A stretch of DNA of 64,000 nucleotides, from positions 434,001-498,000 of the forward strand of contig NZ_JAHLDU010000001.1 of the NCBI RefSeq assembly GCF_018861905.1, written 5' to 3'. The notes under the pieces were generated by a model. That model had not been told where the DNA came from and did no database searches. It was given only the letters and a program-made list of their open reading frames with translations. Below, in pieces: positions 1 to 64,000 of the stretch (within the stretch, counting starts at the first letter, position 1; every line of letters starts with the position of its first letter). The DNA is from Clostridium sp. DSM 17811 (GTDB taxonomy: Bacteria > Bacillota > Clostridia > Clostridiales > Clostridiaceae). The position numbers were made by a program, and so were the translations under genes.

Positions 1-699
1 AAGGCTTCCGATCACACCATTTTTCAGTGTAAATTCACAATTTGTAATTTCATCTACTTCTGATCTGTCTTTAAAGAAAATTCTAGATTTTGCATCTACT
101 CCTTCTATATCTCCCATAGTAAATTGTATCATATCAATTAAATGGACGCCTAAATCCAGTAGTGCACCGCCACCAGAACTTTTCCCAGTTCTCCATGTAT
201 CCTTTTTCTTTTCATTTAAATAACTATCATGATAAGTTTTCACTTTAAAATCTATAATCTTTCCTATTGTTTCTTTATCAAGTTCTGCTTTTAATAATGA
301 AAGAGCTGGCATAAATCTATAAACTAAAGCTACAGAATTTTTTATATTGTTTTCCTTAACAAGTCTTGCCATTTCCATTGCATCTTCAATATTTGTAGCT
401 AGCGGTTTTTCGCAGTAAATAGCTTTGCCGTATTTTACTGCCTTTACCACATTGTTAAAGTGGACATTGTTGGGTGTACATATATCAATAAAATCAATCT
501 CCTCATCCTTAAGTACCTCTTCAATATCTGTGACATTTATAACTCCACTAATAGGAATAATCATAGGCTCCCTGGTTACAACGTATTTTAAATTTAACTC
601 ATAAGGAAGTGAAAACCTTAAGTTAGCATCATAAACTGCTAATGAATGTGTTTTCGCTATACCACCAAATCCTATCATTGCAAAATTTATTTTTTTCAT
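1..699 (-). CDS. Gfo/Idh/MocA-family NAD(P)-dependent oxidoreductase (C-terminus outside window)
   Basis: The minus strand is open from the ATG at 697-699 to the window edge, so the C-terminal part is missing. The translation begins MKKINFAMIGFGGIAKTHS, whose GFGGIA is the dinucleotide-binding loop. It continues with an EKPLA motif about 100 residues in, the catalytic-lysine signature of the family, and then a GGGALLDLGVHLID stretch from the second domain. Members oxidise or reduce sugars, inositols and related polyols with NAD(P). The substrate cannot be read from this part. No partner gene is visible in the window, because the only neighbour is the small ORF upstream. Confidence 0.88.
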   Translation of the reverse strand, partial: MKKINFAMIGFGGIAKTHSLAVYDANLRFSLPYELNLKYVVTREPMIIPISGVINVTDIEEVLKDEEIDFIDICTPNNVHFNNVVKAVKYGKAIYCEKPLATNIEDAMEMARLVKENNIKNSVALVYRFMPALSLLKAELDKETIGKIIDFKVKTYHDSYLNEKKKDTWRTGKSSGGGALLDLGVHLIDMIQFTMGDIEGVDAKSRIFFKDRSEVDEITNCEFTLKNGVIGSL

Positions 700-772
700 A
701 AGTATATACCTCACTTTCATATCAATATCATTAAATAAAGATTACCACTAACCATGTTTATTTACTACAATT

Positions 773-937
773 TTAGATTAGCCCTACATTCATCTTTTCT
801 AATTCCGAGCAGCTTTTCTCATCTGGAACTTCACCTAAATCAGATATTTCTGTAAATTCATAAGTTACATCATAATAAAATCTCTTGTTTTCTATGACTA
901 AATACACTTTTTCCCTGGATCCCTCCTCTGCAAACAT
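773..937 (-). CDS. small 54-residue protein, possibly DUF6762-like
   Basis: An ORF of 55 codons runs from an ATG at 935-937 to a TAA at 773-775. A good AAGGGGG ribosome-binding site lies five bases before the ATG, and an in-frame stop just upstream fixes the start. The protein begins MFAEEGSREKVYLVIENKRF and continues with YYDVTYEFTEI. This strand pattern reminds me of the C-terminal half of the clostridial DUF6762 family, but that is recollection and not a search result. It has no signal peptide or membrane segment. Function is unknown. It could be a shortened family member. Confidence 0.55.
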   Translation of the reverse strand: MFAEEGSREKVYLVIENKRFYYDVTYEFTEISDLGEVPDEKSCSELEKMNVGLI

Positions 938-1444
938 AGTATCCCCCTTACCCTATTAATCATTCATTAATTATCTAGTCCACACTTTTCTAAGACTAAA
1001 AAAACATCCTTACCGCAATCACTCTTAAGAACGCTCAGACAAGGCCAAATGATTATAAGGGTCTAGTAGTAAGGGTTGCAGGTTAGAGTGCATTTTTATA
1101 GAACTCAGCCATGAGATTCAAGATGATATTATAAGAAGAACTAAACATACCTTAATAGGAAGTAACTATTTGAAAGCACTAATTTTTCAGAATCAAGCGA
1201 TGGAATTAAAAAATCCTTAAAAATTTCAGATTAAAATTATAATAAATGACAGATAAATATGTTATACTATTTACATACTGCATTTTATGGTGTACAGAAA
1301 ACATTTACAAATTTTGCATTATAGGTGCAGTTACTACGACTTTAACAATCGATTCTTATAAAATCAGAATCTTCCTTATATTTTTATGATATCAGGAAAG
1401 TTATAAGTGATGAATAAGCATTTAAATTTTAGGAGGCTATATTA
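938..1444. other. intergenic region upstream of HPr
   Basis: About 500 bases without a convincing ORF. It holds the ribosome-binding site AGGAGGC for HPr near 1430-1436 and a TATACT hexamer at 1263-1268 that could be a -10 element. No good -35 element stands in front of it. If that promoter is real, the HPr mRNA has a leader of about 170 bases. No known riboswitch signature was recognised. Confidence 0.4.
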
Positions 1445-1708
1445 ATGGAAAAAACAGTTAAAATATTAAATGAACAAGGGTTACACGCAAGACCAGCTTC
1501 TATCTTTGTAAAAACTGCAAGCAAATTTAAGTCTACTGTTAGTATCGTACATGGTACTGGCGTTGCAAATGCAAAATCTATAATAAACATAATGAGTTTA
1601 GGACTTAAAAAAGACGAAGAAATTAAAATCGTTACAGAAGGCGCAGATGAAAAAGAAGCTATGGCTGCTTTAGTAAGCCTTGTAGAAAACAAATTTGGCG
1701 AAGAATAG
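1445..1708 (+). CDS. ptsH: phosphocarrier protein HPr
   Basis: An 87-residue protein with the two HPr signatures: GLHARPA around residue 15, holding the histidine phosphorylated by enzyme I, and KSIINIMSLGL around residue 46, holding the regulatory serine phosphorylated by HPr kinase. HPr passes phosphate from enzyme I to the sugar-specific enzymes II in the cytoplasm, and the Ser-phosphorylated form serves catabolite control in Firmicutes. Length is typical. The start has AGGAGGC eight bases upstream. It is transcribed alone and is followed directly by a strong terminator. No ptsI is adjacent, which is common in clostridia. Paralogues such as Crh lack the catalytic histidine, so HPr itself is favoured. 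Confidence 0.95.
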   Translation: MEKTVKILNEQGLHARPASIFVKTASKFKSTVSIVHGTGVANAKSIINIMSLGLKKDEEIKIVTEGADEKEAMAALVSLVENKFGEE

Positions 1709-1754
1709 TCAAGGTATAATTTGAAATGCTACAGTAAATAAGTATTGATTATCT

Positions 1755-1807
1755 ATTACTACTCGGATATTTTATGAAATTAATATCTGAGTAGTAATAT
1801 TTTTTTG
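1755..1807 (+). terminator. intrinsic terminator after ptsH
   Basis: A 17-base stem (ATTACTACTCGGATATT at 1755-1771, partner at 1782-1798 with one mismatch) closes a ten-base loop and is followed by a T-rich run. Confidence 0.85.
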
Positions 1808-1875
1808 AAGTTATACTAATTTTTGTTAGATAATAAAAATTAAAATGAAATTGACATGTGCTAAGTGCGTGGTAA

Positions 1876-3078
1876 TTATTCATTAGCATAAAAGATTGCC
1901 TCATAGTATGCATCTGGCAACCACTTTTCATCTAATTCTAGTTGTTTAGAAATTTTTGATACCTCATCCCATTTGCCTTCTTCATAATTTATAATTAAAT
2001 CAAGCAATTTCCTACAATCGTTATCACTACACCCTTCTAAAGCACCCTTAACTTCAATTGGTAACAATAATTCCTCAAGTATTTCTTCTAATGGTACATC
2101 TAAAAGTAAATCCACCATAGAAAATAGACCTATCATATAAGCATTAAATGAATTAGCACCTTTTCTAATTTTACATGATATTAATTCTGAAAACCTTGCC
2201 CTTGTTAATGATTCTATTACTATAATTTCTGGTTTATCCTCACCCATAGTTTTAAAAACTATTAAATATAGCCACTTTTTTATTTCTTTTTCCCCAAGCA
2301 GTGATAATGCTTGTTTAATAGACTTTATTTTACTTCTAAAAACATAATTTGCTGAATTTATAAGTTTTAAAAGTTTAAATGATAATGATACATCTTTTTT
2401 TATTAATTCTTCTATTTTATCTATATCAAAACTACCATTATTAATTTCCTGTAATAACTTCATATAAACAATCTTATTTTCTGATATTCTTTTTCCTGAA
2501 ACAATTAGCGGTCTACTAAAATAATAACCTTGGAAGTATGAATACCCAAACGAAACAGCTTCATGGAATTCTTCCATAGTTTCAACTTTTTCTGCTATAA
2601 AGTTTATATGTTTGGAGTTCACCTGTTCAATTACTTTTCTTCGATCATTCCCTTTAGTTATTTTAAAATCAACTTTAATTATATCTGCTACCTCTATAAG
2701 TTTTATGTACTTGCTTGAATAAACAAAATCATCTAAGGCTATAAGATAACCTTGTTTTTTTAAATCCCTACATAACTCTACTATTTCCTCTGTAGGTTCT
2801 ATATCCTCTAATATTTCAATTATTACTGTCTCTGGTGGCAAAACCATAAAAATATCTGATTTTAAAATATTTTCAGTAAAATTAATAAATGCTTTTTTAC
2901 CTCCAGTTACTTCCTGAATTCCTATATTTACAAAACTGTTTTTTATAACTTCAACAGTTGCCTTATCTCCATCTTCCGCTTGATATATATTTTTTTCACT
3001 ATCTCTAAATAACAATTCATATCCAAGTAATTTGTTAAATTTATCAAGAATTGGTTGTCTTGCTAAAAAAACATCCAT
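1876..3078 (-). CDS. EAL-HDOD two-domain signalling protein (YuxH type)
   Basis: A 400-residue protein. Residues 1-200 resemble an EAL domain: the opening motif reads YELLFR instead of EAL, followed by FINFTENIL, VIIEILED, ALDDF, VDFK and an AEKVET stretch. Residues about 205-400 form an HDOD domain (SLSFKLLKLINSA). EAL domains hydrolyse c-di-GMP. In this EAL-HDOD family the active site is usually degenerate and the protein is thought to bind rather than cleave. Whether this copy is active cannot be told by eye. It is monocistronic, with its own leader and no GGDEF partner nearby. Confidence 0.85.
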   Translation of the reverse strand: MDVFLARQPILDKFNKLLGYELLFRDSEKNIYQAEDGDKATVEVIKNSFVNIGIQEVTGGKKAFINFTENILKSDIFMVLPPETVIIEILEDIEPTEEIVELCRDLKKQGYLIALDDFVYSSKYIKLIEVADIIKVDFKITKGNDRRKVIEQVNSKHINFIAEKVETMEEFHEAVSFGYSYFQGYYFSRPLIVSGKRISENKIVYMKLLQEINNGSFDIDKIEELIKKDVSLSFKLLKLINSANYVFRSKIKSIKQALSLLGEKEIKKWLYLIVFKTMGEDKPEIIVIESLTRARFSELISCKIRKGANSFNAYMIGLFSMVDLLLDVPLEEILEELLLPIEVKGALEGCSDNDCRKLLDLIINYEEGKWDEVSKISKQLELDEKWLPDAYYEAIFYANE

Positions 3079-3229
3079 ATTACCCCTCCATTAAAATACA
3101 TTTAAGATGTATTATGTTTATTATACATAATATTACACACATTTACAATATCTCATATAAGATGCAATATATTTTGTTTACACTATTAATAAAACAACCG
3201 AATTTTAAACTAATATAAATATTTTTAAA

Positions 3230-3272
3230 TAATAATTAACCCCCGCCTTAATCAAGACGAGGGCTAATTATT
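3230..3272 (-). terminator. terminator after the metal-binding lipoprotein gene
   Basis: AATAATTA and its complement flank a CCC/GGG-containing stem at 3231-3272, and the hairpin begins right at the stop codon of the gene ending at 3271. On the minus strand it is followed by an AT-rich run. Confidence 0.6.
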
Positions 3273-4197
3273 ATTTTAAGCTATCATATATCTCAGATAA
3301 ATTCGCTTCCATACTCTCAAGGTAACCTTTATTATCTTCACTGCTTTCTATTGTATATATCTTTTGTACTTTAGCCCCTACCTCTTTTGCAAGGGTTTCA
3401 GACACTCTAGGACTTGCAAGTTCCTCCATGAAAATAACTTTCACTCCATATTTTTTCGATAACTCGACTATTTTTTTTAGTTTTTGAGGAGTAGGCTCTC
3501 CCCCCGCGAATACATCTTCTACACTATTTTGTGTTAACCCAAACTCTCTGCACAAATAACCAAAGGCTGCATGACCGGTAACAAAATTCTTATTTTTTAT
3601 CCCTGCGAATTTCAAATTATATTCACTATAAAGTTTATCAAGTTTCTTTGAAAACTCTTCATAATTCTTCTCATAATATACTTTATTCTTTTTATCTACT
3701 TTCACCATAGCATCTTTTATGTTTTTAGTTTGAATTTTAGCGTCTTTTAAGCTAAGCCATATATGAGGGTCAAATTGTCCATGTTCCTGAACTTCATCAC
3801 CCTGGCTTTTTATTGGATTTATTCCAAGTGACGAATCAACAACAACTAACTTCTTATTATCTATAGCACTTAGAGTTTTAGAGGCCCATGTTTCCATTCC
3901 AAATCCAGAATATACAAACAAATCAGCATCACTTATACTTTTCATATCCTTTATTTTTGGTTCAAAATCATGTGGCTCAACGCCTTCTGGCACTACTGTT
4001 GTTACTTGTATTTTATCTTTACCTACAGCCTCTGCGAACTCCTTCAATGGATTAAAAGAGACAACTACCTGTAGCTTTGACTTATCAGTTTTAACAGTCC
4101 CTATCGCTTCTTCTTTCATATTGAGTGTAGACTTCGAGCATCCAACTAGTGTAAATATAATACATATTAAAATCATCATACTAATAATTTTTTTCAA
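3271..4197 (-). CDS. zinc/manganese ABC transporter substrate-binding lipoprotein (ZnuA/TroA family)
   Basis: A 308-residue protein with a lipoprotein signal: a hydrophobic stretch ending LVGCS, where the cysteine is lipidated. It has family motifs FNPLKEFAEAVG, the metal-ligand segment EPHDFEP, an HGQFDPHIWLS segment and TGHAAFGYL, which supply the histidines and acids of cluster A-I metal receptors. It delivers Zn or Mn to a membrane permease. No znuB or znuC is next to it, so the rest of the importer must be elsewhere or the protein works as an orphan. A strong promoter with a palindrome just downstream suggests metal-dependent repression. Zn versus Mn cannot be decided from sequence. Confidence 0.9.
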   Translation of the reverse strand: MKKIISMMILICIIFTLVGCSKSTLNMKEEAIGTVKTDKSKLQVVVSFNPLKEFAEAVGKDKIQVTTVVPEGVEPHDFEPKIKDMKSISDADLFVYSGFGMETWASKTLSAIDNKKLVVVDSSLGINPIKSQGDEVQEHGQFDPHIWLSLKDAKIQTKNIKDAMVKVDKKNKVYYEKNYEEFSKKLDKLYSEYNLKFAGIKNKNFVTGHAAFGYLCREFGLTQNSVEDVFAGGEPTPQKLKKIVELSKKYGVKVIFMEELASPRVSETLAKEVGAKVQKIYTIESSEDNKGYLESMEANLSEIYDSLK

Positions 4198-4275
4198 TGT
4201 TTTTTCACTCCTTAAATCATTTCCTTCAATTTACTTATAAATATCAAAAGCCCCTAAAAGGCGCTTCTTAGTTGT

Positions 4276-4330
4276 TGCAAATCACTTGCATTTACTCTTA
4301 TAATATACTCAAGTATTTGCACCTTGTCAA
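4276..4330 (-). promoter_or_regulatory. promoter with overlapping palindrome upstream of the metal-binding lipoprotein
   Basis: Read on the minus strand, TTGACA (4325-4330) and TATATT (4302-4307) are 17 bases apart. About 11 bases downstream lies the perfect 15-base inverted repeat TGCAAGTGATTTGCA (4276-4290). A related TGCAAATACTTG half lies inside the spacer. The position near the start site is that of a repressor site. A Zur/AdcR-type regulator is inferred from the gene served, not recognised from a consensus. Confidence 0.55.
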
Positions 4331-4394
4331 TACTTTAATTATTTCCATTATTTAAGTTTATAATTTGCGCCTCATCACTCTTATGTAGCATACA

Positions 4395-4429
4395 AAAAGA
4401 GTATGCATTATTACAATACATACTCTTTT
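4395..4429 (-). terminator. terminator after the RNase J gene
   Basis: Perfect 11-base stem AAAAGAGTATG / CATACTCTTTT with a 13-base loop, followed on the minus strand by more T residues. It lies 36 bases beyond the RNase J stop codon. Confidence 0.85.
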
Positions 4430-4464
4430 CCATAACTAAGCATAAATGATAAAACTTAGCCTTA

Positions 4465-6147
4465 TTATATTTCCATTATTATTGGTATAATTATAGGTCT
4501 TCTCTTAGTTTTTATATATAAGAATTGGCCTAAAGCATTCCTAATACTAGATTTTATTACTGCCCATTCTTTAATTTTATTACCTAAGCACTGTTCTAAT
4601 TCTTTTCTTACAATGTCTCTAGCCTCATTAATAAGTTCATTGGATTCTTTCATGTATACGAATCCTCTAGTTATTATGTCTGGCCCTGCTACAATGCTAT
4701 AAGTCTCTCTTTCTATAGTAACTACCACAGTAAGAATACCCTCTTCAGCTAAGTGCTTTCTATCACGAAGCACGATGTTCCCAACATCTCCAACTCCAAG
4801 CCCATCTACCATTATAGCTCCCGTTTGAATTCTTCCAGCTATTCTACATTCGCTTGGTGATACTTCTAATATCTGTCCAGTTTCTGCTATAAAAATATTA
4901 TCAGGACTCATTCCTAATTTTTCTGCAAGTAGCGCATGTTGTTTTAGATGTCTATATTCACCATGTACTGGCATAAAATATTTAGGTCGTACTAATGCGT
5001 GCATTAATTTTAATTCCTCTTGACACGCATGCCCTGAAACATGAATCTCTTCTGTAGTATTGTATATTACATTTGCTCCCTTTTTAAATAGCTCATTTAT
5101 AACATTGTATATGAACTTTTCGTTTCCTGGAATAGGAGATGCAGATAAAATAATCAAATCTCCCTTTTGTATCTGAATGCTTCTATGAGTATTTGATGCC
5201 ATCCTTGTTAATGCAGCTAGTGGCTCACCTTGACTACCCGTAGTTACTATCGTTACCTTATCATCAGGATAGTTATGAAGATCTGCTACTGCAACTATAG
5301 CTTCAGCTGGTATATGCAAATATCCTAGATTCATAGCTATTTCAGATATTCTTTCCATACTTCTTCCGCTAAATGCTATTTTTCTTCCGTAGAAAATTGA
5401 AGCATTTGCAATTTGCTGTATTCTATGAATATTTGATGCAAATGACGCTACTATAATTCTACCTTCAGCTTTATAGAAAATTTTCTTTAAATTTTCTCCA
5501 ATTACTTTCTCAGATATAGTAAAACCAGGACGCTCTACATTAGTACTATCAGCCATTAGTAATAAAACTCCCTGACCACCCAATTTTGCAAATCTCTCTA
5601 AATCTATAACTTCTCCATCTATTGGAGTATAATCTATTTTGAAATCTCCCGTGTGTATAATTCTTCCAATAGGAGTGTGTATACAAAGCGAACATGCATC
5701 CGCTATACTATGGCTAACTCTTATGAATTCTACACTAATTTTATCAAGCTTAACTATATCCCCAGCTTTTACTACATTTAGTGTACAATCTGCGAGTATT
5801 CCATGTTCTTGTAACTTATTTTCTACAAGTCCTAGTGTTAGACATGTTCCATACACAGGTACATTCAACTGTTTTAAAACATAAGGTAATGCTCCTATAT
5901 GGTCTTCATGACCATGAGTTAGAAAAATCCCTTTTACTCTATCTTTATTTTCCAAAAGATATGTTATATCTGGAATAACCAAATCTACTCCATACATATC
6001 TACATCTGGAAACGAAATTCCACAATCTATAACAATAATTTCTTCTTTATATTCTATTGCAGTAATGTTTTTCCCAATTTCTCCAAGTCCACCTATTGGG
6101 ATAACTCTGATTTTGTTTTTACCCTTACTTCTATAATTATTATTCAC
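4465..6147 (-). CDS. rnj: ribonuclease J
   Basis: A 560-residue metallo-beta-lactamase/beta-CASP nuclease. It begins MNNNYRSKGKNKIRVIPIGG from a GTG start with a modest GGGGA ribosome-binding site. Motifs in order: IGGLGEIGKN, the zinc-binding HGHEDHIGALPY around residue 80, HTGDFKID around residue 170, MADSTN near 200, and SGHACQEEL with PVHGEYRH near residue 370-390. RNase J acts as an endonuclease and 5'-3' exonuclease in mRNA decay and rRNA maturation in Firmicutes. Length fits the family. It is monocistronic behind a very long leader (6148-6480) that may be regulatory. The rnjA/rnjB assignment is not possible here. Confidence 0.95.
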   Translation of the reverse strand: MNNNYRSKGKNKIRVIPIGGLGEIGKNITAIEYKEEIIVIDCGISFPDVDMYGVDLVIPDITYLLENKDRVKGIFLTHGHEDHIGALPYVLKQLNVPVYGTCLTLGLVENKLQEHGILADCTLNVVKAGDIVKLDKISVEFIRVSHSIADACSLCIHTPIGRIIHTGDFKIDYTPIDGEVIDLERFAKLGGQGVLLLMADSTNVERPGFTISEKVIGENLKKIFYKAEGRIIVASFASNIHRIQQIANASIFYGRKIAFSGRSMERISEIAMNLGYLHIPAEAIVAVADLHNYPDDKVTIVTTGSQGEPLAALTRMASNTHRSIQIQKGDLIILSASPIPGNEKFIYNVINELFKKGANVIYNTTEEIHVSGHACQEELKLMHALVRPKYFMPVHGEYRHLKQHALLAEKLGMSPDNIFIAETGQILEVSPSECRIAGRIQTGAIMVDGLGVGDVGNIVLRDRKHLAEEGILTVVVTIERETYSIVAGPDIITRGFVYMKESNELINEARDIVRKELEQCLGNKIKEWAVIKSSIRNALGQFLYIKTKRRPIIIPIIMEI

Positions 6148-6449
6148 TATTTCCCCGATTTCTAAATATTAGGCATTTTATCCATCCAATATTTTCGTTC
6201 TGTTTACTAAACAAAATGGTAGTATCACAGAATATAATTACTTAGGTCAGTACCGCTTACTACAATTAACCTTAATCCTTTAGCCGCGGAGCTGCTCATC
6301 TTCTAAAGATGCATTAACCACTTCACAAGGAGCTTTAAATTTCCACCCATAAAATGAGATGCCCCCTTATGAAACTTCGTTAATTTACTATTCCAAGTGT
6401 TTTTTTCCTATTAACTAACCATAAATCAGGTTTTCACCTACCTTTTCTT

Positions 6450-6616
6450 TTATATTTTTATTACAATTACTTTATAATGATTTATTTTTGTGAGAGAATA
6501 GTTTGTATTTCCGATATCCAAATCTATTTCACCTATTGTCACTGTTTCATCATCTTGATATTTTCAATAGTCTCAGCTTTCTCTAACTTTTCACTATTTT
6601 CAATATATTTAGCCAT
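6450..6616 (-). pseudogene. possible frameshifted small ORF
   Basis: An ATG at 6614-6616 follows AAGGAGAAAAGGGAAAAG, a plausible ribosome-binding region. It opens a 25-codon frame (MAKYIENSEKLEKAETIENI and on) that stops at 6539. In a neighbouring frame the reading continues without stops to 6450 (ETVTIGEIDLDIG and on). A single base change would join the two into roughly 55 residues. Either this is a broken small gene or chance in AT-rich DNA. No family was recognised. Confidence 0.22.
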
Positions 6617-6980
6617 TTTTTTCTTTTCCCTTTTCTCCTTTCTTATAAAATTTTTGAATGTTTTTAATGAATTTATATTTTAAAGTGTTGCCTTTTTAAA
6701 ACACCACTCTCTTTATACATATATTTTTATATTATTCATATTTTAAGACTACTCACTGTATGAGTTCTTTATAATTCCCTAATAACTACATTCTATACCA
6801 ATGCATTATACTAATCCAATGTAATTATACCATATTATATTTGATTATAATATAAAAAAGGTTAAGAATAATCGCAATAGATTAAAATATCACATTATTC
6901 AAACTTAAATTATCGTTTTATTTCTATATTTATACTGTACAAGAATAGTAAACATATACAAACGTTACTTATCGTATAAA

Positions 6981-7010
6981 AAAATAACTAGCATATTCAC
7001 TAGTTATTTT
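6981..7010 (-). terminator. terminator after the 87-residue protein gene
   Basis: Perfect 11-base stem AAAATAACTAG / CTAGTTATTTT with an eight-base loop, followed by a T-run on the minus strand. It lies about 25 bases past the stop codon. Confidence 0.8.
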
Positions 7011-7035
7011 AGAAAATACTTTATGAAATTTAGCA

Positions 7036-7299
7036 CTATTCTAAGTTAGCTACTTTCTTATTTAAAATAATTCTCTTTGTAAATAGTCCACCTTGCTTAA
7101 GATAATGCAAAACATATTCATTATCATAAACATTATGTATTTCTAATTTTATTATTCCTTTTGTTTTTAAGACTAACTTCACTTTATTAAATTCATCAAT
7201 TTCAGCTTTTTCAGTTAGCATAGTATAGACAATTTTTTGTGAATACATAGCCCAAGTTTCTAATAATTCATCAAGTGGTGAGTTTACATCTATATTCAT
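7036..7299 (-). CDS. hypothetical 87-residue protein
   Basis: A small acidic-to-neutral protein beginning MNIDVNSPLDELLETWAMYS and ending KRIILNKKVANLE. It has no membrane segment, cysteine motif or recognisable domain, and the middle alternates charged and hydrophobic residues like a small alpha/beta fold. The ATG has AAGGAGG seven bases upstream and the gene has its own terminator, so it is very likely expressed. I do not recognise the family. The neighbours (RNase J upstream on the map, sortase on the other side) are separated by more than 200 bases and give no functional hint. Confidence 0.65.
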   Translation of the reverse strand: MNIDVNSPLDELLETWAMYSQKIVYTMLTEKAEIDEFNKVKLVLKTKGIIKLEIHNVYDNEYVLHYLKQGGLFTKRIILNKKVANLE

Positions 7300-7515
7300 T
7301 TATTTCCTCCTTGTATAATATAAGTAATATTACTATATTTACTTCATACTTTTTCTTGTACATTCCCATTATATATAATTCATTATAGATAATCAACTTA
7401 CATTATAAATACGGTTGATATATTTTATATATATTTGCTTCTTAACACTATGAATTATTATACTCATTTATAATTATTGCCATTTTTGTAGAAAATAAAA
7501 CAATTATTAATCTAT

Positions 7516-8121
7516 TTATTTTGATTTAACTAAATCTGCAGATACAATATAACGATTTGGAGCATCCCCAATAAAATTGAATGGATAACAGGTTGTCAGT
7601 GTAAGGACTGCTCGGCTTGTAGGTACGATAACTGTTTTGTCGTCTTTACCTACAATTCGTGTGCCTTTCACCTCATAAGTGAATATACCCGCTGATGTTT
7701 GCACAATCAATTGGTCCCCAATCTTAAGCTTTCCTATTCCACTAAACACAGTATCGCGATGTCCAGAAAGAACGCAATTATCTTTTTCTCCAGGAAGCAC
7801 ACTTTGAGTAAAGTGACCTACTCCTTTCTTTAACTCATTTTCGCCAGTCCCTTGGACAATAGGTAATTTCTTATTTAAAGTTGTCAAAGTCAAAATACCA
7901 ATACTATCACCATCTTTGGTATATACAGGATAAAACTTTTTATTTGCTACTTTCGTTACAGATTTAGAAATATTGCTTGGAGTTGCCTTCATAGAAACAT
8001 TCGACTGTAATAATATACTATATGCTGCAAAAGCAATGATTCCTATCCCAAAACCCATAAACACAAGAGACAGAACCTTAAACATGATAATTTTACTCCA
8101 TAATGTTTTCAATTTATTCAT
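7516..8121 (-). CDS. sortase, class D type
   Basis: A 201-residue membrane-anchored transpeptidase. An N-terminal hydrophobic anchor lies at about residues 13-37. The sortase core carries the catalytic histidine in VLSGHRDTVF, the cysteine in LTLTTCYPF, and the arginine in PNRYIVSA. The TLTTC/CYPF and LSGHRDT forms fit class D enzymes of clostridia and bacilli. It joins LPxTG-type surface proteins to the cell wall. It overlaps by eight bases the gene of its probable substrate, an LPNTS-ending protein, so the pair is almost certainly co-transcribed and translationally coupled. Confidence 0.9.
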   Translation of the reverse strand: MNKLKTLWSKIIMFKVLSLVFMGFGIGIIAFAAYSILLQSNVSMKATPSNISKSVTKVANKKFYPVYTKDGDSIGILTLTTLNKKLPIVQGTGENELKKGVGHFTQSVLPGEKDNCVLSGHRDTVFSGIGKLKIGDQLIVQTSAGIFTYEVKGTRIVGKDDKTVIVPTSRAVLTLTTCYPFNFIGDAPNRYIVSADLVKSK

Positions 8122-9490
8122 AACGTTTTCTACCTTTTAATCCTAAAGCTCCAATAAACATTAAAGCAGTTCCTATAAGGAGTAACTCATACAAATGAGT
8201 GGAAGTATTCGGAAGTTGACCTCCCTTAACCGTATGTGTAACACTTATTTGTTCTCCTCCTGAGTTACTACCGTTGTTATCTATATCTTCATCAATTAGA
8301 TTGCCTATTGATTCGTCAAACATATTAACATAACTAAATGAATTTGCTGAAGTAAGTATTGGTATTATAACATTTACTTTCCCGTTAATATTATTGTTAT
8401 TTACTTCATAATGTACACCCACTGTATATGTTCCTGTTGGTATAATTTCAGTTGCGACATCAGCTGCATCTCCACTTACACTTTCAGTAAAGACTTTATC
8501 TATCTTTGCCATATCTAAAACAAGTTCTATATTGCCTTTAGTACCTATCACGTATCCATTTTCATTTATCGTATATGTAATATCAATTCCTTTATCTCCA
8601 AGTATCTTTACATCTTTGAGCTTGTCCATAATTTGGTTAAATTCATCCAAAAACCCTTGTGATTCAAGTGTATTAAACATATTATCCATATCTGCTTTCA
8701 TACTATTAATTTCAACGGCCGATGATCCTGTATTTTTCATTTCAGTTACTATTAAATCTCTTATAAGATTTTGTACTTCTTCATTTTCAGCAGTTAAATT
8801 AACTACTTCTCTTATAAGATTTTTGAATTGAGTATCATCAATTTTAACCCTATACACATTTCCATCCTTAGATATAAAATTATAATTATCACCAAGTTTT
8901 GCTGAATATTTTTGAAATAAAGTTATAATTAATCCCTGTAGTTCTTTGTTTTCACTAATCATTTTTCCAAAATCCAGGTTGCCTAGTTCAGATAACATTC
9001 CTGGTGTTTTATTCATCTCATTAAGATCTATTAACATATATTTATTAACATTTTCAGGTGGAACCATCATTTCAAATAGTTGTGGTGATTTTACGATTTC
9101 TTTAACTATAGGAGTTTTACCTGTAAGATTTATGTCGCTCCATAATTCTCCGGCGTATGGGCTGCCGCCTACATTTGCTGATATTTCAACATATTGTTTC
9201 GAAATAGTTCCGTCACTATTTCCAGTCGTCTTAGCATTAAAACTTACTTGTAAGTTGTTTAACATATCACTTATCATCTCGAAATCCTCTTTGTCTTGCT
9301 TTGAAAGTCCTTGCCCCTTAAATGTCAAACTAATTTTACCATTGCTTTCCATAGTTTTTGCTGAATTTGTCTTTAATATGGCATCTGAGAGCGTTTTCGT
9401 TTGCGCATTTACTATAGATATTGGTAATACAAAAAACAACATAACTATAGCAATTATAAAGGAACATCCTCTTAATTCAAATTTTGTCAT
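8114..9490 (-). CDS. sortase-anchored surface protein with LPNTS sorting signal
   Basis: A protein of about 458 residues, starting at MTKFELRGC because GGAGGT stands seven bases before that ATG at 9488-9490. An upstream in-frame ATG lacks such a site. A signal peptide ends near SIVNAQT. The large extracellular part has no motif I recognise and is rich in Asn, Lys and Gly. The C-terminus is a full cell-wall sorting signal: QLPNTS, a hydrophobic segment (LLLIGTALMFIGALGL) and a basic tail KGRKRYE. The next gene, overlapping it, is the sortase, so this is probably its dedicated substrate. Its role on the surface is unknown. Confidence 0.85.
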   Translation of the reverse strand: MTKFELRGCSFIIAIVMLFFVLPISIVNAQTKTLSDAILKTNSAKTMESNGKISLTFKGQGLSKQDKEDFEMISDMLNNLQVSFNAKTTGNSDGTISKQYVEISANVGGSPYAGELWSDINLTGKTPIVKEIVKSPQLFEMMVPPENVNKYMLIDLNEMNKTPGMLSELGNLDFGKMISENKELQGLIITLFQKYSAKLGDNYNFISKDGNVYRVKIDDTQFKNLIREVVNLTAENEEVQNLIRDLIVTEMKNTGSSAVEINSMKADMDNMFNTLESQGFLDEFNQIMDKLKDVKILGDKGIDITYTINENGYVIGTKGNIELVLDMAKIDKVFTESVSGDAADVATEIIPTGTYTVGVHYEVNNNNINGKVNVIIPILTSANSFSYVNMFDESIGNLIDEDIDNNGSNSGGEQISVTHTVKGGQLPNTSTHLYELLLIGTALMFIGALGLKGRKRYE

Positions 9491-9672
9491 ATCATCTACC
9501 TCCGTATAATATTTTTTCATAGCTTTAAAACTATATCATAATGTTAACAAACGGTAAACATGATTTAAAACCCACATATGGTCAATTTTTCTTATTATAT
9601 AATGCTAAATATTATGACAATAATATAAAGTTAGCTTACTATCAAATTTCAGTTTAATTTACTTTCATAATC

Positions 9673-9714
9673 AAAAAAAATAATCTATGATTTCAATTAA
9701 AATCATAGACTATT
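9673..9714 (-). terminator. terminator after the 69-residue membrane protein gene
   Basis: A stem of about 14 bases (TAATCTATGATTT and its complement at 9681-9713) is followed on the minus strand by an eight-T run. Confidence 0.85.
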
Positions 9715-9742
9715 TTAAGCTTTAAAACATTTATGCTATTTA

Positions 9743-9952
9743 TTATAATGAGGTATCAGTTGTTTTTCTTTCATTAAACCAAAGCAGTGACCATGCAAGC
9801 ACTGGTAAAAATGAAAGAATCAAATACAACATACCAAACTTATTCCCCAGTATCCCAAATCCTGCTGATAAGCCCAAAAACAACATAGTAGAACTTACTT
9901 TATAGTCATGAAAATTGTGAATTACAATACTTATTAATTTGTTCTTCTTCAC
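9743..9952 (-). CDS. small hydrophobic membrane protein
   Basis: About 69 residues beginning VKKNKLISIVIHNFHD. The GTG at 9950-9952 is preferred because GGAGGTG lies eight bases before it. An upstream TTG would place the ribosome-binding site inside the gene. There are two probable membrane segments (SSTMLFLGLSAGFGILG and LYLILSFLPVLAWSLLWF). It lies about 120 bases downstream of the ABC permease gene in the same orientation, so it may be the last gene of that operon. No family recognised. Confidence 0.6.
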   Translation of the reverse strand: MKKNKLISIVIHNFHDYKVSSTMLFLGLSAGFGILGNKFGMLYLILSFLPVLAWSLLWFNERKTTDTSL

Positions 9953-10076
9953 TGATAACACCTCCAATTTATTTTATATATTAAAATCATTGTTATTCTT
10001 TTCAAAAGTTTATTTATCTAAACTAAAGGATAAATATTTATTATGAATAATATAAGTCAATGTATATCTGATTTCA

Positions 10077-10745
10077 TTAAAACTCCTTATTATTATAAAT
10101 GTGGATTGAAATCATTAGCGAAATCATAAAAATAATTAAGCCTGTTGTTAGAGCTATAGAGTTTTGGGCTAAGACAGAAGTGTTATTTATAAAATAATTA
10201 AATTTCTGTACAAAAAAGTTATTGGGATTTTTAATAACATAACTCATAGCATTCATTGGTACGAAAAAAAATATCATAAATATTACCATAGTAAAAATCT
10301 TCATTTTAGCAACTCCAAATTTAAAATAAACAGGATAATATATAGAACTAAATATGCATATAGACATTATAACTAAAACAATATTCCATAATGAAATTGA
10401 GCCAATAAACTTTAAACGTCCAGTGGCATTGCCTATAGTACCCACTAAGGTAGAGCAGATAATCCCTATAATTCCAAACACAAATGTTGATATATATTTT
10501 GATATAACAATATCAGATCTTTTAAGTGGTAAACTATTTATTATAACTTCACTTTTGTTCTTATCATCATATTGAACAGCAAAAGTTATAAATAAGTAAT
10601 TGATTACCATAGGCGACATCACATATAAGCCAAAACCATTAGGAAACACAGAAGACATAGAAAAAGCCATAAAAGCAGTATAAAGGAGAGCATATATAAT
10701 AGTCTTTTTCTGAATCAGAATATCCTTTATTATTAGATTCAACAT
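10077..10745 (-). CDS. ABC-2 type transporter permease
   Basis: A 222-residue integral membrane protein with about six hydrophobic segments. It begins MLNLIIKDILIQKKTIIYAL, the cytoplasmic start typical of ABC-2 permeases, and contains the early cytoplasmic sequence YDDKNKSEVIINSLPLKRSDIV seen in YtrC/bacitracin-type permeases. Its start overlaps the stop of the ATPase gene by one base, so the two form one exporter. Substrate is unknown. YtrA-controlled exporters often respond to cell-wall antibiotics. Confidence 0.88.
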   Translation of the reverse strand: MLNLIIKDILIQKKTIIYALLYTAFMAFSMSSVFPNGFGLYVMSPMVINYLFITFAVQYDDKNKSEVIINSLPLKRSDIVISKYISTFVFGIIGIICSTLVGTIGNATGRLKFIGSISLWNIVLVIMSICIFSSIYYPVYFKFGVAKMKIFTMVIFMIFFFVPMNAMSYVIKNPNNFFVQKFNYFINNTSVLAQNSIALTTGLIIFMISLMISIHIYNNKEF

Positions 10746-11605
10746 TAAATATTCCCCCTAACCGTATATACCATAATGTCTTCAAGCGATGCCTTTTCAA
10801 TAATTCCTCTGCCTTTAAATAGCTCCCTCGCTTTAGTAATATCATTTGTTAGAGCCTCAAATCCAAAATTATTTTCTTTTATGCTTACAAATTTTCTCCT
10901 AATATCATTGTCTAAAAGTTCTTTACTCCCTTTAACCATTCCATAATTTTCAATAATTTCATCCTTAGTCCTTGAGAAAACTAATTTTCCTTTATTAATA
11001 AAAGTAATATAATCAGCTATCTTTTCAAGGTCAGTAGTTATATGAGTTGAAAAGAATATACTTACATTTTCATCTTGAATTACATTATACAAAATATCTA
11101 TGAGTTCACTTCTGAATACTGGATCTAGTCCAGAAGTAGGTTCATCCATTATAATAAGCTCTGCATTATGGCAAAGAGCTAATGCTAGAGAAAATTTCAT
11201 TTTCATTCCTTTTGATAGATTTTTAATTTTATTCTTTTTAGGCAGTTCGAATTCTTTTATATACTTTTCAAACAAAGCATCATTCCAACTTTTATAGAAA
11301 GGTCGAAGAATGTTTTTCATTTCTATGATGTTTAATTCTTCATAAAAATAATTTTCGTCATAAACAAATCCTATTTTCTGCTTAATCTCTTTATTATGCT
11401 TTATATTATCTAATCCAAAAATATTTATATCTCCACTATTTTTTTTAATAAGATTCATTATAAGTTTTATAGTGGTACTCTTACCTGAACCATTTGGGCC
11501 TATAAACCCCATTATAGAGCCTCTTTCAACATTGAAAGTTAAATTGTCTAGAGTGAAATCCTTATAAGACTTATTTAAATTTTTTATTTCCAAGATGTTA
11601 TTCAT
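10745..11605 (-). CDS. ABC transporter ATP-binding protein
   Basis: A 286-residue ATPase with Walker A GPNGSGKSTTIK near residue 35-45, the signature NLSKGMKMKFSLALAL near 130, Walker B ELIIMDEPTSGLDP near 155, and the switch histidine in FFSTHITTDLE. It energises the permease encoded immediately downstream. The gene stands between the GntR regulator and the permease, the standard layout of a YtrA-controlled exporter. The C-terminal 70 residues are variable, as usual. Confidence 0.93.
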   Translation of the reverse strand: MNNILEIKNLNKSYKDFTLDNLTFNVERGSIMGFIGPNGSGKSTTIKLIMNLIKKNSGDINIFGLDNIKHNKEIKQKIGFVYDENYFYEELNIIEMKNILRPFYKSWNDALFEKYIKEFELPKKNKIKNLSKGMKMKFSLALALCHNAELIIMDEPTSGLDPVFRSELIDILYNVIQDENVSIFFSTHITTDLEKIADYITFINKGKLVFSRTKDEIIENYGMVKGSKELLDNDIRRKFVSIKENNFGFEALTNDITKARELFKGRGIIEKASLEDIMVYTVRGNI

Positions 11606-11652
11606 CTTTATTCCCCCCTTAATTAGTTCAAAACTAAAAATTTAATTATGTA

Positions 11653-12030
11653 TTAATTTTCTTCGGTATATAGTATTGCTAACATACCTTGTAACTCTTC
11701 TAAACTTAAATTTAAAAACTTACTTTCAGATACAACACCAGCTAGGTTTTCTTCTATAGTTTTTAATCTTTTTTCCCTTATTAGATCTTTGTTTTGACAT
11801 GATACATAGGAACCTTTTCCAGGAACAGTCTCTATAAATCCTTCTTTTTCAAGCTCTTCATATGCTCTTTTAGTTGTTATAACACTTATAAGAAGCTCTT
11901 TTGCTAAACTTCTTATAGAAGGTAAGGCATCCCCCGGAGTTAGGTCTTCTTTCATAATGGCAGTTTTAATTTGGGTCACTATTTGTTCATAAATCGGATC
12001 CTGCGATGAATTTGAAATTATAATATTCAT
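11653..12030 (-). CDS. GntR-family regulator, YtrA subfamily
   Basis: A 125-residue repressor with the short GntR layout. An N-terminal winged helix begins SQDPIYEQIVTQIKTAIMKE and includes LPSIRSLAKELLIS and AYEELEKEGFIETVPGKGSYV. A short helical dimerisation tail follows, too small for a ligand-binding FadR or HutC domain, which defines YtrA. It heads the ABC exporter operon and a palindrome lies directly upstream, so autoregulation together with the transporter is likely. The effector is unknown. Confidence 0.92.
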   Translation of the reverse strand: MNIIISNSSQDPIYEQIVTQIKTAIMKEDLTPGDALPSIRSLAKELLISVITTKRAYEELEKEGFIETVPGKGSYVSCQNKDLIREKRLKTIEENLAGVVSESKFLNLSLEELQGMLAILYTEEN

Positions 12031-12050
12031 AATTCGCTCCTTTGTAGCTA

Positions 12051-12073
12051 GTGTATATAATCAGTATATACAC
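12051..12073 (-). promoter_or_regulatory. probable YtrA-type operator
   Basis: A perfect inverted repeat GTGTATATA-5 bases-TATATACAC lies 20 bases upstream of the GntR gene. YtrA-type regulators are known to bind AGTGTA/TACACT arms, and the flanking bases here (A before GTGTA, and CACAGT after) extend the resemblance. Confidence 0.7.
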
Positions 12074-12154
12074 AGTAGTATTTAATGTCAAACATTATTT
12101 CAACCTTTAAATTGATAATATGCAAAAAATAAACTTCTTTGATATTTACCACAA

Positions 12155-12201
12155 ATAAAAAAAGCCTCACATTTAGCCTATTATGACTTAATGTGAGGCT
12201 T
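12155..12201 (-). terminator. terminator after the GGGtGRT gene
   Basis: Perfect 12-base stem AAGCCTCACATT / AATGTGAGGCTT with a 16-base loop and a long T-run on the minus strand. Confidence 0.88.
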
Positions 12202-12285
12202 GTCCCTATCTAGTTTAACCTAAGCTTTTCTATAAACATAAGAAACCAAGATGAGGGACTTTTTTATTAACATACAATAAAAAAT

Positions 12286-13287
12286 TTATTTGCTCATTGC
12301 TTCTTGTACTGCAACTGCAACTGCAACTGAAGCACCAACCATAGGGTTATTTCCCATACCGATAAGTCCCATCATTTCTACATGAGCTGGAACAGATGAA
12401 GAACCTGCGAATTGTGCATCTGAATGCATTCTTCCCATAGTATCCGTCATTCCGTATGAAGCTGGACCTGCTCCCATATTATCTGGGTGAAGTGTTCTTC
12501 CTGTACCACCACCTGATGCTACTGAGAAGTATTTCTTACCTGCTTCTAATCTTTCTTTCTTGTAAGTTCCAGCAACTGGATGTTGGAATCTTGTTGGGTT
12601 TGTAGAATTTCCTGTAATTGATACATCTACATCCTCTGAATGCATTATTGCAACGCCTTCACGTACATCATCTGCACCGTAACATCTAACTTTAGCTTTT
12701 TCTCCATCAGAATAAGCTGTTTCTTTAACTACTTTTAATTCACTAGTATAGTAATCAAATTTTGTTTGAACATAAGTAAATCCATTAACTCTTGAAATTA
12801 TATAAGCTGCATCTTTTCCAAGACCATTAAGTATTACTTTTAAAGGTTTAGTTCTTACTTTATTAGCAGCTCTTGCAAGACCAATTGCGCCTTCAGCAGC
12901 TGCAAATGATTCATGTCCAGCTAGGAATGCAAAACATTTAGTCTCTTCACGAAGTAGCATAGCTGCTAAGTTACCATGACCAATTCCAACTTTTCTATCA
13001 TCTGCAACAGAACCTGGTATACAAAATGATTGAAGTCCTTCGCCTATATAAACTGCAGCATCTGCAGCCTTAGTGCAACCATTTTTAATTGCAATAGCTG
13101 CTCCTACTGAATATGCCCAACAAGCATTTTCAAATGCTATTGGTTGAATTCCTTTAACTATTCCAAAAACGTCGATACCTTTATCTTCACATATTTTTCT
13201 TGCTTCTTCTAGTGAATTTATTCCATGTTTTTTTAATACGGGTAGTATCTGATCTATTCTTCTTTCATAACTCTCAAATAAAGCCAT
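12286..13287 (-). CDS. GGGtGRT protein
   Basis: A 333-residue cytoplasmic protein carrying the name-giving motif SVASGGGTGRTLHPD at about residue 258-272. It also has glycine-rich stretches typical of the family (VGIGHGNLAAMLL, FLAGHESFAAAEGAIGLARA). The family is found in anaerobic Firmicutes next to a NifU-like scaffold, as here, 22 bases apart and co-oriented. The pairing implies a role in iron-sulfur or selenium/sulfur handling, but the biochemical function is not established to my knowledge. Length and motif make the family call secure. Confidence 0.92.
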   Translation of the reverse strand: MALFESYERRIDQILPVLKKHGINSLEEARKICEDKGIDVFGIVKGIQPIAFENACWAYSVGAAIAIKNGCTKAADAAVYIGEGLQSFCIPGSVADDRKVGIGHGNLAAMLLREETKCFAFLAGHESFAAAEGAIGLARAANKVRTKPLKVILNGLGKDAAYIISRVNGFTYVQTKFDYYTSELKVVKETAYSDGEKAKVRCYGADDVREGVAIMHSEDVDVSITGNSTNPTRFQHPVAGTYKKERLEAGKKYFSVASGGGTGRTLHPDNMGAGPASYGMTDTMGRMHSDAQFAGSSSVPAHVEMMGLIGMGNNPMVGASVAVAVAVQEAMSK

Positions 13288-13309
13288 TATATTATTCCTC
13301 CTTTTTATA

Positions 13310-14002
13310 TTATTTTTGTCTTGGATCGATTACTGTTACTGCTTCGTCAAATCTACCATAAGTTCCAGTAGCTTTTTCCATAGCTTCATTAGCATCCATA
13401 CCTTTTTTAACCATATCCATCATTTTTCCAAGTTGAATGAATTTATAACCAATTATTTCACTATTTTTATCAAGTGCAATATTAGATACATAACCTTCAG
13501 CCATTTCTAAGTATCTTGGTCCCTTAGCAAGTGTTCCATACATAGTACCAACTTGACTTCTAAGGCCTTTGCCTAAGTCTTCAAGTCCAGCACCGATAGG
13601 TAGTCCACCTTCTGAGAATGCAGTTTGAGTTCTTCCGTATACTATTTGAAGGAATAATTCTCTCATAGCTGTATTTATTGCATCACATACTAAATCTGTG
13701 TTTAATGCTTCTAAAATAGTTTTTCCTGGAAGTATTTCTGCAGCCATTGCAGCTGAGTGAGTACTACCTGAGCATCCTATTACCTCAACTAATGCTTCTT
13801 GTATTATTCCATCTTTTACGTTTAATGTAAGCTTACAGGCACCTTGTTGAGGAGCACACCAGCCAATTCCGTGAGTTAAACCTGAGATATCTTTAATTTC
13901 TTTACTTTGTACCCATTTTCCTTCTTCAGGAATTGGTGCTGAACCATGATTAGGTCCTTTAGCAACACAAATCATTTCTGAAACTTCTGTTGAATAAATC
14001 AT
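13310..14002 (-). CDS. NifU-like iron-sulfur scaffold protein
   Basis: A 230-residue protein beginning MIYSTEVSEMICVAKGPNHG. It contains the scaffold-type cysteine pattern of the NifU/IscU N-terminal fold in a diverged form: GIGWCAPQQGACKL, VEVIGCSGSTHSAAMAAEIL and DLVCDAINTAMRELFLQIVYG. It probably holds or delivers iron-sulfur clusters in the cytoplasm. It is the first gene of a two-gene operon with the GGGtGRT protein, which is the conserved arrangement in clostridia. It is longer than IscU (about 130 residues), with an additional C-terminal helical part. Confidence 0.85.
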   Translation of the reverse strand: MIYSTEVSEMICVAKGPNHGSAPIPEEGKWVQSKEIKDISGLTHGIGWCAPQQGACKLTLNVKDGIIQEALVEVIGCSGSTHSAAMAAEILPGKTILEALNTDLVCDAINTAMRELFLQIVYGRTQTAFSEGGLPIGAGLEDLGKGLRSQVGTMYGTLAKGPRYLEMAEGYVSNIALDKNSEIIGYKFIQLGKMMDMVKKGMDANEAMEKATGTYGRFDEAVTVIDPRQK

Positions 14003-14312
14003 AATATTATCTCCTTCCTTATGTAGATGGTAATTTAATAAACTTTATAATTAGCGGGCACTAAAAAATCCCACTGGGTCAATATTTAAATATCTTAACA
14101 AGTCTATTTTAGCAAACATAATCTAATTTAACAATAGTATTAATAGAAGTTGATAATTTAGTTACAAAATAATTGATTGAATATTACTGCTAAAATAATT
14201 ATAATTATAAGTGCTACCAACGTGCCAGGTGGCAAGTAGCAATTTAAAATAATTATATTTATATAAAACAACATTTCGTCTTGATTAAAGTAATAAATTA
14301 GGGGGTATTAAC
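14003..14312. other. divergent promoter region with a palindrome
   Basis: About 310 bases between divergent genes. It holds promoters for both directions, not resolved by eye, and an imperfect palindrome at 14213-14240: GCTAC and GTAGC arms around a TGCCA-GG-TGGCA core. The palindrome lies about 70 bases before the DUF1003 gene and could be an operator or a small hairpin. Nothing else recognised. Confidence 0.4.
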
Positions 14313-14894
14313 ATGGAAAATGAATATAATACTGAAAATGATAATGATAATTCGGCCTCAGAAAAACTTGTACGAGAAATAATTGACCAAGGAGAAAGCT
14401 TTAACTCTATTGAAGAAGATTTATTACATGAATTAATGGGTAATAGGATATCGGAAGATGTCACAATCGAAACTTCGCACTCCCACAACTTTGGAAATAA
14501 AATGGCTGATAAAATAGCAGAAACAGTTGGAAGTTGGAGTTTTATAATAATAGCACTTGCAATTATCGTTATATGGATAGTTTCTAATACTATTTTTAAA
14601 AATCTATTTGACCCGGCTCCATTTATACTTCTTAATCTAGTTCTATCTTGCACTGCAGCTATACAAGCTCCTGTAATAATGATGAGCCAGAATAGACAAG
14701 AAGAAAAAGATAGAATAAAATCAAAAAACGATTATAAGATAAATTTTAAATCAGAATTAATTACTCAAGATTTACACAAAAAAATGGATTTATTAATAGA
14801 TAATCAAAAGGCATTAGTAAAAAATCAAGAAAAAATGATGAAATATATTGAAAGCTTACAAAACAGTGCCACCCACGTGACAAGTGATAATTAA
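14313..14894 (+). CDS. DUF1003 membrane protein
   Basis: A 193-residue protein. The acidic N-terminal 60 residues lead into the DUF1003 core: KMADKIAETVGSWSFI followed by two membrane helices (about residues 70-90 and 97-120) with the conserved PFILLNLVLSCTAAIQAPVIMMSQNRQ, then a coiled-coil C-terminal tail. The function of the family is unknown. The start has AGGGGGT eight bases before the ATG. The same orientation and short gap (about 100 bases) suggest it may be read with the following EcsC gene. Confidence 0.88.
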   Translation: MENEYNTENDNDNSASEKLVREIIDQGESFNSIEEDLLHELMGNRISEDVTIETSHSHNFGNKMADKIAETVGSWSFIIIALAIIVIWIVSNTIFKNLFDPAPFILLNLVLSCTAAIQAPVIMMSQNRQEEKDRIKSKNDYKINFKSELITQDLHKKMDLLIDNQKALVKNQEKMMKYIESLQNSATHVTSDN

Positions 14895-14996
14895 TCCTTT
14901 GTACTAAATAATATCTAATAAAACAATCTATAAATGAATAAAAGATAACTTACAGTGCCATCATAATGATAATATTAATTTTATAAGGGGACAAAC

Positions 14997-15716
14997 ATGA
15001 ATAATTATGAAGAAAACTCACTAAAAGAAATGTTTTTATGGCAAGAAAAGATGGAAAAGGAGCCTTCTTTTTCAAGCGATTTTGCTAAGGGTATACAAAA
15101 CAAGATGAACAACTTACTTCCTGATAAAATTCAAAATATTATTAACATTTCAATTGAAAATATGACAAAGCTTGTACTCACCGGTTCTGAATATACAGCG
15201 AAACCCCCACTTACTAATACCTCCCTTGAAGACCGCGAAGTTTTGGCAAAAAGCAGTATTGATTTTTATAGAAAAGCTGCAACTGTTAGTGGCGCTGGAA
15301 CCGGTGGTGCCGGGTTTTTAATTGGTCTTGCGGACTTCCCTATTCTTCTAAGTTTAAAAATGAAATTTCTGTATGAAATAGCTAGTATTTATGGTTTTGA
15401 TGTTCGAGATTATAAAGAAAGATTATATATTCTATATGTTTTTCAGCTAGCTTTTTCAAGTGACAAAAGAAGAATTGAAATATACACTCAAATATCAAAT
15501 TGGGACAATTACGTAAAAAATTTGCCTGCGGATGTAGAATCTTTTGACTGGAAAACTTTTCAACAAGAATATAGGGATTATATAGATTTGGCAAAAATGT
15601 TACAGCTTGTTCCCGGTATCGGACTAGTTGTTGGTGCATATGCTAATTATAAACTAATGAACAAATTATACGATACAGCACTTAATGCATATAGATTAAG
15701 GATTTTCAAAAGGTAA
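14997..15716 (+). CDS. EcsC-family protein
   Basis: A 239-residue protein recognisable by the EcsC pattern: YRKAATVSGAGTGGAGFLIG followed by LADFPILLSLKMKFLYEIAS, and a C-terminal LVPGIGLVVGAYANYKLMNKL. The glycine-rich hydrophobic stretches may associate with membrane. The family is named after the third gene of the Bacillus ecs locus and its biochemical function is not known. There is no ABC transporter next to it here. AAGGGG precedes the ATG and a strong terminator follows. Confidence 0.85.
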   Translation: MNNYEENSLKEMFLWQEKMEKEPSFSSDFAKGIQNKMNNLLPDKIQNIINISIENMTKLVLTGSEYTAKPPLTNTSLEDREVLAKSSIDFYRKAATVSGAGTGGAGFLIGLADFPILLSLKMKFLYEIASIYGFDVRDYKERLYILYVFQLAFSSDKRRIEIYTQISNWDNYVKNLPADVESFDWKTFQQEYRDYIDLAKMLQLVPGIGLVVGAYANYKLMNKLYDTALNAYRLRIFKR

Positions 15717-15731
15717 TATATATAAGCATAA

Positions 15732-15768
15732 AAAATAACCCTCAAATTAAAATGAGGGTTATTTTTTA
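15732..15768. terminator. bidirectional terminator between EcsC and rubrerythrin genes
   Basis: A 13-base perfect stem AAAATAACCCTCA / TGAGGGTTATTTT with A- and T-runs on both sides. It lies between convergent genes and can serve both. Confidence 0.9.
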
Positions 15769-15789
15769 TTCTACATTTTTAAAATATAA

Positions 15790-16374
15790 TTAGAATTTTT
15801 CTGAAAATATTTCAAAATATCCTTGAGGATGTGCACATGCTGGACATACTTTAGGAGCACTTTTTCCTTCAAAAATATAACCACAATTGCCACATTTCCA
15901 CATAACTACTTCTTCTTTATCAAATACTGTATTATTTTCTACATTACTTAATAATTCTCTGTATCTCTCTTCATGATGTTTTTCAACTTCAGAAATTTTT
16001 CTATAAAGTACAGCTATTTCTGGAAAACCTTCTTTTTCAGCGACTTTTGCAAATGATGGATAAAGATCTGACCATTCTTCATTTTCTCCATTAGCCGCTG
16101 CTAATAAGTTAAGCTTTGTGTCTCCAAGCGCTACAGGATATGTTGCATTAATTTCTACCACTTCTCCACACAAATCTTTATTTGCAAACTTAAAGAATCT
16201 TTCAGCATGTTCTTTCTCATTTGCTGCTGTCTCTGTGAATATGTTAGATATTTGTATGTACCCTTCTTTTTTTGCTACTGATGAATAATAAGTATATCTA
16301 TTTCTAGCTTGTGATTCACCCGCAAATGATTTCATAAGATTTTGAGCTGTTTCTGTTCCTTTTAATGTTTTCAT
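15790..16374 (-). CDS. rbr: rubrerythrin
   Basis: A 194-residue peroxide-scavenging enzyme. The ferritin-like domain (residues 1-145) carries the di-iron ligands in [26 protein letters not shown] and [10 protein letters not shown]. The C-terminal rubredoxin domain carries two CxxC-type pairs, CGNCGYIF and [11 protein letters not shown]. It reduces hydrogen peroxide using electrons from rubredoxin, protecting anaerobes from oxidants. A rubredoxin gene is also in this window (21427). A PerR-like sequence lies just upstream, in keeping with known peroxide control of clostridial rubrerythrins. Confidence 0.96.
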
Positions 16375-16453
16375 AAAAATCCCTCCTAGTTTTTCCTCCG
16401 TAGAGAAAATAATCGTATATTACCTTATTCTATAAATACGACAAATTTCCTCT

Positions 16454-16468
16454 TTCAAATTATTATAA
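16454..16468 (-). promoter_or_regulatory. possible PerR box upstream of rubrerythrin
   Basis: On the minus strand the 15-mer TTATAATAATTTGAA matches the known PerR box TTATAATnATTATAA at all but two defined positions. It lies about 80 bases before the rubrerythrin start. The region is AT-rich, so chance matching is a real concern. Confidence 0.35.
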
Positions 16469-16469
16469 T

Positions 16470-17654
16470 TTACAAACAATTAATATTTTTTATGATATTG
16501 TCCACAGCTTTTTCAACATACTTAGGATTAGTAGCCATATTTAATCTAATAAATCCCTTACAATTTTCGCCAAACCATTCACCATAATCAACAGCAAGTC
16601 TGCATTTATCCTGTATAAATGTTTTTGTTTCATTAGGCTCTATATATCCCCTCAAATCTAGCCAAATAAGATAAGTTCCTTCTAACGGAGTAATAATTAT
16701 TTTTGGTGCCTTATCTCCTAGTCTTTCTTTAACATGGTTGTAGTTATGCTTTATTACCTCTAGCAGGGATTTTAACCACTCTTCACCATAATTATAAGCA
16801 GCCTCCGCTGCAGTTAATCCCATAATGTTAACTTCTGTTTTATTAATAGTTTTCGAATACGCATCATATCTTGCCATTATCTTCTCATTAGATATAATTA
16901 TATTACAATTTAATAATCCGGCTAAGTTAAAAGTTTTTGATGGTGCTGTAACTGTTATTATATTATCAGCATACTTTGCACCACTTACTATAGCTGCAGG
17001 TATTTGTACATTTTCTCCAATTATAATATCTTGATGTATTTCATCTGAGACAACAAGTACATTATATCTTTTACATATAGATAAAATTTTATCCAATTCT
17101 TTTTCTGTCCAAACCCTACCAACCGGATTATGTGGAGAACACTGGATAAACAATTTAACATCATTTTCTATAATATTTCTCTCAAAATCTTCAAAATCAA
17201 TGGTATATACTCCATTTACATTTATTAATTCAGATGTAATTAATTTTCTTCCAGTATCTTTTACTGCATCGTGGAAAGGGTAATACACCGGAGTAATAAT
17301 AATTACTGAGTCACCAAACTTTGTAAACGCATTAACAAACCAATATAAAGATACAACAACACCAGTTGAAAACCGTATCCATTTTTTATCTACTTCATAG
17401 TTATGCTGATTCCTTTCCCAATTAATGAAAGAGTTATAGTAGGAGTCAGGTACATAAGAATATCCAAATATCCCATGTTCAATTCTTTGCTTCATTGCAT
17501 TTACCACTACTTCTGGTGCCTTAAATTCCATATCTGCCACCCACATAGGGATTAAATTCTTATCACCATAACGCTTATCTAAAGCATCCCACTTTAAGGA
17601 ATTAGTCCCCACCCTATCCATTGAATACCGCGCACAAAATTGCTTGATTTCCAT
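16470..17654 (-). CDS. MalY/PatB-family PLP aminotransferase, probable cystathionine beta-lyase
   Basis: A 394-residue fold-type I PLP enzyme. It shows the family start with NSLKWDALDKRYGDKNLIPMW and VADMEF, then FSTGVVVSLYWFVNAF, the QCSPHNPVGRVWTEKEL segment, VVSDEIHQDI, and the PLP lysine in TVTAPSKTFNLAGL near residue 235. MalY/PatB enzymes cleave C-S bonds (cystathionine to homocysteine), and some also act as regulators. It lies beside the methionine importer operon in the same orientation but separated by that operon's terminator, and no S-box precedes it. A sulfur amino-acid role fits the neighbourhood. Confidence 0.88.
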   Translation of the reverse strand: MEIKQFCARYSMDRVGTNSLKWDALDKRYGDKNLIPMWVADMEFKAPEVVVNAMKQRIEHGIFGYSYVPDSYYNSFINWERNQHNYEVDKKWIRFSTGVVVSLYWFVNAFTKFGDSVIIITPVYYPFHDAVKDTGRKLITSELINVNGVYTIDFEDFERNIIENDVKLFIQCSPHNPVGRVWTEKELDKILSICKRYNVLVVSDEIHQDIIIGENVQIPAAIVSGAKYADNIITVTAPSKTFNLAGLLNCNIIISNEKIMARYDAYSKTINKTEVNIMGLTAAEAAYNYGEEWLKSLLEVIKHNYNHVKERLGDKAPKIIITPLEGTYLIWLDLRGYIEPNETKTFIQDKCRLAVDYGEWFGENCKGFIRLNMATNPKYVEKAVDNIIKNINCL

Positions 17655-17690
17655 ATTAAAATCTCCTCTTCCTATGTACTCATATTGTAA

Positions 17691-17729
17691 AAAAAACTTT
17701 GCTTTAAACTATTAAGCTCAAAGCAAAGT
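17691..17729 (-). terminator. terminator of the metNIQ operon
   Basis: Stem ACTTTGCTTT / AAAGCAAAGT (17696-17729) followed by a T-run on the minus strand. It lies about 50 bases past the metQ stop codon. Confidence 0.85.
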
Positions 17730-17778
17730 GATTTTATTTTGTTAAACTATTATAATTATATAAAACTAAATACTAACT

Positions 17779-18579
17779 TTAAAATGCTGGAATTACAGCA
17801 CCCTTATATTTACTTAAAATAAATTTCTTAACTTCTGGAGAAGTTAATGCTTTTGAAAGTGCCTTTATATAAGGCTTATCTTTATCTTCTTTTCTAACAG
17901 CAAGTACATTGGCATAAGGTGAATCCTTTGCTTCAACAGCTATTGCGTCTGTTAATTTTAATTTAGCAGTCATTGCATAATTAGAATTTATAACTGCTGC
18001 ATCCACATCTTTTAGAACTCTTGGAAGTTGTGGAGCTTCTAATTCAGTTATTTTTAGATTCTTTTTATTTTCTGTAATATCAATTTTAGAAATAAGGTCT
18101 CCAGTTTTTAATTTTATTAAACCTGCTTTTTCAAGTACTCTAAGTGCTCTTGCACCATTTGTAGGATCATTTGGAATAGCTATTTTTGCTCCATCTTTTA
18201 TATCACTAAGTTTTTTATATTTAGATGAGTACAAAGCCATTGGTTCAATATGGACCTTTACAGTCCAAACAAGATCTAACCCTTTCGATTTACTGAATTC
18301 TGTCAAATAAGGTACGTGTTGAAAGAAATTTGCATCAAGTTGTTTCTCAGCAAGTGCTGTGTTTGGTGTTACATAATCGGTAAATTCCACTATTTGAAGA
18401 GTATATCCTTCTTTCGCAAGGATTGGTTTTACAACTTCTAATATTTCTTTATGAGGAATTGGTGAAGCACCTACCTTGATAATTTTTTTATCAGCTGTTA
18501 CTGCCTCTTTCTTCGCAGCACAACCACTTAATGTAAAAATTACAACTACTGATAATAATATGCTTAATATTTTTTTCAT
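17779..18579 (-). CDS. metQ: methionine ABC transporter substrate-binding lipoprotein MetQ
   Basis: A 266-residue lipoprotein. The signal peptide ends with the lipobox LSGCAA. NlpA/MetQ-family motifs follow: VGASPIPHKEILE, VEFTDYVTPNTALAEKQLDANFFQH near residue 70-90, and IAIPNDPTNGARALRVLEKAGLI. It captures methionine outside the membrane for MetNI. It is the last gene of metN-metI-metQ, 80 bases after metI, and is therefore under the tandem SAM riboswitches far upstream. Confidence 0.95.
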   Translation of the reverse strand: MKKILSILLSVVVIFTLSGCAAKKEAVTADKKIIKVGASPIPHKEILEVVKPILAKEGYTLQIVEFTDYVTPNTALAEKQLDANFFQHVPYLTEFSKSKGLDLVWTVKVHIEPMALYSSKYKKLSDIKDGAKIAIPNDPTNGARALRVLEKAGLIKLKTGDLISKIDITENKKNLKITELEAPQLPRVLKDVDAAVINSNYAMTAKLKLTDAIAVEAKDSPYANVLAVRKEDKDKPYIKALSKALTSPEVKKFILSKYKGAVIPAF

Positions 18580-18659
18580 TTTAAATCCCCCTCTTAATCT
18601 TTCTTTTTTTGTAATTTATAATTCAATCATCATATTTGATGTTAAATATCATTAATATC

Positions 18660-19316
18660 TTATTTAATCATTTTTCTATACAATAAATTTCCTAATGCTT
18701 GTATTACTTGCACAATTATAATTAATATTATTACCGTGTATATCATTATGTCCGTCTGGAATCTATAATATCCATATTTTTGTGCTACATCTCCAAGACC
18801 ACCACCGCCAACTGTTCCTGCCATAGCTGAATATCCTATAATATTTATAACAGTTAAAGTAATTCCAAGAACTATAGATGGCATTGCTTCTTTTAACATA
18901 ACCTTAAATATAATTTGGTGAGTTTTTGCGCCAAAGGATTTAGCTGCTTCAATAATCCCATAATCCACCTCAAGTAGTGCTGACTCTATTATTCTTGCAG
19001 CAAAAGGAGCCGCTCCAAGAGTTAGTGGAACTATAGCTGCATTAGTACCTATTGTAGTTCCAACAATTAACTTCGTTAAAGGAAATATAGATATCATGAG
19101 TATTATAAACGGGAAAGAACGAAGTATATTAACTACTAAATTTAAACTTTTATAAACTAAGCTGTTCGGCCTTAGCCCTTTAGGTCCAGTTATAATTAAT
19201 CCAACCGCTGTAATAAAACCTAAAATCACTGTAAAAATCGTAGATACTACTACCATGTACATTGTGTCTAATAATGCAGGCAGTAAAATTTGTATTAAAA
19301 TCTCTTCAAATGTCAT
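18660..19316 (-). CDS. metI: methionine ABC transporter permease MetI
   Basis: A 218-residue permease with five or six membrane segments. It carries the binding-protein-dependent EAA loop that contacts MetN: ESALLEVDYGIIEAAKSFGAK around residue 120-140. MetI hallmarks include NILRSFPFIILM and YSAMAGTVGGGGLGD. Its ATG follows the metN stop codon with no gap and its ribosome-binding site lies inside metN, so translation is coupled. Confidence 0.95.
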   Translation of the reverse strand: MTFEEILIQILLPALLDTMYMVVVSTIFTVILGFITAVGLIITGPKGLRPNSLVYKSLNLVVNILRSFPFIILMISIFPLTKLIVGTTIGTNAAIVPLTLGAAPFAARIIESALLEVDYGIIEAAKSFGAKTHQIIFKVMLKEAMPSIVLGITLTVINIIGYSAMAGTVGGGGLGDVAQKYGYYRFQTDIMIYTVIILIIIVQVIQALGNLLYRKMIK

Positions 19317-20312
19317 TTATACCCCCTCCTTATTTAATTCATCTTGTTCTAATTCAAGATCAATTTCCCATTCTATAGATCTATCATCTAAATACTTTAA
19401 TATTTTTATTTTATTTTCCTCATTAGTATTTATAATAAGGCTACCCATCACACTATCTCTAAATTTTTCAAGCCTTCCCCATACTATTGAAAAATCAATA
19501 TCAAGTTCTCTTGCTAGCGATGTTATTAAACAACTTTGGGTAATTTCCTTTGTGAAAAATATTTTAATGTTATAACCAATACTGGGTAGTAATTCTTCCT
19601 CACCAATAAGTATTTTCATCTCTTTTGTTGGTTTAATAAATAATTCATCCGTAAACCCGTGACTTTTAATTTTACCACCTTCTAAAAGAATGAATTTATT
19701 GCAAATTTCTTTTACCACTTCCATCTGATGAGTAACTACGACGATTGTTATATTAAATTTATTATTTATATCTCTTAAAAGCTGTAATATAGATTTTGTA
19801 GTTTTAGGATCTAGTGCAGAAGTGGCCTCATCGCAAAGTAGTATTTTAGGATTCAGTGCCAATGCCCTTGCTATTCCAACTCTTTGCTTTTGGCCTCCAC
19901 TTAACTGCTTTACGTTTGTTTTTACTTTATCATTAAGACCTACTAAATCTATCAAGCTATCTACTCTTTCCTTAATATAGCTCTTATCATTCCCCCATAC
20001 TTCAAGTGGAAATGCTATATTATCAAAAACATTTTTACTATTAATAAGGTTGAAACTTTGAAATATAATTCCTACATCTTTTCTAAACTCACGAAGCTCT
20101 TTACGGCTTAGCTCATTAACCACTTTACCCATTATGTTAATAGTTCCTGTATCATATGTCTCAAGCCCATTAAAACATCTAAGCAAAGTAGACTTTCCAG
20201 CACCACTATGACCAATAACACCATAAATGTCACCCTTATCTACTGTGAACGAAACATTACTTAATACTTTTACCTCTGAAAAACTTTTACTTACACCACT
20301 AACTTTAATCAT
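19317..20312 (-). CDS. metN: methionine ABC transporter ATPase MetN
   Basis: A 331-residue ATPase with Walker A GHSGAGKSTLLR near residue 38, the ABC signature QLSGGQKQRVGIARAL near 138, and Walker B ILLCDEATSALDP near 160. After residue 245 comes the NIL domain (ITQSCLITSLARELDIDFSI and on), which binds methionine and inhibits import when the cell has enough. It is the first gene of the metNIQ operon. Two consecutive SAM-I riboswitches with terminators precede it, so expression requires low SAM at both. Confidence 0.96.
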   Translation of the reverse strand: MIKVSGVSKSFSEVKVLSNVSFTVDKGDIYGVIGHSGAGKSTLLRCFNGLETYDTGTINIMGKVVNELSRKELREFRKDVGIIFQSFNLINSKNVFDNIAFPLEVWGNDKSYIKERVDSLIDLVGLNDKVKTNVKQLSGGQKQRVGIARALALNPKILLCDEATSALDPKTTKSILQLLRDINNKFNITIVVVTHQMEVVKEICNKFILLEGGKIKSHGFTDELFIKPTKEMKILIGEEELLPSIGYNIKIFFTKEITQSCLITSLARELDIDFSIVWGRLEKFRDSVMGSLIINTNEENKIKILKYLDDRSIEWEIDLELEQDELNKEGV

Positions 20313-20385
20313 AATATCTCTGCTCCTCTTTATGCCTTACAATTCATTTTTATAATTTTATTGTAACCAATGTTATCTATTTTCC

Positions 20386-20418
20386 TAAAAAATAGTGCCC
20401 AAGAATAAACTTGGGCAC
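20386..20418 (-). terminator. terminator of the promoter-distal SAM riboswitch
   Basis: Perfect stem GTGCCCAAG / CTTGGGCAC (20395-20418) followed by a T-rich run on the minus strand. This is the expression platform of the aptamer at 20435-20532. Confidence 0.88.
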
Positions 20419-20434
20419 TACTTCCAAACTTATT

Positions 20435-20532
20435 CTTATCTTGCAGCCATGCTGCAGGATTTAACACCATGTATCTTGCGATACTGGTTGTCGGGTTTCA
20501 TAGGGCCAGTCCCTCCACCTCTCTTGATAAGA
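20435..20532 (-). ncRNA. SAM-I riboswitch (S-box), second of a tandem pair
   Basis: On the minus strand the aptamer runs CTTATCAAGAGAGGTGGAGG, then GACTGGCCC, AUGAAACCC, GACAACC, and closes with GATAAG pairing to CTTATC. These are the conserved S-box core elements, with a C-to-A-tolerant GGCAACC variant (GACAACC). SAM binding favours the terminator at 20386-20418 and stops transcription into metN. Confidence 0.93.
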
Positions 20533-20561
20533 CATTATTAAATTTTAATTTATAAAAAACC

Positions 20562-20596
20562 AAAAAACCTCTTTCACCAATAACGATGAAAGAGGT
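20562..20596 (-). terminator. terminator of the promoter-proximal SAM riboswitch
   Basis: Stem ACCTCTTTCA / TGAAAGAGGT (20568-20596) followed by TTTTTTGG on the minus strand. It belongs to the aptamer at 20617-20736. Confidence 0.88.
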
Positions 20597-20616
20597 ATAA
20601 ATATTCAATGACACCT

Positions 20617-20736
20617 CTCTCATCTTCCGCTAAATTACTATGAACTTAACGCAGGAATTAGCACCTATTCAGGCAATTATCGCCTGATGGTTGCCGAGAT
20701 ATCATCGGGCCTGTCCCTCTATCTCTCTTGATGAGA
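20617..20736 (-). ncRNA. SAM-I riboswitch (S-box), first of a tandem pair
   Basis: The minus strand reads CTCATCAAGAGAGATAGAGG, GACAGGCCC, GATGATATCTCGGCAACC, and closes with GATGAG, giving the canonical P1 stem and core with GGCAACC. The 3' P1 strand continues into GAGAGGTGT, which can also pair with the terminator stem, the usual antiterminator exchange. Confidence 0.95.
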
Positions 20737-20835
20737 ATAACTAACTTATTAAATTATATCTATAGTATCACTATATGTTTAATATGTAAAGAAGTAACCA
20801 TAATTCTTTTTTAAAATTTTATTCTTCATTAAATT

Positions 20836-21171
20836 CTACCCTCTTGGAGCATACATAATAATAACAGCTCCAATTACTGCTATAGCGCCACCTATCAAAT
20901 CAAATTTATCAGGAATTATATTATCTATCTTCCAGCCCCATAATATTGATAATACAATGAAGATACCACCATATGTTGCATAGACTCTACCAAAATTAGC
21001 ACTTGGCGGTTGCAAAGTCGGAATCACCCCATATACAATAAGCGCTATAGCTCCACAAATTCCGTACCAAATGCTTTTACCATCTCGTAACCATATCCAT
21101 ACAAAATAACCCCCGCCTATTTCAAATATTCCGGCTATTATAAAATAAAATGCTGACTTAATTATTCCCAT
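20836..21171 (-). CDS. YnfA/UPF0060-family membrane protein
   Basis: A 111-residue protein with four predicted membrane helices and the family motifs AGIFEIGGGYFVWIWLRDGKS, IPTLQPPSANFGRVYATYGG and IFIVLSILWGW. The family is related to small multidrug-resistance-type transporters, but the substrate is not established. It is monocistronic. Length is normal for the family. Confidence 0.93.
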   Translation of the reverse strand: MGIIKSAFYFIIAGIFEIGGGYFVWIWLRDGKSIWYGICGAIALIVYGVIPTLQPPSANFGRVYATYGGIFIVLSILWGWKIDNIIPDKFDLIGGAIAVIGAVIIMYAPRG

Positions 21172-21348
21172 AAATATATCTCCTTAATGGACAAACGCCA
21201 TATATTAATTCAATTTACTATATCACAAATGAGTATCAATATCAATATCACTTGATACCCATACTCACACATGATTTCAAATTTAAGCTATTTGTTACAA
21301 CAAATTATTACTTTACATTTCAAGCCATAGTTTCTTTTTATGAAATAC

Positions 21349-21392
21349 AAAAAACCAGATATATTTAATAGTTTATTATTAAATATACCTGG
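21349..21392 (-). terminator. terminator after the rubredoxin gene
   Basis: CCAGATATATTTAATA pairs with TATTAAATATACCTGG (one mismatch), followed by TTTTTTG on the minus strand. It lies 35 bases past the rubredoxin stop codon. Confidence 0.85.
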
Positions 21393-21426
21393 CCTTTAAA
21401 TTACATTATATTAATTGTATTAGTTT

Positions 21427-21588
21427 TTATTCTACTTTTTCAAAATCTGATTTTGAAACTCCACATAGTGGACAAACCCAATCTTCTGGAATATCTGCAA
21501 ACTTAGTACCTGGTGCTATTCCGCCGTCTGGATCCCCTACCTCTGGATCATATTCATACCCACATATCAAACAAACATACTTATCCAT
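21427..21588 (-). CDS. rubredoxin
   Basis: A 53-residue electron carrier running from the ATG at 21586-21588 to the TAA at 21427-21429. It has the two iron-binding CxxC pairs, [12 protein letters not shown] at the N-terminus and [13 protein letters not shown] near the C-terminus, and the [17 protein letters not shown] core. AAAGGAGA lies seven bases upstream, with a strong promoter at 21674-21702. It is likely the electron donor for rubrerythrin and other oxygen-detoxifying enzymes. Confidence 0.97.
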
Positions 21589-21673
21589 AAAAACATCTCC
21601 TTTGAATTGATTTTTCTCGATTTAGTTTTCCCATGTTCTTTTCATAATCTACATATTTATCTAATTCCGTTTC

Positions 21674-21702
21674 ATCATAATATATGTTTTTTATAATGTC
21701 AA
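21674..21702 (-). promoter_or_regulatory. sigma-A-type promoter of the rubredoxin gene
   Basis: TTGACA (21697-21702) and TATGAT (21674-21679) on the minus strand, with exactly 17 bases between. The mRNA leader would be about 80 bases. Confidence 0.75.
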
Positions 21703-22265
21703 TAATCCTTCCCTAATTTACTAGATTTTCTTAATACTTTATAATTCCTTAACTGCTTACGCTACACTATATTCTAATTGAAGTTTAACTTACATATATA
21801 ATATATTCGGTTTATTGTTGAAAAACTTTATCATATTATGTATTATTAGTATATAAATAATAGCAATATGTATTATTATGTTATATATCGTATAATTTAG
21901 TGCTTATTCTCATAATAAATTTACTTTACTAATATTTAATTATAATTAACAAATAATAAATACCAATCGGCTTATTACCATTTTATTGACAATAATTTAA
22001 AATAATTGTATTATATTTACATAACGTAATTCCTTTTTTAATAGTATAATAAAGACTTGTAGTGTTTCCTTAATATATAGTTTCTCAGATACATTTCTTA
22101 AATTTAAAATAGGACATTACTTGTGGCAAATAATTATCCCTTACTACTCATCCAAAGACACCTTACACAAAACGGCACCTCCATTGTGTATACAAAAATC
22201 ATAATCGTCCAAGGAGCGCCCTTGACAATTTCTTTTTTGTAGGATAAAAAAAAGGAGGAATATTA
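21703..22265. other. intergenic region upstream of the penicillin-binding protein gene
   Basis: About 560 bases, very AT-rich. It contains the promoter listed at 21986-22014, which would give a leader of roughly 245 bases. At 22220-22226 a second CTTGACA occurs without a good -10 element. AAAGGAGGAAT just before 22266 is the ribosome-binding site. No ORF or known RNA recognised. Confidence 0.4.
21986..22014 (+). promoter_or_regulatory. probable promoter of the penicillin-binding protein gene
   Basis: TTGACA at 21986-21991 and TATTAT at 22009-22014, with a 17-base spacer. Confidence 0.6.
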
Positions 22266-24716
22266 ATGAATGATGATAAAAAAATCATAGTACCAGCAAA
22301 AATTAAAAAGAAGCTTTGGAAAAAAGTTGTTAAAGGTTTATTGATATTTTTTGTTATAATTTTCTTATCAGTTTCAGCAGCTTCAGGATATATTTATATT
22401 AAATATAATGCTAAAATAAAATCAACAATTGCAGCTGGTAACAACATAGCCCAAAATATAAATGAAACTGCTTTTAATACCAGAAAGCCAACTCAAGTTT
22501 ACGATAATAAAGGCGTGTTATTAAAAGAATTTAAGACCAACTCATATTATTACACAAAAGATGCTGACTTGAATCCATATATAAGCCAAGCTGTCACTTC
22601 AATTGAAGATGAGAGGTTTTATGAACATAATGGAATAGACTATAAGGGTATACGAAGATCCATTTGGGTATATATAAAATCCAAAGGAGCTGTGCTTCAA
22701 GGTGGTTCTACAATAACACAACAATTAGCAAGAAATGTATTTCTTACATTTGACGTAACTATGTGGAGAAAATTAGAAGAGTCTGTTATATCACTGGATT
22801 TAGAAAAAAAATATTCCAAAGCACAAATATTAGAATTTTATGTAAACAACATAAATTACGGTAATGGCTGTTATAGCATTGAAAGTGCTGCACAATTTTA
22901 CTTTCAAAAGAGTAACAGAGCCTTAGATGTTTCGCAAATAGCTCTACTTGCGTCGATTCCTAACAATCCCTCTTACTATAACCCTATTAAACACATGGAT
23001 AATGCACTAAATAGAAGAGATTTAGTTTTAGATAAAATGTTAAGTTTAGGCAAAATATCACAAATCGAATTTGATACCGCAAAAGCAGAAGTTATTAAAC
23101 TAAATCTAAAGCCTTATATAAAAACAGCACCTGTAGACTACAGTGTTGAATATGCCATTCATAATGCAACACTGAAATTAATGGAGCAAGATGGTTTTGT
23201 TTCAAAATATTCTTTTAGTAATGATAAAGATAGTGAAACTTATTTTGCTAAGTATAAAACTGAATATGCAGACAAGGAAAAAACTCTTCTTAGTGGTGGA
23301 TATAGAATAGATACATCTATTGATACAGCAAAGCAAGAAAAATTACAAAGTGTAGTAGATAATAAACTAGCTAAATATTCACAAACATCTAAAGCCTCTG
23401 GCTTATATAAAAAACAAGGCGCAAGTGTCACAATAGATAATAATACAGGAGAAGTTGTAGCTATAGTTGGAGGCAGAAGTCAAGATGGCAACACCTTTAA
23501 TAGAGCCTCTTTAGGGGTACGACAGCCAGGTTCCTCTATAAAGCCATTAATAGCATATACTCCTGCATTTGAAAGAGGATATATTCCAGCAAGTGAATAT
23601 GTAGATGCACCAATAGATGAAGTAAATAATGATGACTCTATATTCCGTGGCTCTGTATCTTTGAAATATGCGCTTGATATATCTATAAACACCATTCCAG
23701 TTAGATTAGTAAAAGACAATGGTGTAAAGAAATCGCTGAAATATTTGCAAAATATGAATTTCAAATATATAACCCCCGAGGAATACCCTGTAGTTGGAAT
23801 CGGCGGATTTACAAAGGGAGTCACCCCTGTTGAAATGGCTTCAGGTTATTCAACCCTTTCTAGAAACGGTAAATTTATAGAACCAAGTAACGTACGTAAA
23901 ATAACTAATACAGTAATTGATCAAGTATTGTTTGAAAATAAATACAAGCAAACTAAGGTATATGATAGTGGAGCTTCATACCTTATGACTGATACTTTAA
24001 AGAGTGTATTAACAGAAAGTTATTCAACAGGAAATGGTTTATCTCTTAGTGACTATCCTTATGCTGCAGGCAAAACAGGAACTACTGACGAATCAAAAGA
24101 TTGTTGGTTTATAGGGTATACTCCCTACTATACAACCTCTGTATGGGTAGGAGATGATACACCAGCTGCGCAGAATATGTTTGGAGCTAACGAACCTGGC
24201 CAAATATGGAAAGAATATATGGAGTATCTACATCAAGGTTTAGTTCAAAAAGACTTCACTCGACCTAATACGGTAATTGATAAAAACGGAGTATTAATGG
24301 ATACATTATATATCGCTCTAAACCCAAATGGTAGCAAATTAAAAAGCGATGATAACTATCAATCAAATAATACAACTAATAATCAAAAAAACACCAATAA
24401 AAAATCTAATTTAAAAACACCTGCGAAAACTGATAGTACCAGTACCGGAACAGGTACCAATACTGGAACCGGTACTGGCACTGGTACCGGCACTGGAACT
24501 GGCACTGGAACCGGTAATGGAACTGGTGCTGGAACCGGTGCTGGAACCGGTGCTGGAACCGGTACTGGAACTGGCACTGGAACTAGTACTGGCACAGGTA
24601 CAGGTACCGGAACCGGTACTGGAACCGGTACAGGAACAAGTACTAATACTGGCAATGGCACTAACGTAAATACACCTAAATCAAATAACACTCCTAAAAC
24701 TAATACTAATAATTAG
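22266..24716 (+). CDS. class A penicillin-binding protein (PBP1a type) with Thr-Gly repeat tail
   Basis: An 816-residue bifunctional peptidoglycan synthase. A membrane anchor lies at residues about 20-45. The GT51 glycosyltransferase domain has [17 protein letters not shown] and [12 protein letters not shown]. The transpeptidase domain has the active-site serine in PGSSIKPL near residue 424 and the KTGT box near residue 600. From about residue 722 to 802 the chain is almost pure Thr-Gly with occasional Asn, Ala and Ser, followed by an Asn/Thr-rich end. Such low-complexity tails probably project into the wall. The repeat is encoded by near-identical 6-base units and may vary in length. Monocistronic. 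Confidence 0.95.
24431..24670 (+). repeat. Thr-Gly coding tandem repeat in the PBP C-terminus
   Basis: About 240 bases made of 6-base ACN-GGN units (for example GGTACCGGCACTGG, ACCGGTGCTGGA), including three perfect GGTGCTGGAACC units in a row. Codons vary among ACC/ACT/ACA and GGT/GGA/GGC, so the array is old enough to have diverged, or selection is on the protein. Confidence 0.9.
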
Positions 24717-24730
24717 CAAAATTTTATAAA

Positions 24731-24768
24731 AAAAAGGGTAAATGTTAAAATAACATTTACCCTTTTTA
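24731..24768. terminator. bidirectional terminator between the PBP and cbiM genes
   Basis: AAAAAGGGTAAATGTTA pairs with TAACATTTACCCTTTTT. It serves both convergent genes, and the cbiM stop codon lies within its T-run. Confidence 0.9.
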
Positions 24769-25806
24769 ATTAACATTATTAGTAGCATTTTTTCTTTTCT
24801 GCAGAAAACTTATAATTCCAGTTATAGCTAATATTATTATTAAAGCAACAATTGCACAAATTATATATCCTAAAGATGACTTAAACAAATTATCACCAAA
24901 TCCTGGTACAGAATAATCTGGCAACATGAAATTCCATTTATCTGAAAGTTTTGCCATTCCCTCTGGGATAAATCCAAGCTTTAATTTTAAATCATCACTA
25001 GACCATTCACCAAAAGCGGTCCCATTAGCTAATAATCCAAGCGGCGCAAAAATAATTAAAGTTATCAAAACATACCAATACTTCTTTAAACTACCTATAA
25101 CGTGGGATTTCCCAGGCAAAAATTTTTTAGGTGGATAAATCATAAGCATGGCAGGATTCGATTTTTGCATATATTTTACTACTAGACCTGTTACTATTCC
25201 TTCAACAGGTCCTGCTATTACAAGATGTGCAAACATCATAGCAGGCAATGTTTGCATCAATGTATATGGTGCATATAATGGAGTACCATCAAGTTTATGA
25301 AATAACAATGGTTGAATTCCAAGCTCAATTCCAGTACACAAGGCACCAATATTAATTGCTACATATCCTGCTATAATCGAGCCAATAAATCTACGTTTTG
25401 ATGAAATTTCAGAATTACCCGATATTAACTTGTATACATAATAACTTACGAAAGGCATCACAAATGCCATGTTGAAAATATTAGCCCCTAGTGTAAGGAT
25501 TCCACCATCTCCAAAGAAAAATGCTTGGATTATGAGTGCAATACTCACTCCAACTACGGCAGCCCAAGGGCCTAAAATTATTGCGAGTAGTGAAGCCCCA
25601 ACGGCATGAGCAGTAGTACCATCAGGTATCGGTACATTGTACATCATAATAGTAAACGAAAAAGCTGCTCCAATTGCAAGTAGTGGAACTTGCTTGTCCT
25701 TTAATGTCTTCTTTAACTTTATTGCTGCTATTCCTATTATTGGAATCGCTAGCGTTCCAAGTACGACGCATGTTTGGGGACTTAAGTATCCATCAGGTAT
25801 ATGCAT
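24766..25806 (-). CDS. cbiM: cobalt/nickel ECF transporter S-component CbiM with fused C-terminal CbiN/PDGLE-like part
   Basis: A 346-residue membrane protein. It starts MHIPDGYLSP, the metal-binding N-terminus that is diagnostic for CbiM/NikM, and has the conserved TTAHAVGASLLAIILGPWAAV and GDGGILTLGANIFNMAFVMP segments. After about residue 225 a second part follows: a membrane helix, an extracellular loop around MAKLSDKWNFMLPDYSVPGF and a last helix. It resembles a fused CbiN or PDGLE domain. It imports Co2+ or Ni2+ with CbiQ and CbiO encoded just upstream in the operon. Metal specificity is not decided. Confidence 0.93.
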   Translation of the reverse strand: MHIPDGYLSPQTCVVLGTLAIPIIGIAAIKLKKTLKDKQVPLLAIGAAFSFTIMMYNVPIPDGTTAHAVGASLLAIILGPWAAVVGVSIALIIQAFFFGDGGILTLGANIFNMAFVMPFVSYYVYKLISGNSEISSKRRFIGSIIAGYVAINIGALCTGIELGIQPLLFHKLDGTPLYAPYTLMQTLPAMMFAHLVIAGPVEGIVTGLVVKYMQKSNPAMLMIYPPKKFLPGKSHVIGSLKKYWYVLITLIIFAPLGLLANGTAFGEWSSDDLKLKLGFIPEGMAKLSDKWNFMLPDYSVPGFGDNLFKSSLGYIICAIVALIIILAITGIISFLQKRKNATNNVN

Positions 25807-25830
25807 AATATCTCCTCCTTAAAATTAAGA

Positions 25831-26664
25831 CTATTCATGACTATGATAATGATCATGCTGCATGCTTTTATCAGTTGCGTGAACATGTCTATGATAATGC
25901 TCATCTATAAGATTTACAGAAAGTAATAATTCTTTATTTGATAATATATCCTTAGGTGAACCACTAGCAACTATCTTATGATCCTCATTAAAAACTATTA
26001 CCCTATCAGCTATTTCTTCGACAATATCTAAATTATGAGTACATGTAATTAAAGTTTTGCCTGCATTATTAAGTTTTACTAATAGATTAATCAGCCATCT
26101 TTGAGATCGAGGATCCAAGCCATTCGTAGGTTCATCCAATATCAAAACTTTTGGATTTATTGATAATACAGATGCAATAGCTACTTTCTTTTTCTCACCA
26201 CCACTTAATCTATACGGCGGCCTATCTTTCAATGATTCTAGTTCAAGCATTCGAATAACGCCATTAACCCTATCCTCTACTTCCTTAAAGCTAAGCTTCA
26301 TCTGTAGTGGTCCAAAAGCTATTTCTTCCCATACATTTGTAGAAAACAATTGAGCATCAGAATTTTGAAATATGAACCCAATTCTTTGGCGAAAAGCCTG
26401 CGCAAACTGCTCATCATTTAATGTTTCTTCCGTAACAAGTTGACTAAAAGCGTTATACTCACCTTTACTTGGGAATATCAAGCCATTAAGGATCTTTAAA
26501 AGTGAAGATTTACCTGACCCATTAGCTCCTAAAATAACTATCTTTTCACCACTATAAATATCTAAATTTATATCTTTAAGTACCATTTCACTAGGCAAAT
26601 ATTCAAATGAAACATCGCGAAGCTCCATTACTTTTTCCCTATCCAAGAATAATTTCACCTCCAA
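25831..26664 (-). CDS. cbiO: cobalt/nickel ECF transporter ATPase CbiO
   Basis: A 277-residue ATPase with Walker A LGANGSGKSSLLK, signature RLSGGEKKKVAIASVL, Walker B VLILDEPTNGLDP, and the ECF-type Q-loop IFQNSDAQLFSTNVWEEIAFGP. The C-terminal 20 residues are rich in histidine (YHRHVHATDKSMQHDHYH), a probable metal-binding tail. The start overlaps the end of cbiQ by 26 bases, so the two are co-translated. A second in-frame start (MELRDVSFEY) 13 codons in would also be possible. Confidence 0.94.
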   Translation of the reverse strand: MEVKLFLDREKVMELRDVSFEYLPSEMVLKDINLDIYSGEKIVILGANGSGKSSLLKILNGLIFPSKGEYNAFSQLVTEETLNDEQFAQAFRQRIGFIFQNSDAQLFSTNVWEEIAFGPLQMKLSFKEVEDRVNGVIRMLELESLKDRPPYRLSGGEKKKVAIASVLSINPKVLILDEPTNGLDPRSQRWLINLLVKLNNAGKTLITCTHNLDIVEEIADRVIVFNEDHKIVASGSPKDILSNKELLLSVNLIDEHYHRHVHATDKSMQHDHYHSHE

Positions 26665-27592
26665 AAGCTGCTAAAACACAAATTATAACACCTAATAACC
26701 ATTGGAAATCAAGTAAAGTAAATCGAAACCTGTTCATAATAACAGGCTCGCCTTTATACCCCCTTGATAGCATAGCTCCATAAACCTCTTCACTTAAAGC
26801 ATAACTTTTACCAAAGAGACTTCCAATGGCATTAGAGACAAAATGACGCCCCTCTTTTGAGGAAGCTTTACTAAAGGTTCTACTCTTTCTTGCAACGAAC
26901 ATATCTGTTGTTATATTTAATAATATAAAGATATAACGATAACACATTTCCAGAGTTGTAATAAATATTTTTGGTAAAAGCAGAACCCGTAATGCCTTTA
27001 ACAAATTAGCCCACCTAGTAGTAGTTGTAAATAGAAAAGCTAAAGATACCGTAACGCCAACTCTAACTATTAACAAAACAGCTCCCGATACTCCTTGCGA
27101 TGTAATCGTAAGAACAGACGGAAATATTAGTGGACCCAAATGCACTTGATGACCAAAATTTATAAGAGTAACTAATGTAGTTCCAGGTCTTACAAAATTG
27201 AAAATCGATGGTAGTACAGCAATTCCCGTGAAAAGTGGCGTAATTAACCATATACGTTTAAAATATAATTTTAATGATACATATGACATCTTAGCTAAAA
27301 TGCATGATATTAAATAAAGAATAGTTAATATAAGCACATTATGAATCAAAGTAGATGTTAATATTAAGACAATTAAAGATATTACCTTTATTCTTGGATC
27401 TAACTTTTGTAGAAAACCCTTTTGAAACGCTATATCCTCAAAAAAAATAACTTCCTTTAAAAGCTTAGCAATACTATTAATAGTCTTTTCTAAAAAACTG
27501 CCTTTCTTCCTTTTACCAATACACCCACATGGGCACATTCCTAGTTCTCCACTATTTAACAACCAATCCGGTACTTGATTTTTCGAATCCAT
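26639..27592 (-). CDS. cbiQ: cobalt/nickel ECF transporter T-component CbiQ with cysteine-rich N-terminus
   Basis: A 317-residue membrane protein. The core begins near residue 60 with FLQKLDPRIKVISLIVLILT, has about five helices, and carries the two short ATPase-coupling motifs of EcfT proteins (FVARKSRTFSK and AMLSRGYKG). Ahead of the core is an N-terminal extension of about 55 residues with the cysteine motif MCPCGCIGKRKK. It might bind metal in the cytoplasm. CbiQ proteins are usually shorter. First gene of cbiQ-cbiO-cbiM. Confidence 0.92.
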   Translation of the reverse strand: MDSKNQVPDWLLNSGELGMCPCGCIGKRKKGSFLEKTINSIAKLLKEVIFFEDIAFQKGFLQKLDPRIKVISLIVLILTSTLIHNVLILTILYLISCILAKMSYVSLKLYFKRIWLITPLFTGIAVLPSIFNFVRPGTTLVTLINFGHQVHLGPLIFPSVLTITSQGVSGAVLLIVRVGVTVSLAFLFTTTTRWANLLKALRVLLLPKIFITTLEMCYRYIFILLNITTDMFVARKSRTFSKASSKEGRHFVSNAIGSLFGKSYALSEEVYGAMLSRGYKGEPVIMNRFRFTLLDFQWLLGVIICVLAAFGGEIILG

Positions 27593-28193
27593 TTGGTTTC
27601 TCCTTCAAATTGACTTTCTTTAAAACCCCCAAAAAAATAAAAACACAAAAATTAATATCTGATATACAGAAATCAACCTTCGTGGTCTTCAATAAAATTA
27701 TACATTTATTTGCTTTTTTAGAAATAGTATACTCTCGTAGCATACAAACTTTTAATTTATAATATTTGTAAAACCTGTAGTCTATTATTTTTATTAAATA
27801 CTAAATCTATAGTTTAATAAAAATACTATGTACCACTATTCTACCGTATAGCAATACTAAAGTATACAAAAATAAAGCTATTTCTCTAAGATGTTTTTTT
27901 GTAAATTCATGATGGGTTTGTACTATGTGTTTAATTAATACTGAGGGCTTTTCCTTTCTCCAATCTCTCCAAGGTTTTGATTTTCATTTATTCCCACATG
28001 TTCTTGCTTTCCTACGACCCTATTCTATTGATTATACGTTAGGGCAGATATTAAAAACTAATACTGTTGTATTTTATATCTTTTGAAAAGATGATTTTAT
28101 TTGTTAATTTTGGATACTTCTTATAATACATGATTTTCTTAAATCTCTTAATCTTTTTTCTTCTTTCCCTATTTTTACAATGAAAAGTATATA
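27593..28193. other. intergenic region between divergent cbiQ and blaI-like genes
   Basis: About 600 bases. On the cbi side there is a long AT stem (TTTTTATTAAA / TTTAATAAAAA, 27785-27826) of unclear role. I looked for cobalamin and NiCo riboswitch cores and did not find them. No ORF with a ribosome-binding site was seen. Confidence 0.4.
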
Positions 28194-28223
28194 TTGACAA
28201 TTATATATTACATGTGTAATATA
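28194..28223 (+). promoter_or_regulatory. promoter with overlapping BlaI-type operator
   Basis: TTGACA (28194-28199) and TAATAT (28217-28222) are 17 bases apart. A perfect palindrome TATATTACA-TG-TGTAATATA (28204-28223) covers the spacer and -10 element. BlaI/MecI repressors bind TACA/TGTA dyads in just this position. It probably autoregulates the operon that follows. Confidence 0.82.
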
Positions 28224-28277
28224 TAATATGAAGCTGAATATCGCAATAAACAAATTTATTAGAAAGTAGATGATAAA

Positions 28278-28661
28278 ATGATTAATGCATCTAAAATATC
28301 AAATTCAGAATGGGAAGTTATGAAATGCGTTTGGGCGAATCCAACCTGCACTGCAAATGAAATTGTTAATGCTTTAAGTAAAAGGACTGATTGGAAGGCA
28401 AATACTGTTAGAACTTTAATAAATCGTTTAGTCAAAAAAGAAGTTCTAGGTTACAACATAGATAAAAAAGATAAAAAAACGTATTATTACTTTCCTTTAT
28501 TATCAGAAAATAAATGTATAAAAGCTGAGAGTGAATCCTTTATAAACCGTGTGTTTAATGGCTCATTAAATGGTATGATTGCAAACTTTTTAAATGAATC
28601 AAAATTATCTGACGAGGAAATTAAAGAACTTAAAAATATTCTTGATAAGAAGAAAGGTTAA
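28278..28661 (+). CDS. BlaI/MecI-family repressor
   Basis: A 127-residue winged-helix repressor beginning MINASKISNSEWEVMKCVW. It has the family helix-turn-helix ANEIVNALSKRTDWKANTVRTLINRLVKK and a C-terminal dimerisation helix pair (LSDEEIKELKNIL). In the classical system a BlaR1 protease triggers its cleavage. A BlaR1-like gene follows directly (12 bases), and a matching operator lies upstream. The family cleavage site region is usually near Asn-Phe around residue 100, and NFLNES is present here. Confidence 0.95.
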   Translation: MINASKISNSEWEVMKCVWANPTCTANEIVNALSKRTDWKANTVRTLINRLVKKEVLGYNIDKKDKKTYYYFPLLSENKCIKAESESFINRVFNGSLNGMIANFLNESKLSDEEIKELKNILDKKKG

Positions 28662-28673
28662 ATAGGTGTATTT

Positions 28674-30479
28674 ATGTTATTACTAATATCTATTTTTAAA
28701 TGGGTATTATATTCAACCGCTTTAGCAAGCATTTTAAGTTTAATAATTCTTCTCTTTAAATTATTGCTTAAAGATAAGCTAGGCGTTAGATGGCACTATG
28801 CCATTTGGCTTATTCTTATAATTAGATTGTTAATGCCTTACGGACTACAAAGCTCATTAAGTATCTTTAATATTATTAATTTTAAAAATACAACTATTAC
28901 ACAAGTACCTTATACAATAACTTACAAAGCAATCAAAATTTTTCATAATAAAGAGAGTAATCCAACTGTAGCTCCAAATCTTGTGAAGTCTAATTTACAA
29001 GCAAATACATCTGATGCTGACCAGATTCCGATATATCTACAATTGATAAGTTGCCTGTGGTTACTGGTCGTTATTATAATTGCTTCTTATACAATTGTAA
29101 TGACGATGAAATTAAAGTGCAAGTTTAAGAAAGGTCATGTATGTAATAATAAGAAAGTTTTACTTCTTTTATTACAGTGTAAAAACAAGTTAAATATAAA
29201 ATCTAATATAAGAATTATAAATACTAATGAAATTAAATCGCCCTGTATTTATGGATTTATAAAACCTAAATTGCTACTACCTATTGGCACTTATAATTTT
29301 CTAAATAAAAATGAATTAGAATTTATAATCTTACATGAACTAGCCCATGTAAAACGCCTCGACATAATAGTAAGTTGCATATCAGGAGTACTTCAAATAA
29401 TACATTGGTTTAATCCAATTATATGGTATTCATTTTATAAAATGTCTAATGATAAGGAACTCGCTTGTGATGCCTTAGCTTTGTCTCATGTTAACTGTGA
29501 AAACTACATAAATTATGGTAAAACTATTATAAAATTGTTAGAAAGCTATAAGAAAACACCTCAATTTTATGGTATGTCCTACATCATAAATAATAAATCT
29601 CAAATTAAAAGGAGAATTACTATGATCTCTTTATTCAAGAAAAATTCTTATAAGTGGTCGATTATACCTATAGTAACATTAACTTTATTAGGAGGAATAA
29701 TGCTTACTAATGCTAAAAATAAACCTGTGTTAGCTGACAATAAGAACAATCAAACTACAAAAGCTATCACCAATTTAAATAATGATAGTAAAACAAACAT
29801 TGAAAGGTATAATATTTCAAATGGATTAAAGTTCACAGGCTATGCACTTATCATTAAAGACCCAACAAAAATTAAGGTTGGCTATAGTAATAAACTAGGA
29901 AAACAGGGCGAACTAACTAGTAATATAGCGCAAGATAATGGTGCTATAGCAGCTATTAACGCGGGAGGCTTTACAGATCCTGACAAAAACTTCTTCCCCT
30001 CAGGAGTTATAATGCATGATGGAAAAATTATTTATAATGATCTAAAGGAGAATACTATCAAAAAAGATATGGTTGCTTTTAATGGCACAGGCAAGCTTCT
30101 AGTTGGTAGTTATTCCTTAAATGAATTAAACAAACTTAATATAACGGAGGCCATTAGTTTTGGTCCTGCACTTATCGTTAATGGTAAACCTACAATTACA
30201 AAAGGCGATGGCAGTTGGGGGATTGCTCCAAGAACAGCTATAGGTCAGAAAAAAGATGGTTCAGTAATTTTATTAACTATTGATGGTAGAAGTACAAAAT
30301 CTATAGGTGCTACTTTACGTGAAGTGCAAAATATACTTTTAGACTATGGTGCCGTAAATGCATCAAATCTTGATGGAGGAAGTTCATCAACTATGTACTA
30401 TAACGGTAAAGTAATTAATAATCCGTGTGATATATCCGGCGAAAGAAAAGTTGCATCTACTTTTATGGTATTGCCTTAA
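28674..30479 (+). CDS. BlaR1-like M56 membrane protease fused to a phosphodiester-glycosidase (NAGPA-type) domain
   Basis: A 601-residue protein. Residues 1-350 are a BlaR1/MecR1-type M56 metallopeptidase with four membrane segments and the zinc motif ILHELAHVKRLD near residue 220, plus the downstream acid in DKELACDALAL. After the last membrane helix (LLGGIMLTNA), residues about 375-601 are not a penicillin-binding domain but a NAGPA/DUF2233-like one: AAINAGGFTDPDKNFFPSG, GPALIVNGKP, APRTAIGQKKDGSV and NASNLDGGSSSTMYY. The extracellular domain could act on, or sense, a cell-surface glycan phosphodiester. This fusion is unusual for BlaR1. Confidence 0.88.
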   Translation: MLLLISIFKWVLYSTALASILSLIILLFKLLLKDKLGVRWHYAIWLILIIRLLMPYGLQSSLSIFNIINFKNTTITQVPYTITYKAIKIFHNKESNPTVAPNLVKSNLQANTSDADQIPIYLQLISCLWLLVVIIIASYTIVMTMKLKCKFKKGHVCNNKKVLLLLLQCKNKLNIKSNIRIINTNEIKSPCIYGFIKPKLLLPIGTYNFLNKNELEFIILHELAHVKRLDIIVSCISGVLQIIHWFNPIIWYSFYKMSNDKELACDALALSHVNCENYINYGKTIIKLLESYKKTPQFYGMSYIINNKSQIKRRITMISLFKKNSYKWSIIPIVTLTLLGGIMLTNAKNKPVLADNKNNQTTKAITNLNNDSKTNIERYNISNGLKFTGYALIIKDPTKIKVGYSNKLGKQGELTSNIAQDNGAIAAINAGGFTDPDKNFFPSGVIMHDGKIIYNDLKENTIKKDMVAFNGTGKLLVGSYSLNELNKLNITEAISFGPALIVNGKPTITKGDGSWGIAPRTAIGQKKDGSVILLTIDGRSTKSIGATLREVQNILLDYGAVNASNLDGGSSSTMYYNGKVINNPCDISGERKVASTFMVLP

Positions 30480-30567
30480 GAAGTTCTTAGCAATCAGTAA
30501 ATTTTGTAAATTGCTTTAGATAGAAAGTCTCTGCATAATTTCTTACACTATTAAAAGGAGGATTATA

Positions 30568-31557
30568 ATGCCCAAAAATAAAGATAAAAAATTAAAACCA
30601 GTAATAATTTTCATATTATATATGACATTATTCACCGTGGTAACAGCACCATTTTATGTCTTTAGAGGACCCTTCACTAGCTTAAAGAAGGTCGTAGTAG
30701 CTACAATTATGGGAACTAGGCATCAATATTTGGCCACTACCTTCTTATCTACAGCCGAGATAAATAAAATAACCAATAAAAGCAATATTAAAGAAGATAC
30801 AAAGGTTAGTATAGCAGCTATTAATATTGATAAGAAATCAAGTAATGAGATAATTAGATATAATTTGCATCCAGATTCAGGAAGATATGACGGATATCTG
30901 TTAGAAATCCCCAATCCCTTAAAAGTCAAAATAGCACGGAGTAAAAATTTAGGGGTAGAGGGCGAAAAAACCAGTGAAATGGCAAAGGCACATAATGCAG
31001 TAGCAGCCATAAATGGAGGATCTTTTACTGATAACAACAAAGGTAGCTTTGGAGGTACAGGTGCTTATGCGGGCGGTTTTCTAATCTGTAATGGGAAAGT
31101 AATTTCTAATGATAGTAATGATACTACCAAGCAAAGCGTTACAGCATTTACAAATGTCGGGAAACTTATAGTTGGTAATTACAGTGTTAATGAACTTAAA
31201 AAATTAAATGTTACAGAAGCTTTATGTTTTAGACCTCCTGTTCTAATTATTAATGGTAAAGGCCAAATTAATGATGAAGATGCTGCTGCTGATGGTTTCC
31301 AACCAAGAACGGCCATCGGTCAAACTGTTGACGGAACAATTTTGTTTCTTGTAATGGATGGGCGTGCAAATCTTAAAAAATCAGGTGCTACACTTAAGGA
31401 CATCCAAGACGAGCTACTAAAACACGGTGCTGTCAACGCATCTAACCTAGATGGTGGTTTTTCTAGCACAATGTATCAAGATGGCGCATTAGTAAATAGC
31501 CCTCATGGTTGGAATGGTGAAAGGTATGTTGCCACCTCAATTTATGTGGAACCTTAA
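30568..31557 (+). CDS. membrane-anchored phosphodiester glycosidase family protein (NAGPA domain)
   Basis: A 329-residue protein with one N-terminal membrane helix (residues about 12-32) and an extracellular NAGPA-type domain: AAINGGSFTDNNKG, PPVLIINGKGQI, FQPRTAIGQTVDGTI, VNASNLDGGFSSTMY. It is clearly a paralogue of the C-terminal half of the preceding protein. Family members hydrolyse phosphodiester bonds to sugars, for example on exopolysaccharide or wall polymers. AAAGGAGG precedes the ATG. Part of the BlaI-controlled operon. Confidence 0.9.
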   Translation: MPKNKDKKLKPVIIFILYMTLFTVVTAPFYVFRGPFTSLKKVVVATIMGTRHQYLATTFLSTAEINKITNKSNIKEDTKVSIAAINIDKKSSNEIIRYNLHPDSGRYDGYLLEIPNPLKVKIARSKNLGVEGEKTSEMAKAHNAVAAINGGSFTDNNKGSFGGTGAYAGGFLICNGKVISNDSNDTTKQSVTAFTNVGKLIVGNYSVNELKKLNVTEALCFRPPVLIINGKGQINDEDAAADGFQPRTAIGQTVDGTILFLVMDGRANLKKSGATLKDIQDELLKHGAVNASNLDGGFSSTMYQDGALVNSPHGWNGERYVATSIYVEP

Positions 31558-31572
31558 AGGAGATTATTATTT

Positions 31573-32610
31573 ATGAAAATATTTAAAAGAATAGTGGGTT
31601 GGAGTATCCTTGCACTAGTATTACAAAGTTGTATATTTTTTATATCTGATAAATACTATCAAAAAACATTACTCAATACTAAGGTAAATGAGGAAATAGT
31701 TAAAAATCACAAAGAAGTTGATCTACATCTTTCTATAAAAATACCAACTACCGCGAGTAAAATTCAATCATCTTTTGATGGTAAATATATTTCCTATTAT
31801 GATAATTCTAAACTAATAGTTATTAATTCATATACGGGTAAATCCAATATAGTTGGTGATATAGACAATTCACAAATAATTTATAGTAAGTGGCATCCAG
31901 ACACAGACTCCATGTCCATATTGGAAAAAAAATCAAACATGAAAATTACTATTAACACTTTTAACTACAACGCTGATACCAATAAGGTACAAGCCCCTGG
32001 CGACACAAACAATAAGGACGTAAAATTTACCGTAGCTAATAAGAACGATACTATTAGCGATATACAGATGTCACCTATAATAGGGGTATTTTATATAAAA
32101 GTCGCGAGAAACAGCTTGACAAGCGATGTATTTTATAATGATGTTAATGGAAATATTATTCGTATTTTTAACTCTAAACATATTGGAAGAATTAGAACGT
32201 TTAATCATAAACCAAATCTTATTTATGAAGATACCTCAACCAACTTAATAAAGGTTTCAAATATGGATTGGAGTCTAGACAATATACAAGCGTGCCTTTT
32301 AAATACAGCTAACAATGATAATATATATATAGGTGCTCTTAAAAATGGGAAAGTTTATAAGATAATGTACGGGTCTACAGATAAATCTGTAAAGAAATGG
32401 ACCTCCATAGTACTTAACTCTCCTGTAGATAAAAAGCACATTAGTGTAACTAAAAGTGGTGCTATATTTATAGATAATAACTTAGAAGGTTATGTTACTA
32501 ATCAAGTATCTAAGAAAAAGACTTCTTATGCTGGAACAATTATAGAAATAACTGATAATAAAATAATTTCAATAGACAATGGAATTATCAAAAAAGTAAA
32601 TTTACCTTAA
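31573..32610 (+). CDS. membrane-anchored protein, probable beta-propeller
   Basis: A 345-residue protein with a single N-terminal membrane helix (SILALVLQSCIFFI). The long outside part is made of repeated short strands: SSFDGKYISYYDNSKLIVIN, SKWHPDTDSMSILEKK, IQMSPIIGVFYIK. The pattern looks like a TolB/WD-type propeller. No catalytic motif is visible. It starts 15 bases after the NAGPA gene with an AAAGGAGA ribosome-binding site, so it belongs to the same operon and may be a binding partner of those glycosidase domains. Confidence 0.6.
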   Translation: MKIFKRIVGWSILALVLQSCIFFISDKYYQKTLLNTKVNEEIVKNHKEVDLHLSIKIPTTASKIQSSFDGKYISYYDNSKLIVINSYTGKSNIVGDIDNSQIIYSKWHPDTDSMSILEKKSNMKITINTFNYNADTNKVQAPGDTNNKDVKFTVANKNDTISDIQMSPIIGVFYIKVARNSLTSDVFYNDVNGNIIRIFNSKHIGRIRTFNHKPNLIYEDTSTNLIKVSNMDWSLDNIQACLLNTANNDNIYIGALKNGKVYKIMYGSTDKSVKKWTSIVLNSPVDKKHISVTKSGAIFIDNNLEGYVTNQVSKKKTSYAGTIIEITDNKIISIDNGIIKKVNLP

Positions 32611-32689
32611 TTTTATATTATTGTATCCTGATGTTAATATTTTAAATCCTCATCCAATGGTAGGGGTACTTGCGATGATATATCTTATT

Positions 32690-33448
32690 CTAATTAAAAC
32701 CATCAATTAGAATATGGAGCATCTTATCCCTATTATTAATAAAGTTTTTCGTTATCTGATAGTTTTCAGTTTCTTCGTATCTAACAACTTCCATCTTATC
32801 TTTTATTTCATAAATGGTTGATTCAGGGTAGGCCATTATAATTGGAGAATGAGTTGAAATAATAAATTGAGAACCCATATTAACTAACTCATGAATTCTT
32901 GTAATCATCGACATCTGCCTTGATGGAGATAATGCAGCCTCTGGCTCGTCTAATATATACAGTCCATTACCGCCAAACCTATTCATAAATACAGCAAAAA
33001 AAGACTCTCCATGGGATTGTTTATGTAGCGATTGACCTCCGTATGAAGACACAAGTTTTGGTCCTCCATAAACCCTATCAAGTTCATCAATATTGCTCGC
33101 AAGGTTATAGAAACTCTCTGCTCTTAGGAAAAATCCATTCTCTGGCTTTTTTACTCCCTTAACTAACTTTATATATTTGTATAATTCTGAGTGCGTGTTC
33201 ATGGATGAAAAGTTGAAATTGATTGTTCCACCTTCAGGATTAAACCCACAAGCAATTGCTATTGCCTCCAAAATTGTAGATTTACCCGAGCCATTTTCCC
33301 CTACAATAAATGTTACTTTTGGATGAAAATCTAAACTTGATAAATTCTTTATGGTAGGTAAACAGAAAGGATAATTTGAAAATGACTCAACACTTTCTCT
33401 TTTAAGTTCTAACCTTCTAAGATATTGATTACGCTCTAAAAATCCCAT
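32690..33448 (-). CDS. AAA-type ATPase (SMC/ABC-like head)
   Basis: A 252-residue cytoplasmic ATPase with Walker A VGENGSGKSTILEAIA near residue 52, the signature-like SSYGGQSLHKQSHGES near 135, Walker B GLYILDEPEAALSP near 165, and FIISTHSPIIMAYPES. Proteins of this compact form are widespread and their function is not fixed. Some act with nucleases or in defence, others are housekeeping. No partner is adjacent: the neighbouring genes are separated by over 70 bases and point differently. Confidence 0.85.
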   Translation of the reverse strand: MGFLERNQYLRRLELKRESVESFSNYPFCLPTIKNLSSLDFHPKVTFIVGENGSGKSTILEAIAIACGFNPEGGTINFNFSSMNTHSELYKYIKLVKGVKKPENGFFLRAESFYNLASNIDELDRVYGGPKLVSSYGGQSLHKQSHGESFFAVFMNRFGGNGLYILDEPEAALSPSRQMSMITRIHELVNMGSQFIISTHSPIIMAYPESTIYEIKDKMEVVRYEETENYQITKNFINNRDKMLHILIDGFN

Positions 33449-33596
33449 GTTTATTCTCCTATTAATTTGTCATCTTATACTTCCATTTAATACCATAATG
33501 CATATATATTGCCTTGGATTCAAAATATTCTATACAGTATATAAGTAATTATACTTAAGTTAATATTTTTTGACAACTATATAAAAAAAGGTATAC

Positions 33597-33629
33597 AAAA
33601 CCCATCAGAATTAAAATCTGGTGGGTTTT
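33597..33629 (-). terminator. terminator after the methyl-accepting protein gene
   Basis: AAAACCCATCAGA pairs with TCTGGTGGGTTTT (one mismatch) about 60 bases past the stop codon. Confidence 0.8.
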
Positions 33630-33688
33630 CACGTTTAATATATAATACAAGAATTTATTCATAAGCAATAAAATTCATGCAAGTTCAT

Positions 33689-34507
33689 TTAAAGTTCTTT
33701 TACATGAGTTACTATTTTTTCTGAACTTTTTGTAATTTCTTCTAATGCAGATGATATTTCTTTGGTTGTAAGATTTTGACTTTCTGACACTTCAACTGCT
33801 TTATCTACTATTTCTAAGACTGCATCCATATTTTTTTTCATTTCTTCTAAATCTTTAGAAACATTATCGGCTGATTGCTTACTAATATGAGCTAGTTTCC
33901 TCATTTCAGTAGCTACAACAGAAAATCCCCTACCGAATTCTCCTGCTCTTGAAGCTTCAATTGCTGCATTTAATCCTAATAGATTTGACTGAGTTGCTAT
34001 ATCGTGTATTGACTTAACTATTTCTGCATTTTTTTGAATACTCTTTTCTGATTCCTTAACAGAATCTACAATATCATTTATTATTGAAAATAATTTTTCT
34101 GAACCTTGATTAAGTTCCTGTATGCTTGCATTTGTTTGCTCAAGTGTAGCAAATAAACTTTCAGTAGATTCTTCAAAATTAATCTTATTTGTTAAATCTT
34201 TACCTATAGCAACACATCCTATAGCTTGTCCATTATTATCCTTAATTGGATAAGAAATTGCTTGAAAAGAAAATCCATAATACTCCTTTGGTACTATTCC
34301 AACCATCAACTTGTTTTGATTAATTGCCTCCCATATAGGCTCACCCGGTTTAAGAATATCACCCTCATTACCTGGAATACTGAAGGAGTCCGCAGCATAG
34401 TTTTTTATGATTTTTGTAGTATCACATAATGCTATAGATATGTCCTCTTGTAACATCTCTTTTAATTGAGGTAATACTAGCTTGTAAGCATCAAAAATTT
34501 CATTCAT
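33689..34507 (-). CDS. soluble methyl-accepting chemotaxis-type protein
   Basis: A 272-residue cytoplasmic receptor without membrane segments. Residues 1-110 form a PAS/cache-like sensor ([32 protein letters not shown]). Residues about 115-272 are a shortened methyl-accepting signalling helix pair with the hairpin tip [37 protein letters not shown]. It likely relays a cytoplasmic signal to CheA. Length is short for the class. Monocistronic, with its own terminator. Confidence 0.9.
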
Positions 34508-34568
34508 ATTAATACCTTCTTTCGTTATATTTTATTGTTGTACTTTGATTATTAACCTTATGTAGCTT

Positions 34569-35468
34569 TTATATAATAATTTTTTGATTATTTCTATTTA
34601 GGAAATAATTCATAAATATTTTCATATTTTTACTTATTATTATATCTTTTTTTACAAGAAACCCTATATCCCACATAGCAGTTGGAGTCTTCATTTTTAC
34701 GCAGCATATCTCATCATAAGCATCTGTATTAGCCAAACAGTTCACGAAAATAAATACGCCCTTATTTAAAGCTACAAAATCATAAGCTATTAATAAGTCG
34801 AAAGTACATTTAACTAAAATGTCAGGTTCAAATCCTGCCTCTATAAAATTTTCCATTATTAAGGACTGTATTCGAAATGTTTCGTCCAACAGAATAAGTT
34901 TTTCATTTCGTAAATCTGTAAAATTTATACTCTGCTTTTTAGCAATAGGATTATTTTTATTAACTACTGCTACTAAATAATCCTTTTTTAAATTATAATA
35001 GGAAAAATCAATGGTATTCATTGGATTTATAGTGCATGCCATATCAATACTACCATTTAATACATTAGCTTCACATACAATATCTGTATATTCATGTATT
35101 ACAATGTCAATATCTAAAAATTCTTTACTAAATTGAACTATGTACTTGCTTCCTAATGTTCTAAGAGTTCCTGGAGCGAAGCCAATATCTAATTTCTTCT
35201 TTTTAAATTGTACCTTTTCATTGATATCATCTTCAAAATCCTTAAACTCCTTAATAAGCTTATCAGCTTTTGGATAAATATATTCACCTATTTGTGTTAA
35301 TTCAACACCACGAGAATTTCTTTTGAAAAGCGGAGTACTTAATTCCTTTTCCAAATTGCTAATTATCCTACTAAATGCTTGTTGTGTTATAAAAAGATCT
35401 TTAGATGATTTAGTGAAATTTTTATCTTTACATGCTTTCACAAAATATTTTAATGAATTTATATTCAT
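34569..35468 (-). CDS. LysR-family transcriptional regulator
   Basis: A 299-residue regulator with an N-terminal winged helix (MNINSLKYFVKACKDKNFTK, then AFSRIISNLEKELSTPLFKR) and a periplasmic-binding-like effector domain. It is the last of three co-oriented genes after the enoate reductase and alcohol dehydrogenase, separated from them by a terminator. A local regulator role for that pair is likely but inferred. The effector is unknown. Confidence 0.93.
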   Translation of the reverse strand: MNINSLKYFVKACKDKNFTKSSKDLFITQQAFSRIISNLEKELSTPLFKRNSRGVELTQIGEYIYPKADKLIKEFKDFEDDINEKVQFKKKKLDIGFAPGTLRTLGSKYIVQFSKEFLDIDIVIHEYTDIVCEANVLNGSIDMACTINPMNTIDFSYYNLKKDYLVAVVNKNNPIAKKQSINFTDLRNEKLILLDETFRIQSLIMENFIEAGFEPDILVKCTFDLLIAYDFVALNKGVFIFVNCLANTDAYDEICCVKMKTPTAMWDIGFLVKKDIIISKNMKIFMNYFLNRNNQKIII

Positions 35469-35506
35469 AAATCCTCCTTAAAACTTAATATTATTTAGTC
35501 ATGTTC

Positions 35507-35549
35507 AAAAAAATAACAATTAAGCATGCTAGCATACTTAATTGTTATT
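35507..35549 (-). terminator. terminator after the alcohol dehydrogenase gene
   Basis: Perfect 13-base stem AATAACAATTAAG / CTTAATTGTTATT with a 12-base loop and a T-run on the minus strand. Confidence 0.9.
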
Positions 35550-35623
35550 TTATCTCATATGCTTATATAGGACACAAGTCCATTATAGACTATATAACAA
35601 AATATTTTTGTGAAAAGTAACCA

Positions 35624-36769
35624 TTACTTATAATTATCGTACATATTTCCAAGAATTACTTGAACTTCTTCTTTAGTTAATTGTTTTGGTACGAAATTAT
35701 AACATGCATCAGCTAATACCATTTCTGCTATTCCTATTAATTCTTCTCTTACTATTCCTAATTCTTTTAAGGATTTAATTCCTACTTTTTTTACAAATTT
35801 GCGCATTTGTACAGCTACGACTTCGCCAATTTCTATATCTGTTTCATTTCCACTAAAGCTAATACCCATAGCTTCCCCAACGACTTTAACTTTATCTGCT
35901 TTAAAATCGGCAGCATACTTCATAACTTCAGGCATTACAAGACCGCATACTACTCCATGTGTCACATGAAACTTAGCACCAACTGAATGGGCAATAGCAT
36001 GTCCTATATGTACTAATGCATCATTAAAAGCAAGTCCTGCAAAATTACTTGCAAGCAAAAGATTTTCTCTAGCTTCAATATTTTTACCATCGCTCATAGC
36101 TATTGGAAGGTACTTCATTATTTTTTTTATAGCATCCGTTGCTAAAAGTTCTGACTTAGGATTAGGATCTTTTGCTGTAATTGCTTCTACTGCATGTGAC
36201 ATTGTATCAATACCTGTATTAGCTGTTATATCTTTTGGTACAGATATTGTTATTTCTGGATCTAATATACCCAAAGTAGAATTACAAATAACAGAATTTT
36301 TAACATTATTTATTGTATCTGTTATTACCCCAATAGATGTACTCTCACTTCCTGTCCCAGCAGTTGCAACTACCATTATCACAGGAACTCCAGGAGTATA
36401 AAAAGGATTTCCAAAATACTTATTAACAGGACCTGGATTATTAACTAATACATTTATGCCTTTAGCTGCATCCATAGGACTTCCCCCGCCAATTGCAACT
36501 ATGCCATCTATTTTTTCTGATTTCGCTATTTCTCCACCTTCATTTATTATATAATCTGGTGGATCGGCAATTACTTTTTTAAATTCTACAATTTCTATAC
36601 CTGAATCTATCAAACTTTGTTTTGCCTTAACATATCCTTCTAATTGTGCAACAGTTTCATCTGATACTATCATTACTTTTGTACAACCTAGTTTTTTTGC
36701 TTCTTCACCTAATAAACTAATTGTTCCTGCTCCACAAATAATTGGACAAGTTTGCGCATATCTTCCCAT
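35624..36769 (-). CDS. iron-containing alcohol dehydrogenase
   Basis: A 381-residue group III alcohol dehydrogenase. Cofactor motif IVAIGGGSPMDAAKGIN near residue 95, TAGTGSESTSIGVIT near 140, and metal ligands in HAVEAI, HIGHAIAHSVGAKFHVTHG around residue 260-275. It interconverts an aldehyde or ketone and alcohol with NAD(P)H. It lies 26 bases after the enoate reductase gene, so the pair may act on the same substrate, reducing an unsaturated carbonyl compound in two steps. Substrate not determinable. Confidence 0.93.
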   Translation of the reverse strand: MGRYAQTCPIICGAGTISLLGEEAKKLGCTKVMIVSDETVAQLEGYVKAKQSLIDSGIEIVEFKKVIADPPDYIINEGGEIAKSEKIDGIVAIGGGSPMDAAKGINVLVNNPGPVNKYFGNPFYTPGVPVIMVVATAGTGSESTSIGVITDTINNVKNSVICNSTLGILDPEITISVPKDITANTGIDTMSHAVEAITAKDPNPKSELLATDAIKKIMKYLPIAMSDGKNIEARENLLLASNFAGLAFNDALVHIGHAIAHSVGAKFHVTHGVVCGLVMPEVMKYAADFKADKVKVVGEAMGISFSGNETDIEIGEVVAVQMRKFVKKVGIKSLKELGIVREELIGIAEMVLADACYNFVPKQLTKEEVQVILGNMYDNYK

Positions 36770-36795
36770 AATATTGTACCTCCATCTATTTATTT

Positions 36796-38763
36796 TTATA
36801 AATTATATGCATTAACAAAACCAGTTTCCATTGCATTTCTAATTCTGCCTGGTTTAGATGCATCACCTAATATCTTGACTATATCGAAATTTATATTAAT
36901 CTCTTCTATTAATTTATTATTAGACCTAGTTCCAAGTGAGATAATAACATTATCAAAGGAATAATCTTTAATTTCATTATTTTCCATAAGTTCAAAAGTT
37001 AATTTCCCATTCTCAATTTTTATTAATTTATGTTTAGGATAAAGATGAACACCATCTTTTAAAGTCCTACCCATTATATCAATAAGATTTTGAAAGAATA
37101 ATCCTGGTCCTATATTATCAGCCATTTCAAACAGGCTAACTTCATTACCCGTTTCCGCTAATAACTCTGCTGTTTCGAGCCCAGTCATACCTGAACCTAC
37201 CACACCAATTTTTTTGCCTTTTAATTTAATTCTTCCACTTAATATATCTGTAATTGATAAAACTTCTTTACCATCAATACCTAATATAGACTTTGGCATT
37301 ATTGGATTTGAGCCTTGTGCAACAAATACTGCATAAGGATTTAATTCTTTTAAATCCTCTATCGTAGGTGTAGAGTCTAATCTTATTTCTATTCCTAATT
37401 TTTCACTTTGTACTCTTAAATAATCTATAAGCCAATTTATTTTTTCTTTTTTAGGAGGCTTATTTGCAAATTCTAATTGCCCACCTATTTTATCTGATTT
37501 TTCAAATATTACAGGTTTGAATTTTCTCATTGCAAGAACTCTTGCGGCTTCTAATCCTGCAGGGCCTGCACCTATTATAGCTACAGTTCTTCCATCGCCA
37601 TCTTCTATGAAATTACTATAATCTAATTCTCTACCACTTTGAATATTAATAGCACACTGACAAGGTAATTTAGTAATATCAGAAGACATAAGTACTTCCA
37701 TACAGTGAAGACATGATATACATTTTCTGATTTCATTAGTTTTGCCTTCCTTAGCCTTATTTGACCATTCTGGATCTCCAAAATGTTGTCTTGCAGAACC
37801 AACAAAATCTACTTTACCATCTGCTATAATCTGATCTGCATACTCAGGTTCTCTAATAACAGAAACTCCAATTACTGGTATTTTAACTGATTTTTTAATT
37901 GTTTCTGCTAAATTTATTTTCCAACCTTGGTCAAATGAGCTAGGCTCCCAAGCTGTATTCATAGTTTCATAAGTCCCTGAACTAACATCTATTGCATCTA
38001 CACCTAATTGTTCCATACGCTCTGCTATCTTTACGCCATCTTTAAGGTGTAATCCTTCCTCTGGAAGCCCAATGGTTTCGTAAAACTCATCAACAGACAA
38101 TCTAACAACTAATGGAAAATCTTTTCCACATCTTTCTTTAATGCCAATTACTATTTCCTCTAAAAATCTCAATCTATTCTCAAAGCTTCCACCATATTTG
38201 TCAATCCTATGATTTGTATGAGGACTTAAAAATTGATTTACTAGATATCCATGAGCTCCATGGACTTCAACACCATCTATACCCGATTTTTTAACTCTTA
38301 CTGCCGCTAATATGAATTTTTCAACCATATCAGAGACTTCATCTGTTGTCATAGCTACAGTTGGTTGATGTACACATTGACATTCAATAGCACTAGGTGC
38401 GAGCATTGGTAAATTTCCATTAACAGCACTTATACCTTGTCTGCCTGGATGATATATTTGAATTACTATTTTACTATTATATTTGTGAATCTCATCTGCC
38501 AATTCTTTTAATCCAGGTATGTATTTATCATCAGCTACAGAAATTTGGCATAAGTTACCTCTGCCTCTTGACTCCTCAACCATTGATACCTCTGTAAAGA
38601 TAACCCCTACACCGCCCTTTGCCCTAGCACCGTAAAAAGCAATATCTGCTTTTGACATGGTACCATCAGGATTTCCTAAATGATTACCCATGGATGTCAT
38701 TACAATTCTATTTTTCGTATCCATACAACCTATTTTTCCTTTTGAAAAGAGATTATTAAACAT
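36796..38763 (-). CDS. enoate reductase-like Old Yellow Enzyme / NADH:flavin oxidoreductase
   Basis: A 655-residue flavo-iron-sulfur protein. Residues 1-360 form an FMN-binding TIM barrel (RIVMTSMGNHLGNPDGTMS, GVEVHGAHGYLVNQFLSPHTN). Cysteines for one 4Fe-4S cluster follow in CISCLHCMEVL and LPCQCAIN near residue 345-370. Residues about 385-655 are an FAD/NAD domain (VAIIGAGPAGLEAARVLA and KIGVVGSGMTGLETAELLA). This is the layout of 2-enoate reductase and BaiCD-like enzymes of clostridia, which reduce activated C=C bonds. First gene of the operon with the alcohol dehydrogenase. Confidence 0.93.
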   Translation of the reverse strand: MFNNLFSKGKIGCMDTKNRIVMTSMGNHLGNPDGTMSKADIAFYGARAKGGVGVIFTEVSMVEESRGRGNLCQISVADDKYIPGLKELADEIHKYNSKIVIQIYHPGRQGISAVNGNLPMLAPSAIECQCVHQPTVAMTTDEVSDMVEKFILAAVRVKKSGIDGVEVHGAHGYLVNQFLSPHTNHRIDKYGGSFENRLRFLEEIVIGIKERCGKDFPLVVRLSVDEFYETIGLPEEGLHLKDGVKIAERMEQLGVDAIDVSSGTYETMNTAWEPSSFDQGWKINLAETIKKSVKIPVIGVSVIREPEYADQIIADGKVDFVGSARQHFGDPEWSNKAKEGKTNEIRKCISCLHCMEVLMSSDITKLPCQCAINIQSGRELDYSNFIEDGDGRTVAIIGAGPAGLEAARVLAMRKFKPVIFEKSDKIGGQLEFANKPPKKEKINWLIDYLRVQSEKLGIEIRLDSTPTIEDLKELNPYAVFVAQGSNPIMPKSILGIDGKEVLSITDILSGRIKLKGKKIGVVGSGMTGLETAELLAETGNEVSLFEMADNIGPGLFFQNLIDIMGRTLKDGVHLYPKHKLIKIENGKLTFELMENNEIKDYSFDNVIISLGTRSNNKLIEEININFDIVKILGDASKPGRIRNAMETGFVNAYNL

Positions 38764-38847
38764 ATAATTTCCTCCTTAAATTTTATTATTGCAATCGGTT
38801 TTATGTTATAATTTTAACGCTTTCTATTCTCTTTGAGAAACACCTAT

Positions 38848-38868
38848 TTTTTGTGGTAGCCACAAAAA
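38848..38868. promoter_or_regulatory. perfect palindrome upstream of the enoate reductase gene
   Basis: TTTTTGTGG-TAG-CCACAAAAA, a 21-base perfect inverted repeat, lies 85 bases before the start codon. The size and symmetry fit a dimeric repressor or activator site. It could also form a small hairpin in the leader. Confidence 0.5.
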
Positions 38869-38933
38869 TCCAACTTTATAAATCTAATGTGGATAAGTTC
38901 GCTAATAACTTTTTTATATTATGAAAATTCAAT

Positions 38934-38978
38934 AAAAAAATGAAGGTATACAGTGGATTCCTCTGCATACCTTCATTT
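38934..38978 (-). terminator. probable original glmS terminator, now separated from glmS
   Basis: TGAAGGTATACAG pairs with CTGCATACCTTCA (12 of 13), followed on the minus strand by TTTTTTT. No minus-strand gene ends just before it except transposon genes that end over 400 bases away. Removing the transposon puts it about 55 bases past the glmS stop codon, the usual distance. Confidence 0.75.
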
Positions 38979-39003
38979 TATAACAATTTTATTTATTTGT
39001 GTA

Positions 39004-39008
39004 AAATT
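39004..39008. repeat. 5-bp target-site duplication, left copy (AAATT)
   Basis: AAATT directly abuts the TGTAGC terminus at 39009 and matches the copy at 54555-54559. Confidence 0.93.
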
Positions 39009-39159
39009 TGTAGCTTTATAATAAAGTTTGATCAGAATACTTCTCATGAATGGCTTAATTCCATAAAATCGATTTATTGTTTTTATAATAAAGATTGATC
39101 AAAACTACACAAGTAATTCATAACTATCTTTATATTTTTATAATAAAGTTTGATCAAAA
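39009..39159. repeat. transposon left end with three TnsB-type binding sites
   Basis: Copies of TTTATAATAAAGTTTGATCA (or with A for T at one position) start at 39015, 39082 and 39137, all in the same orientation, followed by AAAA or GAA. The wide, unequal spacing over 150 bases is the Tn7 left-end pattern. Confidence 0.92.
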
Positions 39160-39379
39160 TGGTTATTCAAATATCCTAACTTACTTGTTCAAATAATTCC
39201 TTTTACATCGAAGCGCCACGTGCTCCACATCCAATACTCTAATCCCTAAGTCTTATATCAGGTCTCCACCACTATTGCATTTTTTACAAACATAATGGGA
39301 AGTATCAATTTTTCCAAACTGATACTTATCAACATTTAAATGTGCCTCAAATTTATTGTAAGAAAATTTGATTTAGTTT
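39160..39379 (-). other. transposon left-end flank with a possible decayed coding remnant
   Basis: About 220 bases without an intact gene. On the minus strand a frame reads FEAHLNVDKYQFGKIDTSHY, then VCKKCNSGGDLI, a stop, and then DLGIRVLDVEHVALRCKR. The cysteine pairs suggest a small zinc-binding remnant, perhaps of an older cargo or insertion-sequence gene. It overlaps no known motif and is weak evidence. Confidence 0.22.
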
Positions 39380-40138
39380 TTAAATCATATCAACAATAAC
39401 TGCCGAATGATCTGATAAATTTCTTTCCCTGAATACGCTATCAATGTTTATTCCATTTAAACACTTTATTGCTGATGGTGACATCAATGCATAATCAATC
39501 CTTGTCGCCCCACTAAAAGTAGGTGTATCGTTAGGATAACGTCTTTCAACCCATGCATCTGTTGCACCACAACGTAATAGATTATCAAATCTTTCTCTAC
39601 GATCCGTTTTTGGATCATAAACATTCATATCACCAATATATATAAGTTTTTTATTTTTATTGGTTTCATAAAATATTATCATTTCATTCCAAAAATGTAT
39701 GTCATATGGAACATGTATCCCAATAATAACATAATCTAAGTAAATTATATGATTCCATCTTAGCTTTTTTTCTAAATTGGTTGGACTATTATTTGACTTC
39801 TTCCCTTTTTCCATTACAAATATTAAGGTAATACTTGAAGCCCTTTTTTTTTTATAATCGTTTTTCTCTTTATTATCTGGATACACCTCATAGTAAGATA
39901 AGTTTTCTAATTCAGTTATTACATAATTACCAGCTGGTGAATTCATATCAAATTCATGCATAATAATAATATCAGGCTGATAAGTTCCTATCCGTTCAAC
40001 AATATTATTTGCAACTGGTATTCGTTTAGAATCATTTCTAAAAGAATCTAACTTTAGATAATCATCTTTATATTCGTCATATCTTGGTTTTTCTTCTATC
40101 CCACCAAAGTTATTAACATTAAGACTTAATATGCGCAT
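39380..40138 (-). CDS. endonuclease/exonuclease/phosphatase-family protein (transposon cargo)
   Basis: A 252-residue protein with a complete EEP active site in order: LSLNVNNFGG at the N-terminus, IIIMHEFD (metal-binding glutamate) near residue 60, the histidine in VIIGIHVPYD near 145, YIGDMNVYD near 170, TRIDYALMS near 220, and LSDHSAVIVD at the C-terminus. EEP enzymes cleave phosphodiester or phosphate ester bonds in DNA, RNA or small molecules. It lies between the outer left end (39009) and an internal copy of the left end (40436), suggesting separate acquisition. A nuclease with a defence role is possible, not shown. Confidence 0.82.
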   Translation of the reverse strand: MRILSLNVNNFGGIEEKPRYDEYKDDYLKLDSFRNDSKRIPVANNIVERIGTYQPDIIIMHEFDMNSPAGNYVITELENLSYYEVYPDNKEKNDYKKKRASSITLIFVMEKGKKSNNSPTNLEKKLRWNHIIYLDYVIIGIHVPYDIHFWNEMIIFYETNKNKKLIYIGDMNVYDPKTDRRERFDNLLRCGATDAWVERRYPNDTPTFSGATRIDYALMSPSAIKCLNGINIDSVFRERNLSDHSAVIVDMI

Positions 40139-40197
40139 TACAATCTCCTCTGCAACTTCATTTGTCTATTTTTATTACATTACATAAACTATCATAT

Positions 40198-40440
40198 ACA
40201 AATAGTGTAGACAAAAAAACAATTGATTCTGTCGCCTAACGTTCCCATGACTCCTGATGTGTCCTCATTCTTTTAATTCTTAACGTCGTAAAACAGCACT
40301 CCGCGGACCACTCAAAACCTAGTTATTCCAACGGGCGTGTCGGGTGTCGCTGTGTTAGGCGCAGTTGTCTCTGAATTATAATTACTCAAATTCGGATAGA
40401 TCAATCTCTCTACTATTTTTCCATTCACAAATTAGTGTAG
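40198..40440. repeat. imperfect direct repeats flanking a GC-rich palindromic module
   Basis: ACAAATAGTGTAG (40198-40210) and ACAAATTAGTGTAG (40427-40440) differ by one base. They frame the palindrome at 40233-40361. The right copy runs into the internal left end. After the left copy, ACAAAAAAACAATTGATTCTG looks like a degraded version of the same TnsB-type site. Confidence 0.5.
40233..40361. repeat. attC-like palindromic element
   Basis: CGCCTAAC (40233-40240) and GTTAGGCG (40354-40361) are perfect complements. GCCTAAC and GTTAGGC fit the R-box consensus of integron attC sites (RYYYAAC and GTTRRRY). The 129-base span is within the attC size range. The interior (CCCATGAC, CGGGTGTCG and so on) is clearly more GC-rich than the transposon and can pair only partly. 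No integron integrase gene is present. It may be a lone recombination site or an unrelated structured element. Confidence 0.42.
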
Positions 40441-40464
40441 GTTTATAAAAAAATTTGATCAGAA
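40436..40464. repeat. internal second copy of the transposon left end
   Basis: The 29 bases starting TGTAGGTTTATAAAAAAATT match the outer left terminus at 26 of 29 positions, in the same orientation, including the terminal TGTAG and the site core TTTGATCAGAA. A weaker site-like stretch (AATATAATTTGATGGAAA) follows near 40525-40543. The terminus is not flanked by an exact AAATT, although AAATT occurs two bases further out at 40429. Confidence 0.75.
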
Positions 40465-40547
40465 CTTTATTGTGAAAGCTGATCTTACCTCAAAGTAAAA
40501 TAATAGTTTTTTAAATAGTTTTTTGAATATAATTTGATGGAAACTGT

Positions 40548-40892
40548 TTATATTTTATTAATATCGTTCTTTATATATTCTACTAATCTACCTTTAATCA
40601 ATATTGGATATTTTAATTTTTGAATATGTGCAGTGGAAAATTCCTTTGTCACAATTATTCCTTTAAGTTTATACTTTCCAATAAATTTACTATCAATTAA
40701 TTTATCTTTAATAAAATTGTTTGTTATTTTATCCATGTTTTTCTCAAAAGCTTCTAATTCCTTATCTAATTGATTCATATATTTTTTTGTTAACCTTTTA
40801 TGCATATTTTGCATATTATTATCTGTTTCAGGAAAAGCCAATCTCTTACATTCAATAAGATAAATTTTATTCTGTAATATAAGCTTGTCCAT
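40548..40892 (-). CDS. small protein with a PD-(D/E)xK-like motif (transposon cargo)
   Basis: A 114-residue protein whose first residues form a strand-turn-strand with D2 and E14-x-K16 (MDKLILQNKIYLIECKR), the minimal metal-binding core of restriction-type nucleases. A helix (KKYMNQLDKELEAFEKNMDKI) and a final GIIVTKE/YPIL strand region follow. The helix that usually precedes the core is missing, so this may be a truncated nuclease or one that works with a partner. The ATG follows the stop codon of the HNH gene with no gap (TAGATG), so it is translated with it. Confidence 0.55.
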   Translation of the reverse strand: MDKLILQNKIYLIECKRLAFPETDNNMQNMHKRLTKKYMNQLDKELEAFEKNMDKITNNFIKDKLIDSKFIGKYKLKGIIVTKEFSTAHIQKLKYPILIKGRLVEYIKNDINKI

Positions 40893-41534
40893 CTATATGG
40901 TTTTACAACTCGTTAAGTTTCTTTTTTGCTGTAATTTTATTAGTATAGTATTAAGTTTCTCAGCATGTGGTTTTCCTTTAAACTTTTCACACATACCAAG
41001 AATATTTATTAATAAAAAATCCAATCTACGAGATTGATACTCTAATTTGATCTTATCATAAAATGATTTTATAAACTTATCATTTTTATATTCTTCCGAA
41101 ATTTGAATACTATACATCTCATCTCTTAAAAATACATCTTTAATTATTTCTAAATCAGGATTTAAAATATCTATGTACTTATTCTCAATTAAAAAATTGC
41201 TTTTCGCCCTATTACAATCATAACATGCTAAAACCAAATTCTCTATTTTTCCCGCTACTTCTTTTGAATCAAATGATGATTCACATATGTAATGATCTAC
41301 TTCTAGAAGATTAGAACTAATATGATCAATTGCGTTCCCACAATAGCTACATTTATAATTATAAATTTTTACAAATTTCATTTTATATTTATTATCATTA
41401 TCTTTTATTTGATTGTAAATAATTTTTGCTCTAGGATGCTCTTGAGTTATTTCTTCATTTAACGCATTTTTCTTTTTATTGATATCTTTTAATTTGGGAC
41501 AATACAACGTATTTCTATAGTCATTCTCCATCAA
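40893..41534 (-). CDS. HNH endonuclease (transposon cargo)
   Basis: A 213-residue protein with an HNH fold framed by zinc cysteines: YKCSYCGNAID (C62, C65), LEVDHYICE (the D80-H81 catalytic pair) and LACYDCNRAKSNF (C104, C107, N108). Such enzymes nick or cut DNA in phage, intron and restriction contexts. The ~60-residue N-terminus and ~100-residue C-terminus are not recognised. The gene overlaps the receiver gene by 14 bases and touches the following small nuclease-like gene, placing it in a four-gene operon with a kinase-like ATPase. It is the likely effector of that operon. Confidence 0.88.
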   Translation of the reverse strand: MMENDYRNTLYCPKLKDINKKKNALNEEITQEHPRAKIIYNQIKDNDNKYKMKFVKIYNYKCSYCGNAIDHISSNLLEVDHYICESSFDSKEVAGKIENLVLACYDCNRAKSNFLIENKYIDILNPDLEIIKDVFLRDEMYSIQISEEYKNDKFIKSFYDKIKLEYQSRRLDFLLINILGMCEKFKGKPHAEKLNTILIKLQQKRNLTSCKTI

Positions 41535-42120
41535 TATCCCCCTGCAATTCCTTAAATGCTAGAATAATATCATCAATGTCAGTAGTTGTTAATTCATCAT
41601 ATTTTGCTGAACCTTCTAATGAATCCACAATTTTTTCAATTAAAACTTTGTCTATCCCATCATTAGCTATTAGCTTATCAGCTATATTTCGATAGATATT
41701 GATGTTTTGAATTGCAGCATCTAATACTTTTTTCAGCTTTTCAGCATAGTACTGTTGTGGATTATCTTGAAATCCCTCCCGATATTTTGAGATAGTACCG
41801 TAATCTTCTTCTAATTCATTTTGAGTTATAACTATAACCTCTATAAATGGAAATACTTTCTTTAAAATCATTTTAAACTCCTCACCTGAAAATTTTCCAG
41901 TAGTAACTCTGTCATTTTCAAATAGTTTGGAGTCAATTAAAATTATATTTGCTTCTTTAATAAGCTGATTACTAATCAAGCTATCGTAACCTTCTGCACT
42001 ATTAAAACAAACCTCTTCATATTCTTTCTCAAAATCCTTATGCCGATATGACTTTTTAAGATATCGCGATATGTTTGAATCTAACTCATCATCAACATAA
42101 ACAACTTTTATTTTATCCAT
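41521..42120 (-). CDS. receiver-domain protein (transposon cargo)
   Basis: A 199-residue protein. Residues 1-135 look like a response-regulator receiver: the acidic pair D10-D11 in VVYVDDELD, the phospho-acceptor D63 in IILIDSKLF, T99 in VIVITQN, and a lysine near residue 128-130. The tail (about 65 residues) is helical and has no DNA-binding domain, so output is probably by protein contact. Its start codon overlaps the stop codon of the kinase-like gene (TGATG), and its end overlaps the HNH gene. It may link the sensor to the nuclease. Confidence 0.8.
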   Translation of the reverse strand: MDKIKVVYVDDELDSNISRYLKKSYRHKDFEKEYEEVCFNSAEGYDSLISNQLIKEANIILIDSKLFENDRVTTGKFSGEEFKMILKKVFPFIEVIVITQNELEEDYGTISKYREGFQDNPQQYYAEKLKKVLDAAIQNINIYRNIADKLIANDGIDKVLIEKIVDSLEGSAKYDELTTTDIDDIILAFKELQGDIDGE

Positions 42121-44270
42121 CAGATTTTCCCTCCCATAGTAAATTGAATAGTAAATCCACCTAAACCCTCTATTTTTTTAATTTCTCCACCCGACATAAC
42201 AATGGTATTGTTAACAATCCACATACCAAGACCATGACCTTGCTTTCTTGAAGTCTCATGAACTTCAACAATTTTCATTGGATCATCAATATACTTTTTA
42301 TTTAATCCTTTTCCATCGTCCTTATATAAAAATTCTAAAAGACCATTGCTTAATGTTGCTTGAATAAAAATACAAAGATGGTTTCTATCATCATTTTGCT
42401 GAATACTATTCAATATTAAATTATCAAAAGTAACCTTTAGAACATCACTTGGTAGAACATAAAGTATTGATGATAATAAATCTAATTTTATCTCTAACCA
42501 TGTATAATCTCTCTCCCATACAGTTTTTATATCCTCTAGTAATTTTAATATATTGTGTTCTTCAGCAAAAAACTGACTTTTTTCAACTTCAGTAAGCATT
42601 GTATTCATAAAAGAAGTCATTTTAGAATTAACACGTCTATTTTTATCTAACAATTCTGGTATATTTGAATATGCATATCTAGTTTTTTCTCTCTCATTAA
42701 CTACATCCCATATTTCATACTCCTTCATAGCCTCCACAATATCATCACAGTTTTTAGCAATACTATTTCTATCATTATGCATCTCATGAGCAATAGAAGT
42801 TGCTTTTAAACCAGAAGTTGCTAGAACATTTAATATGCGAATATCGTATTTATATCGCTTTTCTGTAGAAAATATTTCTTTTTTAAAATCCGAATTTTCT
42901 TTTTTATACTCTTTAACTTCCGAAATGAATTCATTTACTTCATCTCTTGATAACGCTTTAATAATATTCGGATTTTTAATTACTTTATCTATTACTTTTT
43001 TATTAGTTGCAACATCAATATCATTTTTTTTATCAATTTTGCGTATGATATTTTGACGATATCTTTCAAATATACTAATTCCTATATCTACTATTTTTAT
43101 AAAAATTTTGTAATATATATTTTCATTTAACCCTTGTCTATTAGCTAAATCAGCTAGCATATAGTTTGTTTTCTTATCAATATCAACCCTTCCAGCTAAT
43201 TGATTTTCCCTTACCCTCCAAGCTCCAGTAGGATGAGTTGCTGCTGCTGGAGACAATCTGCTCCGTTTTCCTAATTCAAGCCAGTCTTTGGTTCCATTAT
43301 AGGACGAAATACTGAACGAATTTCGATAAAGTATTATTCCATTTTCGTATCTCCCCGAAAGAGTACTATGCTTATACAGAAATTTTTCAACGTCCTTTGT
43401 GGCTGACACGCTTAAGCTAAAGTAAAATTCTGTCGAAAAATCTCCTAATACCTCCAAAGCATCTTTTAATTCATCCTTTGACAATACTATATCTTTGTTA
43501 TGCTCTAATTCACTAAAAATGTCCACAGTATTTATATAATTTGATAGATTTATCCCTTCGCAATATTTATTAGCATCTGCCTTAAATTCATCTGAATTAA
43601 TTGTACATACCAACTTTTTATCCTTAGATGTATAATTTAAATTTATTTTGCTAGTACAATTACTGCCTATTTTAGGTTCTATAAAATATCTTTGTATTAT
43701 AATAGTCTCATTTTCAAAATAAATTTTAATTTGCATTAAGCTGTCATTATAAGTTCTTGATAAATACCCAGCTAACTTATCTATATTAGGCTTATTCCAT
43801 TTATCTCTTAATTTCTTTATAATTATTTTTGAACCATAAAAATCTAATAAACCATTTTCTTTTAAAGTACTTTCATTCCAATCTGTAACCCATAGTACAG
43901 ACTTATCCTTTTGATTATCTTTTTGAGAATATAATTCAACATTACCTCCTAATCGAGATAAAGCAAATCTACCAATTCCTTTTGAACCAGCAAGAATCCT
44001 CTTCTTATTGTTTTTATCTATAATTTCATAGTCTTTATCACTTTTGCCAATATGCATCCAATGCTGTCTAATATCCTCTACATTCATTCCATTGCCATTA
44101 TCCTTAATAATAAGCTCATCATTTTTAAATATAATATCTAATTCAGTAGCCCGTGCATCGAAAGCATTTTTTACAAGTTCAAGCATAGCAGATTCTTCAT
44201 TTGTAAAGTTCTGAGCCCCAAGCAACTCAGCAATGGTACTATCTTCAATTATATACTTTAGTTTTTCCAT
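42120..44270 (-). CDS. double-GHKL protein: Hsp90/MutL-like ATPase fused to a histidine-kinase-like module (transposon cargo)
   Basis: A 716-residue soluble protein with two ATP-binding GHKL domains. The N-terminal one has E31/N35 in LELVKNAFDAR, D57 in IKDNGNGM, and GSKGIGRFALSRLG near residue 95-108, as in Hsp90/MutL/MORC proteins. The C-terminal one has VTFDNLILNSIQQ, YKDDGKGLNKKY and GHGLGMWIVNNTIVMSGGEI (residues about 600-710). It is preceded by a kinase-type H-box, ATSIAHEMHNDRNSI, with a candidate phospho-histidine near residue 493. No membrane segment or usual sensor domain. It heads an operon with a receiver, an HNH nuclease and a small nuclease-like protein. A defence or DNA-damage sensing role is inferred. 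Confidence 0.85.
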   Translation of the reverse strand: MEKLKYIIEDSTIAELLGAQNFTNEESAMLELVKNAFDARATELDIIFKNDELIIKDNGNGMNVEDIRQHWMHIGKSDKDYEIIDKNNKKRILAGSKGIGRFALSRLGGNVELYSQKDNQKDKSVLWVTDWNESTLKENGLLDFYGSKIIIKKLRDKWNKPNIDKLAGYLSRTYNDSLMQIKIYFENETIIIQRYFIEPKIGSNCTSKINLNYTSKDKKLVCTINSDEFKADANKYCEGINLSNYINTVDIFSELEHNKDIVLSKDELKDALEVLGDFSTEFYFSLSVSATKDVEKFLYKHSTLSGRYENGIILYRNSFSISSYNGTKDWLELGKRSRLSPAAATHPTGAWRVRENQLAGRVDIDKKTNYMLADLANRQGLNENIYYKIFIKIVDIGISIFERYRQNIIRKIDKKNDIDVATNKKVIDKVIKNPNIIKALSRDEVNEFISEVKEYKKENSDFKKEIFSTEKRYKYDIRILNVLATSGLKATSIAHEMHNDRNSIAKNCDDIVEAMKEYEIWDVVNEREKTRYAYSNIPELLDKNRRVNSKMTSFMNTMLTEVEKSQFFAEEHNILKLLEDIKTVWERDYTWLEIKLDLLSSILYVLPSDVLKVTFDNLILNSIQQNDDRNHLCIFIQATLSNGLLEFLYKDDGKGLNKKYIDDPMKIVEVHETSRKQGHGLGMWIVNNTIVMSGGEIKKIEGLGGFTIQFTMGGKI

Positions 44271-44553
44271 ATACCTATCTCCTTAATTGATTTTCGTAAA
44301 TCAATATTTCTTATTTAGTCTCTAAGTAATATCGTCGCCAACTTATAGCATATCTTCTAATAAACATTCAAATATAAATTTGAATACATACAATACTATA
44401 TGCATCAGCTATATTTTTTTGAGTACATTAGTAAAATATTTATTTTCTAACTTTCTTTTATTCCCCTAATTTCAAATCTTTTTTAGGCACTATATATGCT
44501 TTAATATGGTATACACCTTATTGTTTTAGTTCTTACTTTAAACTCAATAACCA
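44271..44553. other. intergenic region between methyltransferase and kinase operon
   Basis: About 280 AT-rich bases. It presumably holds the promoter of the kinase-receiver-HNH operon. No terminator with a convincing stem was found, so read-through from the methyltransferase gene is possible. Confidence 0.35.
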
Positions 44554-45963
44554 TCATGAAACAAACCCTCTTCTTAAAAATTTAAATTTATTTATGTCAT
44601 CAGCAGTTATTCTAACTGATTTACCACTTGCTGGTGTTCCTATCTTTATTACATAATTAAAAAAATCTTCACTTTCTAAAATTCTTCTAGCTATATCCAA
44701 ATTATTATTTGCTTTAGCAATAATATATATTCCCGAATAAGGTACTTCTTTAGGTCCTATTAAATAAACATTTACTTTATTGGTTACTACTGTAGATATT
44801 AATAATTTCCTTCGGTTCATATTTTGAATTGCTTGACTTCTACCATATTCAAACCACTGTGCACTTTCATCTGCTTGTCTTTTATTTAATTCCTCTCTAT
44901 TCTGCACAAGGTATTGATATGTATTAGGATATTTTTTTTTATATTCTTCTTCCTGAAACTTTAATGCAGCGTTATTTCTTACCATATAAGGGAATATGAT
45001 ATATTCTTTATTATTTGAACTTTTATTTCTTGGACTTATGCCATTCCTAAGTGAACCCCGCTCTAAATTTAACCTTATTTTTGTTTCTGAATCAACTACA
45101 AACACCTTGTTTCTCTGAGTAGCGATAGTTATGGATGCTTTAAAAGAGTCACTAAACAATACTTTCTCTCCATTATCACTTAAATTTTGCTCTGTAAATA
45201 TCCATTTATCATTTAATATACTTTTATTTATATTATATGTAATATTCTTTGTAATATCGCTATATTGGAATTCATGCAAATTTCTATTTTTATGAAGCAC
45301 CATAACTGCTGAAGAAGTTAGAGCATTGCTAAATAATTTTTGATTAGGATAATCAAAAATTTCCACCAAATGCCCCACAATCATTTCTCGTAATTTTTTA
45401 GCAAACACATTTTTAAATATACTGTTTGGAATCAAGTAAACCATCTTACCACCATCTTTTAGATAGTTTATTGCATTTTCAATGAATGCATAACAATAAT
45501 CTGGTTTACCTAATTCACAAGTCTCAAAATTATTTTTAATAAAAGACCTTACTTTCTCTTCCAAATTCTTATATGAAATATAAGGTGGATTTCCGACAAC
45601 ATAATCAAAAGTAATATCAAATGGTTTTTTTAATACATCCTTATTATCTACCTTCCATTTGACATTTTTAATACCATATTTATTGGCAACTTGCTCTAGG
45701 TTTTTAACACATATTTTATATGTTTCCACTACTATCTCTGCTCCATAAATATCATTCTCTAATCCATGTTTTATTCTTGCATTGGAGTGTCCATTTCTTT
45801 TACCATCTAAAATATATCTTTCTACAACTAATTTTAAAATATGGCCTTCTCCACAAGAGTTTTCTATCACTTTTTTCCCATGTAAGTTTTCATTGTAATC
45901 TATCATGTTTAGCATTTCATTAGATATATTTTCAGATGTATATTGCTGACATCTCGAGTCCAT
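44554..45963 (-). CDS. DNA adenine-N6 methyltransferase, Eco57I/TaqI-like (transposon cargo)
   Basis: A 469-residue protein starting at MDSRCQQYTS, chosen because GGAGGT lies six bases before that ATG (45961-45963). AdoMet motif I is VIENSCGEGH at residues 32-41. The catalytic motif is VVGNPPYIS (NPPY at 125-128), followed by YCYAFIENAINYLKDGGKMVYLIP. The C-terminal half fits a TaqI-like target-recognition domain. It methylates adenine in a specific DNA site. There is no adjacent classical restriction enzyme. The nearest nuclease is the HNH protein in the operon 280 bases downstream, so it may be a solitary modifier or part of that system. Confidence 0.88.
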   Translation of the reverse strand: MDSRCQQYTSENISNEMLNMIDYNENLHGKKVIENSCGEGHILKLVVERYILDGKRNGHSNARIKHGLENDIYGAEIVVETYKICVKNLEQVANKYGIKNVKWKVDNKDVLKKPFDITFDYVVGNPPYISYKNLEEKVRSFIKNNFETCELGKPDYCYAFIENAINYLKDGGKMVYLIPNSIFKNVFAKKLREMIVGHLVEIFDYPNQKLFSNALTSSAVMVLHKNRNLHEFQYSDITKNITYNINKSILNDKWIFTEQNLSDNGEKVLFSDSFKASITIATQRNKVFVVDSETKIRLNLERGSLRNGISPRNKSSNNKEYIIFPYMVRNNAALKFQEEEYKKKYPNTYQYLVQNREELNKRQADESAQWFEYGRSQAIQNMNRRKLLISTVVTNKVNVYLIGPKEVPYSGIYIIAKANNNLDIARRILESEDFFNYVIKIGTPASGKSVRITADDINKFKFLRRGFVS

Positions 45964-46202
45964 TATTTTACCTCCAAGTATATTAATTAATATAATTATA
46001 TCATCAAAAATTACCATACTCAACGTCTATTTTCTTATCAGCTACAATGGTTACATGAGAATGTTAATAGAGATAGTGCCTAAAGGTTTCAACGTGGATC
46101 TGTAGGGATCTATACACTTTTTATCCATGTTTTTTTAAAAAAATTATATATAACTCCTTAGAAATAAAGAAATTTTAATCAAATAAAACCATTCTATGGC
46201 AG

Positions 46203-47723
46203 TTAATTCATCTTATCATACATGTATTTTTCTTTTTCATATTTATCCTTTTTACTATGTTTAATTCTCTGAACAACCACACCATTATCCTCTATTTTCT
46301 CTATTACTCTATTGCACCACTTCCCACTATCACCAACTAATGAAATTAAAACACTACTATAAATCTTCTTCCAACTTATCTGTTTGTTTGCTTTTAACAG
46401 CAACATTGACAGTGCTTTATCTTCTCTCTCCACCTCAATTAAACAATTTTCTCTACCGTCAACCATAATAATTTTTCCTATAGCATATCTCCTCCTAGTT
46501 ATCCTGTCATTCAATTTTGAAAACTTCTTACCTTTTGGAATCTGATTAATTATTATATCTATTGTTTTTATGGCTTCTCTTTTTTCTATTAATCTCAGCA
46601 TCTCTATAAATTCTTGAAGCTCACCCTTATCTTTAAATTCAGCCAAATTTTTAAACTCTAATCCCCTAATAATATCTTCTCCACCAGTATCTGCAGTGGT
46701 CCTAAGGTTGTCATTATGTAAAATATATGTTTTAGTGTTTTTATCTTCATTATTCCTTATAATTTTTCTGCCACTTTTCTTCTTATTTATTTTAGGAATC
46801 GTTTCATATTCATGATTAATCATAAATGTATTTATCTCGTCTGACTCTTTTGTCGATCCATCTGCACCTGGTTCCAGTTCTCTATCACTTTTTGTATTGT
46901 TACTAACAAATTTTCGTTTTTTAGTATCTTTAGAAGACATTGATTCTTCTAAGCTTGGATGATATACATTTATTTCTTCGGCATTAATTCTCTTCTTGTT
47001 AAGTGATAATATTTCTAATACCCTTACAAAACTATCTTTCTTTTCTACTCTTGCCCTTATACTAAATCTATCAAGTAAAAATTCATATTTTAACTCTTCT
47101 TTTTCCCATATCGCTTGACCAACACTATTAAACATTCGCAAAACTGATACATTTGTAAGTAACCAAGCTAAATGGTTTACCTTTTCACTTTTTAAAAGTT
47201 TTGATTCATATTCAGAGGTGAAATTTATATCGAGTTTTCTTTCTTTTATACCATAGGTAAAATAGTTTTCAAAAGTATCCATTTCTAGTATTCTATTTAG
47301 CATGAATTTATTAGGTGCTAAAACTACCCTTATAACCTCAATTATAGGAATAGTGTATAACACCCCCTCCTTTAAAAAGTTAAACGTCTTAGATTTTGTT
47401 TTCTCATTAAAGCCCGTACCCCAAATTGTCCAATCCCTTTCTTTATATTCAGCTTTTATTCCATTAAGATTTATATCCAGAACTTGTGGGTTACCAATTG
47501 TTGTACCATTATTTAAGTCACCATCAGTATAATATTTATCAACAGAAAGGAAATGGATACTAGCCCAATCCAACATAATTTTTCTTGTTGCTCTAACACC
47601 CTTAAAATATGCACATACCATCCACTTACTACCTTGTTTAAACGGTTCTCCAATCCATATTAGCTTTCCATTTTCTCCTTTTTCAAAAGGCCAATTTTTT
47701 ATGATTACTGCTTCTTCACTCAT
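46203..47723 (-). CDS. tnsE: transposition target-selector TnsE
   Basis: A 506-residue protein, fifth in the tns order and close to the 538 residues of Tn7 TnsE. It shares the Tn7 layout: an N-terminal domain with a YTIPIIEVIRVVL-type segment matching the IPQLELARSLF region, a charged central linker, and a C-terminal domain (AIKTIDIIINQIPKGKKFSK, AIGKIIMVDGRENCLIEVER) that aligns by eye with the FACRVLFEETLVLPKVG and EFVLLEVDAS regions of TnsE. In Tn7, TnsE directs insertion into replicating, conjugating DNA. Similarity is weak but order and pattern agree. Confidence 0.78.
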   Translation of the reverse strand: MSEEAVIIKNWPFEKGENGKLIWIGEPFKQGSKWMVCAYFKGVRATRKIMLDWASIHFLSVDKYYTDGDLNNGTTIGNPQVLDINLNGIKAEYKERDWTIWGTGFNEKTKSKTFNFLKEGVLYTIPIIEVIRVVLAPNKFMLNRILEMDTFENYFTYGIKERKLDINFTSEYESKLLKSEKVNHLAWLLTNVSVLRMFNSVGQAIWEKEELKYEFLLDRFSIRARVEKKDSFVRVLEILSLNKKRINAEEINVYHPSLEESMSSKDTKKRKFVSNNTKSDRELEPGADGSTKESDEINTFMINHEYETIPKINKKKSGRKIIRNNEDKNTKTYILHNDNLRTTADTGGEDIIRGLEFKNLAEFKDKGELQEFIEMLRLIEKREAIKTIDIIINQIPKGKKFSKLNDRITRRRYAIGKIIMVDGRENCLIEVEREDKALSMLLLKANKQISWKKIYSSVLISLVGDSGKWCNRVIEKIEDNGVVVQRIKHSKKDKYEKEKYMYDKMN

Positions 47724-47742
47724 ATATCCCCCTGTTATTTCA

Positions 47743-49605
47743 TTAATTAATACATGCCAATACTATATTTTTTATTTTTTCAAAAGCTTTATTTCTAATT
47801 CCAGCAATTCTTTGTATCTCCCATATTCTTATAGGTTCACCATTAGCCACTTTATTCTTAATTATCTTTTTACATCTTCTAATTTGAAACTCTTCAACAG
47901 TCTCAATTACCTTATTTAAATATTTTTCTGTATTAGGTAATTTATCAATATTTTTTTCTAAGGTTGTAAGTATTCCTAATCCTCTTCCAATATTGGATTT
48001 TGTTATTCTAATAAGTTCATCACTAACCAATAATCCTTCATATTTGTTTTTTACAATAATTAAAAGCTCACTATCTCTCTTATTCCAATCCACTATAGGT
48101 TGATATTTAGTTCTTTTAGTTGCTATTGGAAGTTTATCATAAAGCCATTTTTTATCCTTCCTATAAATAAAAATATATTCTTTTTTACACATACTTCTAA
48201 TTTCAGTTCTTGTTGCTGCAGTATTACTTTCCATATTGACTAATATACTATTTTTATAATCACTTAATTTATCAGTTTCAGCAGCAGGTTGCTTATCCTT
48301 TATGTTTCCCTTGTTATTTTGAAACATATTTGTTCCTAATATGGAATCAAACTTTAATATAGTCTTAGGGTCACAGTTCATAAACCTAGCTAATTCTCTA
48401 AGCCCATATTTTCTTTCTTTTAAATATGCTTTAAATTTATCTTCCCATACTATACCAAATTTTTTTGTTCTTCCTATCTTGTATCTATCTTCGCTTGATT
48501 TATCAGGCCCTTTCCTCGAATATACAAAGCCACAATCACAGCTAAAAGTACCTACCGGTAACCTTGTCTTATAATCATCTGTTATCTTCAAATTGTTCAC
48601 TAGATTCATTTTATAATGCTCTGATATTTTATTTAAACACGGCCATGGTCCTTTGCCGAAGGGTTTATAGTTGTTTCTTATGTCATTAAAAAACTCAGCA
48701 ATATCTCCCGATAAAAAATTTATCAATAATAAATGTCGCACTGGATGTACAGTTCTTTTGGAATTTCTTGTTATTACCCTAAGCCAGTTGTATTCATCAT
48801 CCTTGTCTATATTAGAGTCCATAATTTTTAAGAACTCTAACCCATAGCAATTTATAAATTCCTCATAAAACTCCCTTTGCTTTATTCTGTTACCTGAAGT
48901 TGTTAATCCCTTTTCACAAAGAATAGATTTATACTTTTTTAAAACAATTTTTCTATCTGTACTCATAAGATCGTTTTCTAATAAATAATACGCGTCACTT
49001 GCTAGTTTAAGCATTTTTTCATAATGCTTGATATCTTTTGGTCCATTACTTAAATCAAGTAAATCCTTTTCAAATCTAATAAATTCAAGTCTACTTACAT
49101 CAGTTTTTATTGTTTTGTATCTCCTTAATAGTTCTCCATGATGAACACATAAATAAATCCCTTGTAACTGATGTTCTCTATGAATATAAGCCTCTCCTTT
49201 CATTTGTATCTCATTTGTCGCACATATAGGGCAATAATAAATACCCTCGCGTTTACATACACTACCTGCTATAATTCCTATTTTTTGATAAATCCCACTA
49301 CAATCCCCATACTTAATTTCTTTAATGATTTCTTCTCTTCTTTTCATTGGAAGAAAAGGAATATAGTACGGAAAAATAGTATGTTCTTTTATCAAATATT
49401 CAGAGGTATAACTCCCTCCTATATTTTTTGCTAATGCATCAATTGGACTCCCTATCTCCAACGATGATATGATTGTCCTTTTTCCAAAGCACTCTTCAAT
49501 AGTGTCCTTAAAATCTATATTTCCAGTGTAAAAGTGATACCTAGAAATAGCAGAATAAATAAGTTCATCCTTATACGGATCAGTAAAAAAATGTATCATA
49601 TACAC
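47743..49605 (-). CDS. tnsD: attTn7-recognising protein TnsD (TniQ family)
   Basis: A 620-residue protein. Residues 1-160 are a TniQ domain (MYMIHFFTDPYKDELIYSAI and on) with zinc ligands at C125, C128, C153 and H156 (YYCPICATNE and YLCVHHGELL). The long C-terminal part contains further helix-turn-helix-like repeats (KYGLRELARFMNCDPKTILK). It recognises the end of glmS and recruits TnsABC. It is longer than Tn7 TnsD (508). The first codon is GTG, and the ATG two codons later at 49597-49599 is an alternative start. Confidence 0.93.
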   Translation of the reverse strand: MYMIHFFTDPYKDELIYSAISRYHFYTGNIDFKDTIEECFGKRTIISSLEIGSPIDALAKNIGGSYTSEYLIKEHTIFPYYIPFLPMKRREEIIKEIKYGDCSGIYQKIGIIAGSVCKREGIYYCPICATNEIQMKGEAYIHREHQLQGIYLCVHHGELLRRYKTIKTDVSRLEFIRFEKDLLDLSNGPKDIKHYEKMLKLASDAYYLLENDLMSTDRKIVLKKYKSILCEKGLTTSGNRIKQREFYEEFINCYGLEFLKIMDSNIDKDDEYNWLRVITRNSKRTVHPVRHLLLINFLSGDIAEFFNDIRNNYKPFGKGPWPCLNKISEHYKMNLVNNLKITDDYKTRLPVGTFSCDCGFVYSRKGPDKSSEDRYKIGRTKKFGIVWEDKFKAYLKERKYGLRELARFMNCDPKTILKFDSILGTNMFQNNKGNIKDKQPAAETDKLSDYKNSILVNMESNTAATRTEIRSMCKKEYIFIYRKDKKWLYDKLPIATKRTKYQPIVDWNKRDSELLIIVKNKYEGLLVSDELIRITKSNIGRGLGILTTLEKNIDKLPNTEKYLNKVIETVEEFQIRRCKKIIKNKVANGEPIRIWEIQRIAGIRNKAFEKIKNIVLACIN

Positions 49606-49655
49606 TCACCCTCCCTTATACATTTTCAACCGCCCATCCCCAATAATAATTAAAC

Positions 49656-51347
49656 TTATTTAGCTTTTAAAAATTCCTCAATTGGATTTTTAATATAACC
49701 ATTCTTTTTTAATACATCATAAGGATGCAATTTATCCTTCCTTGCTTTATCATATAAAGCTATTAACCCTTGATTTTTAGTTTCTATTTTTTCTGTAGTC
49801 GTCATATTGTGCTTTTTCTTTTCTTCTTGCTCTAAGGCCTTCTGTAACGCTACCAACTTTAAACTACTGTATTCCTCATTAACACTAGATTCATTAACTA
49901 CCCTGTTACATACTTTTTTAATTTCTTCATGATCTAAGTTTCTAAATAAGTCCATTGATATTAAATCGAAAATAAGATTCTCTGAAGTACTTCTTCTCAT
50001 TAATTCTATAGACATCTTTCTTTCCTTAAATGCTTCGCGAACTCTTCCACTAAGCTCCATATCACTTTTATAATTAATTGCTATATCATCCAAATTAATA
50101 GATATATCCTCATACTTCATTATTTCTAAAGCGTTATTATTTCTAAGCGCTTTAATCATCGGTTGAATCATGTATAAATCTTCTTTTGCTGTATTTCTTA
50201 TAATACCAACTGTAATTTTCTCTTTGCCTTGTGATAATGACCTTTCTTGAACAAGTATATACAAATTAACTGCAACTGCCGTAATGCCTTGGCATTCATC
50301 ATAAAATGCTTCTTTAATCTCCTTAGTTAGTTTGGTTTCTTCCTGTAAGCATTGAAAGTCCCACAAAGTTTCTAAAAAGAAATTCCATTCTTCACTATTT
50401 TTTAACATCCTATCCCACATTATAGAGCCCTCACTCCCTGCTCTTCTTGCTTGCCTAAAATTCCCTTTGAATAGCTGTTGTGCCTTACTTGTTCCTATTA
50501 AAACAGTAGGAATACCCACAGTATTACTTAATGTAACAAAGAAATTAAGCATATCTTCCATATCATTTTTAGCATTTAATAAATGTTGAATTTCATCAAT
50601 TACTAGAACACCTATGCCATACATACTTGCTAAGGTTGTCATGTGAAGCATCATTGTTGAAGTTATTCTATTAGCATAACCAAACTTCTCCAAATATCTA
50701 GTACCTAATAAATCATCAACTGCTTTAAAAAAACTTTTACATAGAGTTGCTAAGCTGCCATCGTAGGGACAATCTATCTTCAGCCATACTATTTGAGTTC
50801 TACTAAAATATTGCCCTTCATATTCCTCATGTTTTATCACTTGAGGATACATTAATAAAAGTCTTTCTATTGCTGTAGTTTTACCAATACCCGAAATCCC
50901 TATAACTGAGAGACTATCTGCTGTTGACCTGATATGACTCATTCTTTCATTGACAACCTTATCATTTGCTACCTCAGATCTTAGCTCATTTAATATTTTT
51001 AAGCGTTCTAAAAAGGCTTTATCTATTGGGTTTCTACCTAAATATCCCCGTCTTATTAGTGCTGATAATCTTCTTTCTAAAATGATATGAATTGGTAAAG
51101 GTTGAATAAAGTTTTTAGCTCTTTTTATAATGTGGTATCTTATATTTGTTGGTCTATTTCTATCCTCATCACTTATCTTTGGGAATAAAGTGAATTTATC
51201 TACCACATCATCCTCATTAAAGATATTAGGTAATGCTTCAATAAACGGATTACTTTTATACTCATCTAACTCTTGTTGTTTATAAACAGCATTCTCATAT
51301 TCACCTCTTAAAATAATTATTGATTCATTACTTTCCACGTCTTTCAT
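49656..51347 (-). CDS. tnsC: transposition regulator ATPase TnsC
   Basis: A 563-residue AAA+ ATPase, close to the 555 residues of Tn7 TnsC. Walker A GISGIGKTTAIE lies at residues 150-161, and Walker B GVLVIDEIQHLL near residue 250. The N-terminal ~130 residues match the region that contacts target selectors and the C-terminal ~120 the TnsA/TnsB-contacting part in Tn7. TnsC links the chosen target to the TnsAB transposase. The start overlaps tnsB by 20 bases. Confidence 0.95.
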   Translation of the reverse strand: MKDVESNESIIILRGEYENAVYKQQELDEYKSNPFIEALPNIFNEDDVVDKFTLFPKISDEDRNRPTNIRYHIIKRAKNFIQPLPIHIILERRLSALIRRGYLGRNPIDKAFLERLKILNELRSEVANDKVVNERMSHIRSTADSLSVIGISGIGKTTAIERLLLMYPQVIKHEEYEGQYFSRTQIVWLKIDCPYDGSLATLCKSFFKAVDDLLGTRYLEKFGYANRITSTMMLHMTTLASMYGIGVLVIDEIQHLLNAKNDMEDMLNFFVTLSNTVGIPTVLIGTSKAQQLFKGNFRQARRAGSEGSIMWDRMLKNSEEWNFFLETLWDFQCLQEETKLTKEIKEAFYDECQGITAVAVNLYILVQERSLSQGKEKITVGIIRNTAKEDLYMIQPMIKALRNNNALEIMKYEDISINLDDIAINYKSDMELSGRVREAFKERKMSIELMRRSTSENLIFDLISMDLFRNLDHEEIKKVCNRVVNESSVNEEYSSLKLVALQKALEQEEKKKHNMTTTEKIETKNQGLIALYDKARKDKLHPYDVLKKNGYIKNPIEEFLKAK

Positions 51348-53490
51348 CTCTTTTCTTTTTTAGCAATTCCATTATTCGATTATCACCTGGCGCTATTTTT
51401 TCAGCTGATTCAACATTTCTAATAGGTAATTCTATTACTTCAGCAACTTTATTGGCACTGTTTTTTTCTTCACCAATTTGAAAAGCTTCTATTTCTCTAT
51501 TCATAGCTTTTTCAACAATTCTGTTGTTTCTTATGCCTTTGAGTTGCCGATTTTTACTTTCTCCGAAATCTAATTCTTTTGATTTTGCTATTTCAGCTTC
51601 CTTAACTATTTTTTCTATTTCATTTTCTAAATTTATATTACTTTGATTCTGTTCTCTTAAATGTTTTTCTTTTAATTCAGTTGATAATTCTTGATTAAAA
51701 ATTATTTCTTCTAATAGGCAATCTTTATATTGATTACTTGCCTCTAATAAATAACATTCTTCATATCCTAACCCATTGTCATGTGGAATATATATATTAT
51801 TAACGTTTCTAGGATCATATACAATTTCAATGCTTCTAGCTTTAGGCTTTATAAACCATTGTTGACTAATAGCTTTATCAGAGTTATAAGATAACCCTTT
51901 AAATTTAATTCCTGCCCTTGAAACACTTGCTTTTCCCTTTGGAAGAATGTTTATTCTTAATACATCTCTATCAACTATCTTTAATCTACCTTTTTTGTTT
52001 TCAATTCCCCAATTCCAAAGCTGAATTGGTATAGGCAATATTTGACCTTCAAGCATTTCTTTTTCAACTGGATACTTTTCTATAAGGTGACTATTATGAT
52101 GCAATACAATATTTATATATACCCTTGTGAACTCTTCTATGGTTAAAGTTGAATCCAATCTATAATCTTTATCCCCTCTTTTTCTAAACTCCTTTTGTAT
52201 AGCGCCAGGAGTTTTATGTTTTAATTTAGTATTTAAGGTTCTAAAATTCCTTTCAACTATACCTTTTAAATCTCCACGATAAGGAGAAGTATTTTCTATT
52301 TTAACATTTAAATTATTAATTAAGTTTTCAGGAGAATATCCTTCAAATTCTCCTCTATCGGCTATTATAATCTCTGGCAAATGTTTTGAAGGCCATTGGT
52401 CTTCTGTTATTTCTATTCCATAATCCTTACAAAACTCAACCTTATCAGCTATCATATTATCTAATGCCATCATAGCTCCAAGCCAAGATGGTCCTTCTAA
52501 TCCAACATAAATCCCAGTAATTAATCTAGAATATACATCTATTATTGCGTATACAATTGGTCTACCTATTATTCTTCTTGTATTTAAAGAACTTACTAAA
52601 TACACATCAGCTATTGTTGCATCGATTTGGAATCTCGTTCCTGGTCCATCTGTTTCAATTGTGGAATTACTTAGTAATGGCCTATGTTTTAAATTAAATT
52701 CTTTGTCACTATCTCTTAGTACAATGTCCTTCTTAACGTCTTCAAACTTCTTAAACCAATAATAGAATTGATTATACTTAGGTATTCTCTCATTATCCCA
52801 AACCATATGTTTGATTTCATTATTTTCTCTATATATATCTGAATAGAAGTCCCTAAGCATAAGTGTGTATGTTTCTTTTAAAGATATCTTTTTATTATTT
52901 CTGTAATACTTATTTATAACAAATTGAAAGTGCTTTTTCACATCATCTGTTACGTTAATTCCTTCTATAGAATCTCCTAAATAATCCACTCTTGCAGGTC
53001 TTCCTACTTTCAAATCAGATAATTTTTTTTCTTTTCCTTTTCCTCCAGAGTTTATATAATCAGGTAGTAAAGCATTTTTATTCATCCCTCTTTGCCAATA
53101 TCTACTAAATACCTTTTTTACTTTTGTCAAACTTAACCCTGACCTATTAGCTATTTCCTTAAGTTTGTTTTCTCTATGATTCTTTTCTAAGAGTTCATAC
53201 TTGTTTGCTTCCCAAAAGGTTTCAATAAACTGCCAATCTGCATTTCTTTTATTAATTTGAAGCTCTGAGAGTTCCTTTTCGTTAATTATTCTTGAAAATG
53301 GGTCTTTTATAGCTATTAATTTTTCTCCCTCAATTTCTTCTTCAATGGTTTTTAATAACTCTTTTCTAGGCATTGATGTTACTGAGTCAATATTTACTAT
53401 GTAAACATAAAATTCAATAATGTTAATAATCCTTATTCTTTCTCCATTTTCGCCATCCACATATTTAAAAACCGAATTAATAGATATCAT
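51328..53490 (-). CDS. tnsB: DDE transposase TnsB
   Basis: A 720-residue transposase, close to the 702 of Tn7 TnsB. N-terminal helix-turn-helix regions (IANRSGLSLTKVKKVFSRYW) bind the end repeats. The rve-type catalytic core has aspartates in FQIDATIAD (about residue 288) and IIIADRGEFEG (about 377) and the glutamate in GIVERNFRTL (about 412). A C-terminal beta-barrel and a charged tail follow. The tail, KKKRDERRGK, is the likely TnsC-binding end. It overlaps tnsA by four bases (ATGA). Confidence 0.96.
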   Translation of the reverse strand: MISINSVFKYVDGENGERIRIINIIEFYVYIVNIDSVTSMPRKELLKTIEEEIEGEKLIAIKDPFSRIINEKELSELQINKRNADWQFIETFWEANKYELLEKNHRENKLKEIANRSGLSLTKVKKVFSRYWQRGMNKNALLPDYINSGGKGKEKKLSDLKVGRPARVDYLGDSIEGINVTDDVKKHFQFVINKYYRNNKKISLKETYTLMLRDFYSDIYRENNEIKHMVWDNERIPKYNQFYYWFKKFEDVKKDIVLRDSDKEFNLKHRPLLSNSTIETDGPGTRFQIDATIADVYLVSSLNTRRIIGRPIVYAIIDVYSRLITGIYVGLEGPSWLGAMMALDNMIADKVEFCKDYGIEITEDQWPSKHLPEIIIADRGEFEGYSPENLINNLNVKIENTSPYRGDLKGIVERNFRTLNTKLKHKTPGAIQKEFRKRGDKDYRLDSTLTIEEFTRVYINIVLHHNSHLIEKYPVEKEMLEGQILPIPIQLWNWGIENKKGRLKIVDRDVLRINILPKGKASVSRAGIKFKGLSYNSDKAISQQWFIKPKARSIEIVYDPRNVNNIYIPHDNGLGYEECYLLEASNQYKDCLLEEIIFNQELSTELKEKHLREQNQSNINLENEIEKIVKEAEIAKSKELDFGESKNRQLKGIRNNRIVEKAMNREIEAFQIGEEKNSANKVAEVIELPIRNVESAEKIAPGDNRIMELLKKKRDERRGK

Positions 53491-54326
53491 ATTGCTTCCA
53501 CCTTCTTAATCGATTTTTCCATTATGCTTATACTAGGTATGTTTTTATTAACATTAATTTTTTCTGTTATATCTATTTCAATCATTTTGTTTATTACTAG
53601 GTATTTAAATATACAAAGGCTGCTTCCTTTTTCTAAGCACATTTCATTGTCAAACGCTGTACACGTAGTCCTCATAGCGTTATGATTATCAATTATTCTT
53701 TTTATAAACTCGTATATTAAATCCTTCAATTCACTAGCTTCAATATCGTTAAAACTATCTATTTTGCCTATATCTTTATAACCATGAACTAAACTTATAT
53801 TGTTAGCTATGACCTTATCTATTTCTTCATCAGTAACTATCCCCCAATTAACACCTTTCTTTTCCCAATACTGTTTCTCAATCTCAAATTTTTCTAATAT
53901 TCTTTTACTCATAAGATCATCCTTGGATTTTATTGTTCTAGCTACTTCATGGAATTTGTTATTATAATTTATAGATACTAAAAAATCCGTAGTCATAACA
54001 ATAAACTCTCCTGTTTTAGGGTTTTTAGGATGCTCTATGCCTAACTCCTTAGCAATAATCATTGTATCTTCAATAGGAAGTAGTGGAAATTGCTCTCTAA
54101 TATCTTGAACTTTATCTGAGTATTCTAAAATATAGAAATAATTTCTTTCCATATCTGATAATAACTCATGTTGTCTTCCCGTTTTTATTCCTCTTATCCT
54201 ACTTGATCTACCTAAAGACGGCACATCTTGAATCTTAATCCAAGGTTTATATGTGTCTCCTTTTCCTGAACCTCTTCCTTCCTTAATCATTTTATCTATA
54301 TCTGAACTTCTTTTTCTTTTGGCCAT
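53487..54326 (-). CDS. tnsA: transposon endonuclease TnsA
   Basis: A 279-residue nuclease starting at MAKRKRSSDI, because GGAGGT precedes that ATG. A longer reading from 54362 would have no ribosome-binding site. The catalytic triad is E60 (SDMERNYFYILEY), D114 (VMTTDFLVSINY) and K133 (ARTIKSKDDL), nearly the same positions as E63, D114 and K132 of Tn7 TnsA. A C-terminal winged helix follows. TnsA cuts the 5' ends so the element moves by cut-and-paste. First gene of the tns operon, next to the right end. Confidence 0.95.
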   Translation of the reverse strand: MAKRKRSSDIDKMIKEGRGSGKGDTYKPWIKIQDVPSLGRSSRIRGIKTGRQHELLSDMERNYFYILEYSDKVQDIREQFPLLPIEDTMIIAKELGIEHPKNPKTGEFIVMTTDFLVSINYNNKFHEVARTIKSKDDLMSKRILEKFEIEKQYWEKKGVNWGIVTDEEIDKVIANNISLVHGYKDIGKIDSFNDIEASELKDLIYEFIKRIIDNHNAMRTTCTAFDNEMCLEKGSSLCIFKYLVINKMIEIDITEKINVNKNIPSISIMEKSIKKVEAI

Positions 54327-54468
54327 TGAATTCACCTCCATTTTCAAAATGAAAAACTGCACACTCTCACCTTAGATGAGAATGTGCAGTTTTTGTTACA
54401 CACTTATATTTGTTTAATTTTTCAATACTACATTCTCTTAAATATAGCATTCCCATCATAAATAATTT

Positions 54469-54554
54469 CGATTCAACTTTTTTATAAATGGTTTAACTTT
54501 TTTCTAAACGGTTAATCTTTTTTATAAACGGTGCAACTTTGTTATAAAGCTACA
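54469..54554. repeat. transposon right end with four abutting TnsB-type sites
   Basis: Read inward from 54554: TGTAGC, then TTTATAACAAAGTTGCACCG, TTTATAAAAAAGATTAACCG, TTTAGAAAAAAGTTAAACCA and TTTATAAAAAAGTTGAATCG, spaced about 20 bases apart. This dense array is the Tn7 right-end pattern and probably overlaps the tns promoter. Confidence 0.92.
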
Positions 54555-54559
54555 AAATT
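54555..54559. repeat. 5-bp target-site duplication, right copy (AAATT)
   Basis: AAATT directly abuts the ...CTACA terminus at 54554 and matches 39004-39008. Confidence 0.93.
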
Positions 54560-54578
54560 AATTCCCTAACATTTTACC

Positions 54579-54615
54579 CTATTCCACAGTTACTGATTTT
54601 GCAAGATTTCTTGGC
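54579..54615. other. attTn7 recognition region in the 3' end of glmS
   Basis: The last codons of glmS (encoding NLAKSVTVE) and the stop codon lie 24 bases from the insertion point. In Tn7 the TnsD protein binds this conserved part of glmS. The exact footprint here is inferred by analogy. Confidence 0.7.
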
Positions 54616-56405
54616 TTATCAACATCGCAGCCCTTTTGAACTGCCATATAATATGCTAATAATTGTAGTGGAATTACTGATATTACTGGTGATAATATAT
54701 CCAATACTTTTGGTATATAAGTTACTGAATGAACCGATTTTTCAATTTCAGTATGACCTTTTGGTGCGAAAGCATATATTTTTGCTCCTCTAGTCGAAAG
54801 TTCACGTATATTGCTTACCATCTTACTAAATAGCTCTTCTTGAGTAGCTAGTGCTATAACTATAGTCCCTTCTTGCATAAGTGCTATTGGGCCATGTTTA
54901 AGCTCTCCTGCAGCATATGCGTCTGAATGAATATAAGATACTTCTTTAAGTTTTAATGAACCTTCTAGTGCAACTGCATAATCAAGACCACGTCCTATAA
55001 AGAACATATCCTTATGCATATAAGTTTTTGATGTAAACTTTTGTATAGTTTCTTTGTCTTTAAGCATTTCTTCTGCTTTTTCTGGAAGTTCTAGCATTGC
55101 TGCTTTAATTTCTTCAATTTTATCCATACTCATAGTTTCTTTATTCTGAGCAAAGAACAAAGCTATTATATACATTGCTATAAGCTGAGTCGCATAAGCT
55201 TTAGTAGATGCAACTGCTATTTCTGGTCCTGCCCATGTGTATAGTACATCATCTGCTTCTCTTGAAGCCGCACTACCAACAACATTAGTTACAGCTATTA
55301 CTCTTGCTCCTTTTTCCTTCGCAAGTCTTAATGCTGACATAGTATCTGCTGTTTCTCCTGATTGGCTAATAACTATCATCAATGTGTTTTTATCAATTAT
55401 TGGATCCCTATATTTAAACTCTGACGCTATATCGAGTTCTACTGGTATTCTTGCAAGTTTTTCTATAACATACTTACCTACAACTCCTGCATGATAAGCA
55501 GTTCCACAAGCCACAATATATACTTTATCTAATTTCTTAATTTGCTCTTTAGTTATATTTATATCATCAAGTGTTATTGGTTGTCCAAGAACTATTCTTG
55601 AATTCATAGTATCTCTAATTGCTTTTGGCTGTTCATGAATTTCTTTTAACATGAAGTGCTCATATCCGCCTTTTTCAGCTGCATCAGCATCCCAAGTTAC
55701 ATGGAAAACTTCTTTATTTATAATGTCGCCTTCTATATCTTCAAGCTTTATGCCATCATTCGAGATAACTACAAATTCATTATCTTCTAATAAATATACT
55801 TCTCTTGTATGATTTAGTACAGCTGGTATATCAGATGCTACATAAAATTCATTTTTTCCAAGTCCAACTATTAATGGACTATCTTTTCTTACAGCTATCA
55901 ATTTATCCGGTTCATCACTACATAATACTGCTATTGCATAACTACCTTCCATTTTTGTTGTAGCCTTCTTTACAGCTTCAACAATGTTTCCTTTATAATA
56001 AAAATCTATAAGGTGTGGTATAACTTCTGTATCAGTTTCTGATACGAATTTATATCCTTTTGCCATTAGCCATTCTCTTAAATGGATATAGTTCTCAATA
56101 ATTCCATTATGAACTACACTAATAGTTCCTTTCTCATTAGTGTGTGGGTGAGAATTTTCATCTGATGGCTTACCATGAGTAGCCCATCTTGTATGACCTA
56201 TTCCAACATGACCTTTAAGTGGAGATTCTAATAATTCAGCTTCTAAATTTGCAAGTCTTCCTTTGCATTTAGTAACACTTAAAACTCCATTATCTATAAT
56301 TGCGACTCCTGCTGAATCGTATCCTCTATATTCTAATTTTCTAAGCCCATCAATCAATATTGTTTGAGCCTCTTTTATTCCAAAATATCCAACTATTCCG
56401 CACAT
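54579..56405 (-). CDS. glmS: glutamine--fructose-6-phosphate aminotransferase
   Basis: A 608-residue enzyme starting at MCGIVGYFG, because the N-terminal cysteine after Met removal is the glutaminase nucleophile and AGAGGA precedes this ATG (56403-56405). The glutaminase domain carries EYRGYDSAGVAI and GIGHTRWATHGKPS. Two SIS sugar-isomerase domains follow (CGTAYHAGVVGKYVIE, ISQSGETADT, SYIHSDAYAAGELKHGPIAL). It makes glucosamine-6-phosphate for peptidoglycan. A glmS ribozyme in its leader gives feedback control. The Tn7-like element is inserted 24 bases beyond the stop. Confidence 0.97.
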   Translation of the reverse strand: MCGIVGYFGIKEAQTILIDGLRKLEYRGYDSAGVAIIDNGVLSVTKCKGRLANLEAELLESPLKGHVGIGHTRWATHGKPSDENSHPHTNEKGTISVVHNGIIENYIHLREWLMAKGYKFVSETDTEVIPHLIDFYYKGNIVEAVKKATTKMEGSYAIAVLCSDEPDKLIAVRKDSPLIVGLGKNEFYVASDIPAVLNHTREVYLLEDNEFVVISNDGIKLEDIEGDIINKEVFHVTWDADAAEKGGYEHFMLKEIHEQPKAIRDTMNSRIVLGQPITLDDINITKEQIKKLDKVYIVACGTAYHAGVVGKYVIEKLARIPVELDIASEFKYRDPIIDKNTLMIVISQSGETADTMSALRLAKEKGARVIAVTNVVGSAASREADDVLYTWAGPEIAVASTKAYATQLIAMYIIALFFAQNKETMSMDKIEEIKAAMLELPEKAEEMLKDKETIQKFTSKTYMHKDMFFIGRGLDYAVALEGSLKLKEVSYIHSDAYAAGELKHGPIALMQEGTIVIALATQEELFSKMVSNIRELSTRGAKIYAFAPKGHTEIEKSVHSVTYIPKVLDILSPVISVIPLQLLAYYMAVQKGCDVDKPRNLAKSVTVE

Positions 56406-56689
56406 ATTCATCTTCCTCTCAAATTTATAATTTTCCACAAATCAATTAAGAATATTTCTCATCCACTTTATTTGTAATTATTAAAATAGTACTACTATTG
56501 CCTTACTCATAACATTATTATATAGAGCAATTCGCATTACATAATTATAATCATAGATGAATATCATACTTAATCGATTCATTGCAAATAGGCACTGTTC
56601 GTCCCCTTTAGATACTACTTGTCACCCAAAGACGATGCATATTGCCTATTGGCATCGTAATATTTATAAAGGTTTTAACACCAGATTGA
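56406..56689. other. glmS mRNA leader between ribozyme and start codon
   Basis: About 280 bases. It contains a hairpin CGATGCCAATAGGCAATATGCATCG-like element around 56630-56665, with arms that partly pair, and otherwise AT-rich sequence up to the glmS ribosome-binding site. No ORF or other known element recognised. Confidence 0.4.
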
Positions 56690-56822
56690 TCTTGTCACGA
56701 AAATCACTTCTCGCTTTTATCAATCATTAACGGTAGTGCGCTACCGCGGGGCATCCGCCGAAGATTCGATACTCCCCATCCTCGTCAACTCATAATTATT
56801 CTCATTATGAGTTCTGGCGCTT
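56690..56822 (-). ncRNA. glmS ribozyme
   Basis: On the minus strand: AAAGCGCCAGAACTC, a hairpin, then AGTTGACGAGGATGGGGAG, TATCGAATCTTCGGCGGATG, CCCCGCGG and a CGGTAG/CTACCG stem. These are the conserved P1, P2.1/P2.2 and P3 core elements of the glmS ribozyme. Self-cleavage is expected just before the G at 56820, activated by glucosamine-6-phosphate, lowering glmS mRNA. The 3' limit (P4 and pseudoknot) is approximate. Confidence 0.96.
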
Positions 56823-56882
56823 TAAAATAACTTATTCTCCTCTACCCTCCTCTATCAAAATATTCAGCATCTCACTGTATTA

Positions 56883-56937
56883 ATTAAATAAATAGACTGA
56901 AAACTTATGAACCTTACACATAAGCTTTCAGTCTATT
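56883..56937 (-). terminator. terminator after glmM
   Basis: AATAGACTGAAAACTTATG pairs with CATAAGCTTTCAGTCTATT (one mismatch), followed by a T-rich run on the minus strand. It separates glmM from the glmS ribozyme transcript. Confidence 0.9.
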
Positions 56938-57002
56938 ATATTCGTTCTATGCTCTAAACGTCAATACTTTTAATAACAAGTTAACTAAATCTTAATTACT
57001 TT

Positions 57003-58352
57003 CTATGCGTTTGCTTTTTGTTGAATAAGTTTCGCAAGAGAATGTGCCATTTTATCTAATTCACTTTGTACTTTACCCTCAAGCATTACTCTTACTAAAG
57101 GTTCTGTACCCGATGGCCTTATAAGTACTCTACCACAACCATCTAATTTTTCTTCTATTTTCTTTATTTCTTCAACTATTTCACTATCAGTTTCATGGAT
57201 ATCTTTTTTATCGTTAGGTACTGTTGCATTAACTAGTACCTGTGGAAGTTCTACCATCATTGATGCAAGCTCTGATAATGGTTTCCCCGTTTCTTTAATA
57301 ACAGTTGCTAGTTGAAGTCCTGATACAAGTCCATCCCCTGTAGTATTAAAGTCAAGAAAAATTACATGTCCTGATTGCTCTCCACCAAGGCTGTACCCTT
57401 CCTTTTGCATTAGCTCAAGAACATACCTATCTCCTACTTTTGTTTTAACTGTAGCTATGTTTTCCTGCTTCATTGCAATATCAAGACCTAAATTACTCAT
57501 AACGGTTACTACTACTGTGTCTTTAGTTAATTTCCCAATACTTTTTAGATGTTTTGCACAAATAGCAATTATAAAATCTCCATTTATAAGATTTCCTTTT
57601 TCATCAACTGCCAAACATCTATCTGCATCACCATCAAAAGCTAATCCTAAATCGCAATGATTTTCTTTAACAAATGCCATTAAATGCTCAGGATGAGTTG
57701 ACCCACAGTCTTTATTTATATTTATACCATCTGGATCATTGTTAATAACTAAAACTTCTGCTCCAAGTGATCTAATAGCCTTTACTGATGTTATATATGA
57801 AGCACCATTAGCACAATCTAATGCTATTTTAAGTCCCTTTAAGTCACCTGAAATAGTAGATTTAGCAAATTCCATATAATCAACTACGGCATTCTCATTA
57901 ACTGTTTTTTTACCTAAATCACCAGCTATCGGTGATGGTACTTCTTTAAAATCACTTTCTATAACTGCTTGTATTGTATCCTCTAATTCATCAGACAATT
58001 TAAATCCATTATTGTCAAAGAACTTTATTCCATTATATTCTACCGGGTTGTGAGAAGCTGAAATGACAATTCCTGCATCTGCTCCATATTTTCTTGTTAA
58101 ATATGCTACAGCTGGAGTTGGAACCACTCCAAGGCATATAGCCTCTGCCCCTACAGATAAAATCCCTGCAACTAAAGCAGCTTCTAACATGTCTCCTGAG
58201 ACTCTTGTATCCATTCCAACTATAATTTTGGGCTTATGTGCTCCATCTGTTAGTACAAAAGCTCCTGCTCTTCCTAACTTGTATGCAATCTCTCCTGTTA
58301 ATTCTGTATTTGCTATCCCTCGTACTCCATCTGTACCAAACATTCTACTCAT
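57003..58352 (-). CDS. glmM: phosphoglucosamine mutase
   Basis: A 449-residue phosphohexomutase. It has the family start [15 protein letters not shown], the phosphoserine loop [19 protein letters not shown] near residue 100, the metal loop [14 protein letters not shown] near 240, the sugar loop [13 protein letters not shown] near 325, and the phosphate-binding [15 protein letters not shown] near 410. It converts glucosamine-6-P to glucosamine-1-P, the step after GlmS. In Firmicutes GlmM is also a partner of CdaA, whose gene is in the same block at the window end. Its TTG/ATG choice follows the conserved N-terminus. Confidence 0.97.
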
Positions 58353-58663
58353 ATTTTATACCTCTTTCCAAATATTCTATAGGTTTACTATAGGGCATCT
58401 TAAATAAAAATACTAATCAGTATGTTAGTATTTTATTCATAGAGCCCACCTTTGTCATTCTTTTATAAAAAAAATTAATTTCATAATTAGGCAAAACTGT
58501 TTTTGTAATATGTATAACATAGCTTGAATTATACTACAATACCAGGCATTTGTAAAAACATCCTAACTTCTTACTATATAATAAAAAAAGTATATATTAC
58601 TTAAACTGTATTTAAACAGCCTCTAGTAATACATACTTTTTGTCATATTATCAACGTTATTGT
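58353..58663. other. intergenic region between buk and glmM
   Basis: About 310 bases. It holds the buk terminator (58583-58641), a weak stem AAAATACTAA / TTAGTATTTT near 58407-58434 in the glmM leader, and presumably a glmM promoter. No ORF. Confidence 0.45.
58583..58641 (-). terminator. terminator after buk
   Basis: AAAAAGTATATATTACT pairs with AGTAATACATACTTTTT (one mismatch) around a 23-base loop, with T-runs on the minus strand. Confidence 0.85.
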
Positions 58664-59734
58664 TTATTTATAAACTTTTGCTTGTTCTTTTCCACTTAAA
58701 ACGCCTATAGCACCTTGAGCTAGTGCTAATAATTCATCTTCACCTGCGTAAACTACCACATCTGCTATGAATTTTACTCTTTTGGTTATATAATTAACAA
58801 CAGCTTCTCCATAAGCTATTCCACCAGTTAAAATTATAGCATCTACTTTTCCTGATAAAACAGCTGCGCAGCCCCCAATTTCCTTAGCTACTTGATATCC
58901 CATAGCTTGAATAATTAATTTAGCCTTTTTGTCACCAGCTTGTGACATTTTAAGCGCATCTCGTACATCATTAGTATTAAGATAAGAGACAAATCCACCT
59001 TTTCCATTTATCTTTTTCTTAATATCGTCTAAAGTGTATTTTCCACTAAAACACATCTTAGCTAAATCGCCTGATGGTAATCCCCCAGATCTTTCTGGTG
59101 AAAATGGGCCATCTCCATCAAGTCCATTATTAACATCTATAACTTTTCCATTCTCATGAGCTCCTACTGTAACTCCTCCGCCCATATGTGCAACTATTAA
59201 ATTAATTTCCTCATATTTTTTTCCATTTTCTTTTGCATACCTTTTGGCTACTGCTTTTTGATTTAATGCATGGAAAATACTCTTTCTATCTATATCTGGT
59301 ATTCCTGATAATTTAGCAACTGCTGCCATTTCATCCACTACTGTTGGATCAACGATATATGCTGGTATATTTAAAGATTTTGCAATCTCATTTGCGATTA
59401 TCCCACCTAAATTAGAAGCATGTTGACCTTGCACTCCAATTTTTAAATCATTAAGCATGGCTGCATTTACAATATAAGTTCCACCTTCAATTGGTTTTAA
59501 CATTCCACCTCGGCCTACTATGGCATCCAAAGTTTTAATGTCAAAATTCTTTTCCTTAAGAATATTCAAGATAACATCTTTTCTGAAATCAAGTTGTTCA
59601 AATATACCTTTGAAGTTATCTATTTCTTCTGATGGATGTCTCAATGTTTCTTCTAATATTTCCTTTTCATCCTCATATACACCTATTTTAGTAGATGTTG
59701 ACCCTGGGTTAATTATTAATAATTTATATGACAT
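58664..59734 (-). CDS. buk: butyrate kinase
   Basis: A 356-residue acetate/butyrate kinase-family enzyme. It starts with the phosphate-binding [18 protein letters not shown], then [34 protein letters not shown] near residue 180, and [15 protein letters not shown] near 300. It makes ATP from butyryl-phosphate in the last step of butyrate fermentation. It lies 89 bases after ptb, the standard ptb-buk pair. A strong terminator ends the operon. Length matches butyrate kinases (about 355), not acetate kinases (about 400). Confidence 0.96.
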
Positions 59735-59823
59735 ATTGTTCCTCCTTTATGCTATAAAGTACATTAAATAAATAACAAATAGATATGCTAGTATATTTTC
59801 ATGTTCCTAAACAATCGACAATT

Positions 59824-60732
59824 TTATTTGTTATATTCTGCAACTAATGCTGCAAGAGCTATAGAATGTAATTTTGTTTCAGGAGTATCAGCTCTAGAAG
59901 TTAATATAACAGGAGCTGAAGTACCTACTAGTAATCCACCGCTTTTAGATTTAGTAGTGTAATTTAAGCATTTATACATAGAATTTCCTGCTTCAATATT
60001 TGGCATTACAAGAATATCCGCTTTTCCTGCAACTGGACTTTGTATGTTTTTATGATTTGCAGCTTCTTCAGATATTGCAATATCAAGAGATAAAGGTCCA
60101 TCAACAATACAGCCTTTTATCTGACCTCTATCATTCATTTTCGATAACATTGCTGCATCTAGTGTTGCTGGCATTCCTGGATTTACTACTTCTACTGCAC
60201 AAACTACTGCGACTTTAGGAAGCTCAACTCCACAAGCTTTTGCTACTGCTACTGAATTGTTTATTATGCTCTTTTTTTCTTTTAGTTCTGGGTACATATT
60301 AAAAGCAACATCTGTTAAAAATATTAGTCTGTCATACTCTGGTATTTCAAATACGGCTACATGTGACATTAGTTTCCCAGTTCTAAGACCTACTTCTTTG
60401 TTTAACACGGCTCTTAAGAATGTTGCTGTATCAATTAACCCTTTCATAAGCATATCAGCTTTTCCTGATGATACAATCTGAACTGCAGTTAATGCTGCTT
60501 TAGAAACATTCTTCTCATCAATAATTTCAAACTCTGATGCATCCATACCTATGTTTTTAGCAATAAATATTATTTTTTCTTTATCTCCTACTAGTATTGC
60601 ATTTGCTATACCATTTTTCTTAGCATCACGAACCGCCTCAAGTACTGGTTCATCCTGTGCTACAGCTACTACTACAGTTTTCATTCCTTGTGCTTTTGCT
60701 GTGTCTAAAATTTTATCAAATGTTTTACTCAT
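59824..60732 (-). CDS. ptb: phosphate butyryltransferase
   Basis: A 302-residue phosphotransacylase with VVAVAQDEPVLEAVRDAKKNG near the N-terminus, SGKADMLMKGLIDTATFLRAVL near residue 95, and PNIEAGNSMYKCLNYTTKS near residue 245, all family motifs. It converts butyryl-CoA and phosphate to butyryl-phosphate, the substrate of Buk encoded next. The order ptb then buk is the usual clostridial one. AGGGAG lies upstream of the ATG. Confidence 0.96.
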   Translation of the reverse strand: MSKTFDKILDTAKAQGMKTVVVAVAQDEPVLEAVRDAKKNGIANAILVGDKEKIIFIAKNIGMDASEFEIIDEKNVSKAALTAVQIVSSGKADMLMKGLIDTATFLRAVLNKEVGLRTGKLMSHVAVFEIPEYDRLIFLTDVAFNMYPELKEKKSIINNSVAVAKACGVELPKVAVVCAVEVVNPGMPATLDAAMLSKMNDRGQIKGCIVDGPLSLDIAISEEAANHKNIQSPVAGKADILVMPNIEAGNSMYKCLNYTTKSKSGGLLVGTSAPVILTSRADTPETKLHSIALAALVAEYNK

Positions 60733-60896
60733 TCAATTACACTCCCTCGATTATATATTTTATATTATATATTTTGTATTATGTATTAACTTTAATATTT
60801 GTCTGATGTGTATTATTGTTTTCTGTTTTGCGTTTTTTATCTTCTGTACCATTTTAACAAACTTCATAAAGAAAAATCAAGAGTTTAGAAAAATTA

Positions 60897-62495
60897 TTAT
60901 ACAGATTTCCATTTTTTCATTATACTTTCAGCAATTTTAAGTCCATCAACTGCTGCAGAAATTATTCCACCTGCATATCCAGCTCCTTCTCCTGCTGGGT
61001 ATAACCCCTCTAAAGATATACTTTGAAACTCTTCATTTCTATCAATTCTTACTGGTGCAGACGTTCTTGTTTCTATACCAGTGAGTATTGCATCATTTCT
61101 TGAAAACCCATTTATTTTATGTTCAAAATTAGGTAAAGCCTCTTTTATAGCATCTGTTACATAAGTAGGTAAACAGTTAGTAAGATCTGCTAATTTATAA
61201 CCTGGTGTATAACTTGGCTTTATACTACCTATTTTATCACTAACATTGCCCTTAAGGAAATCACCAACTAATTGCACTGGTGCATTATAGTTCTCTCCGC
61301 CTATCTTATATGCTAGTCCCTCATAATACCTTTGAAATTCAATACCAGCGAGTGGATTATCTGAAGCGAAGTCCTTAGGACCTACTGATACCACTATTGC
61401 TGAGTTTGCATTTTTTTTATCTCTATTGTACTCACTCATACCATTTATTACAAGTTTTCCCTGTTCTGATGCTGCGGACACTACAGCTCCTCCTGGACAC
61501 ATACAAAAACTATATACCGACCTTCCCAATTTGCCACTTTTATAAGTAAGCTTGTAATCTGCAGCTTTTAGTCTCGGGTGACTTGCATATTTTCCATATT
61601 GATTTTCATTAATCATATCTTGTGGATGCTCTATTCGAACCCCAACTGCAAATGGTTTACTAGACATAAACACGCCATTTTTATATAACATTTCATAAGT
61701 GTCCCTTGAACTATGCCCTGGTGCTAAAATTAAATTATCGCAAGGTATTTCTTCTCCATTTACTATTATGCTCTGAAGTTTTCCATCTTTAATCTTAATA
61801 TCTTCAAGTTTACTATTAAATCTTACTTCTCCACCTAACTTAATAATAGTTTCACGAATGTTCTTCACAACGTCTTTTAATACATCCGTTCCTATATGAG
61901 GCTTCCCAATATATGCTATTTCTTCTGGTGCTCCCGCTTTTACAAATTCTTCTAATATATAATCACATCTAGTATCCTTTATTCTTGTAGTTAGCTTTCC
62001 GTCTGAAAAAGTCCCTGCTCCACCTTCACCAAACTGCACATTAGATTCTGTATTTAATACTGCTCTTGTCCAAAATTTATTTATGGTCTTTGTTCTATTC
62101 TCTACCTTTTCTCCTCTTTCGATAATTAAAGGTTTATATCCCTTTTGCGCCATAAGAATACCAGCAAACATTCCTGCTGGTCCCATCCCTACTATTATTG
62201 GTCTATGATTCATTTTTTTAGTTCCAAATTCAAACTCAGCCTCATATTTGTCTTCTTCAAGCTTAACATCTTTATTGTTTGCTCTTGTGACTACATTTAT
62301 TTCATTATCCATTGTAATATTAACGGCATAATTAAACTTAATATTATTTTTTTTCCTAGCATCTATAGATTCTTTAGCTATTTTAATTTTCTTTATTTCA
62401 CTATCAGAAACTCTCATTAATTTTGCAGCTTTTATCCTTAAATCATCTATTGATTCATCTATATCCAAAGTTATGTTATTTACTCTTATTGTCAT
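60897..62495 (-). CDS. uncharacterised FAD-dependent dehydrogenase (COG2509-like)
   Basis: A 532-residue flavoprotein. An N-terminal ~85-residue domain ([20 protein letters not shown]) is followed by a nucleotide-binding motif PIIVGMGPAGMFAGILMAQKG near residue 100. Further motifs are VQFGEGGAGTFSDGKLTTR near 155, NLILAPGHSSRDTYEML near 260, and a C-terminal FAD contact EGLYPAGEGAGYAGGIISAAVDG. The family is widespread in clostridia but its substrate is unknown. Its start overlaps cdaR by 20 bases, so it belongs to the cdaA-cdaR operon. Confidence 0.88.
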   Translation of the reverse strand: MTIRVNNITLDIDESIDDLRIKAAKLMRVSDSEIKKIKIAKESIDARKKNNIKFNYAVNITMDNEINVVTRANNKDVKLEEDKYEAEFEFGTKKMNHRPIIVGMGPAGMFAGILMAQKGYKPLIIERGEKVENRTKTINKFWTRAVLNTESNVQFGEGGAGTFSDGKLTTRIKDTRCDYILEEFVKAGAPEEIAYIGKPHIGTDVLKDVVKNIRETIIKLGGEVRFNSKLEDIKIKDGKLQSIIVNGEEIPCDNLILAPGHSSRDTYEMLYKNGVFMSSKPFAVGVRIEHPQDMINENQYGKYASHPRLKAADYKLTYKSGKLGRSVYSFCMCPGGAVVSAASEQGKLVINGMSEYNRDKKNANSAIVVSVGPKDFASDNPLAGIEFQRYYEGLAYKIGGENYNAPVQLVGDFLKGNVSDKIGSIKPSYTPGYKLADLTNCLPTYVTDAIKEALPNFEHKINGFSRNDAILTGIETRTSAPVRIDRNEEFQSISLEGLYPAGEGAGYAGGIISAAVDGLKIAESIMKKWKSV

Positions 62496-63771
62496 TGCTC
62501 ACTGGTACCTCCGTTGGCTTTTTTGTAATAGTTACTCCTATTTTATCCGGGTTGTGTGATATTAAAGTTACTCCTTTTGGCATAGACACAATTACATTCA
62601 CGCTTTGTTTGCCCTCCGTTAAACCTGTTAAATCTACTTGCGCGGAAAAATTATTTAAATCCAAATTATTAATAACTGACTCTACTCCGGAAACCGATAT
62701 TGATGTCTTACTATTATCTAACGTTGCTACATAAGTTTCACCCAAATTATTGTACTTGATATCTAAACTTAAATCCTTTTGAACTGTCTTGTCTACCTTC
62801 TCTGCCGCAGCTGCCCCACTTGCCGCATTGGGACTACTTAAATTAACTTGGACCTTAACCATAGCATCCCCACCGACCAAATTTAATCCATTTGGAATTA
62901 TAACCTTTGCTTCAACGGTTGTACTCTTAGTTATTTTACTTAAATCAACATCTTCTGTATTTAAGTATTTTAATTTATCAAGTTCAGCTAAGCTCCCTGT
63001 TATATCTACTGTATCCGGTACAGCTTTTATGCTTCCTAACGTATACTTAGGATCTAAACTTCCTGTAGTTTTCACAGTAACCTCTACGGATTTTGTCTTT
63101 TTTACAAGAGTTTTAACATTGATATAAGCCGGGCTTACAATAACATCTTTTATTTCTTTTCCCGATTCATCTACCGCTTTAATCTTGTATTTTTTCGATA
63201 TATTTGATTCCAAACCTTGTATACTTTCGTCAATCACTATTTTTTTAACTTCACTTATAACCTTTGAACCACCTGATACCGTAGCATAATCTGCTGATAG
63301 CTCTGGCTTTGATGCGTAAAAACCTTCTTTAGGTTTTCCGCTTACATTTACATTTATAGGTAGTTTTTTCTTAGTAAGTTCATCTAACTGTATTGTTATA
63401 AAAAGACCATCACTATTTACCACATTTATATTATCTGGACTTTTTTTTATTTGAATAGGTATCTTATATTCCCCACTTTTAAGTGCATATGCACCTAAAT
63501 CTGCAACTACCGTAAAATCTGATGCTTTCATAGCCAGAAGTATGCTAGTATTAGCTCCTTTAATATTTAGGGATGTTGTTAAGTCTTGTCCTGAAACTAA
63601 AACAAGATTCGATTTAGTTAATACGTCGCTATTTAGCATTGTTACAGGTATATTTTTAATTTTGTAAGCAGTCAACGGATTTTCCGTTCCCGTTATGAAA
63701 AGCCATAGCGCAAAGGCAGCTATTACACAGCAAATTTTAATTATTAATTGTTCTTTCCGTTCTTTATCCAT
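62476..63771 (-). CDS. cdaR: CdaA regulator CdaR (YbbR-domain protein)
   Basis: A 431-residue membrane-anchored protein with one N-terminal helix ([19 protein letters not shown]) followed by about four YbbR repeats outside the membrane, each marked by segments like [18 protein letters not shown] and [20 protein letters not shown]. In Firmicutes CdaR binds and modulates the diadenylate cyclase CdaA. The gene overlaps the end of cdaA by 28 bases. The charged Lys/Ser C-terminus overlaps the next gene. Confidence 0.94.
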
Positions 63772-64000
63772 GCCTTTACTCTCTCCTTTAATGTTACTTT
63801 TTTAGTTTGTCTTCTCTTTATTATTTGAACAAGTACATTTTTAAGCTTATCCTTGTCATAGTTTCTCATTAATCTTCCATTCATTGCAAGAGAAATAGTG
63901 CCTGTTTCTTCTGATACTATTATTGTTAACGCATCTGAAGTTTCTGTCACTCCTATTGCCGCTCTATGCCTTGTTCCAAGCTTTTTACTTATTTTATCAC
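63744..64000 (-). CDS. cdaA: diadenylate cyclase CdaA (N-terminus outside window)
   Basis: The open frame runs off the window edge, with 85 C-terminal residues visible. They include the DisA_N active-site motif [13 protein letters not shown] followed by [21 protein letters not shown]. CdaA makes the second messenger c-di-AMP at the membrane, and the missing part should hold three membrane helices and the DGA motif. It is followed by cdaR and, further on, glmM, the known CdaA partners. Confidence 0.95.

Follow-up and report, generated by a model that had tools for sequence, protein, structure and literature searches.

A Tn7-like element of Clostridium carries a conserved methyltransferase, kinase, receiver and HNH operon that resembles a phosphorelay-controlled restriction-modification system

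We analysed a stretch of 64,000 nucleotides from Clostridium sp. DSM 17811 (the window) and found in it a conserved unit of four minus-strand genes, which encode an N6-adenine DNA methyltransferase, a soluble histidine kinase with two GHKL ATPase domains, a stand-alone receiver and an HNH nuclease. The first drawing of this operon, in an earlier note, was shifted by one gene: it omitted the conserved methyltransferase, 283 bp upstream of the kinase gene, and included a small ORF at the other end. From the sequences and the predicted structures, we consider with moderate confidence that the unit is a mobile, restriction-modification (R-M)-like defence operon with a nuclease under the control of a His-Asp phosphorelay.

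The ORFs of the kinase (42120-44270, 716 aa), the receiver (41521-42120, 199 aa) and the nuclease (40893-41534) could be confirmed on the minus strand together with their junctions, namely TGATG, then a short overlap and then TAGATG leading to an ORF of 114 aa. Among 81 loci, comprising the window and the best 80 of 541 genome relatives, the four genes lie together in 74, on one strand, within 2.5 kb and mostly abutting or overlapping, and full-length versions of all four are present in 70. A contig end truncates 5 of the 7 loci without the complete set. The core of locus L078 is intact, with no methyltransferase match within 7 kb upstream and 2.6 kb downstream, and in the plasmid locus L005 the kinase is split and a methyltransferase match is absent. 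The four-gene loci are spread over at least six named phyla, and such linkage is not plausibly due to chance, as judged without a formal null model. The homologues are therefore not scattered, and the earlier proposal of a cooperating operon is supported for the kinase, receiver and nuclease genes, which are linked in distant bacteria, but not for its small PD-(D/E)xK-like ORF. No fifth conserved gene was seen, as none of the first 22 neighbour families in 86 loci holds a fixed position. The system looks rare, because 398 genomes from the phylum of the window yielded a full-length kinase match (E ≤1e-20) in the window's genome only; in this search (alignment A1, two candidates scored for each genome) 18 other genomes match one part of the kinase.

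The operon resides in a Tn7-like transposon of 15,546 bp (39009-54554), whose terminal inverted repeats and 5-bp target duplication AAATT (39004-39008 and 54555-54559) can be read directly in the sequence, in agreement with the earlier view of it as transposon cargo. The element is inserted 20 bp from the stop codon of glmS, GlmS domains being found at the site, and it encodes TnsA, TnsD and TnsE domains, with a Mu-transposase-C protein in the place of TnsB and a TniB/AAA protein in the place of TnsC. Around the 86 loci, the largest neighbour families, each named by reading one sequence and taken from the first 22 listed, are tyrosine recombinases (10), ABC-type ATPases (9), response regulators (7), serine recombinases (5), HsdS-like proteins (4) and HsdR-like proteins (4). 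A crude defence-island comparison of 102 neighbour proteins (at least 150 aa, within 3.5 kb of 22 isolate loci; distinct neighbours numbered 676 altogether) with 60 control proteins (10 stretches, 7 genomes) gave 21 and 8 PADLOC families, respectively, at E ≤1e-20; these are counts of families, the tables not giving the number of different proteins behind them, and no clear enrichment of defence genes is seen. Phage_integrase was matched by 5 of the 102 neighbours and does not occur among the 25 control families listed out of 71.

The kinase (minus strand) consists of an N-terminal MORC/Hsp90-like ATPase, a transducer, a long helix and a C-terminal kinase ATPase, both ATPase domains being recognised by Pfam (HATPase_c_3, 3.1e-18; HATPase_c, 4.7e-14). 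The H-box histidine claimed previously is indeed conserved, in 80/80 kinases, although it is H495 (codon at 42786-42788, minus strand) and not a residue at about 493; it is the predicted phospho-accepting residue and is located on the long helix. N617, N621 and the glycines G678, G680 and G682 are likewise invariant in the 80 kinases, and D651 is present in 72. The AF2 model of the kinase has a pLDDT of 82 and a pTM of 0.58, with low confidence in the DHp region (block means of 52-73, residues 480-570). Foldseek relates the N-terminus to Hsp90/TRAP1 and MORC2 and the C-terminus to YycG; the alignments with MORC2 and Hsp90 extend over about 420-540 columns (E 1e-12 to 4e-11) at low TM-scores (about 0.3 by query and 0.3-0.45 by target). 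The GHKL domain with an S5-like transducer module that characterises MORC and paraMORC proteins is thus present. The NCBIfam model BbrUII/HgiDII matches residues 15-259 at 7e-19, which is far below the cut-off of that model.

The receiver (minus strand) retains the aspartate D63 noted earlier in 82/82 homologues (codon at 41932-41934, minus strand), and this is the predicted phospho-acceptor; D10 is kept in 80/82 and T99 in 79/82. Its AF2 model (pLDDT 83.6) shows a receiver fold, and 9 of the first 13 Foldseek matches are response regulators by title, at low TM-scores of about 0.4. Kinase and receiver thus carry between them the residues of a His-Asp phosphorelay (H, N, G1 and G2 boxes in the one; Asp, acidic residue and Thr in the other), and the receiver is predicted to act as a phospho-switch. 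Each of 22 isolate genomes carrying the system has a single strong receiver homologue (E ≤1.2e-36; next best 2.4e-10).

The methyltransferase is of the Eco57I type (Pfam 7.5e-20) and is encoded at 44554-45963 on the minus strand, the mechanically called ORF reaching as far as a TTG at 46023 while the ATG at 45963 is the likely start of a protein of about 469 aa. Its NPPY motif is kept in 76/76 homologues and its sequence matches in the PDB are adenine-specific methyltransferases, 7lni (7e-16) and 8c45 (1.5e-4), which we take to be CamA and PglX, respectively. Its probable role is that of a self-marking and specificity subunit. The HNH nuclease (Pfam HNH, 1.9e-8) has about 212 aa when read from the ATG at 41531 (40893-41531, minus strand), which is the more likely start and gives an 11-bp overlap with the receiver gene, an arrangement also seen in L035, L036 and several further relatives. 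Residues C62, H81, C104, N108 and K111 (numbered from the TTG of the ORF) are present in 81/81 homologues and N99 in 80/81, and the protein is the predicted effector of the operon. A PDB sequence search with it returned annexins as sole matches (E 0.03 or worse), which we took as chance.

These features are consistent with the following scheme. The methyltransferase would mark the host genome as self and most likely also determine which target the whole system recognises. The kinase would read the non-self state of DNA, that is, unmethylated sites or a methyltransferase stalled there, through its N-terminal MORC/Hsp90-like, ATP-driven clamp, the closing of which would prompt phosphorylation of H495 by the C-terminal kinase. 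From there the phosphate would pass to D63 of the receiver, and the phosphorylated receiver may contact the HNH nuclease and free or activate it, presumably against phages.

Relatives in viral contigs bear on the nature of the effector. A scan with the window kinase alone gave 2 stretches, neither of them a relative; repeated with alignment A6, it revealed related kinases paired with receivers that are fused to other effectors, one of them HEPN-like, beside methyltransferases. The N-terminal start of all seven larger effector families aligns with the receiver family of the window, and in 51 of the 54 non-core viral loci in these families a DNA methyltransferase lies no more than 3.5 kb away, on either strand. 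The HEPN-like family shows the R-N-x-x-x-H motif in 11/11 members and a C5 methyltransferase within 3.5 kb in 10/11; the Pfam HEPN match of the one representative scanned (7e-4) is below cut-off. HEPN domains are RNases. It is conceivable, if rather unlikely, that the HNH protein of the window also cuts RNA, for instance tRNA, and not DNA, so that DNA judged non-self by its methylation would set off an abortive response through the phosphorelay. Along with the HEPN-like proteins in the effector slot of a sister family, the PADLOC result points this way, since the HNH protein scores best there with PtuB (6e-11) of Septu, a system reported to cleave tRNA-Tyr (PMC13096335). However, the similarity to PtuB is partial, the HNH fold is common to many DNases, and the protein also matches the models of PDC-M01B (1.3e-7) and IscB (3e-7).

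A conventional Type II R-M system, with the HNH protein as a sequence-specific endonuclease that kinase and receiver merely tune, would agree with the nuclease adjoining a methyltransferase in 74/81 loci and with the control of R-M systems proposed for a related kinase family (PMC8011034, seen in part). The divergence of the four proteins argues against it. Over 69 loci, distances correlate strongly within the core (kinase-receiver r 0.93-0.94, kinase-HNH 0.86-0.90, receiver-HNH 0.86) and weakly between methyltransferase and core proteins (0.25-0.32; HNH-methyltransferase 0.25). Joint inheritance also yields correlated divergence of neighbours, and the informative part is only the contrast with the methyltransferase. 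Loci L040 and L042 are 79% identical in the kinase, 83% in the receiver and 72% in HNH and 19% in the methyltransferase; no segment of their cores is unusually diverged, such as a divergent recognition segment would be, and the L042 genome lacks a close copy of the L040-type methyltransferase. In 27 locus pairs, which are not 27 events since many have one locus in common, methyltransferases are 16-20% and HNH proteins 40-72% identical. By these comparisons the methyltransferase is exchanged while kinase, receiver and HNH protein diverge in step. The core is probably without a private sequence specificity, because it keeps 72-83% identity where the methyltransferase is exchanged (19%). An endonuclease of matched specificity would need to change along with differing methyltransferases unless these have one common target, and a fixed core specificity could persist if unlike methyltransferases mark the same site. 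We consider the Type II arrangement unlikely.

Kinase and receiver could instead form a cytoplasmic two-component regulator of the expression of the neighbouring methyltransferase or cargo, with an epigenetic and not a defensive role. Their residues are intact, and hydropathy reveals no membrane-like segment, which upholds the earlier claim of a soluble pair. We find this most improbable, as the receiver is without a recognised DNA-binding domain, as was claimed before, the linked output is a nuclease, and sister families fuse the receiver directly to other domains.

The small ORF included in the first drawing (114 aa, 40548-40892, minus strand) was called PD-(D/E)xK-like, although it falls outside the span of 40893 to 44270 then given for the operon. 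It has an ExK-like motif and, besides itself, one weak match in 291 genomes (E 2e-4), a 313-aa YqaJ-like ORF preceding a RecT-like ORF. It is perhaps, by sequence, a remnant of a YqaJ/lambda-exonuclease-type protein, and was dropped as a fourth gene. That it is a second nuclease working independently of the methyltransferase can hardly be upheld, in spite of the TAGATG junction and its motif and weak match, for homologues are lacking both in the other 85 loci and in the plasmids searched, and the conserved partner is the methyltransferase.

A restriction enzyme normally has its own target to recognise, and this ties the nuclease to a particular methyltransferase. In the present operon a conserved core of kinase, receiver and nuclease is combined with methyltransferases that can be exchanged, so that the decision to cut seems to fall to signal transduction. 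Two-component signalling, MORC/Hsp90-type ATPases and epigenetic self-marking would then be joined in a single logic of defence, which would suggest a purpose for the bacterial MORC-like kinases adjoining R-M genes. We tentatively suggest that the window and its sisters may belong to a hitherto undescribed superfamily of immune systems linked to methylation, in which a His-Asp phosphorelay uncouples the reading of DNA as self or non-self from killing: a swappable methyltransferase (N6, C5 or N4/N6) would give the specificity, a MORC-like clamp-kinase the decision, and the receiver would pass this on to one of many effectors, HNH in the window and HEPN-like or several unknown domains in the sisters, with an output that can be RNA cleavage or cell suicide instead of DNA restriction. 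If so, it would be a signalling-based alternative to the known types of restriction-modification. The HEPN-like and unknown effectors found with the same layout in viral contigs point to many uncharacterised effectors.

Among known systems, Detocs has three genes, its effector being described as an ATP-cleaving PNP; the window operon has a different gene content, without a PNP-type effector. The two are alike in coupling kinase/receiver signalling to an enzymatic output, which in Detocs, a defensive two-component system, serves phage defence, and the part of its description consulted names no methyltransferase or HNH (PMC11249213). The HNH effector is shared with Septu as a PtuB relative, but the operon lacks a PtuA-type ATPase and has the GHKL kinase in its place; the ABC-type ATPases near 9/86 loci (one sequence read) are scattered at 0.4-5.2 kb, outside the operon. 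As in BREX, with PglX, and in Type I R-M, a methyltransferase that recognises its target by itself could be used for marking as well as for restriction, and the match to 8c45 is a likeness to BREX. The conserved operon contains no other BREX or Type I genes, PglZ and BrxC not having been sought by name, and HsdS-like genes are nearby in four loci. The legend of Fig. 6F of DefensePredictor, from which alone a likeness can be drawn, shows eight untested predicted systems and names a histidine kinase-like ATPase and receiver domains (PMC13092281). The paraMORC/MORC ATPases of R-M operons (Iyer et al. 2008, PMC2292703) share with the window kinase an N-terminal GHKL and S5-like module adjoining methyltransferases, and paraMORC1 is said to co-occur with HNH; unlike them, the window ATPase continues into a complete histidine kinase, with the nuclease as a protein of its own, and the terms 'receiver' and 'response regulator' are absent from that paper.

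The combination had been thought unrecognised, and no PADLOC model matches the receiver, or the kinase along its full length; nevertheless, a sister class, the HEF_HK/Response_reg_2 pair, was published in 2021 (Bellieny-Rabelo et al., PMC8011034). Membership of that class was rejected, since neither Pfam model (PF19191/PF19192) matched the window kinase and receiver at E up to 0.1, nor did the kinases and receivers of L002, L003 and L006; PF19192 had no match in 10/10 genomes carrying the window-type system, in a search without a positive control, and found matches elsewhere in 8/299 genomes. Response_reg_2 proteins are ORFs of 567-721 aa with a large extra part, compared with 199 aa for the window receiver; whole receivers compared profile to profile reach a probability of 4%, and the receiver parts are linked only indirectly, through families c1, c3 and c4. 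HEF_HK neighbours are mostly C5 methylases (PMC8011034) in contrast to an Eco57I-type N6 enzyme with a separate HNH protein, and profiles of the window-type receiver, HNH and methyltransferase found nothing in 8 Response_reg_2 loci. Both kinases are soluble and join HATPase_c_3, an H-box and HATPase_c beside a receiver gene, the HEF_HK receiver likewise having a conserved Asp, and that pair is enriched near R-M genes (PMC8011034). The window-family kinase profile matches the kinase beside 8/8 of the Response_reg_2 proteins fetched (E 3e-48 to 2e-62), and by this sequence similarity the two types of kinase are homologous.

The operon lies on the minus strand and comprises an ORF of 489 aa (44554-46023) encoding an N6-adenine methyltransferase domain of the Eco57I type, a kinase of 716 aa with two GHKL ATPase domains (42120-44270; HATPase_c_3 at residues 26-126, HATPase_c at 611-711), a receiver protein of 199 aa with no Pfam match above cut-off (41521-42120) and an HNH protein (40893-41534). 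From the kinase gene onwards the genes overlap or abut as the earlier note had read them, the junctions in the window being TGATG, a short overlap and, between the HNH gene and a 114-aa ORF, TAGATG. Judged from the sequence, the probable start codons are the ATG at 41531 for HNH and the one at 45963 for the methyltransferase, which agree with the overlaps and lengths in the relatives. The fourth gene of the earlier note was instead a 114-aa ORF (minus strand, 40548-40892), which was rejected as a component of the system because no homologue of it is found in the other 85 loci compared. Residues 12-101 of this ORF weakly match (E 2e-4) an ORF at locus L148 (880-1821) that we read from its sequence as YqaJ/lambda-exonuclease-like, preceding an ORF likewise read as RecT-like.

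The reading of the operon as transposon cargo was borne out. It is carried by a Tn7-like element (39009-54554) with TnsA, TnsD and TnsE domains, a Mu-transposase-C protein at the place of TnsB and a TniB/AAA protein at the place of TnsC. Its ends are TGTAGCTTTATAATAAAG-like repeats in inverted orientation, further copies of which occur internally, and the element is flanked by a 5-bp duplication, AAATT, with the glmS stop 20 bp away, the classical attTn7 position. With tnsA-E type genes and both ends and the duplication readable, the element looks complete. Its further cargo consists of the 114-aa ORF and an endonuclease/exonuclease/phosphatase-family gene (39380-40138), the latter also lacking homologues in the other 85 loci. 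Between these two, inside the element, a second left-end-like repeat containing TGTAG (40434-40465; 81% to the terminal repeat) is present, as would be expected had a shorter element once terminated at this point.

The co-occurrence check proposed in the earlier note revealed a conserved, phylum-crossing system that includes the methyltransferase, and the finding is real. A four-row kinase alignment run against genome_contigs (one genome per species, 84,980 species) found 541 relatives, the best 80 of which were retained; the profiles used to compare the loci were built on three plasmid loci and the window. Kinase, receiver and HNH genes are linked in distant bacteria, and at 74 of the 81 loci (window plus best 80 of 541) all four genes share the strand of the kinase and fall within 2.5 kb, a figure that accepts matches of any length and, since the loci were chosen by kinase similarity, is valid for the kinase subfamily. 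Four full-length genes are present at 70/81 loci (73 in total with plasmid loci L002, L003 and L006); one or two genes are split in L059, L060 and L099, and the methyltransferase is partial in L108. Three of the 81 loci (L078, L079, L094) have kinase, receiver and HNH only and four (L047, L056, L058, L061) show other arrangements; L079, L094, L047, L056 and L058 are at contig ends, and L058 and L061 seem disrupted. In L078 the core is intact, and neither the 7 kb upstream nor the 2.6 kb downstream contains a methyltransferase match; the next downstream ORF is on the opposite strand. The methyltransferase gene either precedes or follows the kinase-receiver-HNH genes, and its position changed at least four times on the FastTree kinase tree.

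The best 80 relatives originate from Bacillota (48), Bacteroidota (18), Melainabacteria (5), Pseudomonadota (2), Spirochaetota (2) and Campylobacterota (2). For the remaining three no phylum is listed, but one is a Saccharibacteria genome. Among the five plasmid loci compared, those of Bacteroides (L002), Salipiger (L003) and Deinococcus (L006) have all four genes, the Rhizobium locus (L005) has a split kinase, receiver and HNH with no methyltransferase match, and the Stenotrophomonas locus (L004) has the kinase only, adjoining a cytosine methylase. The system is widespread, yet looks rare, since a whole-kinase match among 398 genomes of the window's phylum was found in the window's own genome only. 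A receiver-first search returned exactly one strong homologue (E ≤1.2e-36) in each of 22 isolate genomes, which must be the locus receiver; the weaker matches, in frames 159-582 aa long and with E no better than 2.4e-10, presumably represent response regulators of the ordinary kind. One MAG (UBA7185) carries two copies of the system on two contigs (L041, L043; kinases 91% identical). Genes read from their neighbour cluster as HsdS-like Type I specificity genes adjoin the system in L109, L113, L052 and L061. On a Hymenobacter plasmid (L117, 1-10609), a related kinase occurs with two unknown genes and an N-6 methylase, and genes for a DNA methyltransferase and for a Piwi-domain protein are next to this locus.

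Conserved residues were counted in alignments of long-enough proteins, with plasmid loci included and near-identical loci kept. In the kinase, the N-terminal ATP site (E31 and N35, 78/80 each; D57, 79/80; G95, K97, G98, G100 and R101, 80/80 each) and the C-terminal one (N617, N621, G653, G678, G680 and G682, 80/80; D651, 72/80) are conserved, as is H495 (80/80); the H-box of the earlier note stands with its histidine at 495 in place of about 493. The receiver has D10 in 80/82, T99 in 79/82 and the previously noticed D63 in 82/82 proteins. Both ATP sites and the predicted His-Asp relay are therefore kept. HNH proteins share C62, H81, C104, N108 and K111 (81/81 each), N99 (80/81) and C65 and C107 (75/81 each), and the methyltransferase motif NPPY is found in 76/76. 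The earlier note saw no membrane sensor in the system, and none of 80 kinases reaches 1.9 by the 19-residue Kyte-Doolittle mean (maximum 1.85; window kinase 1.29).

The receiver model (mean pLDDT 83.6, 56 sequences) has the receiver strand order and places D10 and D63 at the ends of strands. By title, 9 of the 13 leading PDB rows are response regulators; the best E is 3.2e-4, with a probability of 1.00 and TM-scores of 0.4 (query) and 0.5-0.6 (target). The other rows are a dual-sensor histidine kinase (twice), an aminomutase and a lysine decarboxylase. The kinase model (pLDDT 82, pTM 0.58, 34 sequences; low confidence in the helices around H495) resembles Hsp90/TRAP1 and MORC2 (E 1e-12 to 4e-11, TM-score ~0.3 by query) and also YycG; phmmer matches were YycG, HtpG and SrrB.

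Pairwise distances across 69 loci (the 73 with four full-length genes minus 4 near-copies) are tightly correlated within the core (kinase C-part/receiver r 0.94, kinase N-part/receiver 0.93, kinase/HNH 0.86-0.90, receiver/HNH 0.86), whereas the methyltransferase correlates with kinase, receiver or HNH at 0.25-0.32 only; within the window clade (21 loci) the same contrast is 0.77-0.87 against 0.36-0.50. Seven methyltransferase classes require at least 17 changes on the FastTree kinase tree, in which the long branches of L003, L006, L083 and L088 call for caution. The clearest swap is between Clostridium zeae (L040) and Acetobacterium paludosum (L042), whose kinases are 79%, receivers 83%, HNH proteins 72% and methyltransferases, at the same operon position, 19% identical. 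No core segment fell with the methyltransferase in sliding windows over this pair (minima: kinase 50, receiver 73, HNH 60%); for L040 and L055, with methyltransferases 62% identical, the minima are 40, 57 and 47%. No close copy of the L040-type methyltransferase was found in the L042 genome (best 28% over part). The other strong swap, L085/L098, is diverged throughout (minima 10, 17 and 33%) and decides nothing. An endonuclease matched to its methyltransferase, as in Type II systems, would have had to change with it. The simplest reading of these sequences is that the core would have no specificity of its own and would take it from the methyltransferase, by analogy with Type I and BREX systems. 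Alternatively, the unlike methyltransferases could share one common target.

A scan of viral contigs with 34 kinases gave 101 relatives, 80 of which were retained. Kinase-receiver-HNH is present in 14 of these 80, 11 with a methyltransferase match. At 60 of the 65 other kinase loci a gene immediately follows the kinase, and 54 of these 60 genes fall into seven families (c1-c7), the N-terminal part of each aligning to the window-type receiver family (hhalign probability 70-98%). At 51/54 seven-family loci and 67/79 of all viral kinase loci a DNA methyltransferase was detected on one strand or the other within 3.5 kb, by profiles built from upstream neighbours of the same viral set with one representative each Pfam-confirmed as C5, N6 or N4/N6. 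The C-terminal parts of c1, c4, c6 and Response_reg_2 (PF19192, the receiver of a published sister class) may share one unnamed domain, possibly an effector domain (hhalign 64-95% for c1-c6, c4-c6, c4-Response_reg_2 and c6-Response_reg_2), and those of c2 and c7 may share another (97%). By eye, a P-x-C-D-like motif is seen in c1 (L169 and others), c4 (L202 and others), c6 (L161 and others) and Response_reg_2 of L126-L133. The c3 proteins (L168, L172, L173, L174, L179, L184, L191, L195, L199, L204, L216) end in a HEPN-like domain, which Pfam matches in the representative at a sub-threshold 7e-4, and all 11 have an R-N-x-x-x-H motif. These fusions immediately follow a dual-GHKL kinase, 10/11 have a C5 methyltransferase no more than 3.5 kb away, and they are a candidate methylation-linked RNase system. 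The receiver likeness of the seven families, together with the nearby methyltransferases, suggests the receiver as a common adaptor, and the window HNH would then fill the slot held elsewhere by a fused effector, which supports HNH as the regulated output. All these may form a superfamily of methylation-linked systems with varied effectors.

The novelty seen by the earlier note holds in part. No paper describing the N6-methyltransferase/kinase/receiver/HNH set was found in a search whose scope excludes bioRxiv, REBASE and most subscription journals. Against PADLOC (2023) the receiver had no match, and the kinase matched chiefly a restriction-enzyme model (residues 24-123, 1.6e-13). In DefensePredictor (PMC13092281), HATPase and REC domains are among eight untested predicted systems, and Iyer et al. 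2008 (PMC2292703) place paraMORC ATPases in R-M operons and mention HNH with paraMORC1. What is not new is the link of kinase and receiver to R-M, already published for the sister class HEF_HK/Response_reg_2 (PF19191/PF19192), for which Bellieny-Rabelo et al. 2021 (PMC8011034) suggest a role in R-M system control. The window type matches neither Pfam model, and its receiver, HNH and methyltransferase profiles had no match at the 8 Response_reg_2 loci identified among 299 genomes from the phylum to which a Pseudomonas locus belongs. However, the kinases are homologous, the window-family profile finding a kinase adjoining 8/8 of these Response_reg_2 genes.
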